This document shows, one piece after another, positions 1-64,000 of a DNA stretch of 64,000 nucleotides. The stretch is from Porphyridium purpureum (Eukaryota > Rhodophyta > Bangiophyceae > Porphyridiales > Porphyridiaceae). A program made the position numbers and the translations under genes. The notes under the pieces are model-generated. The model searched no databases and was not told where the DNA came from. It saw only the letters and a list, made by a program, of their open reading frames with translations. Each line of letters opens with the position of its first letter. Within the stretch, counting starts at the first letter, position 1. Where the stretch lies: NCBI GenBank assembly GCA_008690995.1, contig VRMN01000001.1:1798001-1862000 (forward strand). Reading direction: 5' to 3'.

Positions 1-1
1 G

Positions 2-166
2 TTAGATTTGGCCCTGGGGAATGCCGCAGATCTATTCGTCGGAAACGTGCATTCGGCTCTGGACCGTCTCGTCGCTGCGCTCCGGCTCTCAAATCAAAAA
101 CCTGTGCAGTTGAGTCATGGCTTTAGAGATATGAAAGGTCTGCACTTTCATGGCCACGCGGAATAA
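2..166 (+). CDS. 3' end of a gene cut by the left edge; possible O-fucosyltransferase-like protein
   Basis: An open frame runs in from the left edge for 54 codons and stops with TAA at 164-166. It reads like a natural C-terminus: a segment with the motif ADLFVGNVHSALDRLV, then a basic tail rich in His and Gly. A short 'D.AL...AD.FVGN..S' pattern is typical of the C-terminal part of GDP-fucose O-fucosyltransferase-like (GT-B) glycosyltransferases, where it lies in the nucleotide-sugar pocket. Only about 50 residues are visible, so the family call is tentative. That this is a coding 3' end is more secure than what it encodes. Confidence 0.42.
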   Translation, partial: LDLALGNAADLFVGNVHSALDRLVAALRLSNQKPVQLSHGFRDMKGLHFHGHAE

Positions 167-789
167 AGAGGTTCTTCAAGCGAGAAGCGAGGCCGGTTTC
201 ATCTAATTTTTGAATGTCCAAGGACGTGTTTTGGACAGTTCCTGAGTCGTTCGTTTGACTCTGCGTTGCACTGGACGATCTTTCAACCACCGAACTAAAC
301 ACATTCATGCCTCTGCCGCTCGACAATCTGAATATTTATTTAGGAAGTAAACGGAAGCGGAACACTGCCTTTTTATGTAACGCATGAGACGAGGCCCCGT
401 TAAACCGGGCGGGAATCTTGCTCTGTGACTTCTCACCGGAATCCAGTGCCTGTGGGAGACTGGATTTCTTTTCAGATCTCAATATCTACGCCTGCAGCTG
501 CGTCTTTTGTTCACGAACTACTGTCGGCACGTGCAGAAAATCGCTCTGTCCGAGAACATTATGAACGTAAAGAACACAAGAGACCCTCGGCTTGTGTTCC
601 TCGTGCTGCCGTCGCTGCTTCGGCAGCCGCCAAGCAAAAGAACATGTCGGAGGTTCTATAGAAAGTACAGTGATGTCTTGTCGCATTGAATATGAATGGC
701 CCATTTCTGCCGCGCGGTTGTCATGGATGGGTTGCGGTGCTGGACATGAATGGAAAAGAAGAACAAGATAAGTGGCGGCATAGACTCAC
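167..789. other. Intergenic spacer
   Basis: This spacer lies between the left-edge gene and NAR1. Short frames occur on both strands but none has a recognisable domain, and I see no repeat or RNA gene. Confidence 0.5.
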
Positions 790-2349
790 ATGGCAATGGA
801 CCGCGCGCACGCCGCGTCAGCACGCCTGCAAGTATCTGATCTGAATGACTTGCTGACTCCGTCTCCGAGCTGTGTGCTTCAGCTCGTGCCGGCCAGCGGT
901 GCGGAGAATGGCACGGGCTCGGGCTCGGGCTCGGCGCCCGTTCCGGTCCCGGGATCGTTTGCGGCTCCAATGTTTCCGACGCTGTCAAGCCAGCCGAGTG
1001 GGGATGCAAGCCAGAAAGTAGCTCGAATTCAGTTGAGTGACTGCTTGTCATGCTCCGGATGTGTGACGTCGGCCGAAACGATTTTGTTGGACAGGCAGTC
1101 TACCGCAGCGTTTCTCGAGCTCGTGGACGGCAGCAGTAAACGAGCGGGTTTGAGCTGCGTGGCGCTTTCTCATCAGAGCGTGGCATCCTTTGCTGCGGCG
1201 TACAATGTGTCTTTAGAAAGTGCGGCGAAAAAGCTGTGCTGGTTTTTGAAGCACAGCATCGGCGTGACACACGTGGTCCACTTGTCCCTTGCGCGCGCGG
1301 TCTCACTCGAGCTGCACGCACAAGAGCTGCTAGAAAGAATGGCATCAGGCAATAGTGCTAGCCTGCCCATGATGAGCGGAAGCTGTCCAGGATTCACGGT
1401 GTACGCGGAGAAGACGCTCGAGATGGATATTCTACAACGCATTGCGCACGCTGTGTCCCCGCAGGCCGTGCTTGGAGGTTTGATTGCGAAGAACGGACTT
1501 TTAGCTAAAGCGGATGCGTCCGCGTCTCGGGCGCCCAGGATCAGCGCAGGGACGCTGATGCAGAACAAAAATAATGTCGAAATAGCGTGCTGTACGGTGA
1601 TGCCATGCGCAGACAAGAAACTCGAAGCCGTGCGACGGGAGTTTGCGCAAACGCCTCCACCCGGCGGTGGCGGCAGCAAGTCCTTTGTAGACTTGGTACT
1701 TACTTCATCGGAGCTCGACGAGCTTGTATCGGAGCGGCTTGCCGAATCGAGCACCGCGACCTTCAAAGCACTGCCCGAGTGTGAGCTAGATTCTCTTTGT
1801 GGCGAGGCACCGGTGGCGTATTTCGCCGGACGGTCGCAGAGCCCGTCCGGTGGTCTTTTGGAGTATGTGCTACGGGCGGCCGCGGAGCGTCTCTTTGGTA
1901 TCGGCGATCTACATGACGAGCTAGAAAGCGACCCTCGCATTGAGACACGTGAAGTGCGCAATCATGACATGCGCGAAATAAGGGTGCGCGATACACCCTT
2001 GTGCTTTGCGTATGTGTACGGCTTTCGCAACATTCAAAACCTGATGCGCAGAATACGAATGGGTCGCTGTGCGTACCAGTTTGTCGAGGTCATGTCGTGT
2101 CCGTCTGGATGTGTCAATGGCGGCGGCCAGATCATTCGCGAAGAACGAAGTGAGCGGAAGGCGTCGGTAGAGCTCACTCGCTTGCGATACGAGGAAGCCG
2201 CGGAGCAGCGGCAATGTGCAGATGTTTCGGCACCAGTGGCCTTGCAAACGCTTAACGAGCTGCACGCCATTCCTGAGAACGACTCAAAGTGGATGCAACT
2301 CACGCTGCGTCCCCTTGAGAAGACGCTGGGCTCCGAACTTGCTTGGTAG
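790..2349 (+). CDS. NAR1: Cytosolic Fe-S cluster assembly factor NAR1 (NARFL/CIAO3), iron-only hydrogenase-like
   Basis: This 519-residue protein belongs to the iron-only-hydrogenase-like family. Nar1 links the early scaffold of the cytosolic iron-sulfur assembly (CIA) pathway to the targeting complex that loads clusters onto cytosolic and nuclear proteins. The N-terminal 4Fe-4S site is visible: DLNDLLTPSPSC (Cys28) and CLSCSGC (Cys85, 88, 91). The hydrogenase-like core follows, with a VMPCADKK block and EVMSCPSGCVNGGGQ near residue 437. A Gly/Ser/Pro-rich insertion of roughly 40 residues separates Cys28 from Cys85. The protein ends in Trp (SELAW); a C-terminal aromatic residue is known to matter for Nar1 docking on the targeting complex. 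A second ATG lies two codons downstream (796). Confidence 0.93.
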   Translation: MAMDRAHAASARLQVSDLNDLLTPSPSCVLQLVPASGAENGTGSGSGSAPVPVPGSFAAPMFPTLSSQPSGDASQKVARIQLSDCLSCSGCVTSAETILLDRQSTAAFLELVDGSSKRAGLSCVALSHQSVASFAAAYNVSLESAAKKLCWFLKHSIGVTHVVHLSLARAVSLELHAQELLERMASGNSASLPMMSGSCPGFTVYAEKTLEMDILQRIAHAVSPQAVLGGLIAKNGLLAKADASASRAPRISAGTLMQNKNNVEIACCTVMPCADKKLEAVRREFAQTPPPGGGGSKSFVDLVLTSSELDELVSERLAESSTATFKALPECELDSLCGEAPVAYFAGRSQSPSGGLLEYVLRAAAERLFGIGDLHDELESDPRIETREVRNHDMREIRVRDTPLCFAYVYGFRNIQNLMRRIRMGRCAYQFVEVMSCPSGCVNGGGQIIREERSERKASVELTRLRYEEAAEQRQCADVSAPVALQTLNELHAIPENDSKWMQLTLRPLEKTLGSELAW

Positions 2350-2508
2350 TGCTTGGCTTGAAGACGTGTGTATCGCTAGCTAATTCGAATAGAGCCTAGA
2401 ACAGGGGGGGCCAGCTTCTACTGGCTGCCCGGAATTCTCACCGCGCGCGGCAAGGATTTAGAATACGGGCAGGGATAGGGTGAGTCGATTTCGCCACACG
2501 CCCGCTCC

Positions 2509-3852
2509 TCACAGTTGTCCCTTGTTTAAAATGTCACTGATCATTTCCAGTCCCAGCGCGGTGACGCCGCTGCTATGTCTTGCAGAAGCATTCGAGTTAG
2601 TGTACGACGGATCGCCATACGCACTGATCCCGTACACATCGTGCGCGCCCGCGTTGCCTGGAGGGTAGCTCCCGATCGAGGACCCACCCGAACGGTACAT
2701 GTCCGACGAGATGGCGAGAGAACCTTGAAACTGAGACCAGTTCTCCTGAACGGGACCATTGTTGACCATGTCTGAAGAAATGCCCTTTGCGTTCTTGAAT
2801 CTCTCGGTCAAATCGGTGGACGGTTTTGCGGAGACTGGCGCGGTTGGCGGCATAGCCGCGACCGCAGGCGACGTGGTCCTTTCCACAGGTACCTTCCTGG
2901 AAGCCTCTATGTTTGCAGAAAGCACGTCCGCCGGAGCAAGCTCCGTGGAGCCCACTTTTTCCCAGTCGATCGATTGGGACACACTCCCACCAGACCGCTG
3001 CGCCGAGCTCGATGTCCCCGAGTTGCGCCGCGCCGCAGCCAGTCCCGCGGCCTTCTTCCCGGTGGTCACGCGCCTTCTGCCAATTTCAACACTCGCTGAC
3101 CCGTTGCTGCTTGCAGGCTTGCGCGCTGTGGTGACCGTGGCCTGAGGCTGATGCGCCGTGGCTGGTGCAGCAGCGGCCATTTGCTCACGCTCCTGCTCTG
3201 CGAGTGCAGCTTCGGTGAGGCGCGGCGGGGCTTCGGCCGCGACAGGCGCTGGCACCGGCGCCACGACGTTGGTTTCGGCGGATACCACAGACTGAGGCGC
3301 GGGAGATTTAACCGGTGATGTTACCGCGAGCCCTGATCCGGTGGCTGCAGCAGAAGAGAATGAGCTCTTGAGCGTGAGGGAGTCGATGGAGCCGAAAAAG
3401 TCGAAATCGTCCTTCTTGCGGGCGTCGATTTCCGGCGATTCTGGCACGACCCAGTTTCCGTGCTCCTCGGCCAAGATGGCGAGTTTCTCGAGATGCGCTC
3501 GGTACATTTCGGCGACCCTGCCCTTGTACTTGAGCTCGACGTCCGCATTCATCAACGAGCCTCGCCAACCATGCTGCAGGTAGAACTCTGCGGCGCGGTG
3601 GTTTCCTCCCTGCACCATTCTGCTGAGATCTCTGCGGCTCCAGGTGTCCATCATGACGGAGCGCACAAACGTCACGTGCGTGCCCAGCCGGCGATGCACG
3701 CCCGAGCAGTCCAAGCACAGGAACACGCCGAACCGCGTGGACGCCCACGTCGGGTTCTTCATGCCGCAGTCAAAGCACGTCTTGTTCTCCCTTTTCGTGC
3801 GCATCCGCCGCAGCGTCTCTGCTGCCTCGGGCGCCACATCCTGCGGCGCCAT
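2509..3852 (-). CDS. ARF GTPase-activating protein, ARFGAP2/3 (Glo3) type
   Basis: The protein is a 447-residue ArfGAP. Near the N-terminus is the zinc finger [13 protein letters not shown]...[12 protein letters not shown] (CxxC-x16-CxxC), followed by the catalytic arginine region [13 protein letters not shown] and a conserved GGN motif. These GAPs stimulate GTP hydrolysis on ARF1 during COPI coat cycling at the Golgi. The C-terminal half is low-complexity Ala/Pro/Ser but carries GISSDM and AISSDM blocks, resembling the 'ISSxxxFG' repeats of Glo3/ARFGAP2/3 rather than ARFGAP1. I chose the ATG at 3852 ([10 protein letters not shown]) over one 14 codons upstream, because a CT-rich tract (GA-rich on the sense strand) lies directly before it as in other genes here. 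Confidence 0.9.
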
Positions 3853-4645
3853 ACCCCCCACCCACACACCCGCCAACTCCCTCCCCCTCCACAAAAAAAA
3901 AGCTCCCCCTCTTCCTCCCCTTCTCGCTCCCAGTTCCCTTCCCTTCCCCTCAAAACTCGCCCACTCATCCCAATCTACTCATGAACGGTCCTCATCACAA
4001 GCAGACACGTGTTCTCACTCATGCGCCCTCCACTGTACACCCACCTTTCCCCTTCACGGCTTACGGGCTGCAGAAAGTTAATTAATCGCGTGCACGAGCG
4101 CATATCCTATAAACAACACGTTTTTTATCATTAAAAATCACCCAAGCGTGTATTTATTTGTGTACAGTTCTGGAGTCACTGTAGTGTTCACCAAACATGC
4201 CGTACCGTTGCCACGTGGTCCAAGTGTTTGTGTTCTGTTTGTGCTGTGTTTCGTTGTGTTTCGTTGTGTTTGGTTGCAACGGCAACCCGAACCGAAACGC
4301 TGAGCGGAGTGATTTTCAGACGTCGCGGCAAAGAGCGACCAAGGAGGTGGTGGTTCGATGAACGGGTGGTAAACCATATAAGAACGTACTCGCATCGGTG
4401 CGACATGATCCGGTTTGGGGTTTCGATATGAGAGACCATGACGACTCGTCCGACGGACCTGTAACGTGAGAGTGACAGACAGACACAGAGCGAGAGAACG
4501 GAAACAAGCTTTGAGGGGAAAAGGGGAATTGGAGTGGGAGGGGAAGGGGCGAGAGAAAGTGGCGTGAAAGTAGGGTGAAAGTGGGGTGAAAGTGGGGGTT
4601 GAGGGAGTGCTGGCTTGGTGGTGGTGGTGTGTGGGAAAACAGAAG
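3853..4645. other. Divergent intergenic region between ARFGAP and CDPK
   Basis: The region is shared by two divergent genes. The ARFGAP side (about 3868-3960) is strongly pyrimidine-rich on the plus strand. The CDPK side (about 4515-4610) is purine-rich with a repeated GTGAAAGT-type motif. A 10-base unit, TCGTTGTGTT, is repeated twice at 4251-4270. No further gene is evident. Confidence 0.5.
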
Positions 4646-6196
4646 ATGGGATCGTGTTTTAGCAAGGCGCCCGATAGTGCGGCCGCGCCCGCGGGTGGCG
4701 GCACGGCAAAGGGCGCGGCAAAGCCGGCGGCGGGCAGCGGGAAGAAGCTGAAGAAGCCCGTGCTGGAGAGTGCCAAGCTAGACCTGCTCGCGGATTACGA
4801 TCAGGGCAGGGTGCTCGGCAAGGGCGCGTTTGGCGTCGTCACGCTGGTCACAAAGAAGGGCAGCGGAGAGACTTTTGCGTGCAAGTCGTTGTCCAAGGTG
4901 AAGATGGTCACAAAGGAGGACGTCGAGGACGTGCGCAAGGAGGTGCGCATTCTAAACATCGTCAAGGGACATCCAAATATGGTCACGCTGATTGATCAGT
5001 ACGAGGATAACCACAAAGTGGACCTCATCATGGAGCTCTGCTCTGGTGGCGAGCTCTTTGATCGCATCATCCAAAGGGGCCATTATTCGGAGAAGGACGC
5101 GGCGGCGCTCATGCGCGTCATGTTGGACGTGATTGCGTACATGAACAAAAAGAACCTCATCCACCGCGACCTGAAACCGGAAAACTTTTTGCTTGACGGA
5201 CCTGGCGACGACGCCAAGCTTAAAGCAACCGACTTTGGCCTCAGTGCGGAACTCAAGGAGGGAGAGTTTGCCACCCTGCAGGTCGGCACGCCCGTGTATG
5301 TGGCTCCAGAAGTTCTCATGGGCAAGTACAATGAGAAATGCGACGTTTGGTCGCTTGGAGTCATCTTGTATATTCTGCTTTGCGGCCGTCCGCCATTCTA
5401 TGGAAAAACGGAGCACGATGAGCTGCGCGCCACGCTCGAAGGTAAGTACGACATGACGCGCGATCCGTGGCCCAGGATCTCTAAAGAAGCCAAAGAACTC
5501 GTTTCTGCCATGCTCACCATGGACATAAACAAGCGTCCACGGGCCGAAGAGTTGCTGAGCCACCCCTGGGTGAAGGAAGGTGGAGTTGCTCCAGACACGC
5601 CACTGGACGACGCGGTCAAGAAGGGTCTGAAGCAATTCAGCGCAATGAACAAGCTGAAGAAGCGCGCGCTCCAGGTGATGGGACAAAATCTGTCACCGGA
5701 GGAGCTCGCCGAGCTGCGGAAGATGTTCCACGCTGTCGATACCGACGGAAGCGGCTCAATCTCAGTCACAGAGTTAGCGACTGCGTTGCGTAAAGCAGGC
5801 AGTAATCTCACGGACTCTGATATGGACGATATGCTGAAAGCGTACGATGTTGATGGCGACGGAACAATCGATTATTCGGAGTTTGTGACCGCAATGACTA
5901 ACATTAACAAGATCAACACCGTGGAGAACATTGAGAAGGCGTTTGCCAAGTTTGACAAGGACGGCGATGGCACAATCACCGCAGAAGAAGTGATGGAAGC
6001 GCTCAAGGACTGCCACATCGACCTCGAGAAGGCCAAGGAAATCGTCAAGGAAGCGGACAAGAATAATGACGGCATGATCGATTATGAAGAATTTTACGAG
6101 ATGATGGTCAAAAAGGATGAGAATGTTCGACAAGGCGACGCTGCGAAGAAGAAGCGGTTGCCTACAGCACAAGACCTTCGTGCGGAGCAGCAGTAG
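4646..6196 (+). CDS. Calcium-dependent protein kinase (CDPK)
   Basis: This is a canonical CDPK of 516 residues: a Ser/Thr kinase, an autoinhibitory junction and four C-terminal EF-hands. The start at 4646 gives MGSCFSK, a textbook N-myristoylation (Gly2) plus palmitoylation (Cys4) site, so membrane attachment is likely; the upstream frame-extending start would hide it. Kinase motifs are GKGAFGVV, the ACKSL lysine, HRDLKPEN, DFG and the APE loop. The EF-hand loops begin DTDGSGS, DVDGDGT, DKDGDGT and DKNNDGM, each with Asp at position 1 and Glu at position 12, so all four should bind calcium. The kinase-to-EF-hand linker has the expected FSAMNKLKKRAL autoinhibitory/junction sequence. Confidence 0.95.
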   Translation: MGSCFSKAPDSAAAPAGGGTAKGAAKPAAGSGKKLKKPVLESAKLDLLADYDQGRVLGKGAFGVVTLVTKKGSGETFACKSLSKVKMVTKEDVEDVRKEVRILNIVKGHPNMVTLIDQYEDNHKVDLIMELCSGGELFDRIIQRGHYSEKDAAALMRVMLDVIAYMNKKNLIHRDLKPENFLLDGPGDDAKLKATDFGLSAELKEGEFATLQVGTPVYVAPEVLMGKYNEKCDVWSLGVILYILLCGRPPFYGKTEHDELRATLEGKYDMTRDPWPRISKEAKELVSAMLTMDINKRPRAEELLSHPWVKEGGVAPDTPLDDAVKKGLKQFSAMNKLKKRALQVMGQNLSPEELAELRKMFHAVDTDGSGSISVTELATALRKAGSNLTDSDMDDMLKAYDVDGDGTIDYSEFVTAMTNINKINTVENIEKAFAKFDKDGDGTITAEEVMEALKDCHIDLEKAKEIVKEADKNNDGMIDYEEFYEMMVKKDENVRQGDAAKKKRLPTAQDLRAEQQ

Positions 6197-6587
6197 CCGG
6201 CAACGACGCGAGCAGGCAACCATGTTTTAGCCGTGGAGACACTGATTTTGCTTCACAGGCTGGTTTGCGTTACCGAGTCGTGGGGGGCGAGCGCTTAAAA
6301 TGAAATAATTTCGGATGTGCCGGCTCTTTTCTTCTGGGTTCCGCACCGTATCTAAAAGTATTTTAGCATTCTCTCTACCTGCAGGAAACTGATTCCAAAA
6401 ATTTTTCTTAAAGTAAAACGAAACTTTATTCTTACTGCGTCCTACGGCCCCGTTTGCTATCGGTCTTTACTCTGCCTGATGCCAGATGCGGAACCTGCAA
6501 GAATGCCTCCGCTTGCTGCCTTTACTACCCTAGATTCACAGACACCTTGCCGAGCGGCGCCCTATGTTTTCTGCTCCGTAGTACGTA
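6197..6587. other. Convergent 3' intergenic region (CDPK / SmpB)
   Basis: Both flanking genes end here. The middle (about 6385-6435) is AT-rich, with the TTTTTCTTAAAG and AAACTTTATT stretches expected of 3' untranslated regions. No gene is seen. Confidence 0.45.
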
Positions 6588-7394
6588 CTAGCTGATGACG
6601 GTTTTCAAAGCACGCTGCAGGTCACGCTTCTGGTCCTTTTCTTTGAGCTCGCGGCGCTTGTCGTATAACTTGAGACCACGGGCCAGCGCGACTTGTATCT
6701 TCAGCCAGCCGCGGTCGTTGAAATAGCACTTGACTGGCACCAGCGTGAGACCCTGCTGCTCGGACTTTTGGCGCAACTTGAGAATGTCGCGTTTATGCAG
6801 CAGTACTTTCCTCGTGCGCTTTGGTTCGTGGTTGAAGAAGTTTGAGCAGAAGCTGTACTGCGAAATGTTGGCGTTGTACAGAAGCAACTCATTGCGCTTC
6901 GAAACGCGACAGTACGCGTCGCGTATTTGCATCTGGCCCATACGAACCGCTTTCACCTCGGTCCCCACGAGTTCCAGCCCGCCTTCGTACGTTTCCAAAA
7001 ATTCATACCGACTCCGCGCGAGCCGATTCTCGATCTGGACGCCATTCCAATCGCGCTTGCGCTTGCTTGCGCTGCCCTTCGCGGCCATCATTTCCACACT
7101 GCGCCTTCTCCCACCCACCGCACGAGCGCGAGACGAAGCAACATGACTACCACTAGCACTTCCGCGACGATCCAAACTCTGCGCACCGACATGCATTCTC
7201 ACAGGTTGACATTGCACGCGACGCGCAGGTCGATCAATGCGCCATGGCCGGGTATCCACGTCCGCGCGCCGCGACCATCCCTGCTTGCTACCCGCCAGAC
7301 ACACTGCCTTTGCGAGCCCACCCTTCCCGCACCCAGCCGGCTCACCGCCGCACACCCATTCCAACGCCACTCCTCCAGCTCCCACAAACCCCAT
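6588..7394 (-). CDS. smpB: SmpB, tmRNA-binding protein, probably plastid-targeted
   Basis: The last ~165 residues are a full SmpB: IENRLARSRYEFLETYEGG, a LVGTEVKAVR motif, LLYNANISQYSF, HEPKRTRKVLLHK, and a basic C-terminal tail with GLKLYDKRRELKEKDQKRDL. SmpB delivers tmRNA to stalled bacterial-type ribosomes. In this nucleus it should serve an organelle; red-algal plastids are known to encode tmRNA (ssrA). The start is uncertain. ATG 7394 gives MGFVGAGGV plus a ~100-residue presequence, resembling red-algal plastid transit peptides with a Phe close to the N-terminus, and it follows a GA-rich leader. ATG 7196 would give a shorter basic presequence. The family is secure; the targeting is inference. 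Confidence 0.9.
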   Translation of the reverse strand: MGFVGAGGVALEWVCGGEPAGCGKGGLAKAVCLAGSKQGWSRRADVDTRPWRIDRPARRVQCQPVRMHVGAQSLDRRGSASGSHVASSRARAVGGRRRSVEMMAAKGSASKRKRDWNGVQIENRLARSRYEFLETYEGGLELVGTEVKAVRMGQMQIRDAYCRVSKRNELLLYNANISQYSFCSNFFNHEPKRTRKVLLHKRDILKLRQKSEQQGLTLVPVKCYFNDRGWLKIQVALARGLKLYDKRRELKEKDQKRDLQRALKTVIS

Positions 7395-7815
7395 CACCTT
7401 GCCCACCCAACGCCCCTCACGTCGGTCACTCTCTACTCTCCCATCCTCTTCACGCTCTTTCCCCTTAACACCAAAAGCAGCGCCTCCTACAGTCATCACA
7501 CCGCGCACCCTACCAAAACCGCACCACGGTCATACCGTATGGCAGCGGAATGTCAGATTACAAAGGAATGTTGCATTGCAAAGGGAAGCTGGATGACAAA
7601 AGAATGTTGCATTTAAATGTGATTCTGCATTGCAATATCATGCCGAATTGGAATGCAATGGCGCATGGCGAATGGCGAATGGCGAATGCGGCCGGGGACG
7701 GGCTGTGGCGTGCGCGGCTGCGGGAAAGGGAGCAGAGAAAGAAGAGGACGGCAGGTTGGCCGGGGTTGACGCGGATGTGTGTGGGTTGTGAGTTGTGGGT
7801 GAGTGTGTGGGAGTG
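7395..7815. promoter_or_regulatory. Divergent promoter region between SmpB and Has1 genes
   Basis: The region between the two divergent start codons has a CT-rich stretch at about 7415-7470 (GA-rich for smpB) and a purine-rich stretch at about 7720-7760 (sense for the helicase). Short imperfect repeats of an AATGTTGCATT-like unit occur between about 7550 and 7635. No TATA box is evident. Confidence 0.35.
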
Positions 7816-9570
7816 ATGAAGAGGAAAGGGGGAGGAATTGCTGCTGCTACTGCTGCTGCTGGTGGTGGTGGTGGGTCGCGCGCCGGGAGTGGTGAGGACG
7901 GCGGCGACGGAGCGGCATGGGCCGGACAGAACGAGCGCAGAAGAAGCAAGGCTCGCAAAGTGGACGATGACGCCAGTGCTGCGGTGGCAGAGGAGGGTCG
8001 GGAACAGGTGCTTGGGGATGGCGCGCTGCCGCAAGAAGAGCAGAATGGCGCAGAAGGGTTGCATGAGCGTGACGAGACGCGCGTGGAAACGGACGAAGGA
8101 GGCATTCTCACAAAGCACGCCTTTGCTGGCTTGACGAATTTGTCGGAGCGCTCGCAGGCAGCGCTGAAGGAAATGGGCATTACATACATGACGGAGGTGC
8201 AAGCCAGGGTCTTGCCGCACGCTTTTCAGGGCCGCGACGTGCTTGCAGCCGCAAGAACGGGCTCTGGCAAGACGCTGGCGTTTCTGCTGCCCGTACTCGA
8301 GCTGTTGAATACCGTCAAGTGGAAAACCAGGAACGGAACGGGCGTGGTGATCATTTCGCCCACGCGGGAACTGGCCCTCCAGATTCATGGCGTGACGCGC
8401 GAACTCTTGAAGAACCACTCGCTGACTTTTGGATTGCTGATCGGCGGCGCGAATCGACGAATGGAGGCAGAGAAGCTGCAGAAGGGCGTCTCCATTGTCG
8501 TAGCAACACCGGGCAGACTGCTCGATCACTTGGAAAACACGCCCGGATTTCAGTACGGCAACCTCCAGGCGCTAGTTATTGACGAGGCTGATCGTGTCTT
8601 GGAGATCGGGTTTGAGGAGGATATCCAGCGCATTCTGCAGTTGCTTCCCAAAGAGCGCCAAACCATGTTGTTCAGTGCCACACAGACCACAAAAGTAGAG
8701 GATCTGGTGCGAGTTTCCTTCCGCTCAAAGCCCGTCTACGTCGGCGTAGACGATTCACGCGCAGTGGCCACGGCGACCGGGATCGAGCAAGGATTTGTGA
8801 TTGTACCGTCCGAACGGCGCTTTGTGCTGCTGTTCACCTTTCTGAAGAAAAACATGCAGAAGAAGGTGATTGTATTCATGAGCTCGTGCAATGCGGTCAA
8901 GTACTACGCGGAGCTTCTCAGCTTCATTGACATCCCAGTGCTCTCGCTCCACGGCAAACAGAAGCAGCAGAAGCGCACCGCGACATTCTTCGAATTCTGC
9001 AAGGCCAAGGCGGCCATCTTGGTGTGCACGGATGTGGCGGCGCGAGGGCTCGACATCCCCTCTGTGGACTGGATCATTCAGTTTGATCCGCCGGATGAGC
9101 CGAAGGAGTATATCCACCGCGTCGGGCGCACAGCACGAGGAACGAATTCCACCGGCCACGCGCTACTGTTCTTACTGCCGTCCGAGGTTGCGTTTCTCAA
9201 GTACTTGAAAGCGGCGCGCGTGCCGGTAAACGAGTACGACTTCCCCGAGTCAAAGCTGGCCAAGATTCAGCCGCAACTCGAACGACTGATTGAGAAGAAC
9301 TACTACTTGAACCGTAGCGCACGTGAAGCGTACCGCTCCTACATCATGTCGTACGCGTCACACAGCATGAAGCACGTCTTCGACGTGCAGCAGCTCGACC
9401 TCAAGGGCGTGGCACGGAGCTTTTGCTTCAGCGTGCCACCCAATGTGAACATCTCTTCGCTGGCAAACCACAAGGCACCCAAGCTCGAGCGCCGCAACGG
9501 CGGCGGCGGCCTCAAGAACAACAAGCGCAACTCGAAGCAAGACCGGCTGGCGATGCTGCTCCGCGACTGA
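7816..9570 (+). CDS. HAS1: DEAD-box ATP-dependent RNA helicase Has1/DDX18
   Basis: A 584-residue DEAD-box helicase of the Has1/DDX18 group, nucleolar in other eukaryotes and required for 40S and 60S ribosomal subunit biogenesis. Motifs in order: Q-motif region near [21 protein letters not shown] (I), PTRELALQI (Ia), [10 protein letters not shown] (Ib), [16 protein letters not shown] (II), SATQT (III), [13 protein letters not shown] (V) and HRVGRTARG (VI). The C-terminal block [12 protein letters not shown] matches the Has1-type extension. The N-terminus is Gly/Ala-rich with acidic patches. The first ATG in frame is at 7816; upstream codons are non-ATG. Confidence 0.95.
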
Positions 9571-9777
9571 TGATGCTCCACTCGAACCTAAATTAATAAA
9601 AATCGAAGAATGCGGTTTGCTCATTTCTCATGGCGTGCTTTTTTCTTGTTGCAACTTTGCCCTGCTGGCGGTGGTTGCATAGGGGGCGAGAGCGCGGCTC
9701 GGGAATCCGAACATTATCTGCGCGAGGTCTCGAGACGGTCGGTTGGTCGTGCTTCCTTGCATCTGCGCAAAAGCTGA

Positions 9778-10650
9778 ATGGAAATCAAAGTGGTTGCGCT
9801 CCGCGTGGCCGCCGAGGACGCGCTGGCGATCGAACACACTTTGAGCAATGTGTCGTCGTCGGATACTCTGGGCACGTGTATGTCACGGTTCTTTGAGGAA
9901 GCGCTGCGAATACACCGGGCGCTAGAGTCATCTTCTTCCGGCTCTTCTTCTCGCAGTAGCGGGCAGAGAAGGGTTGCCGAAGTCATGTGGAGGACGCAAG
10001 CTAGACTCGTGCATGCCGGGCGCGTGTACGGCATGGAACACGTGCACAGTGAGACGCTCGAGAGTCTGAACATTGCGAATGGGGCTATTCTCAGGCTTCT
10101 GCCCCTACCTAATGTGCGATTCATTGAAGTGGAGCTCCGCGAAGATGAAAGGCAGGATGGTAACGTACCGTTACCGAGTGCACCGCAAGCAGAGCGGTCG
10201 CCCATACACGTGCGCGAGCTTCACCCCCGGGGAGCCATGTCATCAGGCGGCGTACGTGTTTGTGTTTTTGGCTCTCATTTCCAGGAGGGTGCGCGCGTCA
10301 AGTTTGGTACAATTGTGGTGCCCGCGATCCGCCACTCGCACGACCTTTTGGTTTGCACCGCGCCGGCACATGAGCCCGGTGTGGTTTCTGTGGAAGTCGA
10401 AATAAGTCCCATGCGTAATGGCGGCGTACGCAGAGCGCGCAAGAAGCAAAGTGAAGCGGATTCAGAATTTTCTGATCCTTCCGACTACACGCAGGATGGC
10501 GTTTCGTTTACATATGTCTCGTTAGCAGACTTGGACGGGACGCTTGCTCTTGTTTGCGAGTCTGGTGTGAAACCATTCGGTCAGGAAGTGTGCAATGACG
10601 AGGAACAAGCCGCGTCAGTGAACAACCAACCACCTCCCGGCATGACTTAG
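9778..10650 (+). CDS. Ubiquitin-like domain plus IPT/TIG domain protein, unknown function
   Basis: The protein has 290 residues. Residues about 1-115 resemble a ubiquitin-like fold, with a Ser-rich loop followed by RLVHAGRVYGMEHVHSETLE and LNIANGAILRLLP, which match the 'RLIFAGKxL...TL...I..GxxLHLV' pattern of ubiquitin-like domains. Residues about 160-250 look like an IPT/TIG immunoglobulin-like domain: GGVRVCVFGSHFQEGARVKFG, with later CTAPAHEPGVVSVEV and VSFTYV. TIG domains occur in transcription factors and surface receptors. I do not recognise this pairing in a named family. There is no signal peptide or membrane segment, so it is probably cytosolic or nuclear. ATG 9778 is the first in frame. 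Confidence 0.72.
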   Translation: MEIKVVALRVAAEDALAIEHTLSNVSSSDTLGTCMSRFFEEALRIHRALESSSSGSSSRSSGQRRVAEVMWRTQARLVHAGRVYGMEHVHSETLESLNIANGAILRLLPLPNVRFIEVELREDERQDGNVPLPSAPQAERSPIHVRELHPRGAMSSGGVRVCVFGSHFQEGARVKFGTIVVPAIRHSHDLLVCTAPAHEPGVVSVEVEISPMRNGGVRRARKKQSEADSEFSDPSDYTQDGVSFTYVSLADLDGTLALVCESGVKPFGQEVCNDEEQAASVNNQPPPGMT

Positions 10651-10725
10651 CGCACGTGTACCCGCGACAGAAGAAAGCGTCCTCTTGTTCATCCGTGTTT
10701 ATTTATCACACCGTCTCTGATCGCA

Positions 10726-12015
10726 TCAGAAGTTGATTTGAGTGCACTTGGACGGAGACTGCTCGGACGGGCAATATGGGCACTTGAAGCGTGAGTTTCC
10801 GCGTGGGAGACGCCCGATGCTGTTCTTGCACAAGGCGTGCCCGCAGAAGAGAATCATTGGCGGATTATCTGGCGTGCTCTCCTCGCGAGACACGGGACAT
10901 GCAAAGATGCTGTGAAATCGAAACTCTTGAGGGAGCGGAATCTCAACAGGTAAGTGGTCGGCTCCGGTCCATTCCGATGACTCGTTCATAGGGGTACGGA
11001 TGCGCGATGCCTTGGAGAGCACGGGTATGGCCAGGGTGCCTGCACTGACGACGACGTGTAGGGCGCTGTCTTGCGCCATGCCCAGAATCCGACACGAGTC
11101 ACGTGAGAAAGTTTCGATTACTTGTGACCACATGGTTTCCGACACCAGGGGAGCGTATGGAGAGGTTTCGAGCCTTGTGGCATACAGAAGGAACCCCATA
11201 TGTCGCTGAATGTCGGGCAGTGACGATTTCGCGAAGCGCCCAAAGTGCTCCCGCGCATACTTGACGGCACCAGCACGATCCCTCTGCAGCAGCAGTCGAA
11301 TAAATTCCACACTGTGCAGTCGAAACTCGAGCGTGGACTCAATGGCCTCCAGCTGCTCTCGATGCGCAGTGACCCAGGCAATAGCCCTTTGCACATTGTG
11401 CTTTCTGAGTTCTTCCAGGATACTGTACATCTCGTGGTAGGCGCTCGACGTATTTGCCTCAATGGGCGCGCCGGCTTCGCGGACATAATTGTCAGCGAGT
11501 TGGAACATGCCCTCACGGAACAAATGCGTCGCGATTGCGACGTGTATTTTCTGCGGGTCCAGCACCGCGCTCGATTGGTAGGCCTTTTCAATGTCCAGCA
11601 CAACAAGCTTGTCCACAAGCTTGATGATCTTGTTGATTCCGTTATACACCTCTCGTTGCTCTACCACCAATTTCTTCTGGACCTGCTCAACCACATTGCG
11701 CTTACCCGTGGTGGACGGCACGATTGACATGGCTTCCTCCGACGTACTCTTGAAGCCAGCGCTATCTCTGGCCGGTGCTTGCGAGTCGACGTCCATCATC
11801 GAAGCCACGCCCGTCTCGTCTGCGTCGTGGCCTGTGCCCGGCGCGGCTCCACTGTCATCCTGCGACATGCCTCCCGTGTCCCACGCGTTCCGCGCGCGCT
11901 GCATTTGTTCAATGAGCTCGTCCAAGTGCCTTGCACAGCTATCGTGCAGCAGCTGCTGCTTGAGCTGCAGAGCGTTCAGCTCATGCTCGACCGAACACAG
12001 ATCCTCAAACCCCAT
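10726..12015 (-). CDS. RMND5/Gid2-type RING subunit of the GID/CTLH E3 ubiquitin ligase
   Basis: This 429-residue protein matches yeast Gid2/Rmd5 and animal RMND5. It starts with a predicted coiled coil (SVEHELNALQLKQQLLHD), then LisH- and CTLH-like helices (IATHLFREGMFQLADNYV; EELRKHNVQRAIAWV; LEFRLHSVEFIRLL), and ends with the degenerate GID RING: HSIFACPVSREESTPDNPP, then FCGHALCKNSIGRL and FKCPYCPSE. Several usual zinc ligands are replaced in this family, as seen here. The complex degrades gluconeogenic and other N-degron substrates. ATG 12015 (MGFEDLCSVE) is preferred because the upstream ATGs would overlap the start of the divergent ankyrin gene. Confidence 0.9.
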   Translation of the reverse strand: MGFEDLCSVEHELNALQLKQQLLHDSCARHLDELIEQMQRARNAWDTGGMSQDDSGAAPGTGHDADETGVASMMDVDSQAPARDSAGFKSTSEEAMSIVPSTTGKRNVVEQVQKKLVVEQREVYNGINKIIKLVDKLVVLDIEKAYQSSAVLDPQKIHVAIATHLFREGMFQLADNYVREAGAPIEANTSSAYHEMYSILEELRKHNVQRAIAWVTAHREQLEAIESTLEFRLHSVEFIRLLLQRDRAGAVKYAREHFGRFAKSSLPDIQRHMGFLLYATRLETSPYAPLVSETMWSQVIETFSRDSCRILGMAQDSALHVVVSAGTLAIPVLSKASRIRTPMNESSEWTGADHLPVEIPLPQEFRFHSIFACPVSREESTPDNPPMILFCGHALCKNSIGRLPRGNSRFKCPYCPSEQSPSKCTQINF

Positions 12016-12151
12016 CACGCCACCAAGAAGGCCTGCGCTCTCCCTTGTCGCGCTTGTTCTGCAAAGTCGATAAAGTGCGTCGTGGTGTAACGTCTTAGGG
12101 AACCCTGGCGGGCATGCATGCGTGGTGGTCTGTGTAGCTTGGTTGGTCAGC
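12016..12151. promoter_or_regulatory. Compact bidirectional promoter (RMND5 / ankyrin gene)
   Basis: Only 136 bases separate the two divergent start codons, so both promoters and 5' leaders must share this stretch. No TATA motif is evident. Confidence 0.4.
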
Positions 12152-14701
12152 ATGGAAGAATCAAGTGCGCGTCGCGCAGTCAAGCGCGCGAAATTGGAGA
12201 CGGACAGGGCGCCGCCAGGCGCCTTGGAGCTGTGCTTGGCCGCGCAAGGCGATGCGGAGGAGCTGCGTCGTATTCTGGCGCTCGGAGCTCAAGTCGATGC
12301 ACGTGACGAAGATGGTCGGACGGCGCTCATGCGCGCCGCGTCGTGTGGAAGTGAGTCGTGTCTTGGCATTCTGCTGGACGGAGGCGCAGAAACTCAGCTG
12401 GGTGACCAGGCCGGGTGGACGGCGCTGGTTTGGGCAGTGCGCCAGCGACACGTCGGGTGTGTCCGGGTTTTGATTGAACACGGTACGGACTTGGACTTTG
12501 TGGATTTGAAAGGATGGACAGCTAGTATGCATGCGGCAGCAACGGAAAACGACGCGTGCTTGCGTGCTCTTCTCGAGAATGGCGCAGACGTGTCTGCGGC
12601 AAATTTTGAAGGGACGACGGCGCTGATGCTTGCGGCCGCGACGAACAGCGAAGCATGTTTGCGGCTTCTCTTGGACACAGGTGCTGACGTTTCCTGTGCA
12701 GGATCGACGGGCATGACGGCGCTGATGTATGCTGTGGGGAATGGACATGAGACGTCTGTCCGGATGTTGCTTCAGAGTGGAGCAGACATCTCCGCCACAG
12801 ATTCGTATGGAATGACGCCATTGATGCATGCGGCGGTAACCGGTAACGAAACGTGTTTGAAAGTTCTGATCGAAAATGGTGCGGCACTTGATGCCAGGGA
12901 CGAAAACGGCATCACTTCGCTGACCTATGCGGCTGGGAATGGTGGAGACGCGTCGCTGCGAATGCTGCTTGACGCGGACGCGGACATGTCCATCGCAGAT
13001 TCATTTGGAAGGACAGCATTGATGTATGCAGCGGATAACGGGGACATTTCGTGCGTGCAGCTTCTTCTAAAGCATGGATGCGACGTACTTGTTGTCGATT
13101 CAAAGAGAATGAATGCCCTGATGTGGGCAGCTTCTTCCGGCCATGCCGATTGCCTCCGTCTGCTGCTTACTCATTGCACTGACGTGAATATGCGCGATCT
13201 GGAAGGTCGAACAGTGCTTATGCACGCGGCCATGAAAGGTCGTGAATCATGTTTGCGTGCCGTGTTTGAGCATGGGCCAGACTTTGCGCTCACCGATCGC
13301 AAAGGCAGGAACCTCTTGATGTGGGCCGCAAATGCTGGCCACGAACTGATTGTTCGTCTACTACTTGAGCGCATTCGCACGTTGCTTGATCCTGTTGCAT
13401 TTGCCGCATTCATCAATAAGAAGGATGGCTTTGGAGCAACTGCGCTGCTCCATGCCGTTCATAACGGACATGCAGCGTGCACCGAGCAATTGCTCGATGC
13501 CGGTGTAGAGACAGCTGTAAGATACTCGGATGGAAGGACTGCTCTGATGCTCGCAGCCAAGTGCGGGCACGCGGCTTGCCTCCAACTCTTAGTATCCCGC
13601 AGTGGAGAGTTGAATACGCAGTCTTCTCAGGGATGGACCGCTTTGATGTACGCAGTGGAAAATGGGCAGCAAGCCTGTTTGCAACTTCTCTTGGAGCGTG
13701 GGGCGGACCTCAACAGGACTGATCCGTACGGCATGAATGCTGTGATGCTTGCAGTCAGCCGTGGACACGCCGCGTGCGTCCGTTTGTTGATTGAATACGG
13801 TGTAAACACAAATGTAGCATCGCGCACAGGGTGGACGGCCTTGATGTACGCTGCGCGAGCAGGCCACCAAGGCTGTCTGAAGCTCTTGCTGGACGGAGAT
13901 GCGCATACGAACCAAACTGACCGTCTTCAGTGGACCGCACTGATGCAAGCCGCACATCATGGTCACCAAGATTGCGTTCAGATTCTGCTTACCAGCTGTA
14001 CAGATGCGAAAGCGATAAACCTGGAAGGCTTCAACGCTCTTATGCTGGCGGCTGGGAAAGGGCACACTGCTTGCGCTCACTTGCTGATCAAGCATGGCGT
14101 CGATGTAAGTGTGGCGTCGAACAATGGCGTTACCGCATTGATGGCGTCCGCGGCAAGAGGGCACACGGCCTGCGTTAGTTTATTGCTGCAGAATGGCGCC
14201 TCGGCAGACATGGTGACCTCAACCGGCGTGAGTGCGCTCGGGATGGCCGCGGCAGCTGGCGAGGACGAATGTGTCCGCCTTCTTGTCCAGTATGATGCTC
14301 CCAAAAAGGACTTGGCCGCGTTTAACACGCTGCGCGCCCTGGCCCATGGAAGTGGTCGGAAACCGAGCGCGCGTACCTCTGCCGGTCGCGATTGGGCGGA
14401 ACTGAAGACTGCTCACCTTTTGACGCGGCACGGCGCATCCGCAAACGCAATTGGCACTCGCGGCGACACGCCGCTGGACATATTGGCGCTATGCAGAAAT
14501 CGAACTTTGCAGCACGCCTCACATTTATTTGCGCTCTTCATCCTTGACGGTGCAGACATCAACCGTCATGCAGAACACATGGAAACGGCCATGATGGTTC
14601 TCTTCAAACGTGCGGTTGGTGACATGGAGATTGAGAGCCTGCTGGTCGCAAACGCTGGTCTTTTCAGTCGGCCCCACATATCGCGCATTGTCCTACAGTA
14701 A
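12152..14701 (+). CDS. Long ankyrin-repeat protein (about 21-22 repeats)
   Basis: The protein has 849 residues, almost all ankyrin repeats of 33 residues. The repeat consensus is strikingly regular: G.TALM.AA..GH..CL.LLL..GADV....D. The Cys in the second helix is kept in most repeats, which is not part of the general ankyrin consensus and recalls the Giardia 21.1 ankyrin proteins. Repeat 12 carries a nine-residue insertion (IRTLLDPVAFAAFI region, around residue 405-420), and after repeat 21 the pattern loosens into a more divergent C-terminal part. The N-terminus is short and basic (MEESSARRAVKRAKLE). There is no kinase, MYND, F-box or membrane segment. Function is unknown; a protein-binding scaffold is the safe inference. 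ATG 12152 is the first in frame. Confidence 0.9.
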   Translation: MEESSARRAVKRAKLETDRAPPGALELCLAAQGDAEELRRILALGAQVDARDEDGRTALMRAASCGSESCLGILLDGGAETQLGDQAGWTALVWAVRQRHVGCVRVLIEHGTDLDFVDLKGWTASMHAAATENDACLRALLENGADVSAANFEGTTALMLAAATNSEACLRLLLDTGADVSCAGSTGMTALMYAVGNGHETSVRMLLQSGADISATDSYGMTPLMHAAVTGNETCLKVLIENGAALDARDENGITSLTYAAGNGGDASLRMLLDADADMSIADSFGRTALMYAADNGDISCVQLLLKHGCDVLVVDSKRMNALMWAASSGHADCLRLLLTHCTDVNMRDLEGRTVLMHAAMKGRESCLRAVFEHGPDFALTDRKGRNLLMWAANAGHELIVRLLLERIRTLLDPVAFAAFINKKDGFGATALLHAVHNGHAACTEQLLDAGVETAVRYSDGRTALMLAAKCGHAACLQLLVSRSGELNTQSSQGWTALMYAVENGQQACLQLLLERGADLNRTDPYGMNAVMLAVSRGHAACVRLLIEYGVNTNVASRTGWTALMYAARAGHQGCLKLLLDGDAHTNQTDRLQWTALMQAAHHGHQDCVQILLTSCTDAKAINLEGFNALMLAAGKGHTACAHLLIKHGVDVSVASNNGVTALMASAARGHTACVSLLLQNGASADMVTSTGVSALGMAAAAGEDECVRLLVQYDAPKKDLAAFNTLRALAHGSGRKPSARTSAGRDWAELKTAHLLTRHGASANAIGTRGDTPLDILALCRNRTLQHASHLFALFILDGADINRHAEHMETAMMVLFKRAVGDMEIESLLVANAGLFSRPHISRIVLQ

Positions 14702-14864
14702 AGCCAAACATCGCAACGTATGTCGAAGCTTCCGAGTTGCTGTCAAAGTTTTCATGTTCCACTTTTCGCGTCTTCGCGGTTACGGCACGAGCGCGAGGCT
14801 CGGTGATGCAGTCGGCAGACGCATCTTCCCCGAAATACTGTTTGTTGGATGACTCCACGATCTG

Positions 14865-16295
14865 ATGCGTGGCGAGGTCGAGCAGGATCGTCTATGGGCA
14901 CTACTGAACAGAAGCTCAGGAGCTGGCAACACGGGAGGCGTCGTGCAGGCAGAACAGGTCGACTATGTGCGCCGACTTCTGGGCAGCAAGCCGTCAAACG
15001 CAGCATGGCTACTGGCTGCAGTGCGCGCGCGCTTTGCGTGGCTACCGCCGTGCAAGCAGCGGCTGGTGGCCGGCATTTTTCGCGTTTGCTTTGCTAACTT
15101 TGAGCACCGCGCTTTCCTGTCCACTTTGAGCGAGCTGCTGGGGATTGGCCGCGTGGATGAACGGGCCAAGAAGCTACTGCTCCAGGTGCTTTTACGGTTG
15201 CGGTGCATCGACCGCGCCGCGGAACAGCGGTACAATCAAGGGGCTGTGACCACGAGTATCGCGTCTGCCGCTGACGAGCAGCAAGCAAGGATGAGTGAGA
15301 CTGACTGTGAGCGTGGCTCTGAGCCCAAGCCGTCGAACCAGAACACGCAGACGGCGCCAAATATCTTTGAAGACGCTGCGCGCCAACGAATTTGCACATG
15401 GCTCGAGGCGCCAAAGAGCGAAAGCCTGGAATGTATCACGTCAGACGTTGTTGCGCTTCTGGAAAGCCGGACTCCCGTTGCGGGCCTTGAGCCAGTAGGA
15501 AGAGCACTTCGCCAGCTCAGCACACATTCTCAGGTCTTAATTTCGTGTGTTGGCTCTTTAGTCCAACTTTGCTTGGATGCGCAGCAAGACAGGTGCTCAG
15601 ACGTAGGCCCCAGCGGAGCGCCGCCGCGTGTATTTATTCGAGCCGTGGTAGTCCAAGCGCTCTTATCCTGCTTCTTGCTACCCATGCTTCAAACGCTCGT
15701 CGAACCAGCTCCTCGTGTGCTCATGACTGTCCTCGAGACCATGGCGATGCACTGCCCGGCAGAAACGATTCAGCTTCTGTTCTCCGACGAACAGGTCATG
15801 CATTCCATGAGCGCTCCTACATCGGAGGTGCTTGTACGAATCTGCGCCAAATGCGCGACGTCAAACGCCCATGTTGCTCTTGCCGTTTTTGAGACCAGCA
15901 GAAGCGAATCGACGATCGAGTCATGGTCGAACTTTGGCGGGGCGCCTGCCCGGCGCTGGCTGACCGCACCGAGTATCGTGTGGACCGAGCATACAGTCAA
16001 GGTGGTGGAAACGCTGCTCAGCATGGTGGCAGAGAGTGCGCGCGGCGAGCGCCAGGAAGCCACTCAAGACGTCGAGCCACACGAAAAGTTGCTGACTGAG
16101 CTTGCTCGCGGGATGAGCTTGCACGCGCTGAATGTCAAGTCTTCGTTGCGCTTTGCGCGCCTTGCGATGAACATGCTCAGCTCGATCGACGCCAGTCGAT
16201 GCGACGACTTTCGAGCGGCTCTTAGGACAGCGATGACCCAAAGCGGCTCGTTTCTCGCCAAGCGAGTGCTCGAGAAGTTGCAAGTGCCGGCTTAA
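14865..16295 (+). CDS. Possible Fanconi anaemia group E (FANCE)-like helical-repeat protein
   Basis: The protein has 476 residues, is all-helical in appearance and rich in Leu, Ala and Cys, with a low-complexity break around residues 130-165. The order of motifs in the C-terminal half resembles FANCE: a conserved W-T-E helix (IVWTEHTVKVVETLL) and a final repeat with SLRFARLAMNML followed by a DFRAALRTAMTQSGSFLAKR-type ending, as in the FANC repeats at the FANCE C-terminus. FANCE bridges the Fanconi core complex and FANCD2 in interstrand crosslink repair. The match is from memory of motif layout only, so the name is tentative; another HEAT-like protein is possible. It follows the ankyrin gene on the same strand after 163 bases. 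Confidence 0.5.
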   Translation: MRGEVEQDRLWALLNRSSGAGNTGGVVQAEQVDYVRRLLGSKPSNAAWLLAAVRARFAWLPPCKQRLVAGIFRVCFANFEHRAFLSTLSELLGIGRVDERAKKLLLQVLLRLRCIDRAAEQRYNQGAVTTSIASAADEQQARMSETDCERGSEPKPSNQNTQTAPNIFEDAARQRICTWLEAPKSESLECITSDVVALLESRTPVAGLEPVGRALRQLSTHSQVLISCVGSLVQLCLDAQQDRCSDVGPSGAPPRVFIRAVVVQALLSCFLLPMLQTLVEPAPRVLMTVLETMAMHCPAETIQLLFSDEQVMHSMSAPTSEVLVRICAKCATSNAHVALAVFETSRSESTIESWSNFGGAPARRWLTAPSIVWTEHTVKVVETLLSMVAESARGERQEATQDVEPHEKLLTELARGMSLHALNVKSSLRFARLAMNMLSSIDASRCDDFRAALRTAMTQSGSFLAKRVLEKLQVPA

Positions 16296-16417
16296 AAACA
16301 TAGTCTTTTAATTTTTATATTCTTTTCAGTTTCTGTGGAGAAGGACGCTCCTTCTCTTTAGTTCGTGCATTACGTACGCGACGAAAGACACGTGTATGAA
16401 CAACGCACATTGCGAGA

Positions 16418-17731
16418 TTAAGCACCCATACGCGACACCGGGGCGGCGGTCGGCACCATTTCCGGCACAACGAGAACATAGTTGGGAGAGGGCGCATATA
16501 CATTCTTGTCCAGGTTGATCAACAGCCCCGTCGTCGGATGCACGAAAAATAGGGAGAGCGTATCATTGTCGGTGTTGGCTACCACCATCACGCGTCCTGA
16601 TGGGTCAAAGCTGAAATGGCGCGGCGTCTTGCCTCCAGATGGTACGATTTCAACCAAACTCAATGTGTGCCCCTTCTCGGCCTCGATACGGAACACTGCG
16701 AGCGTGTCCGAGAATCGGTTGGCCACATATAAGAATCGGCCGTCCGGTCCGACCTTGATCTCCGCACAGTGTGTCTTTCCGACATAGCCCTTTGGGATTG
16801 TGCTGATGGTCTGCACGACACGAAGCGCCACTTTGCTCGTGTCCGCCTCATCATCGACCCCGCCGCTCACAATCTCCGAAGCCACCGATGCGTCAAACTG
16901 CAGCACATCGACGGTCGAGTCGAGCTCGTTCACCACGTACGCAACCTGGTTGCATGGGTGGAACACAAAATGGCGCGGGCCGTGGCCAGCCTGCAACAAA
17001 AGCGCACCGCGGTGCGCAAGCCGTCCTGTCTCGCGGTCCAGCACAAGCTGGTGGACGCACTCCTCTCCTAAATCTGGCACAAAGTAGAGCGCGAAACGTG
17101 ACGGTTCTCGCTCTGGTGCTGGTACCACACAATGCGTGTGGCTCCACCCTTGGCGGCGCGCTAGATGTTCTCGTCGGTCTGGCTTGGAATCCTGGCAGTA
17201 GTCATATCCCGGGCGGCGGTGCACGTCGGCCACGGAGCCCAGCGTGCCGTCGACGTTCAGGTGCACAGTCGAAACGGTGGCATCCCAGTAGTTGACGACC
17301 AGCGCGAAGCGTCGCTGCGCGTCGTGCACAACGTAGCACGTCGACCGGCCGGCGGCGTCTGTCTGTGATTGCAGGTTCAGCGCGCCAGTTTGGCGGTCGA
17401 TCTTAAACTGGAAAACCTTGCCATTTGTGTCAATTCGTTCATTCACGACGTACAGGTTGTCGTCATACACCTTCATGAACGCCGGATTCGGGCAGGCGTC
17501 AGAGACGGCGCAGCCCTTTCCAGAAACGGCAGCGGACGAGAACTGCTCGCCAGCGCCTGTGCCCAGCGCCAACGGCTTGAGCGACGGCTGGTCAACGTCC
17601 AGCAGAAATCCAGACACGCCACTCGCCTCTGTCCCGTGCGGCTGATGCGCGAGCAACGCGTGGTCGCTGTATCCTGACACATACACCAGCACTCGTCCCC
17701 TGGACGCCTCGGGCATCGCGTCCACCTCCAT
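16418..17731 (-). CDS. 6-phosphogluconolactonase of the lactonase (seven-bladed propeller) family
   Basis: A 437-residue protein of the lactonase family (E. coli Pgl/YbhE type), distinct from the NagB-like 6-phosphogluconolactonases. These hydrolyse 6-phosphogluconolactone in the oxidative pentose phosphate pathway; some relatives act on other lactones. Recurrent blade motifs are visible: a VYVSGYSDHALLA start, GWSHTHCVV, GPRHFVFHP, FLYVANRFSDTLAVF, GKTPRHFSFDPSGR and VVANTDNDTLSLF. No obvious organelle presequence follows ATG 17731 (MEVDAMPEA). The leader before it is GA-rich on the sense strand (plus-strand 17755-17815 is pyrimidine-rich), supporting this start over one 45 codons upstream. 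Confidence 0.85.
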   Translation of the reverse strand: MEVDAMPEASRGRVLVYVSGYSDHALLAHQPHGTEASGVSGFLLDVDQPSLKPLALGTGAGEQFSSAAVSGKGCAVSDACPNPAFMKVYDDNLYVVNERIDTNGKVFQFKIDRQTGALNLQSQTDAAGRSTCYVVHDAQRRFALVVNYWDATVSTVHLNVDGTLGSVADVHRRPGYDYCQDSKPDRREHLARRQGWSHTHCVVPAPEREPSRFALYFVPDLGEECVHQLVLDRETGRLAHRGALLLQAGHGPRHFVFHPCNQVAYVVNELDSTVDVLQFDASVASEIVSGGVDDEADTSKVALRVVQTISTIPKGYVGKTHCAEIKVGPDGRFLYVANRFSDTLAVFRIEAEKGHTLSLVEIVPSGGKTPRHFSFDPSGRVMVVANTDNDTLSLFFVHPTTGLLINLDKNVYAPSPNYVLVVPEMVPTAAPVSRMGA

Positions 17732-19355
17732 CCTTTCACACAACACCCTATAACCCTCCCTCCCCCTCTCCCTTCCTCCCTCCGTCCCTCCGTCTGTCTC
17801 TCTCTCTGTAACTCTTGCAACCCGCGGCCTCACCAATGTTGTTCCGCTCACCTTCCTGCGACGCACGTCTCCTCCCTCCCGAGCCCAGCCGCTGCTTCAC
17901 TTCTGCGCGACGCCGCACGCCGCGTCGCGCTTTTATACTGCGCGCGGTGCGTCAGCCGCACCAACGTAGCGGCCAGGCGCCCATCGCGCCAGCTGCCGAG
18001 TGTGTGCGCAGCACAAGCCGTCGCAGCAGCCGCCACAGGAGCGCCGGTGACGTCCCGCTTGCTCCATTCCACGCAGCCGTTCGCATCTAAAACCGCCGCA
18101 ATTTCGCACGCGCTTTAGATTTTTCCCCCGTTTCCGATTTCGGCCCCCGCCCCGCCGGTTGTTTGTAGCAGTGGTAATGATGATGATGATGATGATGGTA
18201 ATAATAATAAGAAGAAGAAGAAGACTCCGATTGCTTCCGCTTCCCGTAGCGCACAAACAAACAGAACACGCGAGTGATTGCAGATGACGTGGATGTACAC
18301 TCCTTGCATTAATTCGACTGCTCATACTTATTTGCGCTATTTTTGTTATAACCTGTTCGGGCGGGGTGTATGTATTTTGAAACACACACACTCGCGGACC
18401 TATTTAATTATTCTGAGTCTGCTGTGTGTAAAAGCGTTTTGCGTGCGTGTCTGTCTGTCGGTCAGTCCGTGCATGGAACGCGATTTATTGCTTACGAACC
18501 GCGGCACATCGCGTCCAAAGAGGCAGTGTGCGTGTCTGATTTTGATGACGCGCACAACGCGCTGATCTGCAACGTGCTTTCTGTTACACACACACGCGCG
18601 GTTTGCGTGCCAGCCCGGTTTTACCTGCTTTTTTGTTGTTGGCTTGCAGTCACCATCAAACTGTAAAAGGGAACATAAGCAAAAATAGGACAGAGAGAAA
18701 AAGACAACCCGAGCTCCGCTAGTTCCCCCCCAAGGAAACGGCTCGCGAGGTCGAGCTCAGTTGCAAAGTTATTTGGATGCGGAGGCACGGCATGGGGCTT
18801 CATCGTAAATGAGCATGTTTGCGTAGAGATGGCGCGTGGGACGCGTCGGTGCTCATGATGATGATTTGGCTTCCACGCCCATGATGGCTCACAACGCGTG
18901 TCCGACACGCATCGGATTTCGTCCGACGCGTGACTTCCCTCGACCCACCCGGACACGTAACCCCGCGGAAGCGCTATGGCGTGAATCCGGGGTCGTTGCG
19001 TGTGGGGAAAAAGGCGGACGTGAGCGGCGCACGGATCGCGGTAAGGTGTAACAATTGGAAGAAGTCGGTGGGTTCGCTGGCACAACTCGTGCCGCGCAAC
19101 GGCTTGCTGAGCCGGATTTTCAGGTGATCGGGCTGACGACACGCAGTAACGGCGGACGGATGCGGCGGATTCTGGTGACGGAACCTCGCAACGGACACAC
19201 GCTGCGGTGACGTTTCGAAAACGAGGAATCCAAAACTCGGAAAGCTTGATTGTTGTGCGGTTGGGCGCGGCACGGAAGCGAAGGACGAAAGATTTGCGGA
19301 GAGACGGGCGAACAGTTTGAGCAGCATGCGCACTGGGTTTCCTTCATAAGTTTCC
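17732..19355. other. Long intergenic region with microsatellite
   Basis: No convincing gene is seen. It holds the promoter of the lactonase gene and, at about 18175-18222, a run of trinucleotide repeats (ATG/ATA/AGA units). Frames up to about 170 codons exist on the minus strand at 18621-19142, but their composition is unlike coding sequence and they match nothing I know. Confidence 0.45.
17931..17937 (-). promoter_or_regulatory. TATA-like box for the lactonase gene
   Basis: The minus strand reads CAGTATAAAAGCG about 200 bases upstream of the start codon at 17731. Confidence 0.4.
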
Positions 19356-20177
19356 TCATGGATTCACGCGCACGCCGTTGATCGTGCGCATGTTTGTTTT
19401 CAGATTGAGGTGATCGATTTGCTCTGGAACCACCAGCACCAGAAGGAAGGCCGGTGGGCACTCGGGCTCGGCAACTCCCTCGCGAGCCTCTTTTTGGTCG
19501 CTGGTGCGGTCTTGGCCGTGCGCGTCCATGATGCGCGTGCTTTGCTCGCCAGGCCAGTCGGGATGGAGCTCCTCGCCGGGCACGCCCGGCCAGAAAAACT
19601 GCGCCTTGGCGGGCATGCTTAGCTTGCTCCACAACTGTGCCCTTTGCGCTCTCAGCATTTCACGGTTGCTCAGGATCGCCGCCGGAACGCCCTTTTCCGT
19701 CCTCTCAACCACGTGACCCTCCGACCCGACCAGCAGTACACGGCCCTGGATACGAAACTGATCGCGCGGTACGCTCATCCACCATGCAATCTCCGTCACA
19801 TTCGAGTTTTGCAGTGCGCGCACCTTTCTCGACGATGCATGCGTGCAGAGCATGATCAAGTTTTCGAACAAGCCGCGGTACACGACAGTTCTGTTCCGCG
19901 GCACACCCTCTTCAACCGTAGCCATCTGCATGAACGCCCATCCGCGATCGGACCGATTCTTCTTGGCGCGCTCTTCCATCAACTTTATCATACTTTGCAG
20001 CGCAGCCTGCCCATCGCTCTGCGCATCTGAAGCACTCATTCTGATCCTGGCGGCGGCGCGCTGTCGACGCGCCGCTTGGCACCGCGCAACAGAAAGCAAG
20101 TCGTTTGATTTCACCGCTCCGCGAGCCTGAACGTGCAGAAAGGTGCTAACCTGGAACCCGGCTGGCGCGCTGGTCAT
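19356..20177 (-). CDS. Pyridoxamine 5'-phosphate oxidase-like flavoprotein (Alr4036 group), possible plastid protein
   Basis: The protein has 273 residues. After a ~55-residue basic, Ser/Ala-rich leader come the motifs of the PPOX-class FMN-binding split barrel, Alr4036 group: GWAFMQMATVEEGVPRNRTV, RGLFENLIMLCTHASSRKV, EIAWWMSVPRDQFRIQGRV and AQFFWPGVPGEEL, ending in DHLNLKTNMRTING. Relatives are probable FMN-dependent oxidases or FMN-binding proteins of unproven substrate, common in cyanobacteria and plastid lineages. The first real ATG is at 20177 (MTSAPAGFQVSTFLHV); the Phe near the N-terminus fits a red-algal transit peptide. It is divergent from NOM1. Confidence 0.82.
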   Translation of the reverse strand: MTSAPAGFQVSTFLHVQARGAVKSNDLLSVARCQAARRQRAAARIRMSASDAQSDGQAALQSMIKLMEERAKKNRSDRGWAFMQMATVEEGVPRNRTVVYRGLFENLIMLCTHASSRKVRALQNSNVTEIAWWMSVPRDQFRIQGRVLLVGSEGHVVERTEKGVPAAILSNREMLRAQRAQLWSKLSMPAKAQFFWPGVPGEELHPDWPGEQSTRIMDAHGQDRTSDQKEAREGVAEPECPPAFLLVLVVPEQIDHLNLKTNMRTINGVRVNP

Positions 20178-20399
20178 GCTCTCACGGATCGCAGACTCGT
20201 CCGGGACCACCGTTAAACTCGCCACAACTCATCCCTCCACACGAACGCGCAGTAAAGCTGGCTGCGGCGTGGAATAAGCATTTCATTTGAATTTGTATTA
20301 GATTGTCATGTGCATTGCATTGAAATAGCCATTACAATGTGATACGCATTGTACATCGTGGCCGGTGTCGGGCGCGCGAACGATGTGGCGGCCGAGAGG

Positions 20400-23108
20400 A
20401 TGCATGGCGAGCTGGGAATGATGAAGCGGAGTACGTCGGAGAGGAAGCGGCAGCGCGATGAGAAAGCATATGCCGATGCGCTGGACGCGGAACGTGCGGA
20501 ATCCAGCGATGGAATGGCGCCTGCCGTCGTGGATTTCAGGTACGAGCGTCGCGCCGGCGCGCGCACGGACAGCAGTCGAAAGCAGAAGAGGCAGCAGATG
20601 AAAGAGGAGAAGCTGCGCCGGAGACAACGAGGCCAGAGCAAAGGTGCCTTTGCCACCCACACACAAGCTGTGAAGAAGCCTCGAGCTGTCAAGGCAGGAG
20701 CCGTCGGGGTGCAGAAGAAGGCAAAGATGCAATCTGGCTCGGCTGCGACAACTGCGCGAACCGAGAAACGTGTGTCTTGGCCAGATATGAAGCCAGACCG
20801 CAAGGTTGCCGGTGATCAGTTGAAGCAAAATGCCGAGGAAGAAGACGTGTGGTCCGAGGAAGATGCGGAGTTTTTGCAAGACCAGGAAATTGACTCGCTT
20901 CTGCAGATTGCAGGGCGAGTGTCCAAACGTACACGACAAGATTACGAGACAGCAAAGCACCGTTCTACGAAGGCCAACGTCGAATCGAGCGAGGAGGATA
21001 GTGATGAAGAAGAAGAAGTTGATGAAGATAATGGTGTCCGCCTAAGTTCGGGCGAATCTGAAGCTGAAGAAGAAGAAGAAGATGATGATGATGATGAAGA
21101 TGAAGAAGAAGAAGAAGAAGAAGAAGAAGGAGAAAAGCCCCCAGGGCCTGCGACCGAGCAGAGCTCATCTTCATCAGATTTCGATGACGCTGCCGATGAC
21201 GCTGCCGATGACAGCGATGATGATGACAGTATTTATGAAGACAGCGAGAATAAGGCTTCTCCATACATAGAGAATGCAGAAGACAACGAAAATGTTGCAT
21301 CACAGGATAAAGTCCCGTGGAAGGCTGAAAAGGTTCAGAGACAAGGCCACGTTCCAGTTGCAAAGACACGTGGAGAGAAAAGAGTATCTCGAGAGGCGCA
21401 GGAACAGTCGGCTCAGCTCCAAAGGCAGTGGCGCGCGCTTCTGAATAGGCTGACTGAACGGAGCGTTTCGAAAGTGGCCAGCCAGGCCGAAAGTGTGCTC
21501 CGCGCCACTCCATCTGGCTCAAGTCGCCGGCGCTCTGCGTGTGATTCGCTCGCCGACGCGGTTGTGCGAGCTGTGCTCGCAGGCGGCGCGTCGGCGTCGC
21601 TCGGCGTAAGTGGCCCTAATGTTCTGGCGCACGCCGTGTTCATCACTTTTCTTGCAGCTACCGTGGACGTGTATGTTGGCGCTAGTGCAGTGCGCGTAGC
21701 GCTGGCCAAATTACACGCGCTTCGCCTGACAGACGAGCGCATGCGGAACGCGCCGCCCGAAGACCAAGATGGGGACGAATTCCTGGAGCAACGTGTTTCC
21801 GAATTGTACACGCTCGTGACGCTCCTGGCGTGCATGTACAAGAGCCAGTTGGTACACAGCGAGCTCTTGTACAGCACAATGCACGATTTTCTGCGTGTAT
21901 TTCAATCGCGTGACGTCGAGCTCCTTCTCGTACTGCTTCGTGCGTGCGGCAGCCGGCTTCGCTCAGATGACCCGGGAGCGCTGAAGGACGTAATTTTGGC
22001 AGTACAGGATCGTGTCAAGCGCGTGCCGCACATCACACCGCGTATGCAGGTCACATTAGATTTCATCTACTCCCTGAAGAATAATCGCGACTCTGGTCCT
22101 GCCGCACAGCAGCTCTTGCTACATGTGGACCAGGAACGTGCGCTACTCGACTGGCTGCAAAAGTCCGCGCTGGACGTGATGGCCGGAGGTGCGGAATTGC
22201 CCATGATTCGTGGAGTGTACAACACGGTGGCTGCCGATCAGGACGGCCAGGAATGGGCCGAACAAATGTACGGTGGTAGCGGACACGCCAAGGGCCGGAG
22301 CGCAAAGGGTGCCGATGCGCCCGTCAAAGATTCGCGGTCAAAGCCATCTGGGCCTGACGCGCACGCGAGCACTGCGAATGACTCGTCTACTGGCCTAGAC
22401 TTGAAGGCACTAGCTGCACAGCAGCGGCTCTCATCAGAGCTGCGCAAGTCCCTTTTTGCTGCGATTATGGGTGCATCGGACGTGAATGATGTGTTTCTGC
22501 GTCTTGGCAAGCTTGGAGCAACGGGCAAGGACAATATAAAGCAACGAGAGGCAGTGCGCGTGTTGGTTTTGTGCTGCATTCAGGAGCGTACGTACAATCC
22601 TTTCTACGCTGTTGTGCTGCGCCGCCTGTGCCGGGCAGAGCGCGGTGCGGTGATCACGACGCAATACGTGTTTTGGGATGCTCTAAAGCAGCTCGAAGAA
22701 ATGTCCACACGACACATACACCATCATGCGGCCCTACTTGGTGATTTAATTCGTGGCGGTGCGCTCGATCTTAGGTCGTTGCGCGCATTGGACTCTGCAC
22801 TGCAAGCCGCAGGAGGCACGTGGAGTGCCCGTCTCACTGGCTTCCTCCGACTTGTGTTCTCGCGCGCGCTAGATGATGATGAACACGATGACACAGAGAA
22901 CAGTAGTTCATCTGCTCGAGAAAGCATTGAGCAGCAGCTGCGTGGTCTTTTGAAAGACCCGAAGACTCAGCACTTGGCACCACTGCTGGCGTACTTTTTC
23001 AAAACGTATCTTGGAGCAAACACACAAGGAGCCGCACTTGTGGGCACCGCACTGTTGCCTGAGGATGGTCGCAGATGGGCGTCATTGGCGCTCGGAGAAG
23101 AGGAGTAG
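20400..23108 (+). CDS. Nucleolar MIF4G domain protein NOM1/Sgd1
   Basis: A 902-residue homologue of NOM1 (yeast Sgd1), a nucleolar protein for small-subunit rRNA processing. The N-terminal third is basic with many Lys/Arg runs; around residues 205-290 is a very acidic block encoded by GAA/GAT microsatellite DNA (about 21010-21130). A MIF4G domain spans roughly 345-580 (ending in a PRMQVTLDFIYSLKNNR-type motif), followed by an MA3 domain at about 670-800 with LRKSLFAAIMGASDVNDVF and CCIQERTYNPFYAVVLRRLC. The last part contains a KTYLGANTQGAAL tail. The first ATG in frame is 20400 (MHGELGMMKR); an internal ATG pair six codons on is a possible alternative. Confidence 0.92.
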   Translation: MHGELGMMKRSTSERKRQRDEKAYADALDAERAESSDGMAPAVVDFRYERRAGARTDSSRKQKRQQMKEEKLRRRQRGQSKGAFATHTQAVKKPRAVKAGAVGVQKKAKMQSGSAATTARTEKRVSWPDMKPDRKVAGDQLKQNAEEEDVWSEEDAEFLQDQEIDSLLQIAGRVSKRTRQDYETAKHRSTKANVESSEEDSDEEEEVDEDNGVRLSSGESEAEEEEEDDDDDEDEEEEEEEEEGEKPPGPATEQSSSSSDFDDAADDAADDSDDDDSIYEDSENKASPYIENAEDNENVASQDKVPWKAEKVQRQGHVPVAKTRGEKRVSREAQEQSAQLQRQWRALLNRLTERSVSKVASQAESVLRATPSGSSRRRSACDSLADAVVRAVLAGGASASLGVSGPNVLAHAVFITFLAATVDVYVGASAVRVALAKLHALRLTDERMRNAPPEDQDGDEFLEQRVSELYTLVTLLACMYKSQLVHSELLYSTMHDFLRVFQSRDVELLLVLLRACGSRLRSDDPGALKDVILAVQDRVKRVPHITPRMQVTLDFIYSLKNNRDSGPAAQQLLLHVDQERALLDWLQKSALDVMAGGAELPMIRGVYNTVAADQDGQEWAEQMYGGSGHAKGRSAKGADAPVKDSRSKPSGPDAHASTANDSSTGLDLKALAAQQRLSSELRKSLFAAIMGASDVNDVFLRLGKLGATGKDNIKQREAVRVLVLCCIQERTYNPFYAVVLRRLCRAERGAVITTQYVFWDALKQLEEMSTRHIHHHAALLGDLIRGGALDLRSLRALDSALQAAGGTWSARLTGFLRLVFSRALDDDEHDDTENSSSSARESIEQQLRGLLKDPKTQHLAPLLAYFFKTYLGANTQGAALVGTALLPEDGRRWASLALGEEE

Positions 23109-23211
23109 GCTCCCGCGTGATGCCCTTTCTCTTCAAGGTGGACACAAGCGAAGCAAGAGAGGGAACGACCTTTGCTCGCGCTAATGAAAACGGGGCTTGG
23201 GATTCCGTCCT

Positions 23212-23814
23212 TTAATTTTCCTCCAGTGCCGTATAAACACCCGTGCGACCGCCCGACTTTTCCTCCAAGCGAATGGCTTCAATACGAATGCCCTTATTCA
23301 CGGCCTTGCACATATCGTACACAGTGAGCGCTGCAACCGAGACGGCAGTGAGCGCCTCCATTTCGACGCCGGTCTTGGCGCTCCCTGTGACGACTTTCGA
23401 GCTGATACGCACGGCGCATTCATCGTGTAAAAGTTCAAAGTCGAGCGCGACCTGATCAATGGGGACGGCATGGCATAGCGGAATGAGGGCGTGCGTCTGT
23501 TTGGCGGCCTGGATGCCTGCGATTTGCGCCACGGTGAATACATCGCCCTTGGCCTTGGATACCAGACGATCAGCATCCTCTGGGCGCGGATGCGCGTGGC
23601 GGGTCAGTTCTCTCAAGACGTCAGCTCCCAGCACGACACGCGCACTTGCACGTGCCGTCCTGACACTCTCCTGCTTTGCGGACACATCCACCATCGATGC
23701 ACGCCCGTGCGCGTCCAAGTGGCTGAGCGAATCAGCACCCACAGAGTCACCAAACCATCTTCTGCCCGAGATCACGATTCGTCTCACCCACATGAGACGT
23801 ATTGTCCTCCTCAT
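23212..23814 (-). CDS. Cyclic pyranopterin monophosphate synthase MoaC/CNX3
   Basis: The protein has 200 residues. Residues about 40-200 are a complete MoaC domain: MVDVSAKQESVRTARASARV, KGDVFTVAQIAGIQAAKQTH, LIPLCHAVPIDQV, TGVEMEALTAVSVAALTVYD and a closing IRLEEKSGGRTGVY. It converts the radical-SAM (MoaA/CNX2) product to cyclic pyranopterin monophosphate in molybdenum cofactor synthesis. The N-terminal 40 residues (MRRTIRLMWVRRIVISGRRW) are Arg-rich without acids, a good mitochondrial targeting sequence, matching the mitochondrial location of this step in plants and animals. It is divergent from the proline gene with 237 bases between starts. Confidence 0.95.
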   Translation of the reverse strand: MRRTIRLMWVRRIVISGRRWFGDSVGADSLSHLDAHGRASMVDVSAKQESVRTARASARVVLGADVLRELTRHAHPRPEDADRLVSKAKGDVFTVAQIAGIQAAKQTHALIPLCHAVPIDQVALDFELLHDECAVRISSKVVTGSAKTGVEMEALTAVSVAALTVYDMCKAVNKGIRIEAIRLEEKSGGRTGVYTALEEN

Positions 23815-23937
23815 TGCTCCGCATCCATCACAAGGTTATCAACATTGCCGCCAACTCCAACTCGCGGCCGGTGTCCCTCCAACTTCCGTTACCTCCAGAT
23901 GGAAAGTCAATTTTATCATGAAATGGGTCCACTGGAG

Positions 23938-23945
23938 TATAAAAA
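23938..23945 (+). promoter_or_regulatory. TATA-like box for gamma-glutamyl phosphate reductase gene
   Basis: The sequence GTATAAAAAGG lies about 110 bases upstream of the ATG at 24052 and is followed by a GA-rich leader (23950-24040). Confidence 0.5.
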
Positions 23946-24051
23946 GGGTGAGAGAAAAGGGAAAGGGGCGCAGGAAGTAGACGGAAGGAGAAGGAGAGAG
24001 AGAGAGAGAGAGAGAAAGAGGCAGAGGCAGACAGGATTAGAGGGAGGGAGG

Positions 24052-25389
24052 ATGGCGGAGCAGTCGCAGATGGAGAAAATGGCGATAGAAGCGCGCAAGG
24101 CTGCGCGTGCTGTGCAGGGCATGAGTACTGCGCGGAAGAACGCGGCGCTGGACGCAGTGCACGCGCAGTTGCTTGCAAGCAAGGACGCGATTCTGGCCGC
24201 GAACGGCGAGGACCGGAGCAAGACAAAGGAGGCCGTGGATGCTGGAAAGGCGTCATCGACGCTGTATAAGCGGCTGGATCTGGGCGGGCCAAAGTTCGAT
24301 GCAGTCTTGCAGGGCGTCCGATCCGTGGCTGCGCTGCAGGATGAGGTGGGCCGAGTGAGCCTTGCCCGCGAGCTTGACGACGGGCTCGAGCTGTACCGCG
24401 TCGCGTGCCCGATTGGAGTGATCTGCATTATCTTTGAAGCCCGGCCAGAGGCTGCGGTGCAGATTTCTGCGCTCGCTATCAAGTCGGCCAACGCGGTGAT
24501 CCTGAAAGGGGGCAAGGAGGCCGAACACTCGAACCGAGCGCTCGTGGAAGCTATCCGAGCGGGCCTCAAAGAGGCGGACGTGCCCGAAAATGTGGTGCAG
24601 CTTGTATCGACGCGGGGCGAGATTGCAGAGCTGCTGAAGCTCGAAAAGCACATCGATTTAGTGATTCCGCGCGGCTCGAATGAGCTCGTGCGCTACATCA
24701 CAGACAACACGCGCATCCCCGTTCTCGGACATGCAGACGGCATCTGCAGTACGTATGTAGACAGCGCGGCTGACGTCGAGCTGGCGGCAAAGGTGGTAAC
24801 GGACGCCAAAGCACAGTATCCTGCCGTGTGCAACGCGACCGAAAAGCTGATCGTGCACCGAGATGTAGCAGCGACCCACTTGCCGACCATTGGTGCCGCG
24901 CTTCTTGCCGCTGGAGTCACCATCAAGGCGGACGAGGAGAGTATGAGGTACCTACCCAAAGACGAAAAGGTGATTCCCGTGGTCCCCAGCGATTTCCGTA
25001 CCGAGTTTCTCGACCTGACGATCGCGTGTCGAATTGTCGAGTCACTAGATGCCGCAGTGGATGAAATTAATACGCTGGGCTCTCACCATACAGACTGCAT
25101 CGTCACCCAGGACACCCAAGCCGCGGAGCGTTTCATGAGCAATGTGGATTCGGCCAACGTGTACCACAACTGCTCGACGCGCTTTGCCGATGGCTTCCGA
25201 TATGGCTTTGGCGCCGAGGTTGGTGTATCGACAACCCGGACCCACTCGCGCGGCCCCGTGGGCATGGAAGGCCTGCTGATCTACAAGTACCGGCTATACG
25301 GGAATGGCCACATTGCCGCACCGTACGCAACGGGCGAGAAGACGTTCACGCATCGTAAGATTGAGCCGAAGTATCGCGTTGAGCAGTGA
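24052..25389 (+). CDS. proA: Gamma-glutamyl phosphate reductase (ProA), stand-alone
   Basis: A 445-residue glutamate-5-semialdehyde dehydrogenase catalysing the NADPH-dependent second step of proline synthesis. It has the ALDH fold with the catalytic Cys in YPAVCNATEKLIVH. Other family blocks are CPIGVICIIFEARPE, VPRGSNELVRYI-type (IPRGSNELVRYI), GHADGICSTYVD, STRFADGFRYGFGAEVG and a GPVGMEGLLIYKYRLYG ending. No glutamate 5-kinase domain is fused upstream, unlike the bifunctional P5CS of plants and animals. ATG 24052 (MAEQSQMEKM) gives the normal bacterial-type length and follows the TATA box and GA tract; longer upstream extension would translate the promoter. Confidence 0.95.
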   Translation: MAEQSQMEKMAIEARKAARAVQGMSTARKNAALDAVHAQLLASKDAILAANGEDRSKTKEAVDAGKASSTLYKRLDLGGPKFDAVLQGVRSVAALQDEVGRVSLARELDDGLELYRVACPIGVICIIFEARPEAAVQISALAIKSANAVILKGGKEAEHSNRALVEAIRAGLKEADVPENVVQLVSTRGEIAELLKLEKHIDLVIPRGSNELVRYITDNTRIPVLGHADGICSTYVDSAADVELAAKVVTDAKAQYPAVCNATEKLIVHRDVAATHLPTIGAALLAAGVTIKADEESMRYLPKDEKVIPVVPSDFRTEFLDLTIACRIVESLDAAVDEINTLGSHHTDCIVTQDTQAAERFMSNVDSANVYHNCSTRFADGFRYGFGAEVGVSTTRTHSRGPVGMEGLLIYKYRLYGNGHIAAPYATGEKTFTHRKIEPKYRVEQ

Positions 25390-25596
25390 GCAACGAGGCG
25401 GAGATACGAAGAAGAAGCAGGAGGTCTAGACCGACGGCCTAGGGAAGGAACCGAGTGATTCGTAGTTGATTAGTTTATTTATCTTGAGCTGTCTGTTGTA
25501 TACAGTCAGTCAGTGAGTCAGTCAGTTTGCCCGCGCAAATTAAAGGCGTGTTCTTGCATGCGGCCGCGCCGCCGAGAAAATAAGTTCAGTACAAAA
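25390..25596. repeat. Short convergent spacer with CAGT repeat
   Basis: The spacer between two 3' ends holds a CAGT/GAGT tetranucleotide run at about 25503-25527. Confidence 0.5.
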
Positions 25597-27081
25597 TCAC
25601 CTCGGGCGAGGACTCATCGGTGCACCGCGTGGGCTCGTGACGCGATGCCGTGATGGAGATAATGGCGAAGCTGGCCCGTATGCATGAGGGCCACCAGTGC
25701 TTGGAGACAAAGGGCGCGAACCTCCGAACGGGGAAAAGTGGCGCCTCGGAGACGTGTACGCCACGGCTGCGTTGGGCTGCTGCATACTTCCGGATGGTAA
25801 CGTCGCATCCATACCCGTCCCAAAAATCTTCTCCGACAGCTCATTGATCTGTGAAAGAAGCGATCGGTTCTGTTCCTCCAGGTCTGTTTGCCGCAACTTG
25901 AGCGCCTGGTTTGCTTCCTCCAGCGCCTGCATGCGCTCCTTCTGACGCACACGCGCTCGAAACGCAAGCTCACGCGTACGCAGCACCTTTTCAGTACTGG
26001 TCGACAGCTTGTCTGTTCCCCCTCCGAGCGCACTGGGAATTGGACCGACACTATGCACGGGCATGCTGCCACCTTCGGCATGCGAGCGGCTCGAGCCGGC
26101 AGCACTGCGCTCCTGTAGCGATGCAGCCTCCCCCGCGCGAGCTCGACCCACGACGATGCCATCAGATGATTGCCGGTTTCGCCACAATCGTGCGCTCTTA
26201 TGTACACGCGACTCGCGCACACGCGCGCGGTTCGCTCGCGCCGCATCTGGCTCCACGACCGGCAAGACCATGCCACCGGCGTCAGGCAGTGAGTTCCAGT
26301 TCGACAGTCGCGCCGAAGTGGCGGAATATGATCCGGACGAATTGAGCAACCTTGCGCCGCCGCTGTGGTGTTCGTGATCGAAGGATGTCTCACTCAGCGT
26401 CGATTCGGATGGTCTTCGTTGTTGCGGCGTCACCTGGACACCCGCAAATGGATCGTCGGGCATAAATTGCGCGTTCTGGAGCGAGTCGAACGCGTGGCTC
26501 CCGATGCGTGGATACTGCATCCCTAACTGATGGTGTTGTGTTGTCTGTTCTTCTTGCCGTGGACGGTGTTGATGCTCTTGCTGCTGCTGCTGCTGCTGCT
26601 GTTGATGTTGTTGTTGCTGCTGCTGCTGCTGCTCAAGTTGGTGTGGCTCTGGCGCCTTGTAAGTTTGTTGGTGGTCCAGGTTCCGGCTTCTCTGGGGCTG
26701 CGCCGCAGCTGCATGAGGAAACGAACCCGCTGTCGTTCTGCCCTCCAAAATGAACAACAGCTCTTCCTTCACACCCATCCTGACCTGCTGCGTTGGAATT
26801 CGGTCGTCCTTGTCGTCCTCTTGCGACGAGGCCATTGCGTCGCAGCTCTCTGTCTTCGCCGGGCGACCAGCGCCCGCCCCCACCCGCTTTGTCTGCGGAA
26901 GGTGTCCCCCGGTCCTGAATTCACCTGTCGCCTCAACCCGCTTGCCGGCAGTTGCCGATCGGTACAGCAGCTCACTGCGCGCGCCGAGCTGTTCGGCGCT
27001 TAATCCGCGCGACGGGAGCCTCACTCGCCGCGCGCTGAGTCTATAAATGTTGGCCGGTTCTTTCACGATCGGGTCACCCAT
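25597..27081 (-). CDS. PolyQ leucine-zipper protein with divergent bZIP basic region
   Basis: The protein has 494 residues. Residues about 365-420 form a bZIP-like unit: a basic region (RTRELAFRARVRQKER) joined at the right distance to a five-heptad leucine zipper with Leu at 387, 394, 401, 408 and 415. The usually invariant Asn, 18 residues before the first zipper Leu, is Thr here (Thr369), while the conserved Arg ten residues before that Leu is kept. Around residues 145-175 is a Gln/His tract from a CAG-type microsatellite (about 26578-26635). The C-terminal 75 residues have many Ser-Pro sites. A transcription factor is likely, but the altered basic region leaves DNA binding open. An alternative start is the ATG at 26835 (MASSQEDDKD). 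Confidence 0.7.
   Translation of the reverse strand: MGDPIVKEPANIYRLSARRVRLPSRGLSAEQLGARSELLYRSATAGKRVEATGEFRTGGHLPQTKRVGAGAGRPAKTESCDAMASSQEDDKDDRIPTQQVRMGVKEELLFILEGRTTAGSFPHAAAAQPQRSRNLDHQQTYKAPEPHQLEQQQQQQQQHQQQQQQQQQEHQHRPRQEEQTTQHHQLGMQYPRIGSHAFDSLQNAQFMPDDPFAGVQVTPQQRRPSESTLSETSFDHEHHSGGARLLNSSGSYSATSARLSNWNSLPDAGGMVLPVVEPDAARANRARVRESRVHKSARLWRNRQSSDGIVVGRARAGEAASLQERSAAGSSRSHAEGGSMPVHSVGPIPSALGGGTDKLSTSTEKVLRTRELAFRARVRQKERMQALEEANQALKLRQTDLEEQNRSLLSQINELSEKIFGTGMDATLPSGSMQQPNAAVAYTSPRRHFSPFGGSRPLSPSTGGPHAYGPASPLSPSRHRVTSPRGAPMSPRPR
26578..26636. repeat. CAG/CTG-type microsatellite inside the bZIP-like gene
   Basis: Runs of CTG (plus strand) with TTG/TTC interruptions encode the Gln/His tract on the minus strand. 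Confidence 0.8.
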
Positions 27082-28163
27082 CCGACGTGTCGTCCTGCTC
27101 GCGCGCGCGCCCTACAGCCACGGTGTCGCAGCTCCGTCCCTCCTTTTTCTCACTGGCGCTTGCACCACCCACTCCAGCTTGTCGCCACTGTCTCTGTCAT
27201 CCACGCTCGGCGTGTGCCGGCCTGCATCCACGAGAGAGGGCACTCACCGCAACGTCAGCTGCGGCTTGGCGCGCCATGTACGTGGACGATTCAGTTCCGT
27301 GCTCCCGCCGTCCCTCGAATTCGTGCTTTGCCTTTGCCTCTCTCTCCCTTGGTCACTCGCCCCCTTTTTTTTTTTCCTGCCGTCTCACGGCTGCCAACAT
27401 GTCTCACACTCCAAATCCCACCACCGTCATCGTCATTCAATCAATGACCCAAAACACCAAAAACCCCAAAACCCAAAAATAAAGACGAATCACAACGCAT
27501 TTATTTCCATCGCACATCATAAACCCAAAACACTGCAAAGACACTAAGAACCACGTTCGTTTTCCTTGTAGATTTACTTCAGATAGTCTCACATCGAAAG
27601 ATCCCTTACCGTCAGCAAACAGCTGTAACTAGAGAATGATGGAGGAATAACAACCACCACCACTGCAAAAGTGTGGGGGATTGGGGGGAAAAGAAAAGGG
27701 AACAAAAAGCGACGCGAACAAGCAGACGATGCGCGTGTGTGTGTGAGTTTGTAGAGTGTAGAAGGAGTGTACACACATTAATGCGTGCGGCGGTGTATTC
27801 CTACTGTCTGTCCCATGTGGTCATGGGGTCTCCGGGGGTTGTTGTTGGTGGTGGTGGTGGGCGGGGAACACGCTTCGGAAGGTGTATGAAATCCGCCGGT
27901 TTGGATAGAGCGGCGGCGGCTGCGCCTCACGTCGTCAGCGGCGTCCGCTCGGTTGGTGTGGGTGGATGAGTCGGATTCAAGCTGTGTCAGTCATGCGCGT
28001 GATGAGCGGCTATAAATAGATTGAACGTGCAGGAAGGGGGTACACCGCACGCAGGCACAAGTGTACCGGAGTCGCAAATAAACTGTACCGAATGAGCGAG
28101 CGCGCAGGGCAAGGCGCCAGGAGCAATGAAGGTGCGGCGGTGCGGTTGCGCGGCAAGACAGAT
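27082..28163. other. Intergenic region with an isolated TATA box
   Basis: No gene is recognised. The left part (27100-27560) is pyrimidine-rich. A strong plus-strand TATAAATA lies at 28011-28018, pointing into the 3' end of the glycosyltransferase gene. A G-rich (GGT)n run occurs at about 27840-27865. Confidence 0.45.
28011..28018 (+). promoter_or_regulatory. Consensus TATA box, orphan
   Basis: GGCTATAAATAGA is a near-perfect TATA box. The next plus-strand ATG (28092) opens only a 106-codon frame antisense to the GT17 gene, with no recognisable product. Confidence 0.4.
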
Positions 28164-29972
28164 TCAGCGCGACACGGACAGCTCGCCTGCGCATCTGAAG
28201 GGTGCGCGAGTCTTTCGAGCGGTCATGTACTGGTCCAGCGCGCGCCGCGATCCAACGGGCGCGTGTGCGAGCGACGTGTCGGCCCACAGCTCCGCCGGGA
28301 ACGACGCGCTGTCCACAGGCCCTCCGGAATGCCAGACGTAGCGCTGCGAGTTGGGCACGTCGGCGCCAAGAATGCAGCGGGCGCTTTTCGTGCCGGTGAC
28401 AGCATGCGGTAGAAGAAATGGGTACCGGGGCGCGTTGTAGCGCACGGCCCATGGTACGCTCATGGCAATCAGCTCCCGAACTTGCGCCGCAACTTGCGAA
28501 ATGTGCTTGCCACCACGGCTCGTGTGCCAAATGTCCGCAGACCACACCAAGTGCTCCACAGTCAAGTTGCCCGTGCGCGCCAATTCAAAAATCCATGGAT
28601 ACATGGAGGTTCGCTGCGCATCAATGACAGTGACCGCTTTCATGAGCTGCATCACCGGCTCATTCACACTCGACATGTGGATTCCGCACCCAGGGCCCAT
28701 GAATAGATGCGATACATTGCTCCGGTCAGTGCGTGGCAGTGTATTCCACCGGAACATAACATCATGCAAGGGCTGCACCAGTGGCCCAGCGTCCCATGTG
28801 ACGTCCACATATTCAGAAGCGAACGCTTCTGAAGGCGTGACGCCCGTCTCAGTCCATTTTCGCACCACCCTGCGTAGGATCGTATCGACCCCATCCTGCA
28901 TCCGCGACCTTTCATGCCACTCAAAGTTGAGCTTGAATTGGATCGGCAGGATGGCCACGGTCTCATAGGACCTCAACTCACAGTGCTTCAGGTGCTTGAG
29001 AGCATGGCCGAGCACAATCTCGTCCTCGTCGTTCTGGATGGCAAATGCCATGTTTGCGCTGGTGTTGCCCGCCGTCACGATTTTCCGAGCGAGCGGGTGC
29101 TCGGACACCTTCAGTTTGGCGATTGACAAATAACGCGGCGCCTTCTCAAACTCCCAACGCCCAGCATCCATCCCCTTGAGGTCTGCCTCGCTGCCAAAGA
29201 GATACAGCATTTTGTCCGCAAACCGCGCCCACCGCTCGGGATTAGTTGCGATGGAGTCACGCAAATAGAACGGCTTCTTCACGCCGCGGTGTGTCAGGGC
29301 GCCTTCATAGACCACGAAAACATCGACGTACTCGTATGTCTCAAGCAGACGGATTTCAAGCATGTCCAGATTATACCCAACCGGGACGAAATCCACAATG
29401 AACGCAGGCGAGGAGCGCGCTTCACCCGTTAGTACCAGCTGATACCGTTGGCTGTTGCACTCCAGGGGGATTTTTTCAGGGTTACTCTGCGTCGTGAGCG
29501 GTTCCGCCGGCTCGGCAATCACGTACGGTTCGACAATGTCGAGAATCTGCGACACATTGGTTTCCCCGTCTCCCAGAGCGCCATGAGGCCACTTGTGTGC
29601 GTGAGCATGCAGCAAGTCCACAAACGCCTTTGAATCATACGTCCTTCTGATCGCAGGTCGTCTTCGCGGCGTTCCGTGCGGTCCGTGCAAAAGCGTGATG
29701 ACTTCCTGCACAGAAACCCCGCGCGCCAGCTGCTCCTCCACGGCGGGCGGAACGGATACGGGAAGCACAGGTTGCTCCTCGAGATCCAAACCCACTTGTT
29801 CCTGAAGATCCGATCCAGGGTGCTCGAATTCTTTCCATTTGGCTCGGAGCAATGACTGCGGCCATTCTGCGCTGGTCAGATCAGCAACACGCGATGGCTT
29901 CACGAAAACCCCCAGAAGAACCACGTTTAAAACCAAGCTGAGACCGAACAATGTCGCGACCAGGACGCGCAT
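28164..29972 (-). CDS. Glycosyltransferase family 17 (MGAT3-like) type II membrane protein
   Basis: The protein has 602 residues. An N-terminal hydrophobic segment (residues about 3-26, VATLFGLSLVLNVVLLGVFV) is a signal anchor, giving type II Golgi topology. A stem region follows, then from about residue 195 the GT17 domain: FVPVGYNLDMLEIRLLETY, VDVFVVYEGALTHRGVKKP, a second block with AFAIQNDEDEIVLG (the acidic nucleotide-sugar-binding motif) and HLKHCELR. GT17 includes beta-1,4-N-acetylglucosaminyltransferase III, which adds bisecting GlcNAc to N-glycans; algal members have untested acceptors. The C-terminal third carries about 120 further residues with conserved Trp. ATG 29972 is well placed. 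Confidence 0.85.
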   Translation of the reverse strand: MRVLVATLFGLSLVLNVVLLGVFVKPSRVADLTSAEWPQSLLRAKWKEFEHPGSDLQEQVGLDLEEQPVLPVSVPPAVEEQLARGVSVQEVITLLHGPHGTPRRRPAIRRTYDSKAFVDLLHAHAHKWPHGALGDGETNVSQILDIVEPYVIAEPAEPLTTQSNPEKIPLECNSQRYQLVLTGEARSSPAFIVDFVPVGYNLDMLEIRLLETYEYVDVFVVYEGALTHRGVKKPFYLRDSIATNPERWARFADKMLYLFGSEADLKGMDAGRWEFEKAPRYLSIAKLKVSEHPLARKIVTAGNTSANMAFAIQNDEDEIVLGHALKHLKHCELRSYETVAILPIQFKLNFEWHERSRMQDGVDTILRRVVRKWTETGVTPSEAFASEYVDVTWDAGPLVQPLHDVMFRWNTLPRTDRSNVSHLFMGPGCGIHMSSVNEPVMQLMKAVTVIDAQRTSMYPWIFELARTGNLTVEHLVWSADIWHTSRGGKHISQVAAQVRELIAMSVPWAVRYNAPRYPFLLPHAVTGTKSARCILGADVPNSQRYVWHSGGPVDSASFPAELWADTSLAHAPVGSRRALDQYMTARKTRAPFRCAGELSVSR

Positions 29973-31370
29973 AGTACGTGGAGTCGCGCCGTTTGCTTCC
30001 GCGGCAAGAGCGCAGAGAGACGCGCGCGGGGGCGCGGGGCAAACCCGAAATCTGCCTGCCTGACCCCCGACCGAAACCAGTGAAAGCCAGATCTACCCGG
30101 ACACGCGCGAGACTTCTACACTAGGTTGAACGACAAGACGGTCGAACGGCACCTGGCGAGTGCGTTTGTCCTCGCGCTCCAAGTGACCTTGAACCAACTA
30201 ACTCCGTTCTATCGCGTCTGCGCTTCTTCGCGAAGATAAACTTTTCCAGGGTGTCGTGTAGTGATCTCGAAGAAATCGAAGTGTCTGAGCTTGATGTTGG
30301 CACCACGGAGGCCGAACACAGCTTCACGGGGCGATCAGAAGCGACCGCATATACTGATCATGCCGCCAAAGGTGCTGGGTTGCCAGCAATGTGTGCGAAG
30401 AAGATGCATGGTAAACGGTAAGCTGTGACGCACGCGGTTTCCGGTAGTGCAAGCACGCCGAACGTTTGACGAAAACGGGGTTGAACTTTGCTCATGGCTG
30501 GACGGCGGCGTCCATCATTGAGTTGCGCTGAAAAGGTTTTTTCTCGATGGCGGTGGAATCAGTCGAGTCTGAAGGTCTTCGCTCGTGAAAATCTGCTGCG
30601 CCTTTCGTGTGAGTCTGACGGTCTGCGGGGACCAACTAACCTCATTCGACTCTTACGTTTTTGTTTCGCGCAAACCGTTCCTCCCTCTACCGGGTGGGGG
30701 TAACCTGTTAACGTCAATCACGGAGATGAAAACCCAGTCACACTAGAGCCTCCAGCGCTCTTCGCCGGGTGCCCCGTTGTTGAGCCACTTGAATCTCCAT
30801 GATGAGTACCGGTGCGCACGTATGTGCCAACTTGCGGGACACGCGGTGGACTGCACTCCCCGCGCAGCAAAGCGGCCAATAGCGTGCATGAGCAGTGGAA
30901 AAACTGGTGCACGCCGCAACAAGGGCACACGCGTGCATTGCTCACGCAAGACGAGACACGCCAGCAGAAACGCGCTGTTTCCACCTCCGGCACGCCGAGC
31001 CGCAGCGTGCGGATCCGGAACCCACCCTTGATAGGATTTTTGAATTGGCGGTGTTTTACTAGGCACTTTCGTTCGATTTATTAATTTTTTTTGTGTCGGC
31101 TGGTTCGTTCGTGAGTTTGAACGCCGGTGGTTGTTGGCGGGTACTTATTGGGGGACAGCACACCAGGTCGGTACGGACGATAGGGCTCGAAAAACGAAGA
31201 GAGAGAGAGAGAGAGAGACAGAGAGCCTGTGCGTGTGTGGGAGTGCGTTTGTCTCTTTTTGTCCCGGTTTGGTAAGAGGAAGAGAAAGTGAGCCGTTAGG
31301 TGCCGGGGTGGTCGCTGGTATACGGTGAGGCTTGGTTGGAGTGCTTAGTGTCCGCTGTTCACTAGGACAG
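29973..31370. other. Intergenic region before the trypsin-Hog gene
   Basis: Frames are short and unconvincing on both strands. A GA microsatellite lies at about 31199-31220, about 150 bases before the downstream start codon. No RNA gene or mobile element is recognised. Confidence 0.45.
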
Positions 31371-32972
31371 ATGGAGCGAACTGAGGGAAGCATGAGGCGG
31401 AGAAGTGGGAGACATCGAGTGGGCGGTGCATGTGGAATGGGTATGGTGGTGGTTTTGATGCTTGTTGGATTGATTTGCGCGTCTCGAGGTGGCGCGACGA
31501 GGCTTCCGCAGGAAGAGGGGAAGCGCAGTCGTGCGCCGGGGCTGAATGGTGCCATGTGGAACGATGGCGTGTCAGAGCTCGGCACGCGACGGTCGGGCAT
31601 GGCGCACGGCGCACAGCGTATTGTGAATGGCAAGCCCGCAGATCAAGGGGAGTACCCGTGGTTTACGGAGTTGTTCATTCAGTACGCCGACTTGAATACG
31701 CAGCTTACCTGCGGCGGCACGCTCGTCGCCTCGCGCTGGGTCTTGACTGCTGCGCATTGCATTCCGCTGGACGAAGGTATTCCATCTGGGATTGTCGTAT
31801 TGTATGACTCAATCGATACCGAGACAGGCAGCGAGGCCTTTGCCGTCAACGTGTACATACACCCCAACTGGAACGAAGTCTTGTTTGAATGGGATGCCGC
31901 CTTGATCGAACTCAGTGAAGACGTCAGCATTTCTACGTACGCACGGATTTTTGGCTTGGATACATCGGCAACTGGCGTGGATCTCGTCGGTGAGAGATCG
32001 ACCATCATTGGATTTGGGGATGTCGTTTCTGGCGGCCAAGGCTCAAACATTCTTCTAGAAGAGGATCTGTTCGTAGAGCCGGATAGCCTGTGCCGCGCCC
32101 TGTACAGCTTTCGTTTCCAATCAGAAAGTATGCTCTGCGCTGGGTATGAGCCTGAACCTCCCGCAGATACATGCCAGGGCGACAGCGGTGGTCCGCTGAT
32201 TCTCGGTGACGACACCGGAGAGAGTTCCCAAGACCGTCTTCAAATTGGAATAGTTTCCTTCGGAATTGGCTGTGCAGACCCTGATTATCCAGCTGCCGTG
32301 TACACGCGCCTTTCAGCGATAACAAGGTGGCTTGGTTGTGTGTTGCAGAGGCCCGGTTACGAAGATTGCGCTGATGAGTTTGAGCCCGATGTGCAAATTG
32401 AACGTGGTAATGGAGGTGGACTGGAGACTTGCTTCCCGGCGAACGGGCTCGTCGAGATGGAGGATGGCTCGTTCAAGCGAATGGATGCACTGAAAATAGG
32501 TGACATGGTGCGTGTGTCGTCTGAAGCCTTTAGCCCAGTTGTATTCTGGGGACACCACGATGCAGAAAGCGTCCACAGCGACTTTGTCCGAATCCAGCTC
32601 GAGCATCACAGCTTGACTGTCACCAGTGGGCATCTTGTTTACGCGAACGGTAAGCTGGTTGTGGCTGGGAGCGTCCAGCCTGGCGACATAATGATCACGG
32701 GAACCGGTGAAAGTGCGAGTGTTCTTTCGGTGCGTCGAAATGTGCGCGCCAAGGGGCTGTACAATCCGCACACTGCGCACGGTGACATCGTCGTGGATGG
32801 TGTGAGCGCATCGTGCTACACGCGATGGGTCGCTCCGGGTCTCGGTCACGCGCTACTGATCATTGAGCGCTTTTCGCGGAAGCTTTTTGGCCTGTCGCTC
32901 TTGGACACCTGGCTCGATGCCAACGCGCTATCCATTCCGCACCACTTGCTGCAAAGCACAGTTGCGTTCTAA
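31371..32972 (+). CDS. Secreted trypsin-like serine protease fused to a Hedgehog-type Hint (Hog) domain
   Basis: The protein has 533 residues from ATG 31371. A basic N-terminus and hydrophobic core (MVVVLMLVGLICASRGGA) form a signal peptide. Residues about 84-330 are an S1 protease: activation site at R83-IVNG, His129 in TAAHC, Asp175 in WDAALIEL, Ser272 in CQGDSGGPL. Asp six residues before the Ser predicts trypsin-like cleavage after Arg/Lys. From about 353 is a Hint domain of Hog type: ETCFPANGLVEMEDGSFKR with nucleophile Cys354, TSGHLVYANG (T-x-x-H, Thr418/His421), and AHGDIVVDGVSASCYTR with Cys482. A ~50-residue hydrophobic tail follows, where Hedgehog has its sterol- or adduct-recognition region. 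By analogy, self-cleavage before Cys354 would release the protease, perhaps linked to an adduct. ATG 31392 is an alternative start. Confidence 0.88.
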   Translation: MERTEGSMRRRSGRHRVGGACGMGMVVVLMLVGLICASRGGATRLPQEEGKRSRAPGLNGAMWNDGVSELGTRRSGMAHGAQRIVNGKPADQGEYPWFTELFIQYADLNTQLTCGGTLVASRWVLTAAHCIPLDEGIPSGIVVLYDSIDTETGSEAFAVNVYIHPNWNEVLFEWDAALIELSEDVSISTYARIFGLDTSATGVDLVGERSTIIGFGDVVSGGQGSNILLEEDLFVEPDSLCRALYSFRFQSESMLCAGYEPEPPADTCQGDSGGPLILGDDTGESSQDRLQIGIVSFGIGCADPDYPAAVYTRLSAITRWLGCVLQRPGYEDCADEFEPDVQIERGNGGGLETCFPANGLVEMEDGSFKRMDALKIGDMVRVSSEAFSPVVFWGHHDAESVHSDFVRIQLEHHSLTVTSGHLVYANGKLVVAGSVQPGDIMITGTGESASVLSVRRNVRAKGLYNPHTAHGDIVVDGVSASCYTRWVAPGLGHALLIIERFSRKLFGLSLLDTWLDANALSIPHHLLQSTVAF

Positions 32973-33273
32973 TGCGTCTTGGTTGGGTGCAGGCGGGCAT
33001 AATTTAGCTTCCAAAGAGTAGCCGGAAAGCTCGTTCCGCTGAGACCGAGAGGCGAGCGTACGTCCGATCCTATACCGCACATAGCCAGGAATCCGGGCAC
33101 GCTCTCGCTTGAGCCTCCGCATCGTGCCCTTTGGCGGTGTGCGGCCCCACCCGTTGCTGTGTCCTATTTAGTTTGCATACGTGCAGTTTTGGCGGCACTG
33201 TCAGCACGCGAGATAAATATCGCGCTTATTCTCTCGCGCAGTCGTAGTTCTCGTCTGGCTTGTGCAGTTTTCC

Positions 33274-34800
33274 TTATTGGTCATAAACTAATCCTTCAAT
33301 ATCGTTCCCAGTCAACGAAAGATTCACCAATTGGCCGTCCAGAGGGTCGCACAACGGGTCGTTGTTGACCTGTGATGAGACGCTTTGCAGATCAGCGTTT
33401 TTTCCCCCACCACGGACACATGATATCTGCGAGCCATCCGGATTACGCGCCGATCTCGCCATGGTATCTTTCTCGCTTGCGCCGCCAGCGGTCTTTTCGG
33501 GGTCTTCAGTGGCACCGTGCTCACGTTCTGGCGGGATCCAACTTTGACACCCCGGTGGGATCACCATTCTTTTAGTGCGACAGGAGGTTTGAACTATTGC
33601 CAACATGTCGTTGTTGAACACCATCGCAAGCACAACGCTCACGCGAGTCGCACGACCGCGTCACAAATATCCCGCCGTGACACTTTGAGCAAATGCTGAA
33701 CATCGCGGACCCTTCTGCTTGGTCCTTCTCGGATCCACAGACAAGATGATGTCCATTAAAACCTAATTCTTGGGCACAGCCGCACGTTGAAGCTCCTGCA
33801 TCAGACCTGTCGCAAGCGTGCACTGGGCCCGCGTCGAGCCGTTTTCGTCTTTGAAAACTTCAAAGCATGTCTGCGTGCAAAAGAAAGCATGCTGCGTGCG
33901 TTCAGTCGTGTTGTTGCGCATCCACAAAAGCCCGGGCGTTCCGCCACTATCTAAGCACATCCCAAACCCAATCAACGTGCGAGGAGCATTCCGATCGCGC
34001 TCCAGGTACGCGCGCTCTTTGGCTTCGAATCAAGCAGTTTTGACAGAGCTCAGGCTTCGACCCGTGCCGTCTGATGGAGTTGAGTGCAAGCACCACCGAC
34101 CTTGCCCCTTTGCATTCCAAACCTCAATCGTTTGCTCGTGAAACGTCGGCTTGCGACGCGGCGTTCGGGCTGGTCTACCGGAACCGTAGTCCCGTCTGCT
34201 TTCCTTTCGTCAATCCTTTTCCTGGTCATTGTGCACGATGTTATCAATCATTGAGTTATCTCGCTCGTATGCTCCGGGAAGAAATGCATGCCTGGCGTTC
34301 GGGTCCATGTCCAAAACACGCACGGGGTTGCCCACGAAGGGCTCGCAGGTTGGGACAGCCACGCGCACTCATCTCACTTGCTGGACATGTGTCGAGGTGT
34401 CGCGAAAACGGACACATGAAGCCCTGATTGGAGCCCCAAAGACATTGGCGCGATGGCATCTACGTGCAACTGCGGGCGCATGAGTACTTCAACAGTCAGA
34501 CGCGGACTACAACCGCGATCAGGCTCCACGGGATTGCAGAGATTCGACCCAACAATACAGGCGAACACCAAATGGACTTTGCCGTTTTCCTCTGGCACGC
34601 CGAGAACGAAGAAAAACAAAAGAAACCATCATGCGTTCATGGCACACGCAAGCGAGGCTGTTCAGCCATGACATTCCTCTGCAGTGACATTCGCACCATA
34701 TTCAATCACCGCTGCAACGCGCGCCTCGTGCTGTGGATCTGCCGCGGTTAACCAGGCTGTGCAGCCATCGCGATCCAAAGTATTTACGTCGGCTCTTTCC
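33274..34800 (-). pseudogene. Decayed ankyrin-repeat gene, possibly with a MYND-like zinc finger at its end
   Basis: On the minus strand, 34790-34665 reads DVNTLDRDGCTAWLTAADPQ followed by a HEARVAAVIEYGANV helix pair, one complete ankyrin repeat. An in-frame TGA (34662-34664) follows, and reading on continues into TASLACAMNA, the start of a next repeat. Farther down the strand, coding-like pieces appear in changing frames: a VAVPTCEPFVGNPVRVLDMD segment (about 34360-34300), TERTQHAFFCTQTCFEVFKD (33763-33975) and a Cys-rich FSICSKCHGGIFV piece (33572-33823) that could be the remnant of a MYND-type finger. The pieces share strand and order but not frame, so I read them as one broken gene. The ankyrin repeat is the firm part; its boundaries and the MYND idea are tentative. 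Confidence 0.45.
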
Positions 34801-35994
34801 GTCGCTCGTCCTGCGCGCACTGGCGAATGAGTCAAGTTGCCACAACACGTGGGCGTGCATGGGATGCAAGCAGTAGACGCGCGCTAGCGTAGCAAGTCAG
34901 CATAGATTCGTGCGCGCGCACGAGGGCAGCTTCTGTACCGAACGTGTCTGGTGCGTAACCAATTAATAGGTGGTCGATCGCTCACATGCTGGCGTCACAT
35001 TCACCCCGATACATATTCGAGGAACACTTTGCGTACTGACCGAATGACTCGCGGACCATTCGGCGCGGCGTCGTCGGGCTGAGAGCCGGTGGTCGGGAGA
35101 TGATTCCTTGCAAGCACGAGCTCGGATCTTATCATATTTTCGATCTCAATGCGGCCATGAACGTATCTGTTGTTGACGGGTGTGCGGGCATCGACGCTCT
35201 GCGCGGTGGCGCCGAACTTTCCTAGCACCCGAGGTTTCGACCTTTTCGCAACCTCTGATCGCGTGCGTGATATTGGTCCACCCCTCTTATCCTGCAGGAT
35301 CGCATCGATGAGATGGTTGCAAATCTGTCGGCGTCGGTGCGTCGCAAGAAAGTCGATGAATGGACCCAGGCTACTTTGCATCCGCCAGTGTGTCTCAACG
35401 GCACCAATTACAGCAACTCGGGAACGTGTTGCGCGGCTAATCGTCGTTCATACTTCCTCGCCTCGTACCGTGGATTGGGCGCCGAGCGAATGAGTCTTCG
35501 AGGCGTTGACCATGAAGCGCATGCGGTGGATGCAGACAACACAAAAGAAGAGTAGCGCCGCGCGGCAGTTGCCGCTGGCGGTGAGCGACAGCAGGAAGGA
35601 CGCGGCCTTCATTACCACGCACGAGTGCATGCTTCAGGGCGGGCGGATTCATTTACGGAGGAGGCAGCGACGAATCGCCATGATGTGATCGGAATGTAAG
35701 TCACGCACGCTACTTCATTCGCCGGTCACCGCTAGGCACGGGACCGGACACGAGCCAGCAGACAGGATCATTGTGTGTCTCTGACATAGGCTTGACAAGT
35801 AATGGTCGTGCGACTGGGCGAGCTCCATTGCTTTGTCTCATGTGCCTGCCTCCGCCGAATGATAGCGCCAAGCGGACGAGGCGGGAAAGACGCCCGTGCG
35901 TGCCGCATGCACGACAGCGCAGCTGCGCATCCAAGAAAGATTTTTGATTTATGCTTTGCGGGGGAAAACTCGCCCGGCCCGCGCGACTTTTCGA

Positions 35995-36142
35995 TCGGTG
36001 ACGACAATCAAAGCCCGTGGAAGAGCCCGGGCACCTCGCAGCCGCGCTCGGCCGGTGCGACGTCTCAGTCGGCGACGGCAATCAAGGTCCATGCAAGAAC
36101 CCGAGGGCCTCGCAACCGCGTTCGACCTTCAGCGACGTCTCT
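35995..36142. repeat. Imperfect tandem duplication, unit 74-75 bp, two copies
   Basis: The block starting TCGGTGACGACAATCAA at 35995 is repeated as TCGGCGACGGCAATCAA at 36069. The two units align along their length with scattered substitutions and an indel of about one base. Confidence 0.75.
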
Positions 36143-37712
36143 GCAACGGTTTTCGCGCATCGTCCCGCCTCATCCCCATCGGATGCGCTTACACAAGCCG
36201 CTGCTCCGCCACTGCCTATCCGCGCGGAAATCCCTCGAGAGTCAGAAAGAATGTTGGCCATCAGCACCGCCATGATGCTCGCTGCGAGTCGCACGCGCGT
36301 GCCCCGTTATTTCAGTATTCCCCCGGTGCGCTCAACCCTGATGCTCAACGAGCCTTCGCGATCGATCATCAACTCTCAACCGAATCGAAATTCCGAACTT
36401 CTTGTTGCGCCTACAGATCCTTCATCGTGCTGCGCGTGTTGCCGTAACCCTCGTCCCAAAAAAAGCTTGCCTTGGCGAGCTGAATCCTACGCACTCCCTC
36501 TCACAACTCACACCAGCTCACGACTCATATTCTACGCTCACGGCGCCGAATCCCTGCCGCGCGCGCATGTACGAACAAAGCAGCGCATGCCGACGCCAGC
36601 GAGAAGTGAGCGGCAGATATTTTCATGGCGCATGTGTGTGGCTGAAGCCGCTCGGGCGAGAAAACGGAGCGAGAAAAACAAATGCAACACACCAAAAAGC
36701 GGCGTGCTTTACATCTTTCTCTCTATCTCTCTCCTTTTCTCTCCGCGCATGCCTTCTGTGGCGTGTGCATCATGAGGACAACGATGAATGATCGAATCCA
36801 ATCCGATCCTCTTGTTGGTTTGTGCGTCGTCGCTTAAACAAGTTTGTATGTTTGTGTGTATCAAATCCACGATCCCACCACCAACTCTCCCCTCCTTCAA
36901 TCACGCCCACACAGCGATCCAACGCACAACCGCGTGGAGGATTATCATAAACCACGTGGAATTTTCTATGCACACGCCCACCAAACCCTCTTAAACAATC
37001 ACACAAACACACACAAAGAACTTTTACATGATTAGATTGTGGTTATGATGGTTTTAAGATGGTTTTACTATGGTGTTCTTGTGGTTTGTGAAGGGGGGGG
37101 GGGTTAGGTGTATGTTTTTTCCTATGTTTTGGCGCTTTGGGATGATGATAATGACGATGAAAGGTATCTAACTATCAAGGCGGCTGGTTTTTAGTAGACA
37201 CAGATTCCGATATCGACGTGTGTTTTTGGGGTATGTGCGAGACGTGTTGTCGATCGATATTTTTTTTATGTTCGGTGGTACCGGAATGGCTGCGTTTTAT
37301 GCTGTTGGTGGTGCGACTGGGTTGTGGGAAAGTTGTTGAGGAGGTGCCGCTGTTGAAGAGGAAGATGATGATGCAGGGGTCGGGGGTGTGAATGAAGAAG
37401 GGGGAAACTTGCATGAAGAGACGGGAAGGTGTTGAACAGTGTGAGCTGGCAACGCGTGCAGAGGTAGACGCGCGTGTGGCAGTATTTTGTGACGACGTGA
37501 GTGGCGCCCGCGCTGAGAAGATCGGGAGCGGCGCGACGTGTGGCGGCGGCAGTGCGTCGCAGTGGCACGGCTCTTGCGACGCGAGATAAGTGCTGGGAGC
37601 GAAGCGGTTCTGCGGCGAGTCGGCGACCGCAATCGGGCACGCGCAGCTGTGTGTGTGTGTGTGTCGATTTGTTTGGCGCGCAGGAAGGAGGGGTTTGCAG
37701 TCGCTGTCAAGG

Positions 37713-38987
37713 ATGGAGGGCGCGAATAAGTGGGACGCCGTGTCCGCTGCGTCGTCCGGGTCGCGGCACTCAGCCTCTCGAACGCCGGCGGGAGTCCACG
37801 TCGATCTCGCATATGGAGAGCCATCGTCCGGGAGCGACCTGCTCAACAAGGACCAGTCTGCTCCGCTGGTGAAAGGGCCATGGACGAAAGAGGAGGACCA
37901 GACGCTGATTGAGCTGGTGAATGCGGAAGGCCCCAAGAACTGGACCAAGCTCGCCATGAAACTCACAAAGCGCAGCGGCAAGCAGTGCCGCGAGCGCTGG
38001 CTGAACCATCTCAACCCGGACATCAAGAAGGACGCATGGAGCCCCGAGGAGGACGCAAAAATGTACTTGCTGCACCAGGAAATGGGCAATCGCTGGGCCG
38101 AGATTGCAAAGGAGCTGCCAGGCCGGACGGACAACGCTATCAAGAACCGATGGAATTCAACGGTGAAGAAATATGAGCTCAGTGAGGTTCTGAATGGTGT
38201 CGGCGGGGCCGTTCTTCCCGCCGTCACAGCCGCGCTCGCTCTAGCGTCGCCGGTGGCGGTCTCGCCCGTCTCGAGTGCCGCTCCGGCGTCTCCGGTACCA
38301 AGTCTGGATAGCTCCGCAGTGGGAGGCGTGTCATTAGCTGCCAGGACAGGAAGCGGACCGGCCGCGACGACATCAAGCGTGAAGCGCAGCTTGTCCATGG
38401 CTGCATCTTCTGACAGGCCTGGGACAGGGTCAGCTGCTGTGCATGAGGCCAAAAAGCGAAGAAAGAGTATGGTTGCCGTCGTCAATGAATTCCCCTTCAG
38501 TGCTCTTTCCAAGGCGGCCAGAGAATCAGTGCCCACACTCAAGCTGACCGATCAGCTGCCACAGAACACGCAGCTCTCGCACGATAATCAACAATCGCAC
38601 TTTCTTTGCGGCACAACGATAGATGGCGTGCATGCGCTTTGCGATCCGGTCTATGAAGAGTCAGAATCGGATTTGTCGACCAACTTGTCCGTACACGATC
38701 TTGACCTTCCGGAGTCAAGTATGAAGGAAGGCAGCGAGTCTCTGTACGTCAAGTCCCTGGACAGTTTCGACCTGGATGGCGCAGCTTTATCGCACGACCC
38801 TCAGTTTGAGTTTTCTCCTTGTGCGTCCATGGCGTCGCTGGCGGAAGTTGGCGAAATTCTCGATGTGGAGGGGCATGTAGATATGGACCCGGTTTGTCTC
38901 GACCATTTGACGCATACCGAGATGCTAGGTCCGTTGTCTGACGGGGACTTGGCGTTCGAGTCACTAGTGTTTCCGTCGGCAGTGTGA
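37713..38987 (+). CDS. R2R3-type MYB transcription factor
   Basis: The protein has 424 residues. Two MYB repeats lie at about residues 47-150: R2 begins [17 protein letters not shown] and includes [14 protein letters not shown]3 begins [17 protein letters not shown] and includes [17 protein letters not shown]. All three Trp are present in both repeats, and the sequences are close to the c-MYB/plant R2R3 consensus, so specific DNA binding is expected. Downstream is Ala/Ser/Pro-rich, then a basic KKRRKS patch (possible nuclear signal), and the last ~100 residues are acidic with Ser-Asp-Leu blocks, a plausible activation domain. ATG 37713 ([10 protein letters not shown]) is the first after the leader; upstream frame extension is low-complexity. 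Confidence 0.93.
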
Positions 38988-39450
38988 TTCGAGCGTTTTC
39001 GGGCTCTCTCTTGGTACGCGTGCCGTCTGTTTGTTCCGTGTCGCTGTATCTTCGTGGTCAAGGTTTTAAGAGAAAAGCATGGACGATGGTTTGATGTGAA
39101 ACGTCCATTCTTCTTTGGTCTTGGGGTGAGGAGAAATGCCGTCACGAAGAGCTTTTTGTGTCTTCTTGTCTTTGTCTTTGTTGTTTGTGCGTGTCAGAGG
39201 CACGTGCTTTAATGTTTGAGATGTGATCTCCCTAAAGCCGGGCTTGTTCATGCGCATGTGTGCGCGTGTTGATTGTGGCACGCCCGGCTGGGTACTTGAA
39301 CCTTGGATTTAATTTATTTTATTGGTTTCTGCTCTTCAATTCGTTTCTACTAGTCAACACTCTTCTGGTCGTTCCCGACCTGCTGTATCGCTTGTTCTTT
39401 TCGCCTGGCACACACATCAGCTGCGGTATGAAGCCTCGTGTTCGCCTTCA
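38988..39450. other. Convergent 3' spacer (MYB / VID27)
   Basis: This is an AT-rich 3' region with TTTTATTGG and TTAATTTATTT stretches around 39300-39330. No gene is seen. Confidence 0.45.
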
Positions 39451-41166
39451 TCATCTTAGCACATTTGCCGTGACATCGTTTGGCAGCACGCAAACAATCT
39501 TTTGCAAACTGTTGTACGCGAACTCGTCCGCCACGACGTCATCACGATACCGCTTGATCTGATAGGCGTTTTTGCGGCCGAGCTTGACCTGGCGCAAATT
39601 CCACTTGATGATAAATGGCCCCGTGCTCGTGAGAATGTAGCTCTCCAGACTCGAGCCCGCGTTGAAGTGAGCTGGCGTAAAGTCAACGTCGCGTATCCGG
39701 TGCGCAATCACATCCTCGGGGCGCAGACTGAGCCGGATTGGTGGTGGCTTGTTCTTGCCCATGCTTTTCAGGAAGCCGCCTTTCTCCTCACCATGCACGC
39801 GTGTGTCTATGAGCATCAAAAAGTCTTTGGTGGTCGCGAGAACAAAAGATCCGTCCTCCGTCACATCGACGCTCTTGATCTTGACGCCAAGCCCAGGAAG
39901 ATAGGTTTTCGCGTTCTTGCCAATTTGATCGTACAGCCGAATGTCGCCATTATCCGAAGCCACCGCAACGTAACCAGATCCGGTTGAGGCCATGGATGAT
40001 AGTTGCGCGCGCGTGCCTTTGGCATAATTTTTGCTTTGCACGATCAGCTCCTTTGTCCGCGGGTCCATACGCATCAGGCCATTCTGGTTCAGCCCGAGGA
40101 ATTCTGGGTTTGGAGTCAGATTGGCGTACTTCTCCGTGCGCGAAATGTTGCTGACTCCAGATGCCAGCCCGGACCACTCGTCAACTACAGCACCGCGCTC
40201 CAGGTCCATCCGCATTACCGAGTTTGGATTACTCGGATCCAAGAGCAGCATGTTTGAGTCCTGTTCGTGCAAAAGAATCTGCGATGGCTTAAAAGCCATT
40301 TTCCCTTTGTTCTGGAAGCTGAGCATGCTCTGATAGTCCATGCCATCTTCGCCAGTCTTGAAGACGCCCATACGCGTACCGCGCACGACAAATGCACGTT
40401 CGTTGGCGTAGCCCACGGCCAAATGACTGTTTTTCGTGGAGGCGTCCTCGTCGTCGTCCCCGTCTGCTCCCTCGCGCGACCCGCCGACGCGTACGCCCGA
40501 TTTAGCATCACCAAGGGACGCGAACCGTTCCACGAGCTCGTCTTTCTCTTTGTCGTCGTCGCTGCCGTCCACGCTCATCATGTCCACATCATCACGCTCG
40601 CTCTCCCGCACCCAACCCTGGTCCTCTGCGGAGAGTTTGTTAAACTCTTTCGCACCGCCATTGTTTGCCTCGTACAAGCATACTGAGAACTGATTGCGCA
40701 TCTGCACAAATTCGCCGGCATTTCGAAACTTGAGCGAAAAGCACTGCGCGAGCTCTGCTTGCTCGTGGCTTTTGGTGTCTTCGCCGCCTTCGCTCTCGGC
40801 GCCCATCACCAGCACCCACACCATCGACAGCTCTTTAGCAAAGAACTGGTGCCTCATATCGTCAGCAATTCTTTGCTGCAGCAAAAGCTTTCTGCGCGGC
40901 TGCGCCATGAGCGTGGCGGCAAAGGCATCCGCCGACGAGGGTGTTGGCTTTGCGCTGTCATCTGGCCCTGGCGTGTCAACAGTCACTTTGAGCATGTACT
41001 CGCGAATTGTGGAAACGCTCTGTTTGGCAGAAGAGGACGCCGAAGCTGCCACCGTCTCGGCGCTCAGTATCACCTTGACGTTTTGGCAACTGGGCACGAA
41101 CTTTTCTTCCTCCCGGTCCCACGCGAACAAGTCGGCGTCGACTAGAATCAGCTCCGTACTCGCCAT
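39451..41166 (-). CDS. VID27: VID27/CYPRO4-family protein
   Basis: The 571-residue protein matches the Vid27 family (yeast vacuolar import and degradation protein 27; plant CYPRO4). An N-terminal PH-like part (residues 1-175) precedes a highly acidic region (about 185-240, DDDEDAS), then the conserved C-terminal WD40-like propeller: SNMLLLDPSNPNSVMRMDLE, RGAVVDEWSGL, GLNQNGLMRMDPR, AVASDNGDIRLYDQIG, LPGLGVKIKSVDVTEDGSFV, TSTGPFIIKWNLRQVK and the closing KRYRDDVVADEFAYN. Its biochemical role is not settled; yeast work ties it to turnover of imported fructose-1,6-bisphosphatase. Interestingly the GID/RMND5 ligase, also in that turnover route in yeast, is encoded in this window. Confidence 0.92.
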   Translation of the reverse strand: MASTELILVDADLFAWDREEEKFVPSCQNVKVILSAETVAASASSSAKQSVSTIREYMLKVTVDTPGPDDSAKPTPSSADAFAATLMAQPRRKLLLQQRIADDMRHQFFAKELSMVWVLVMGAESEGGEDTKSHEQAELAQCFSLKFRNAGEFVQMRNQFSVCLYEANNGGAKEFNKLSAEDQGWVRESERDDVDMMSVDGSDDDKEKDELVERFASLGDAKSGVRVGGSREGADGDDDEDASTKNSHLAVGYANERAFVVRGTRMGVFKTGEDGMDYQSMLSFQNKGKMAFKPSQILLHEQDSNMLLLDPSNPNSVMRMDLERGAVVDEWSGLASGVSNISRTEKYANLTPNPEFLGLNQNGLMRMDPRTKELIVQSKNYAKGTRAQLSSMASTGSGYVAVASDNGDIRLYDQIGKNAKTYLPGLGVKIKSVDVTEDGSFVLATTKDFLMLIDTRVHGEEKGGFLKSMGKNKPPPIRLSLRPEDVIAHRIRDVDFTPAHFNAGSSLESYILTSTGPFIIKWNLRQVKLGRKNAYQIKRYRDDVVADEFAYNSLQKIVCVLPNDVTANVLR

Positions 41167-41715
41167 GTTGAGTGCTCGACCAGTTTAGCCGTTTTGTCCC
41201 GTAACGGTAGATGAGCTCGTTCCTTAACCGCGCAGCTCACGCGACAGTGTCAAATCCCCTAGCCGCGGCAACTCGAGTCCAAGCGACTCAATCCAACTCA
41301 CGTCTAGTTACCACCTCAGCCTTTTTCGTGTCGGTCGCGATGAGAGAAAGAAGAACCCAACTTTTGCTCTTCCGTCGGTGCTCCTTGCTGTCCTTTCTGA
41401 GGGCACGGCTCGGCGTGAAATCCCGAGGGCCCCACCAAAGCCAAACGCCCTGCGGAACGCGACGAGGCACACGACCAACCACGCAGCTGTTCGCAGTCAA
41501 GAAGACAAGAAGACAAGAAGACAAGTAGACCAGTTGCGTCGTCTCCACAACAAGATGGCGTCCCTCACGCGGACGCTTCTCCGCCGCCTGCCGGCATCTT
41601 GACCCGAGTCGCGTTTGTGTCGCACTGCACGTGACGTCAGCGCCGAAATCACAGCAAAGGCTCATTTTCATAAGAAGTTCAAAGTTTCGAAACGGCCTCG
41701 AGGGGGTTGAGTCGC
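41167..41715. other. Intergenic region with short tandem repeat
   Basis: An octamer, AAGAAGAC, is repeated three times at about 41499-41523. No gene is recognised between VID27 and the first duplication unit. Confidence 0.45.
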
Positions 41716-42196
41716 GGGCCTCGTCTTGTAGGTCCGCTGGTGTCGCGTGGCGCTGGTGGCGCCCTCACGCGTGGGGAGCGAGCGAGCGAGGGAGAGGGTT
41801 TCGGGCCGCCGCCCTGAATCGGCGCTCCGGCCGCTTTGAGAAGGGAATGGCTCGCATCTCGGTCCCAGTGTGGTTGCTGAAAAAGGTCAAGGAGACCAGG
41901 CATCGTCCTCGCCGCAACTCAAGTTTAGGACTTTCGTCGAGTAAGATGGTCAGACAAGTCACAGGAGCGAGAAAGCAACAACAACTTAGACAAGGTCATT
42001 CATGAGGACAGCATGCAAACGTGAAAATGTTGCGCTGGCCGAAACAAGGGGGCGGAATACGACAGCAAGTACCAAAGCACAGCACCAGCCGGCAAGGCCA
42101 AATGCCGCGCTCGTATTCCGTCAAGTATGAGTCGTGAGCAAGTGGGCAACGAGCGATCCCATCACACAGGCCTCAGCATCCGTGCGAAAGGCGATT

Positions 42197-43102
42197 CTAC
42201 TCGTCAGCGGGGGCAGCTACAAGCACGGCACTATTCCTGCGCTGCAAGTAGGTAAGTCCCGAGTGAACCCAACGAGGGCCGTAGGTTTGGGCGGCAACAA
42301 CTATGCGGTTCTCCAAGTCACTCCACACCGTGCCGCGATAGGAAACAGTCGTTACGCGGAGGCCGTGCTGGGTCGGCATCTTGTGCGAATCCATGTGCAG
42401 CACTCCATTGAAGCGACCGACTTTGGACAGGCATTCACGCTCAGCGCACACCTCTGCGTACGTGCGCAGGCTTGAGCGCCCGTCAATCGTGACTTCTAAT
42501 ATGTGATCTGGCGTGCCACACGGAAGTTCATCGAGTCCGGTGATGCACAGTAGCTCACCAATACCATCATTTGCGTGCACTTTCTGCAGCCCGCGCGCCT
42601 CGATCCACCCGGCTTCGATGCAAACAGGCGTTGGCGACGGTTCTGGTGCCGGCGTTGGCGACGGTGGCGACGGTGTTGGCGACGGTGTTGGCGTAGGCGT
42701 TGGCGTAGGCGTTGGCGTAGGCGTTGAGACTAATGTGCACGTACCCGACGTGAAAAACTCTTGCAAAGGCGGCATGAAGCAAACGTTGTTGTTCCGCTCG
42801 GTCACCTGAGCCGCCATGCCTTCGCAGTTCTCCGTAAGATACGTGCGCAAAATCCAACCGACCGTCTCGTCCTGTTCTGCGTTAAGCACGCATTCTGCAG
42901 AATTGTAAAAAGTGACCTCGCCAACTTGCTGCGGCAAGCAGTCACCCGGCAACCACGTCGTGCAGCTCAATGGCGTACCCATGCAGTCCTCCGTGGCGTA
43001 GTTGCACAATTCCACCATTGTCTGTGCGCGCACACTAATCGCACATACCCACACCGCGGCCACGAGCGCCAACCAAACCCCAAGCGCCTTCATCATGGCC
43101 AT
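42197..43102 (-). CDS. Secreted Cys-rich protein with Thr-Pro linker, copy A, unknown function
   Basis: The protein has 301 residues. A signal peptide (LGVWLALVAAVWVCAISVRA, cleavage probably after Ala-Gln) precedes an N-terminal Cys-rich domain (Cys in CNYATEDCMGTP, WLPGDCLP, NSAECVL, ENCEG, NNVCF, SGTC). A (Thr-Pro)n then Ser-Pro linker follows at about residues 128-160, typical of extracellular O-glycosylated spacers. The C-terminal domain begins CIEAGWIEARGLQ and contains LLCITGLDELPCGTP and AEVCAERECLSKVGRFNG. I do not recognise either domain. The architecture suggests a two-domain cell-surface or extracellular-matrix protein, for example binding wall polysaccharide, but that is only inference from layout. 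Starts ATG GCC ATG ATG. Confidence 0.8.
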   Translation of the reverse strand: MAMMKALGVWLALVAAVWVCAISVRAQTMVELCNYATEDCMGTPLSCTTWLPGDCLPQQVGEVTFYNSAECVLNAEQDETVGWILRTYLTENCEGMAAQVTERNNNVCFMPPLQEFFTSGTCTLVSTPTPTPTPTPTPTPSPTPSPPSPTPAPEPSPTPVCIEAGWIEARGLQKVHANDGIGELLCITGLDELPCGTPDHILEVTIDGRSSLRTYAEVCAERECLSKVGRFNGVLHMDSHKMPTQHGLRVTTVSYRGTVWSDLENRIVVAAQTYGPRWVHSGLTYLQRRNSAVLVAAPADE

Positions 43103-43229
43103 GCTCGCTCACTGCGTTCTGCTTCAAACGCACTTGCTCCTCCGTCTGTTGCCCGACTTTTTCCCCTGCTCCACCCTCGTCGACCAACTCCCGGATCTCC
43201 CCACTTCTGCTGCGTCGACCGCATCCGCA

Positions 43230-43238
43230 TTATATATC
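43230..43238 (-). promoter_or_regulatory. TATA-like box for copy A
   Basis: The minus strand reads AGATATATAATGCGG about 130 bases upstream of the start at 43102. The equivalent site is kept in copy B although the flanks have diverged. Confidence 0.5.
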
Positions 43239-44635
43239 TAGCAGCGCCCGTCTTTTCCGCAACGTGAGACGCTTTTCGAAGTCCAGCAAATGCAGTTAAT
43301 GAATCAACGACTTGGATCCCGCATCTTAACCTGCAGCATTTCAAGTGAACTCGCGTGTCCGGCTGTGGCAATAAACGGATTTGGGCCGAACGTGTGTGCC
43401 GCCCCGGCACGGCATTAACAAAAAACTGCACCGATCGCATAGACGCGCTCGCTGCGCACAACGGTAATGCAGCCTGCAAAGTCGGTGCTGGTTCGTTCGG
43501 TACTGTCTGCACCCGCCCGAACGTGGGATGCGACGGGCGAGGTAATGTATGCGTACGCGAACAGACTGCTTGTACGGCGCACGGATATGCAAGCGACGCG
43601 GCGACAATGGTTTGGTGTAGTCTGCACTGCACTTTTCGGCAAAGCTTCCGAGACAGTTAGACCTTTGGCAAGAAGGCGCTATGTCAGAACCATTGGTTCC
43701 ACTCAATTTTTGGCGGGTATTTGAGAAGTAAGGGCTCAAGGCCGGTCTGCAAGGTCTCGCAGTCCCTTCCTTGTCAACTTCCTCGCTCAAGCATAGTGCG
43801 TAGTGTGCTACGCGGTGGCAATCGGCGAACAACATTTCGGCACAACGCACAGAAATCTGGCACGGACCACGTTCAAGGTCCTTGCGGTGTGCGCCTTGTT
43901 TCTCATCGTATTTGCAGTTTTAACGAAAAACAGCAGACATCGGGTAATGTCTATGTGGCGCCCAGCTAATGACTTGGAAACCATTGGGGCATTCCATTCG
44001 CGGCGGAGCTGTTTCTGCCACCAGTACTTAGCCTTCCGACGCGTCAAAGTGACCTGAAGGAGCAAATGTATACCGCCGGGCAGTGATCTGGACAGGGATG
44101 CGCGCGTACCAAGAACGCCACTCCGTTCCGCAAACGGCCTTTTGCGGGCCTCGTCTTGTAGGTCCGCTGGTGTCGCGTGGCGCTGGTGGCGCTGGTGGCG
44201 CCCTCACGCGTGGAGAGAGAGAGAGAGAGAGAAAGAGTTTCGGGCCGCCGCCCTGAATCGGCGCTCCGGCCGCTTTGAGAAGGGAATGGCTCGCATCTCG
44301 GTCCCAGTGTGGTTGCTGAAAAAGGTCAAGGAGACCAGGCATCGTCCTCGCCGCAACTCAAGTTTAGGACTTTCGTCGAGTAAGATGGTCAGACAAGTCA
44401 CAGGAGCGAGAAAGCAACAACAATTTAGACAAGGTCATTCATGAGGACAGCATGCAAACGTGAAAATGTTGCGCTGGCCGAAACAAGGGGGCGGAATACG
44501 ACAGCAAGTACCAAAGCACAGCACCAGCCGGCAAGGCCAAATGCCGCGCTCGTATTCCGTCAAGTATGAGTCGTGAGCAAGTGGGCAACGAGCGATCCCA
44601 TCACACAGGCCTCAGCATCCGTGCGAAAGGCGATT

Positions 44636-45529
44636 CTACTCGTCAGCGGGGGCAGCTACAAGCACGGCACTGTTCCTGCGCTGCAAGTAGGTAAGTCCCG
44701 AGTGAACCCAACGAGGGCCGTAGGTTTGGGCGGCAACAACTATGCGGTTCTCCAAGTCACTCCACACCGTGCCGCGATAGGAAACAGTCGTTACGCGGAG
44801 GCCGTGCTGGGTCGGCATCTTGTGCGAATCCATGTGCAGCACTCCATTGAAGCGACCGACTTTGGACAGGCATTCACGCTCAGCGCACACCTCTGCGTAC
44901 GTGCGCAGGCTTGAGCGCCCGTCAATCGTGACTTCTAATATGTGATCTGGCGTGCCACACGGAAGTTCATCGAGTCCGGTGATGCACAGCAGCTCACCAA
45001 TACCATCATTTGCGTGCACTTTCTGCAGCCCGCGCGCCTCGATCCACTCGGCTTCGATGCAAACAGGAGTTGGCGTTGGCGACGGTGTTGACGACGGTGC
45101 CGCTGGTGTAAAGGCAGGCAACAGTATCGATGCACGCCTCGCCGCAGGCGTTGAGACGAATGTGCACGTTCCCGACGTGAAAAGCTCTTGCAAAGGCGGC
45201 GTGAAGCAAACGCTGTTGTTCCGCTCGGTCACCAGAATCGGCGTGCCTTCGCAATTCTTCGTATGATACGTGCGCAAAATCCAACCGACCGTCTCGTCCT
45301 GTTCTGCGTTAAGCACGCACTCTGCAGAATTGTAAAAAGTGACCTCGCCAACTGGCTGCGGCAAGCAGTCACCCGGCAACCACGCCATACACCTTGATGG
45401 TGTACCCATGCAGTCCTCCGTGGCGTAGTTGCACAATTCTACCATTGTCTGTGCGCGCACACTAATCGCACATACCCACACCGCGGCCACGAGCGCCAAC
45501 CAATCCCCAAGCGCCTTCATCATGGCCAT
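44636..45529 (-). CDS. Secreted Cys-rich protein, copy B, unknown function
   Basis: The protein has 297 residues and is the paralogue of copy A (42197-43102). The C-terminal domain is almost residue-for-residue identical (Glu for Gly at the CIEAEWIEA position is the main change). The mature N-terminal domain differs at roughly 20 positions (for example GTPSRCMAWLPG against GTPLSCTTWLPG). The linker is rebuilt: the Thr-Pro run is replaced by an AARRASILLPAFTPAAPSS-type segment before TPSPTPTP. All the cysteines of copy A are present and there is one signal peptide. Function is unknown. Confidence 0.8.
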   Translation of the reverse strand: MAMMKALGDWLALVAAVWVCAISVRAQTMVELCNYATEDCMGTPSRCMAWLPGDCLPQPVGEVTFYNSAECVLNAEQDETVGWILRTYHTKNCEGTPILVTERNNSVCFTPPLQELFTSGTCTFVSTPAARRASILLPAFTPAAPSSTPSPTPTPVCIEAEWIEARGLQKVHANDGIGELLCITGLDELPCGTPDHILEVTIDGRSSLRTYAEVCAERECLSKVGRFNGVLHMDSHKMPTQHGLRVTTVSYRGTVWSDLENRIVVAAQTYGPRWVHSGLTYLQRRNSAVLVAAPADE

Positions 45530-45655
45530 GCTCGCTCACTGCGTTCTGCTTCAAACGCACTAGCTCCTCCGTCTGTTGCCCGACTCTTTTCCCCTGATCC
45601 ACCCTCGTCGGCCAAACCCCGGGTCGCCCGGTTCCGCTGTGTCGACCAGATCCGC

Positions 45656-45664
45656 AATATATAT
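45656..45664 (-). promoter_or_regulatory. TATA-like box for copy B
   Basis: GGATATATATTGCGG on the minus strand, about 130 bases upstream of the start at 45529, mirrors the site in unit 1. Confidence 0.5.
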
Positions 45665-46734
45665 CCAGCAGCGCCCATCCTTCCGTCGACGTGTCACGAA
45701 TCACAAAGTGCAGCAGGTGCGGCGAATGTAGCAAAGACCTCGATAACGCGCCTTGATCTCCACCTTTCGGGGTGGACACGCGCTTCCCGTGAAATGGAAG
45801 AGATTCAGACCTGACGCGGTAGACACCGTGCACTGTACTAATAAATTGTACCGATGACACCAACGCAAAGTGGCTCCCAACGATAATGCAGCCTGCGAAC
45901 TTGGTGCTAGCTGGGACAGCACCCGTCTGTCGAAAGTCTAATCTCGGATGCGACGGATGTGTAGAAATGCGCGTACGCGAAGAGATTGCTGGCAAGACGC
46001 ACGGGTATGCAAGCGACGCGGCGACGATGGTTTGGTGTAGTCTGCACTGCACTTTTCGGCAAAGCTTCCGAGACAGTTAGACCTTTGGCAAGAAGGCGCT
46101 ATGTCAGAACCATTGGTTCCACTCAATTTTTGGCGGGTATTTGAGAAGTGAGGGCTCAAGGCCGGTCTGCAAGGTCTCGCAGTCCCTTCCTTGTCAACTT
46201 CCTCGCTCAAGCATAGTGCGTAGTGTGCTACGCGGTGGCAATCGGCGAACAACATTTCGGCACAACACACAGAAATCTGGCACGGACCACGTTCAAGGTC
46301 CTTGCGGTGTGCGCGTTGTTTCTCATCGTATTTGCAGTTTTAACGAAAAACAGCAGACATCGGGCAATGTCTATGTGGCGCCCAGCTAATGACTTGGAAA
46401 CCATTGGGGCATTCTATTCGCGGCGGAGCTGTTTCTGCCACCAGTACTTAGCCTTCCGATGCGTCAAAGTGACCTGAAGGAGCAAATGTATACCGCCGGG
46501 CAGTGATCTCGACAGGGATGCGCGCGTACCAAGAACGCCACTCCTTTCCGCAAACAGCCTTTCATGTGACCAGCAAGAGGCATCATTTCAGCCCCAAGAC
46601 GAGCCCCGGCCTCTTTGCCTTCTACATTTGCACCGGCCACCTATTGTGCCGGACTGACGCAGCCGCAGATGAACAGGTCGTCCCCGCACGCATGACACGC
46701 CCAACCAGGTTCCAAGCAACCACCATATCGATAT

Positions 46735-46810
46735 CGAAACCGTTTCTGCCGCGAAACCGAAACCGAGAAACCGAGACAAAACTCCGAAACCGAAACTGAA
46801 ACCGAAACCC
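46735..46810. repeat. CCGAAA-type short tandem repeat
   Basis: About 75 bases made of GAAACCGAAACCGAGA-like hexamer/heptamer units with interruptions, between the duplication and the EF-Tu gene. Confidence 0.7.
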
Positions 46811-46884
46811 CGGCGCTGCGGCTGTACATAACTGAACCCCAGCCTGTTTCTGAATGTGGAGGTACAGCGTCTCGGCGGTCACTT

Positions 46885-46893
46885 TATATAAAA
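46885..46893 (+). promoter_or_regulatory. TATA-like box for mitochondrial EF-Tu gene
   Basis: TTTATATAAAAC lies about 225 bases upstream of the ATG at 47114; a GA-rich leader (47000-47080) lies between. Confidence 0.45.
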
Positions 46894-47113
46894 CTGGGCG
46901 GTTTCTATAGGAACTTTGCATGTGATGGTTTGTAGCGAGCCGCGGCTTGTGCGTGCCGCGAGCCCGCGGAAGTTGTGCTGGTGCGATCGGCGATTGGGGA
47001 GGGGGAGTGGGAGACTAGAGGCGGGGAGGGTGTGGAGGAAGGGGGAGAGAGAGACAGAGAGGGAGGGAGGCAGGGGCCGAGTGGGAGTGGGACGGGCTTG
47101 GCTGTTGCATAGG

Positions 47114-48415
47114 ATGCCTCGATTCTCAGCGCCAAGTGTTGTGCGTGCGACGCGCGCGCTGGCAGCTGCGCGTCACGCGCCGCAGCGGCTCCGCCCGTTG
47201 CCGCCGGCTGCTCTGCATCCGCCGCGGAGATTCTACGCGGCCGTGTATGAGCGGAACAAGCCGCATCTGAACGTGGGCACGATCGGGCATGTAGATCATG
47301 GAAAGACAACCCTGACCGCGGCGATCACATCGGTGTTGGCGCAGAGCGGCGGCGCGACGGCAATGGCGTACGACCAGATCGACCGCGCGCCAGAGGAAAA
47401 GGCGCGCGGGATCACCATCAACGCGGCAACCGTCGAGTACGAAACAACGAATCGGCATTATGCACACACAGACTGTCCCGGGCACGCCGATTACGTCAAA
47501 AACATGATCACGGGCGCTGCGCAGATGGACGGTGCGATTTTGGTGGTCTCCGGCCCGGACGGGCCCATGCCACAAACGCGCGAGCACATCTTGCTGGCGC
47601 GACAGGTCGGTGTGCCATCGCTCGTGGTTTTCATCAACAAGACCGATATGGTCGATGACCCGGAACTCCTTGAACTCGTGGAAATGGAGGTGCGCGATGT
47701 GCTCAACTTTTACAAATTCGATGGCGATGCGGTGCCGTTTGTGCGCGGATCCGCCCTCAAGGCCTTGAACGGCGACCCGGCAGAAGTGCAGAACGTGCTG
47801 ACGCTCATGAAGACAGTGGACGAAGCTATTCCTACTCCGCAGCGCGCACTGGACAAACCGCTTTTGTTTGCCGTGGAGACAAGCCATCTTATTTCTGGCC
47901 GAGGGACCGTGGCCACGGGCAGCATTGAGCAAGGCGTGGTCAAAGTAGGCGATGAAGTCGAGATTGTCGGATTTCAAGATAAGCCGGTCAAGACGACTGT
48001 CACTGGTGTCGAGATGTTCCGCAAGTCGCTTTCGCAAGGCGAAGCCGGGGATGTTGTGGGTCTGTTGCTGCGCGGCCTTAAGCGTGAGGACCTGGAACGC
48101 GGAATGGTGATTTGTGCGCCAGGAGCAATCAAACCCATCAACAAGTTCAAGGCAGAGATTTACGCCCTCACTAAGGATGAAGGCGGGCGACACAAACCGT
48201 TCTTCACAGGGTTTTGCCCGTCGTTCTTTATCCGCACGGCCACCGTGACCGGAAAGGTGACGCTGGAGGCGGGAACTGAAATGGTGATGCCCGGCGACAA
48301 CTTTCGGTGCCAAGTCGAACTGCTCAGCAAGGTTCCGCTAGACAAGGGTCAGCGCTTTGCGGTCCGAGAATCCGGCCGTACAGTTGCCGCGGGAGTCGTC
48401 ACTGAGGTTTTGTAA
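47114..48415 (+). CDS. TUFM: Mitochondrial elongation factor Tu
   Basis: This is a 433-residue EF-Tu. A ~40-residue Arg/Ala-rich, acid-free presequence ([20 protein letters not shown]) indicates mitochondrial import; red-algal plastids encode their own tufA, so this nuclear gene is the mitochondrial one. GTPase motifs: [11 protein letters not shown] (P-loop), [13 protein letters not shown] (switch I), [12 protein letters not shown] (G3), NKTDMVDD (G4) and SALKAL (G5). Domains 2 and 3 are complete: [52 protein letters not shown] and VMPGDN. It brings aminoacyl-tRNA to the mitochondrial ribosome. ATG 47114 is chosen because it starts the presequence right after the GA-rich leader. Confidence 0.96.
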
Positions 48416-48521
48416 AAAGAGAGAAAGAAAAATTCAGAGGCGCAGATGTAACTTCGATCCCGTAGAGAGAAAGAAGGCTGTATTTAGCTCGAAAGTTAGG
48501 AGAGTACGCGCACGTGCATAC

Positions 48522-51458
48522 TCAGCTTATAGAGCCATCCCCAATCTTAGCTTCTTCCAAAGCATGCTGCCTCGTGCGGAGCCTCTCGTGCGCCTGCTCC
48601 AAGGCTTCGAACATCTTTTCAGTCGAACAGTGCTCGCGTGATCGCTGCAGCACCGAAGACAGCTGCAGCACAGCTGAATGAATCGCTTCTGTGGTTCCTT
48701 CACGCAACGCCACGTCCGCCAAGCCGATGCATGCGCTCGCCATGTCCTCGAATGCATTGTGCTCGCGTGTCCACGGGATCCTATCGCCTGTTCCCATAGC
48801 ACGTACCTGCCTCCTTCGAGCCTCCAACTCCTTGTCTGTGCTTCCAGCCCCAAACCAGCCGTACAGCCGGGCGTATGACTCCCACACAGCTGGATTGCTC
48901 GACACGAGCGCCGTGGCATGGCCCAGTACCTCCAGAAGTCGCTTTGCAATTGCCGCCGTGTTGGTGCGAACTGTGGCGTCGCTACTTGTGCTGCCATCAA
49001 TGATTTCCTGCACACAATACGCGAGAGCGGTTCCACGCACACCGTCCTTCTTCTGCAAAACCAGCAGTTGGGCCATGGCTTGCACGCAAGCCATGGCGTC
49101 ATGGGCATGCATCGCGAGCATCAAATAATTATCCCACACGGGCGCCGAATCGCGCGCGTGCTTGGTGGCCTCGCGCATGGCGACAAAAGCCTCACGATGC
49201 TGCCCAAGCTCCTTCAGGCAGCGTGACAAATTATTCCATGCTTGGCCGCTATCGGGTGTCAGTTGCAGCACGCGGCTGAATGCATCGGCACCGGTCGCAA
49301 AGTCGTTATACGCGAGCGCCGCATAGCCCATCGCAAACCAAACTTCCGGATATAGCGCGTTAATGGCCAGCGCTTCCCGGAAATGCGCTACGGCGTCGCG
49401 GAACTGCTCCTTATGCAGTGCAAGGCGGCCCAGCGAGCGCTTTGCGCGTGCGTATCGCCGGCCACTCAGCTGCCAACCCTTTACGTACCAGCTCTCATCT
49501 GAAGTCACATCGCCGAGCACGCAACACAGGCGCGGCGTCTCTCCTTGGGCCTGAATTTGCTGCCGAATCAGGGACTCTGCTTTGCCGACATCGCCCATTA
49601 AACGGTAGCAATCAATGACCTCCTCCCACATTTGCAACTGCGAAAATATTTCGATCGAGCTTTTGACCAAACCCAAGCGGCCTAGTACCATGGCGAGTCG
49701 TTTCTGGAGCTCCCATCGCACTGGGTACTGCATTGCCCAAATATACCGGACCCGAGCGGCGCCTTCGCGACACACAGATTCTGCACAAGATGCATTTGGA
49801 CCTGACTCAATCATAACATCAAAGAAAAAGTCGCCGAGAACCTCCATTTGAAGCATGCAACGCTCCATGTAGCGCCCACTCCGCTCCAGCTCATACTCGG
49901 TCCGAATCAAGAGCGCAGCACAAGCAACCAGCGGATTCAGCGGCGAGCTCTGCTGGACGTCGCTGTGAGTGCCTTGGTCCTTGCCACCCGTTTCACTGTA
50001 CCCTACGCGCAGCAAGTGCGCCGCAAGTGCCGCAATTTGCTCTCTCTGTGTTTCGTCGCTTGCCTGCGCAACCTGGAGATAGGTAGCTTCCGCTAGAATG
50101 GCGCACTGCTGGATACCGGAGAGATTCTGCGCGCTCGCTGCATGCGCTGTCGCCTCATCTACCCCACCTTGCTCAGAGGACAGCTTTGTGTATCCCAGAA
50201 AATCAGAATCTTCGAGTGCCACATTTTTGGGCAGCTTAGCGTGCTGATGCTCTTGCTCGCACGCGTGCTCTTCCGGTGTCTCTGATCGTAAGGCAAAAGC
50301 GGGACTGTTTTGCTGAACAATCAGCTGAGATACAGCCTTCTGCTGAAACTTGGTGCGCATGCCCAGCGCACCGCCTAACGCCACGTCCAAGCCCAGCGCA
50401 CTTTTGCTCAATTCAAGGTTTTCGCGGGCCAGGCTCACGTTAAACGACACCATTTGAAACAAGGCCAGTTCGAGCAGCGCAGTTCCGAACATCGAAGACG
50501 GGCAGCGATCTGGAGAAAGCAAAGCGGGCTGCAGGATTGCCGGATCGCACTGTGTTGCGAAGGCTCTGTGCACTACTTTTGCGGCCTCGCCCGAATCTGG
50601 GTCATCCGCAAAGGTAGAGTACACCCGGTCTACTCCGAGTAACCGGGCAAAGCACGTTTCGGTGACACTTTTCAGTGTGGGCGACTTGCCGCTCAAGACG
50701 CTTTGATGAGTCACACAATATCTAGCGGTCCACCAGCAGCTTAAGGGAAACGCGTCAAAAGTTCTGACTTGCCAAGCTCTGTCATGGCCCTCTGAATCTA
50801 CATGGCGTTCTGAGCTGTCGTGTGCCATCACGTGGCCGTCGGGCGTCTCTGTAGAAGCGAGCTCTAATTCATCTTCGCCCTCAAACCAGCACAACCGCGC
50901 CAGATTCAAGAGTTGCAGATGAGCACAATTGGGCGTGGTAGTTTCACCATCTAGCTCGAGCGGCGGTCTGCGTTCCTTTTGCATGCTTTCGAGCAGCGCA
51001 TGCAGCGCTTCTGCAGTGGCGGAATCGATATCAAGCTTGACTTGCGACGTGCACCTCTGCTCCGTTTTCAGACATGGTCCGGCCCTATTGTACTGCTCAA
51101 ACAAGTGCAGTGACGCAATACCCATGTAGAACCGAAGTGCCTGTGCACGCGGTGCACTTGTGCTGTCGAGAGCGTCCAGCTCGGCCGACGCCGCAAGCAG
51201 CACCGACGCATACTTCCCTGCGACCAGCCCTTCCACAAACTTGTCTATCCGATCACTGCTCTTCCCGGACACTACGCCCTCTATCTCGGCAGCCCACATG
51301 TCCACAGAGCCCAGCAAGTGCTTGACGTCGTCCGTGTCTCGCTTGCGTTCTCGCCCATCCAAGCCCGCCTGCCTCGTCGCGCACTGCGCGCTTGGCCGCC
51401 GCACGTGATCGAAAAACGGTTTATCGGTTTCATTTCCGGTTTCCGGTTTCGCATGCAT
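48522..51458 (-). CDS. TTC27: Tetratricopeptide repeat protein TTC27 (Emw1-like)
   Basis: The 978-residue protein is helical throughout, with a TPR array at about residues 660-810. The most conserved part contains YVKGWQLSGRRYARAKRSLG, HFREALAINALYPEVWFAMG, ATGADAFSRVLQLTPDSGQA and WNNLSRCLKELGQHREAFVA, diagnostic for TTC27/yeast Emw1. The family is essential in yeast and linked to cell wall integrity and RNA/protein complex biogenesis, with no enzymatic activity known. The N-terminal half is poorly conserved, as is usual. Two starts are possible: ATG 51458, or ATG 51299 (MWAAEIEGVVSG) which removes a polar 53-residue extension. Confidence 0.9.
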   Translation of the reverse strand: MHAKPETGNETDKPFFDHVRRPSAQCATRQAGLDGRERKRDTDDVKHLLGSVDMWAAEIEGVVSGKSSDRIDKFVEGLVAGKYASVLLAASAELDALDSTSAPRAQALRFYMGIASLHLFEQYNRAGPCLKTEQRCTSQVKLDIDSATAEALHALLESMQKERRPPLELDGETTTPNCAHLQLLNLARLCWFEGEDELELASTETPDGHVMAHDSSERHVDSEGHDRAWQVRTFDAFPLSCWWTARYCVTHQSVLSGKSPTLKSVTETCFARLLGVDRVYSTFADDPDSGEAAKVVHRAFATQCDPAILQPALLSPDRCPSSMFGTALLELALFQMVSFNVSLARENLELSKSALGLDVALGGALGMRTKFQQKAVSQLIVQQNSPAFALRSETPEEHACEQEHQHAKLPKNVALEDSDFLGYTKLSSEQGGVDEATAHAASAQNLSGIQQCAILAEATYLQVAQASDETQREQIAALAAHLLRVGYSETGGKDQGTHSDVQQSSPLNPLVACAALLIRTEYELERSGRYMERCMLQMEVLGDFFFDVMIESGPNASCAESVCREGAARVRYIWAMQYPVRWELQKRLAMVLGRLGLVKSSIEIFSQLQMWEEVIDCYRLMGDVGKAESLIRQQIQAQGETPRLCCVLGDVTSDESWYVKGWQLSGRRYARAKRSLGRLALHKEQFRDAVAHFREALAINALYPEVWFAMGYAALAYNDFATGADAFSRVLQLTPDSGQAWNNLSRCLKELGQHREAFVAMREATKHARDSAPVWDNYLMLAMHAHDAMACVQAMAQLLVLQKKDGVRGTALAYCVQEIIDGSTSSDATVRTNTAAIAKRLLEVLGHATALVSSNPAVWESYARLYGWFGAGSTDKELEARRRQVRAMGTGDRIPWTREHNAFEDMASACIGLADVALREGTTEAIHSAVLQLSSVLQRSREHCSTEKMFEALEQAHERLRTRQHALEEAKIGDGSIS

Positions 51459-52038
51459 GGAAGAGGTACAGTGTCAGCGATAGTCATTCGACGTTCGAAA
51501 ATGGGTGTACAGTTGCGCTGCTCTTCTTTCAAAAAGGAGAGGCCATGTGCGGTACAGTGAATGAAAAGGAACGAAACGGTCAAATCGATTTGAAGCAAGC
51601 GGGGAGCTGCGTGTTCGTTGCGTGCAGGAATGGTTCGATGGATGCGAAGCAGGATATAAGGAAGGCCGGCAAGTGAAATGGGTATCACGACAGACACAAG
51701 GACAGAGAGAGAGAGAGACACAGCAGACACCTTATCATACATACAGAGCCGGCGGACTTTTCGGGGATTGCGTGCTTGCCTGGTCTAGGTGCTGCGACTT
51801 GTGGCCTGGTTGCCTCTTTGGTTGGTACGTAGGTAGGAAGGTAGGTAGGTTGTCTGGTGCGTTGATGATTTGCAGCAGCTGGGCACGACATACAGAGGGA
51901 TTGGTTATCATCGCGATCTTTGTCGTCGTTATTTGAGAAGAAGCGTCGCAGACTTGCTGGTCTTCAGGCTCTGGACAAAGGCCTAGAAAGCAGCACAGAC
52001 GTCGAGGTCAGGAGCCGGGTTTGCTTCCCTTCGGCAAG
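51459..52038. other. Divergent intergenic region (TTC27 / unknown gene)
   Basis: It contains a GA run at about 51705-51720 and a GTAGGTAGGTAG-type tetranucleotide repeat at about 51826-51850. No gene is seen. Confidence 0.45.
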
Positions 52039-53154
52039 ATGGTGTTGACGCGCAGTGCGCGCAAGGCCGCGCTGACGGACGTGACGAACGCTAATGAAGA
52101 TTCTGATGAGTACATGGCCACTCCACGGCCGCACGCTAATGTAAGGCGAACGCTTGACACTGGTGTGACACCGCAATCGACGGTGAGCAGGGTGCTGGTG
52201 GGCGAGATGGCAAGGCTGGGTCTGGCGACTCCATGTAACACGGTGGGGAACGAAGCAAGTGCAGCTGAACAGCAAATTGATTGCGTGATGCCACAGAAAC
52301 TTGAATTTGGACCCAGTGGTTCGTATACGTCGCCCAACACTGAGCCGATCGCGGTCGCACACACAAACTCGGCTGCCGCTGGGGTTGCTGCTTCAAGCTC
52401 GAACAGAGTGGATGCATCTTTTCACCAGCTCGCATCACCATCGGTTGCGCACAATCTCGAGCTAGTACAAAAGCAGAGTAAGCAAGACAGGTTGACGGCG
52501 CAACACGATGATATCATGAGTTTGCTTGGCGCCGGATTTACCAAGGCGCCTGCGTATGTCCCGATGGAAGGGGCTGCGTCGCAGGCAAATGGAGGACTGG
52601 AAATGACGAACCCGTGCACGCCGGAGCCGCAGGCGACTGTGGCCAACTTTCGCGTGGTGGGCCACGAAATTTCCAAGCAATGGAAGGGTCAGCACGTTGT
52701 CTTCGATCTGCTCGGGCTCAGCAAAGTGAAAGTGGTGGCAGAGCGCGTTGCGTTCAACGAGGTTACATGCAATACTGGCTCCAGCTCAGAGTCCGAGTCA
52801 ACGATACCCGGCCAAGGCATTGGCTGCTCTCCTGCGCGGATCAAGCGCGCCGTGCTTTCGACCCCGGTGCAAGCCCTTGCATTTGAAGACGACGAGGAAC
52901 TGCAGCCAATGCGCGAATCCGCTGACGAGGTGCAGACGAATCCTACGTCTCAGACCAAAGCGTCCGCGGAGTGGTGCGGGACTCATATTGTGTACACAGA
53001 CGAAGACACTTCAGAGGACTTGGGAGAAAATCGCACTGATAAGGCGGTAGAAGAGATCAAGGACGATATTGCGAATATGCACATTGCGCGCAAGGTCTCT
53101 GCACAGAGGCGTAATCCTCGTGCTAAACCGGCGCGCAGCTTTGCATGGCTGTAG
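52039..53154 (+). CDS. Unknown protein with N-terminal degron-like motif and basic C-terminus
   Basis: The protein has 371 residues and is not recognised. The N-terminus MVLTRSARKAALTDVTN resembles the 'R..L.D.TN' destruction-box neighbourhood of mitotic regulators, though with one extra residue between Arg and Leu, so it is not canonical. The body is Ser/Thr-rich and probably disordered, with repeated Thr-Pro sites (MATPRP, GVTPQS, CTPEPQ, STPVQA) that could be kinase sites. One more ordered segment is FRVVGHEISKQWKGQHVVFD. The C-terminus is basic with QRRNPRAKPARSFAWL. A cell-cycle or chromatin role is speculation. The first ATG is at 52039. Confidence 0.65.
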   Translation: MVLTRSARKAALTDVTNANEDSDEYMATPRPHANVRRTLDTGVTPQSTVSRVLVGEMARLGLATPCNTVGNEASAAEQQIDCVMPQKLEFGPSGSYTSPNTEPIAVAHTNSAAAGVAASSSNRVDASFHQLASPSVAHNLELVQKQSKQDRLTAQHDDIMSLLGAGFTKAPAYVPMEGAASQANGGLEMTNPCTPEPQATVANFRVVGHEISKQWKGQHVVFDLLGLSKVKVVAERVAFNEVTCNTGSSSESESTIPGQGIGCSPARIKRAVLSTPVQALAFEDDEELQPMRESADEVQTNPTSQTKASAEWCGTHIVYTDEDTSEDLGENRTDKAVEEIKDDIANMHIARKVSAQRRNPRAKPARSFAWL

Positions 53155-53421
53155 AATGAAAGAACTGACTGTTGTACGCTGCATGCAGGCCAGTTGAACG
53201 CAAATAAGGAAACTAAAGAAACCGAGCGCGCGAGCAATATCAAGCCAACTCTTTCTCTTGGTGATGTCCCCGATCCTACAGAAGCTTTCGATCTTCCTGG
53301 CTCTTGTTTGTTGGAGCTTGAGCACCGCAGCTGCAGGAGGCACCTTTTTCGGCTGCTTGTGGAAAGACGACTCCATATTCAATTGCAGTCCGAACAAAAT
53401 AGAAAAGCGGCTCGGCGATAT

Positions 53422-53784
53422 TTAGAGCCTTGGTTGGCGTGGCTCCCAGCCCATGACCTCTTCCGGATGTGCGCGCGCCCAAGCGATTTTCAACGCAATG
53501 TGGTTCTCCTCGGTGGAGAACTGCTTGAGGCAATCATTCAGCACGTTCTTCTCGCCGCGGCACTTGAACACCACCATGAGCCCTTCTCGCTTACTGCATT
53601 CATAGAATGCCTTTGTTTCCGGATCGCATTGCATCCACGCAGTATCGATCCACTCCTTCCGCACGTGCTCCCGTGCGCGTGCGCGCAACACCGGCACCAT
53701 GCCTTCTGGTATCTGTATCGAATGCGCGGGCGCGTCAGCGCCAGAGTCACTGCTTTCATGACTCGCGTCCATATTGCCAACCAT
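53422..53784 (-). CDS. CMC1: Twin CX9C protein CMC1 (cytochrome c oxidase assembly)
   Basis: The protein has 120 residues with a clear twin CX9C helical hairpin: Cys53-x9-Cys63 and Cys75-x9-Cys85, within QCDPETKAFYEC and CRGEKNVLNDC. Conserved residues around it (KREGLMVVFKC) match CMC1. Such proteins enter the mitochondrial intermembrane space by the Mia40/Erv1 disulfide relay and help copper delivery and COX1 maturation in complex IV assembly. There is no cleavable presequence, as expected. A GA run ends directly at the start codon. The neighbour on the other side is NDUFS3, another respiratory protein, in divergent orientation. Confidence 0.88.
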   Translation of the reverse strand: MVGNMDASHESSDSGADAPAHSIQIPEGMVPVLRARAREHVRKEWIDTAWMQCDPETKAFYECSKREGLMVVFKCRGEKNVLNDCLKQFSTEENHIALKIAWARAHPEEVMGWEPRQPRL

Positions 53785-54019
53785 CTCTCTCTCTCTCTCA
53801 CCGACACATACATCCGCAGATCAATCATCGTACATCATGCTCCAACGCTACTGCGCGCAGCTCTCACGCAGAGCGCGCGTTCCCGCATGACAATAGAATG
53901 CGGCATTGCCTTTCATCTTCAGAGCAGAAAGTACAGTTTACTGTACTTATATTTTGGTAGGAGGGTGAAGCGAAGAGGTTGGAGTTGAGAGCGAGAGAGA
54001 GGGAGAAGAAGAAAACGTG
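53785..54019. promoter_or_regulatory. Divergent promoter shared by CMC1 and NDUFS3
   Basis: About 235 bases between start codons. Each start is preceded immediately by a GA tract on its own sense strand (53785-53800 for CMC1; 53985-54012 for NDUFS3), so two respiratory genes could be co-regulated. Confidence 0.4.
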
Positions 54020-54847
54020 ATGGTGATGGTGATGGGGATGGGGATGGCAGGTAGAATGCGCGCGCTGCTGCGGCAGCCGGCGGTGCTGGCAGAAGTGAAG
54101 CACGGACGATGTGCGCGTGTGTTTGCGTCGGAAGCGGCTCCGTCGGCGGGGGCCCCGGCGCGGGAAGAAATGATGGCTCAGCAGCTGGAACAGCAGAAGC
54201 GGTTTCTGTCGTCGCTGTTGGAGATGTGTCCGGCGTGGATCACGCGCGCGCGGATTCACAAGGCGCACGACGTCGCGCATCGCGGAGGCGAGATGGTGCT
54301 GGATGTGAGGCAGGACTGCACGACCAAGATGCTCAATTTCCTCAAGCTGCACACAAACGCGCAGTTTAAGAGCTTTGTGGACGCCACGGCAGTGGACTAC
54401 CCGTCGCGAGCGCAGCGCTTTACCGTCGTCTACAACGTGCTTTCCACCACGTATAACGCCCGCATCCGCGTGCAGACCGATGTGGACGAGGTCACTCCGC
54501 TGCAGAGCGCCGTCTCGGTCTATCCGGGCGCCGATTGGTTCGAGCGAGAGGTCTTTGACATGTACGGCGTGTTCTTCTTCAACCATCCGGATCTGCGCCG
54601 CATTCTGACCGACTATGGTTTCGAGGGGCATCCCCAGAGGAAGGATTTCCCGTTGTCTGGGTTTGTTGAAGTCCGCTACGATGATGCGTCCAAACGCGTC
54701 GTCACGGAGCCGGTCGAGATTGCGCAGGAGTATCGGCAGTTCGATTATTCGACGCCGTGGGAGGTCTTCCCCGAAGGAGGACGAACATCAGAGGCGCTCA
54801 CATCCTCGTCGTCTCCTCCTCCTCCGCCGCGCCCACCATCAAAGTAG
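54020..54847 (+). CDS. NDUFS3: NADH dehydrogenase 30 kDa subunit NDUFS3 (Nad9), nuclear-encoded
   Basis: The protein has 275 residues. Mitochondrial complex I subunit in the peripheral arm near the quinone site. The family signature is present: [40 protein letters not shown] and [10 protein letters not shown], and the end [12 protein letters not shown]. The first ~40 residues contain many Arg/Ala and no net acid ([20 protein letters not shown]), a mitochondrial presequence. Several ATGs are crowded at the start (54020, 54026, 54032, 54038, 54044, 54056); 54020 is the first. In land plants this subunit is often mitochondrion-encoded; red-algal mitochondrial genomes lack nad9, which fits a nuclear copy. 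Confidence 0.94.
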
Positions 54848-54995
54848 GGTTTGCCATTCGTCCTGCATCTCTGATCCTGTTTCGGCCAGTACATGTCGCT
54901 GACTTCAAACAATCGGTGGGTATTCCGGAATCACGTCGTTTATTATAAACTCAAACAATTCTATGAAGTTTGCTGCGCCTTTCGGACTTGTCGCT

Positions 54996-56462
54996 TTACT
55001 TCGAGACGGAAGTTCCAGTTCCGGTGTTCGTCCATTCTAAATGCGGATTGCAGGACGTCCGCTTCATTTTGTATGGAACGCCTCGGCGATTACCGTACAC
55101 AAAATGGCCGTTTTCGTCAAAGCCACGATCGTTCACCCACAGCTCATTCCCCGTCAGGATCAAGTCATCCTTGACGAGAATCCGACTCTTCATCGTCGGC
55201 GAGAACACTGTGCACCCGCCGCCCGCCATGAAGCCGCGGAAAAAGAAAGGGCCTATGATCTCGGACTGTTCCAACGCCTGCGCTGTCTTGAACTTGCGCC
55301 GCTCCCAAAACACTTCACAACCTTGCAACCACTCGTACAGGTCGTCACCAGTCCAGTCAATCTCGTTAATACGATAGCCGCACGCACGCAGCCGGGCTTC
55401 CGTTTCTGCATAAAAGCGATAAATGCGCATCTCAATCACGCCCTTATCGTCGCTGTCGTCCAAAAATATTTCGTACACGCGAGCACGATACACCGAGTTC
55501 GGGTCGCCGTTGAAATAGTACTTTGCGAAAATCATGCTCGAATTTTCGCCAATGCGAGACAGCTTGCAGTGAATGTGCTCGTGTCCACCGCCTTCACCCT
55601 CCGTAAAGCCTAGGCGCTTGTTCTCCAGCACTTGGTCGTAGTTGTCAAAGTCACCTTCAAATGACGTCATGAAAAGGTCCAAATTGCGCTGCGCCATGGC
55701 GCGCCTCAACATCCTCCGTGCCACATTCTCCGGCGAGTATGGCGAGCTCCAGCTCGTACGCGCCGGAATACGCTGTGCGTCAGGATCGATATCGCCACAT
55801 GTACTGCACGGCGCGGCGTCTTCGCTGCGAGCCGGCCCCGTTCGCTTGCGCTCCATTTTCCACTTGATCTCCAGCACCGAGTCGGTCAAGAGCCCGCCCT
55901 CATAAAATGCATCTGCGTCTATTTCGCTCTCGCTGTCCTTTGCGAGCTCCGAAGAATGCGAATCGCGCTGCTCGCGGAGTGCAGCCGCCGCGCGGCGCGC
56001 GGAAAGCACGGCAGGCGACGCCGACGCCTGCCCGCGCGCATCTAAGCTCATGAACCCTCGCATGCCTTCAGATTCTCGCTGAGAGCCACCCAGACCATTG
56101 CGCATTTCCTGCAAGTCCAGCTCCTCCGCGGGGTGTACGGGCGCGCTATTGGATTCAATTGCTGCCAGTTCCGAGCTTGTCATGTGATACAGACTATCCT
56201 GTTCGCCTTCTCCCTCAGGCTGCAAAACGAATGATGACGCCGTCGTCTCATTTCCGCCTCTCTCTGTACACGCACACGTCACCCAGCGCAATGAGGCGCA
56301 CCGCCTCCGGATCACCGCGAGCCCGCGTCCACGATGAAGCACAGACGCAGCTCGAGATGTCGACGCTGTAGGTGTGGGCACGAACCAGAGAGTTGGTCGT
56401 GAGGAACTCCCGCTCGTACACCATGCGCATACCGCCAGTTTCCCCTCGCTGCTGCCGCCCAT
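54996..56462 (-). CDS. CpeT/CpcT-family phycobiliprotein chromophore lyase with long N-terminal extension
   Basis: The protein has 488 residues. The C-terminal ~240 residues are a CpcT/CpeT domain: FEGDFDNYDQVLENKRLGF, EHIHCKLSRIGENSSMIF, YRARVYEIFLD, a MRIYRFY segment, LQGCEVFWERR, and an ILVKDDLILTGNELWVNDRG then GNRRGVPYKM end. The fold binds bilins and attaches them to cysteine of phycobiliprotein beta subunits, so this is a phycobilisome maturation enzyme and strong evidence for a phycobilisome-bearing host. The N-terminal half is low-complexity; residues 1-70 (with LWFVPTPTASTSRAA) could be a plastid transit peptide. The first real ATG is 56462; an ATG at about 56184 (MTSSELAA) is an alternative. 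Confidence 0.85.
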   Translation of the reverse strand: MGGSSEGKLAVCAWCTSGSSSRPTLWFVPTPTASTSRAASVLHRGRGLAVIRRRCASLRWVTCACTERGGNETTASSFVLQPEGEGEQDSLYHMTSSELAAIESNSAPVHPAEELDLQEMRNGLGGSQRESEGMRGFMSLDARGQASASPAVLSARRAAAALREQRDSHSSELAKDSESEIDADAFYEGGLLTDSVLEIKWKMERKRTGPARSEDAAPCSTCGDIDPDAQRIPARTSWSSPYSPENVARRMLRRAMAQRNLDLFMTSFEGDFDNYDQVLENKRLGFTEGEGGGHEHIHCKLSRIGENSSMIFAKYYFNGDPNSVYRARVYEIFLDDSDDKGVIEMRIYRFYAETEARLRACGYRINEIDWTGDDLYEWLQGCEVFWERRKFKTAQALEQSEIIGPFFFRGFMAGGGCTVFSPTMKSRILVKDDLILTGNELWVNDRGFDENGHFVYGNRRGVPYKMKRTSCNPHLEWTNTGTGTSVSK

Positions 56463-56636
56463 CCTCACCGAACCACGGCGTTCTAAACGTTTATTCGTGT
56501 ACCAAGAACAGACGCGAACTCACACACTTTGCTTGCCGCCGAGCTTCCTCGTCTCATACCCAGCTGCACTCGATTTAATCTCGTCACGTTTCTCGAGCCT
56601 GAAGGCAGCGGACGAGGTCGACGTCAGCACGGTGGG

Positions 56637-58244
56637 ATGGAGAATGGACATGGAGAGTACAGCGATGGCTCGGAATCATCGCAAGCTGTCGACGCAGCAG
56701 AAGTTGGTGGCCTGGCGCCACTTCCGTTTCTTCGATCTCCATTTGTGGACCGCGTCGCGCAACACAAACTGCCGACGTACTCGGATACGGCTGCTGCAGC
56801 TGCTGCACCGGCAGCCACATCGGAAGCGGGTGCTCAAGATACACTGCAGCCATTTCGCGAGTGTCAGGCTGGGGTGTGCGCGCAGTATGACAAGCGGCTG
56901 CGTCTTCTAGTGGTGCGCGACGTTGGTGGTGAGCTCCAGAACGTCGCCAAAGTGGCGCAGTGGTTGTTCCAAAATGGTCTGCAGCATCAAATTGACCTCA
57001 TCTTGTGTGCCGGGATTCAGGGAAGCCCGGCCATGCCGATGGGTGGCGAACAAGCAGCCGCGGTTGCCTCGCTTACCAGAAGCTCTGTACCGAACGGTCA
57101 TGTTCCCGCGACCTGGAATAGGCTACTGTCTGTGCCGAATGGCGTGACGCATGTCACGGAAGCACAAACACCCAGCGCGCGTCGCTTTGCTGCTGAGGCA
57201 GAGTGCTCGGCGACGATCTCGGCTCTGGAAAATATCTGCCCACGCGTGGTGTACACATCCAGCGGCTGGGATCCCGAAATCGTATCAGAGTCAGTTTGGG
57301 AGCCGCGCAGGGCAACGTCACATTCACCGACAGCACCCTCTTTCCGCAGTGCCGCACGGCTCACACCGCACTCATTCAACTTGTGCGGGCGTGCCGTGCG
57401 GCTGGATGCGTCCTTGGTGCTGTGCGATTCGATCGCGCACCGCGTGCTTGAACAAGCTTTGGCGTGTGAGCGACGGGTCGGGCAGCGAACCGACAATTCC
57501 GCAGATACCCGTGTTACGCACGACGCACATGCGAGCGCTGGCGATGTGCGGTCTCAGTCGAACCATAGAGCCGACGATTCTCAGCACGGGCACCAGCAGT
57601 CAAGCGCGGGTCAGGCTCGACACCACGCGGGAATATTAACGAATCACTCATGGGGTGAAAGTGTGTGGTTGTCTTGGAGGAGAAGGTGCGATGCTGAAGC
57701 GGAAATAGATCCGCGCAAAGCAGCCGTTCCCGCGCAAGCATCCTGGCGGGACACTGGTTCCGTGCAGCACTTAAGTATGGATCAGTTTTGCATTGTGGTT
57801 GAAACACGGCTGCGACACATGGCAGGCAACGCGGAGATGATGCCTGGCGTCAAATTGCTGGCGGTTTACGAGCCGTCCGCTTGGCAGCAAACGGCTTCAC
57901 ATGGAGGCGGTGTGCCATGCAGGCAAGCGCGTACCATTTTGGAAATTGTGTCCAAAGCTGTAAGAACACAACCAGCCCCTTCCGCTGCCGACGAAGCTCC
58001 TCCGGAAGAATCGAATGCCGCTCCAGGCGCGCGTGATGGAATGGACATGCCGAAGACAAGCCGCGGCTCGAAGGAGGCATCGTCATCGTCGCTAAGTATG
58101 GGCGCCGATGCGGTCGGCCAAATCGCCGTCGACCCGGGCGCCTTGTCAGAAGGTTGGTTCTCCATCGTCGAGCTCTGCCGGAGCGCGGGCGAGGAACGCG
58201 GCGCGCGATGGTCAGTGTGCAACGTTCGCGTCGAGCGCGTGTGA
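56637..58244 (+). CDS. Calcineurin-like phosphoesterase-fold protein lacking metal ligands
   Basis: The 535-residue protein seems built on a metallophosphoesterase fold whose motifs are altered. RLLVVRDVGGELQNVAKV stands where 'SDxHGN' is expected; DLILCAGIQG replaces the 'GDxx' motif; ICPRVVYTSSGWDPE replaces 'GNHD'; and the end VDPGALSEGWFSIVEL matches the usual 'VNPGSLxxGxFAxVEL' closing strand. Long low-complexity insertions (about 240-350 and 470-505) interrupt it. If this reading is right it is an inactive relative, perhaps a binding or regulatory protein. ATG 56637 (MENGHGEYSD) is the first in frame. Head to head with the CpeT lyase, 174 bases between starts. Confidence 0.5.
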   Translation: MENGHGEYSDGSESSQAVDAAEVGGLAPLPFLRSPFVDRVAQHKLPTYSDTAAAAAAPAATSEAGAQDTLQPFRECQAGVCAQYDKRLRLLVVRDVGGELQNVAKVAQWLFQNGLQHQIDLILCAGIQGSPAMPMGGEQAAAVASLTRSSVPNGHVPATWNRLLSVPNGVTHVTEAQTPSARRFAAEAECSATISALENICPRVVYTSSGWDPEIVSESVWEPRRATSHSPTAPSFRSAARLTPHSFNLCGRAVRLDASLVLCDSIAHRVLEQALACERRVGQRTDNSADTRVTHDAHASAGDVRSQSNHRADDSQHGHQQSSAGQARHHAGILTNHSWGESVWLSWRRRCDAEAEIDPRKAAVPAQASWRDTGSVQHLSMDQFCIVVETRLRHMAGNAEMMPGVKLLAVYEPSAWQQTASHGGGVPCRQARTILEIVSKAVRTQPAPSAADEAPPEESNAAPGARDGMDMPKTSRGSKEASSSSLSMGADAVGQIAVDPGALSEGWFSIVELCRSAGEERGARWSVCNVRVERV

Positions 58245-59290
58245 CCGAGGACGCAGGCCACCTGTGTGCATTGCGTGTCAAAACGCCTGCTCCAGCACGA
58301 TTCATCGGTCGTGGATTTTTCTTCTCTTTTCCGTTTTTCCGGCTTTGCGGTGCTCGGTCATTCTACTTGCTCGGTTCGTGCAGCGAGAAGGACACGGCTT
58401 CGAATCCAGTGTGAATACTGAAAATGGAGAACGCGAATTCACTTGTGACGCTCTTAACAGCTTTTTAACAAAACCCGCCAAATTACACCGTTGTTTCTCT
58501 TTGCGCCTCGCCCACAAGTCATCGGTATCAACCGATTAAAATAACCCGTTTCGTGCATGCTCTTCTCTCTCAAGTTCTCACCACGCGCCACTTCCTTTTT
58601 CTGCACCATGGCGCATATGGCCCGCTCGCGCTATTCTTAGCCACATGCGTTGTTCTACTCCACAAACAGGCCCCAAAAGGACAAGCGGTCATCGCATCTT
58701 ACACAAAAAAAGGCGCTCGCTACAGTTGTGGTGGTGGCTGGTGGTGCGTGTCCATGATCGAAACGTGTTGTCCAATTGTGTGACAAGAAGTGCCGCAGCG
58801 CACACTCGCCACGAAAAAAAAACCCGCCTCGCGAGATGTTTGGCGCTGCGTTTGATTTTTGTTTGGCAGCTTTGTTGCGGACAATCGCTTCGCTGTGGCC
58901 AAAAACGCAAAGCGGGTTTGTATTTACATCGGTGTGTCATCTCTTTTTGCACAGTGTCTAATGTTTACATTGCCCTGTGTGCATCGAGAGGTCTTTCGAT
59001 ACTCCGACAGATCTACCCAGCCAGCCGTTCTGGATTCGCTGCAGCGCCAAGACACCGGAAATGCGTTGCGCTGGTTTCATGGCAGCATAGCACAAGGAAG
59101 AAATTCGGGTTCGTTGATTTTGTCCAGCGCGTCGAGCCATACAACTAGACACAAGACATCTGCCGACACAGAGATACGCATCAACTCGGGCTAGAGTTTG
59201 GGCTTGGCACGGGCGACGTACAATAAATGCGCGCGTCGTTCACGTGAGCGGTAGCGACGTTGTGCGCCGCGCTGGTCAAAGAATCTTTCA
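58245..59290. other. Intergenic region
   Basis: No gene is recognised. It contains an A9 run at about 58815-58823 and a TTTGGCGC E2F-like octamer at about 58839-58846. Confidence 0.45.
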
Positions 59291-60136
59291 ATGCCGTGGG
59301 CTGCCACCCAAGGTCTGGTGGCGAGCTGCAGCTCGCCACGCCTGCACGAAGACGACGAAGAAGGAGAAGCGCCAACCAGCAGCGTTGCGCCGGCGGCCGG
59401 CAGCAGCAAGCGTCTCGAAATCCAAGCACCTCGGCACGCCGCAACCTGTCCGGAGATGGCTGGTCCTTTATTTCACAGGCAAGCGACAAGGAGCGAGAGC
59501 GACCTTCTTGACTTTGACAGTCTTGCGATCCGAAGCGACAGCTTGAGAACGGTGAGTAGCATGGACGCGAGCCGAGAGAACAGTCAGAGGACGCGGCTCT
59601 CGGTAGCCTCAATCAGCGTCTTTGACTTGCATCGCCACGCCTCAAGACTCGAAAGCACCGAAACGAATACAAGCAGTGTCTTCAGCCACGTGAGCAGCGT
59701 GGCGGCGAACGAAATCAAGTTTCGGGTCTTGGATTCGGCATTTCTGAAGAAAGTTTGCAGGATGCCGCGCTTTCAACCTACGCTCGACACCATTCCGGAG
59801 CAAGATGAGACACCGTCTTCGTCAGATGGTGACAACGATGATGAAAACGATGCTGACAATCAAGATGACACTGACGGTATCATCGATGACATTGACGGCA
59901 TTCTTGCCAGTGACGGCGCTGATGACGGAGAAAACGAGCGCGTCCGCATTGACTTGCAAAGGAAGACCCACGCGATGATGATCAACGTGAAGGCGAAGAC
60001 GCACAGGCAGGACGACCTGGTCAAGCCAGCGAGCATGTTTGCCGTGTCTCTCGTCTCAGCCGAAAACCTTCTCGCAACGGTCGACGCTCAGAGAGGACGG
60101 CAGCAATGCAAGACGTGTAACTCTTGGCCACCCTGA
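59291..60136 (+). CDS. Hypothetical acidic, Ser-rich protein
   Basis: The frame has 281 codons and matches nothing I recognise. The middle is Ser-rich with SRENSQRTRLSVASIS-like segments. Residues about 174-215 are very acidic (runs of Asp, with DDIDGILASDG), followed by a basic helix (RIDLQRKTHAMMINVKAKTH). Start codons at 59291 or 59456 (MAGPLFHRQA) are both possible; the first 55 codons look less like protein. Likely an intrinsically disordered protein if real. Confidence 0.45.
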   Translation: MPWAATQGLVASCSSPRLHEDDEEGEAPTSSVAPAAGSSKRLEIQAPRHAATCPEMAGPLFHRQATRSESDLLDFDSLAIRSDSLRTVSSMDASRENSQRTRLSVASISVFDLHRHASRLESTETNTSSVFSHVSSVAANEIKFRVLDSAFLKKVCRMPRFQPTLDTIPEQDETPSSSDGDNDDENDADNQDDTDGIIDDIDGILASDGADDGENERVRIDLQRKTHAMMINVKAKTHRQDDLVKPASMFAVSLVSAENLLATVDAQRGRQQCKTCNSWPP

Positions 60137-60698
60137 CGTGAGATCCTGTCTAGAAAATTTCACCAGGACTCGCGCAGACGCGTACAGTATTGGTATATGA
60201 TGTGTCGCTTGAACGGAACGTGGTCGTGCTCTGAATGCATTGCACGCAAGCAAAGGACCCAGGGTGGACGTCCAACCCGATCCCTGTATTTTAAAGATTT
60301 GTAACTTATGTGGTTTATTGCTCCACGTCAAGAGTCACGCACCTTCAAAAAAATCGGGCATACCTAGGGCCTCGGGCCTGGGGCCTGGTACGATTGTCAG
60401 ACTTTCTCTGCATCTTCTGTATCCCACAAGCTACGTAGAACGAGCACCACGCTCGATCAAGTCATGTGCCTTGAGTTTGCACATTCAGGCCGAGGGATGC
60501 CATATGGTAAGGATGAGTCTGCTCCTGCAGTGGCTGGGAAGCTTGAATTTACTCGTTCCGTTGCTTCAAGTGCCTCACGAAAGTGCGCAAAACGCTCGTG
60601 TACACGTTTGTTGCGCAAGCCCCAAACGTGAGCACAAGGGGGGTACGGGACTGTTTCCCAAAGGAGCTGAACAGTGCCGGATGCCCCGTTTCGCATGA
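60137..60698. other. Convergent spacer
   Basis: No gene is evident between two 3' ends. It contains a short GGGCCT-type repeat at about 60370-60390. Confidence 0.4.
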
Positions 60699-61712
60699 CT
60701 ATGATTCCAAGACGAGCTCGAGCTCAGCGGGTGTGAGTCGTGCTCCGCATGAGATGACCAGAACGCGTGCTTCAGGATGTGAGCTCAGATACTGACAACC
60801 AGCTGCGAACGCAACGCCTGCCGCACCTTCAATGATCTGATGCTCCACCTTTAGCATCGTTCGCACAGCGTACTTGATCTGCTCTTCTCCGACAAGGATC
60901 CATTGATGTATCAGACTACTGTTTCGGCAAATGTCAAAAGTTAGAGCGTCTGCTTCGATGCCACCTGCCGTGCTGTGAGAGAGCGTGTGTCGCGTCGCTT
61001 GCGAAATATCTACGATTTGGGCTGCGTTGACCGAGGCGTGCATCGCATCGTCTGCGGCCGGTTGCGCTGCAATCACTCGCACGTGTGGAGCGACGGACGC
61101 CAAAAAAGTTGCAATTCCGCTGATCAAGCCGCCGCCACCTACAGCAACCACGACAGCGTCCAGCCTGTTGTTTGCCGTTGACTCTAGACTCCAGCCAACA
61201 TCAGCAAGTTGTTGGACAAGTTCGACGGCGATCGTGCCCTGGCCGGAAACGACCAGCGGATCATTGTATGGCGAAACAAATGTCTTTGCGCCGTCAGCTG
61301 CTGCACGTCGCGCCACGCGCTCTGCATCGACGCAGTCAGTACTCTCGATTATTTGCACGCTTGCCCCGAGCGACTGGAGTCTGTGCACAATATCTACGTC
61401 GGTGCGACTCGCAACGAAAACGGTTACTGAAACGCCCAGCAGCTGCCCCGCGGTGGCGACGCCAATGCCATGATTCCCTGTAGAAGCTGTGACCACACCG
61501 CGTGCTTTCTCTGCCTCACTCAGGCACATGAGCCGATTCAGCGCGCCACGTAACTTGAAGCTGGCAGTCCTCTGCAGATGCTCAGCCTTGTAAGCCAGCG
61601 ACCATGGTGCGAACGCGGTGGTCATCCACACCGGGGTCCGGCGAACAAAAGGGTTGATACGCGCCGCCGCATCCTCAACGGTGCGCGCGCTTATGGTGCG
61701 TGCTGCATCCAT
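60699..61712 (-). CDS. Serine racemase / threonine dehydratase-type PLP enzyme
   Basis: A 337-residue fold-type II PLP enzyme. The Schiff-base lysine is Lys53 in ASFKLRGA. Other motifs are VTASTGNHGIGVA (substrate loop), FVSPYNDPLVVSGQGT, the phosphate-binding glycine loop VGGGGLISG, and SCGARL near the C-terminus where the family normally has 'SGGN'. There is no C-terminal ACT regulatory domain, so this is the short biodegradative or racemase type rather than the biosynthetic threonine deaminase. It most probably interconverts or deaminates serine or threonine (or hydroxyaspartate); the substrate cannot be read from the sequence. No presequence; likely cytosolic. Confidence 0.88.
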   Translation of the reverse strand: MDAARTISARTVEDAAARINPFVRRTPVWMTTAFAPWSLAYKAEHLQRTASFKLRGALNRLMCLSEAEKARGVVTASTGNHGIGVATAGQLLGVSVTVFVASRTDVDIVHRLQSLGASVQIIESTDCVDAERVARRAAADGAKTFVSPYNDPLVVSGQGTIAVELVQQLADVGWSLESTANNRLDAVVVAVGGGGLISGIATFLASVAPHVRVIAAQPAADDAMHASVNAAQIVDISQATRHTLSHSTAGGIEADALTFDICRNSSLIHQWILVGEEQIKYAVRTMLKVEHQIIEGAAGVAFAAGCQYLSSHPEARVLVISCGARLTPAELELVLES

Positions 61713-61921
61713 TCAAGCGGAGAGCTCGGCGAGGCGATTTGTCGGCAGACAGTCTGATACACATCAATACAATCTGTTTAGTTTTCCCGAGGAAGGATTT
61801 CGTGGCTTATCATGTGCATAATGACAAGCCAGACGCAGGTCGCGAAGCGACGCGGAATAAACAGCAAAGGTTACACTGGCAGGACAGCAAGGACTCAGCA
61901 GGTAAAATCTCTGCTGTGTGT

Positions 61922-63076
61922 TTAAAAATCAGCGTCCAGAGTGAACACCTTGGAGTCCTTCTTGTCGTCCATCACACCGGCCTTTTGGTACTCTCCCACA
62001 CGCTTCTCAAAAAAGTTGGTCTTCCCTTCGAGCGAAATCAGCTCCATCCAGTCAAACGGGTTGCGGGCGTGGTAAACTTTTTCGTGCCCGAGGGACTGGA
62101 GCAGGCGGTCGGCGACAAACTCAATATATTGCGCCATAAGTTCGCTGTTCATCCCGATCAAGTCGCACGGCAGCGCGTCAATAATAAATTCCTTCTCGCA
62201 CGCAACAGCGCTCGTGATGATGTTGAGCACCGTTTCGTTCGGCAGCTTCTGCGGGCACATGCTGTACAAGAGGCACGCAAAGTCGCAGTGCAGACCCTCG
62301 TCTCGCGAAATCAGCTCATTGCTGAACGTGAGTCCAGGCATGAGCCCGCGCTTCTTGAGCCAAAAGATTGCGCAGAAAGAGCCGGAGAAAAAAATTCCTT
62401 CGACTGCGGCAAACGCGACCAGACGCTCTGCAAAGGATGCGTGCGATGAGATCCACGTCAAAGCCCACTCGGCCTTTTTCTTCACGCAGGGAATCTCTTC
62501 CATAGCGTGGAAGAGATGGTTCTTTTCCTCTGGGTCGGACACGTACGTGTCAATGAGCAAGGAGTACGTTTCCGAGTGGATGTTCTCCATCGCGATCTGG
62601 AAGCCATAAAAGCAGCGCGCTTCCGGGATCTGGACGTCCTTCGAGAAGCGCTCGCACAAATTCTCCAGAACGATTCCGTCCGATGCGGCGAAGAAGGCGA
62701 GCACATGCTTGATGAAGTGCTGCTCATCCTTGTTGAGCGATCGCCACTGCAGCAAGTCCGAGCTCAGGTCGATTTCCTCGGCGGTCCAGAAGGACGCCTC
62801 GTGCTTCTTGTACATTTTCCAGATGTCGTGGTGCCTGATCGGGAAAAGCGTGTACCGGTCGGCCGCATCCGCGCGGAACAAAGCTGGTACGTCCTCCCCC
62901 TCACGCGCCACTGCGCGGCTTCCATTGTTGGCCAGTGCGGACCGGCTCTCGTTGGCCGCAGCACTGACCTCCATCATTGAATCGTCTTTCCATACTACGC
63001 GTGTATCTGCCATCATATCCATCATCTCTTGTTCTCCGTTCACCGGTGCCACCACCATTTTTTTCATCGATGCCAT
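61922..63076 (-). CDS. Ribonucleotide reductase small subunit R2 (class Ia)
   Basis: The 384-residue protein provides the diiron-tyrosyl radical for dNTP synthesis. Iron ligands and radical site are visible in [48 protein letters not shown] (Glu, His and the radical Tyr), [15 protein letters not shown] and [16 protein letters not shown]. The C-terminal tail ends in FTLDADF, the peptide that docks on the large subunit R1. The N-terminal ~75 residues are variable. An E2F-type octamer overlaps the start codon and a TATA box lies ~210 bases upstream, consistent with S-phase control. Confidence 0.96.
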
Positions 63077-63083
63077 TTCCCGC
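63076..63083 (-). promoter_or_regulatory. E2F-like site at the R2 start codon
   Basis: The plus strand reads TTTCCCGC (minus GCGGGAAA), a match to the E2F consensus TTTSSCGC, ending on the A of the start codon. Confidence 0.45.
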
Positions 63084-63280
63084 GTTTCCTCAATTGCACG
63101 TGACGCCCCACACTGCTCCGTGCACCACTACAGCGTCCACGTCCTTGTTCTGGGATGCGGCACGACTCCCACGTCTTCGCAACCGGATGTGTCTCGAGCC
63201 CCTCCTACTTGTCACTCTCACGTATCGTCACCCTTTGGCACGATGAGCTCCTCTCGTGGGCGCGGAGCGACGTTTGCCAA

Positions 63281-63290
63281 TCTTATATAC
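63281..63290 (-). promoter_or_regulatory. TATA box for the R2 gene
   Basis: The minus strand reads GGTATATAAGATT about 210 bases upstream of the start codon at 63076. Confidence 0.5.
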
Positions 63291-63509
63291 CACGACAGAC
63301 CGACTCCCACACTGGTGTGGCGCGGAGTCCAATGCCGCAGACGGTCGATATCGTTGCCTGATTGCGCGCCAAAACGATGGAGGGGGCAAAGAGCTTCTTC
63401 CAATCCATCCACCGCGTTCGACACGAACACCACGTCGCAAGTTTCGCGACAAAAACCCCAGCTTTCGCGCCACAACACTTGAACACAGCGGTTCCGTTCC
63501 GTGGGGTTC

Positions 63510-63535
63510 ATATCAAAACGATCCCGTTTTGATAT
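63510..63535. repeat. Perfect 11-bp inverted repeat with 4-base loop
   Basis: ATATCAAAACG at 63510-63520 is mirrored by CGTTTTGATAT at 63525-63535 around ATCC. It could be a protein-binding palindrome or a short hairpin upstream of R2. Confidence 0.8.
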
Positions 63536-63624
63536 AAGAGCTGCCCCGACGACGCGCGCGCTTCTGCTGCTTCCATCACTGTACTTTCATGGGCTTTTCA
63601 ATTTTCAGTGGGGACCGGAAACTT

Positions 63625-63651
63625 GAGTACTGTGAGTACTGTGAGTACTGT
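63625..63651. repeat. GAGTACTGT nonamer repeated three times
   Basis: Three exact head-to-tail copies, each containing the palindrome AGTACT. Confidence 0.85.
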
Positions 63652-64000
63652 GACTGGAGTTGGGAAATCTCGCCTCAGCCCCGCTCAGAGTCGCCAACCC
63701 CAAGGCAGTTCTTCACATCATTGTTCAGGACAAAAGTTATCCAACCGGCACGACCGTGGTCGCCGCCCTGTGCATCAATCTATAATTTACGTGCGCGGTT
63801 GGGGTAGCGACAGACAGTTTGGTCGGGCTCTTGCCGCTCATCGACAATCGCAGCCACGCGGACGTGTTTGCCCAACTTCTTATCGGTTATAGATCACGGA
63901 GTGGCCAGTAAGCGGTTAGCCATTGCGCCGGTCTCCGTTCGTTTCCACCGTTTCCGTAGTGTTCACTTTAGTACAGCTGCCGGGGGTACACGTACTTGAG

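Follow-up and report, generated by a model that had tools for sequence, protein, structure and literature searches.

The window, which is the whole stretch of 64,000 nucleotides of Porphyridium purpureum DNA analysed here, carries on its forward strand an ORF of 533 amino acids in which an S1 protease is followed by a Hedgehog-type Hint domain. The ORF lies where the earlier note had placed it, begins with an ATG at 31371, ends with a stop codon at 32970–32972 and is a single frame that requires no intron. The following features are assigned within it, in window coordinates:

31371..32972, + strand: whole ORF of 533 aa with signal region, propeptide, S1 protease, linker and Hog domain (Pfam, codon usage)
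31371..31499, + strand: N-terminal signal region, residues 1–43 (hydropathy; predicted cut site)
31500..31619, + strand: basic propeptide, residues 44–83 (pI 11.3), up to the presumed activation site Arg83/Ile84
31620..32333, + strand: S1 (trypsin) domain, residues 84–321 (PF00089, PDB matches, alignments)
31755–31757, + strand: triad His129, in TAAHC at 126–130
31893–31895, + strand: triad Asp175, in WDAAL at 174–178
32184–32186, + strand: triad Ser272, in GDSGGP at 270–275
32334..32429, + strand: linker, residues 322–353, with Cys323 and Cys333
32430..32822, + strand: Hint part of the Hog domain, residues 354–484 (PF01079, alignments, model, fold match)
32430–32432, + strand: Cys354, nucleophile position, aligned with Drosophila C258
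32553–32555, + strand: His395, general-base position, aligned with Drosophila D303
32622–32633, + strand: T418xxH421 (TVTSGH, 416–421), aligned with T326 and H329
32814–32816, + strand: Cys482 in SCYT (481–484), aligned with C400
32823..32969, + strand: adduct/sterol-recognition-like tail, residues 485–533 (sequence, low-confidence model, motif literature)

The frame is free of stop codons from 31329 to 32969 and both the Trypsin and Hint parts lie inside it, which at the level of sequence points to one gene and not two. Over its full length the ORF has a codon-usage score of 0.156 bits per codon in frame, and the scores of all five other frames are negative. The S1 part scores 0.179 and the Hint part 0.167 bits per codon, and these three values fall inside the range of 0.125–0.468 shown by the 12 window genes that formed the training set. 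The fusion of a trypsin with a Hedgehog-type Hint domain, first proposed from the letters of the sequence, is supported by family profiles and alignment, by a model in which the Hint core folds, and by a fold search of the PDB. The ORF has no NCBIfam match at E 1, and no second S1 or Hog stretch was found by phmmer (E 10) in window frames of at least 30 codons.

The surrounding genes include a complex I 30 kDa subunit, an EF-Tu-like protein, a CDPK-like kinase, ArfGap, VID27 and Myb. A CpeT/CpcT phycobilin-lyase homologue (54996–56462, − strand, E 2.2e-16) has about 265 extra N-terminal residues, and an SmpB (6588–7496, − strand, E 8.4e-51) with about 150 extra N-terminal residues is probably an organelle-targeted trans-translation factor. 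The gene set as a whole is eukaryote-like and fits an intron-poor alga with phycobilins. A tandem duplication at 41747–46245, with a spacing of about 2.4 kb and 300-nt blocks that are 91–97% identical, carries two small secreted-looking Cys-containing proteins (42197–43102 and 44636–45529, − strand) that are 86% identical and differ in variable Pro/Thr linkers; one exhibits no Pfam match at E 0.01 and the other only a Kazal match below the cut-off. The 4 kb or so directly downstream of the fusion gene (32973–37174) contain no ATG-initiated ORF of at least 240 aa. The window contains neither a tRNA nor an Rfam match that reaches the gathering score.

The signal region is predicted from a hydrophobic core at residues 23–37 (MGMVVVLMLVGLICA), whose hydropathy of 2.79 is the highest of any 15-residue stretch in the protein and is consistent with the signal peptide that had been suggested. 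Met8 and Met23 are alternative starts within this region. At the boundary of the propeptide and the S1 domain, a script located the motif R83-I84VNG. In alignments with solved trypsin-type enzymes, Ile84 falls on residue 1 of the mature chain, and Arg83/Ile84 is presumed to be an activation site of the usual kind.

The S1 domain matches the Pfam Trypsin family (PF00089) over the entire model (residues 84–321, E 1.2e-38, model positions 1–220 of 220), with a score of 133.6 bits against a cut-off of 20.6. The full catalytic triad and the Asp of trypsin specificity, both named in the earlier note, are found as His129, Asp175, Ser272 and Asp266, the last being the first residue of a DTCQ motif and occupying chymotrypsin position 189. 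Gly298 fits pocket position 216, while the alignments give Ala (Ala308 or Ala309) for Gly at pocket position 226, with a one-residue insertion; positions 216 and 226 follow the chymotrypsin numbering. Given the Ala at 226 and the extra residue, Lys/Arg specificity of this domain is likely rather than certain, and this change affects specificity and not S1 membership. The closest solved S1 domain by sequence in the PDB search is that of TMPRSS6 (E 9.4e-31), and trypsin 3i77 is matched at E 3.3e-28. The mature S1 half and linker together are strongly acidic, with 44 Asp and Glu residues, 11 Lys and Arg residues and a pI of 4.05. No Pfam family besides S1 types matches the N-terminal half at E 10, and the Hedge signalling domain is absent from it.

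The only basic residues of the linker are Arg327 and Arg345, of which Arg345 sits nine residues ahead of Cys354, and a Gly-rich run (GNGGGLET) precedes the expected cleavage site. A trypsin-type cut at Arg345 could shed the protease from any anchor. The residue directly before Cys354 is Thr353 and not the Gly of Hedgehog, as had been read at the outset. A beta-branched residue at this −1 position should slow both the formation of the thioester and the attack on it.

The Pfam Hint family (PF01079) matches residues 352–504 (E 4.1e-26, model positions 11–181 of 213) with 92.3 bits, far above its cut-off of 29.7; the next profiles are Vint (13.5) and Hint_2 (13.1). A search of this part of the protein against Hint models had been suggested as a check, and its result favours the Hog assignment. 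A phmmer comparison exhibited homology with Drosophila Hedgehog structures (6tyy, E 2.1e-7; 6td6, E 1.1e-6; 1at0, E 4.2e-6), and the Smith-Waterman score of the Hog part against Drosophila Hedgehog is 127, where 1000 shuffles give a mean of 29, a standard deviation of 4.7 and a maximum of 56. When combinations of matrix and gap cost were varied over 48 alignment settings, Cys354, Thr418, His421 and Cys482 fell on Drosophila C258, T326, H329 and C400 in all 48, which bears out the Cys at the Hint start, the TxxH and the late Cys of the DGVSASCYT block that had been picked out by eye.

His395 falls on the general base of Hedgehog, D303 (Hint position D46), in the same 48 of 48 settings. The placement of this column may be off by one or two residues, which makes the neighbours His396 and Asp397 less likely candidates, and the aligned position itself is without Asp; the expectation of an Asp there derives from Hedgehog Hogs. 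The proposal that the protein carries exactly the residues used by Hedgehog therefore stands for Cys1, the TxxH and the late Cys, and falls for the general-base Asp, which is replaced by His, and for the −1 Gly, which is replaced by Thr. In Hedgehog, the D303H substitution is reported to keep structure and activity (PMC9163320), and to increase activity on coprostanol and epicoprostanol more than 200- and 300-fold, respectively (PMC9163320, a review). Since D303H is reported as active on a broader set of sterols, His395 is compatible with transfer, and by analogy it may point to a different or wider range of sterols here. The idea that His395 is a lone oddity was dropped because in bacterial and viral Hints a His is also frequent in the next column (16 of 38 ungapped rows), so that His may be an old state and not a novelty.

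Prediction of residues 84–533 from the single sequence gave no usable model (mean pLDDT 32). With an alignment of 24 distant Hint rows the Hint core folds with a mean pLDDT of 71, in a model that leans towards bacterial and viral Hints since all 24 rows are of such origin. The 10-residue block means over residues 356–455 are 84–93, with one of 67; those over residues 466–485, including SCYT, are 57 and 41, and the SCYT loop and tail have a pLDDT of about 37–65. Foldseek groups the model with BIL, intein and Hedgehog structures. The Hedgehog D46H variant and wild type (6tyy/1at0) have the highest query-normalised TM-score among the matches listed (0.58, with 29–30% identity), while by E-value the BIL2 and gp41-1 structures rank slightly ahead of Hedgehog. 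When the alignment was used as a profile against the PDB, BIL domains and inteins came ahead of Hedgehog (6tyy, E 2.9e-10), an order that is expected where 24 of 25 rows are of that kind and is counted neither way.

The Hint class was assigned by comparison with 52 stretches from 37 viral and bacterial loci (L001–L037). Of these, 36 extend to the end of the domain, and a terminal His-Asn is present in 31 of the 36 and in 17 of 20 whole domains; SCY occurs in none of the 52. Three bacterial or viral Hint proteins scanned with Pfam matched PT-HINT or intein-like families first. Among 285 Omnitrophota genomes, PF01079 has some match in 20 and a match above the cut-off in 7; none of the 43 matches passes model position 141, whereas the window domain reaches position 181 of 213. 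Membership of the intein or BIL group was rejected, as the terminal His-Asn is absent and DGVSASCYT is instead followed by the tail. The SCY block, the reach to model position 181 and the lack of His-Asn together identify the window domain, by its sequence, as a Hog-type Hint and not a splicing or pretoxin Hint.

In searches for relatives, the viral contigs gave four loci that matched over 28 query residues and one over 70; in the genome contigs, a two-row alignment found none and a single protein as query found one Omnitrophota locus; annotated phages gave no relative at E 0.01. The window S1 domain has no phmmer match at E 0.01 in the 561 frames of the 37 loci with their short flanks. Four viral contigs (L001–L004, ORF 3210–5417) encode an identical 735-aa protein with two tandem Hints near its C-terminal end. 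One Omnitrophota locus (L006) encodes two large neighbouring proteins (1916–4420 and 4443–7895) with signal-like N-termini. One of them exhibits a weak GH2 match below the cut-off and has a PT-HINT C-terminus; the other has a HEYGH motif, no peptidase family match at E 0.01 and an intein-like C-terminus.

The tail had been described as hydrophobic, and this description does not hold: it is amphipathic and not membrane-spanning, with a top 15-residue hydropathy of 0.89 against 2.79 in the signal region. The helical moment is 0.41–0.50 over residues 484–510, and helices are modelled, with low confidence, at about 492–506, 510–520 and 524–532. The HPR motif of human SHH (H374, P379, R381) lies in the first tail helix and is followed by L382, L386 and L390, and the HWY motif lies in the region of the second helix (PMC7906309, PMC7242414). 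At the spacing of HPR the tail here has His493, Ile498 in place of Pro, and Arg500, followed by Phe501, Leu505 and Ser509, and HWY was not found in residues 485–533. The helices of the sterol-recognition region (SRR) are described as amphipathic with no predicted bilayer span, and human SHH without the second helix loses cholesterol transfer and keeps thiol cleavage (PMC7242414). A survey of Hog proteins places motifs K and L primarily in Hedgehog Hogs and motifs J and K in untruncated red algal Hogs (PMC2362128); we equate motif K with the HPR stretch and motif L with HWY. The likeness of the amphipathic tail to the SRR helices counts for sterol transfer, and the loss of the HPR Pro and of HWY weakens it; the chief reasons for caution are the Thr at −1 and the lack of HWY.

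The reading preferred here, to which we give a nearly even chance, is that of a secreted trypsin-type zymogen whose C-terminal Hog domain cleaves between Thr353 and Cys354 and transfers the protease half onto a sterol-like alcohol, by analogy with Hedgehog. In the secretory pathway, Cys354 would attack the Thr353 carbonyl to form a thioester (N-to-S acyl shift). The amphipathic tail would bring the precursor to the membrane and deliver a sterol or similar alcohol, which would be activated by His395 at the position of the Hedgehog general-base Asp. The protease half would then depart with the adduct on Thr353, and removal of the basic propeptide at Arg83/Ile84, possibly by an enzyme of the same type, would yield an active protease at the cell surface. 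The protease could be released later by trypsin-type cleavage at Arg345, within the Gly-rich linker. The more specific proposal that a catalytically complete zymogen forms an ester between its own C-terminus and a sterol or other alcohol by means of a natural His-for-Asp base, outside animals, is more tentative, and the balance leans against it.

Several observations bear on this self-processing zymogen. Two of its 12 Cys residues lie in the signal region, eight in the S1 domain and linker, and two in the Hog domain, both of them catalytic; this layout, with an even number in the S1 domain and linker, counts for a self-processing secreted zymogen. Cholesterolysis proceeds with the N-terminal half of Hedgehog as a bystander, for which other proteins can be substituted (PMC4695875), so a trypsin in its place poses no problem for the chemistry. 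Ergosterol, a C27 delta5,22 sterol and others are listed for the Porphyridiophyceae in a review table (PMC6315552), and sterol partners would therefore exist; the available part of a second review gives no sterol content for red microalgae (PMC9693049).

A rather unlikely alternative, though the strongest of the rivals, is that the Hog domain cleaves before Cys354 and that water, a thiol or an amine resolves the thioester, which would release a soluble protease and make the domain a timed-release or a folding and trafficking module. Such an outcome would suit the Thr at −1, the absent HWY and the lost Pro of HPR, and it has precedents in SHH lacking the second SRR helix, where thiol-induced cleavage persists without sterol transfer (PMC7242414), and in the slow Gly-Cys hydrolysis of Hedgehog precursors (PMC13060885). 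Against it, the first stretch of the tail is still amphipathic, the His and Arg of HPR are kept, and a His able to act as a general base is present.

That the Hog domain is inactive in autoprocessing and serves as a passive tail for retention in a membrane or the Golgi, from which tryptic cuts at Arg345 free the protease, is improbable. The position of Arg345 within the Gly-rich linker would allow it, and the Hedgehog residues are altered at two places (Asp46 to His, −1 Gly to Thr); however, Cys1, the TxxH and the late Cys are all kept, although an idle domain need not keep them, and the Hint profile score is high. Transfer to a non-sterol alcohol, such as a hydroxyl of the extracellular polysaccharide or another lipid, would anchor the protease in the mucilage and not in the membrane. 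For the nematode relatives of Hog, cholesterol is only one candidate for the adduct since their tail differs, which is the origin of the name ARR (PMC2362128); the tail here differs too, and a His at position 46 widens the choice of substrate. The features of the first helix are nevertheless still similar to those of the sterol region, and this transfer is distinctly improbable. Finally, the notion that the fusion of trypsin with Hog exists on paper only, as an artefact of two separate genes or of an intron left unspliced, draws on the indecisive codon statistics of the 32-codon linker (0.18 in frame vs 0.187 in frame +1) and is very improbable, given one frame without a stop from 31329 to 32969 across both domains, the similar codon support of the S1 and Hint halves, and a distance of only 32 codons from S1 to Cys354 in which no second start or stop is needed.

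The zymogen with its putative sterol-transferring Hog domain resembles animal Hedgehog in its secreted N-terminal half, its Hint domain with Cys1, TxxH and SCY, its amphipathic tail and its fold (1at0/6tyy). Unlike Hedgehog, it has an S1 protease in place of Hedge, His for D46, Thr for the −1 Gly and no HWY. A peptidase ancestry has been proposed for the Hedgehog N-terminal domain, which a peptidase ahead of a Hog domain recalls, but the fold is unrelated (PMC6027127).

Hog proteins, often secreted, are also reported from red algae, mosses, alveolates, jakobids and others (Burglin 2008, PMC2362128). Complete non-Hedgehog Hogs of protists, red algae and mosses often consist of a signal peptide, a variable N-terminus and the Hog domain, as does the window protein, and these N-termini rarely match known domains; according to that survey, distinct N-terminal domains occur only in fungal GIN1 (GTPase-like) and choanoflagellate Hoglet (cellulose-binding). 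The red algal Hogs have motifs J and K, of which motif K appears to be partly kept in the window protein, and they differ in motif J, whose Cys is Ser, Thr or Asp in them and Cys here (PMC2362128). Cyanidiophyceae carry Hog and kelch+Hog genes, and haploid cells express most of them more highly, as for 8 of 10 such genes in one species. These proteins are likewise red algal and some have a recognisable partner domain, which is kelch-like and of unknown function there and a protease here (PMC13353863). In the open-licence literature, among the papers listed and in the text available, no trypsin-Hog fusion was found, and eukaryote domain databases may list the architecture uncommented; one sequence with the S1 plus Hog architecture was found.

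The function of Hog proteins outside animals is described as unknown (PMC13353863), and their mostly unrecognisable N-terminal halves gave no obvious assay product. An enzyme partner with a simple assay would allow cleavage, anchoring and activity to be traced in one molecule, and the His that occurs naturally in place of the general-base Asp would be a test of the sterols that such domains accept. If the sterol-transfer reading is true, the protein would be a naturally occurring equivalent of the engineered D46H domain of Hedgehog, and it would show how self-attachment of lipid was put to use earlier than, or independently of, Hedgehog signalling. The bacterial and viral Hint, BIL and PT-HINT domains share the Hint fold, Cys1 and TxxH with the window domain, and are C-terminal in both ORFs of the L006 locus; they mostly end in His-Asn and have no SCY in the set compared, whereas the window domain has SCYT and no His-Asn. 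Membrane-anchored S1 proteases, with TMPRSS6 as the nearest solved S1 sequence, share the idea of a trypsin-type protease anchored at the cell surface. Their anchor is a transmembrane helix in the TMPRSS type and GPI in the GPI-anchored type, whereas the anchor of the window protein would be an adduct placed by its own Hog domain.
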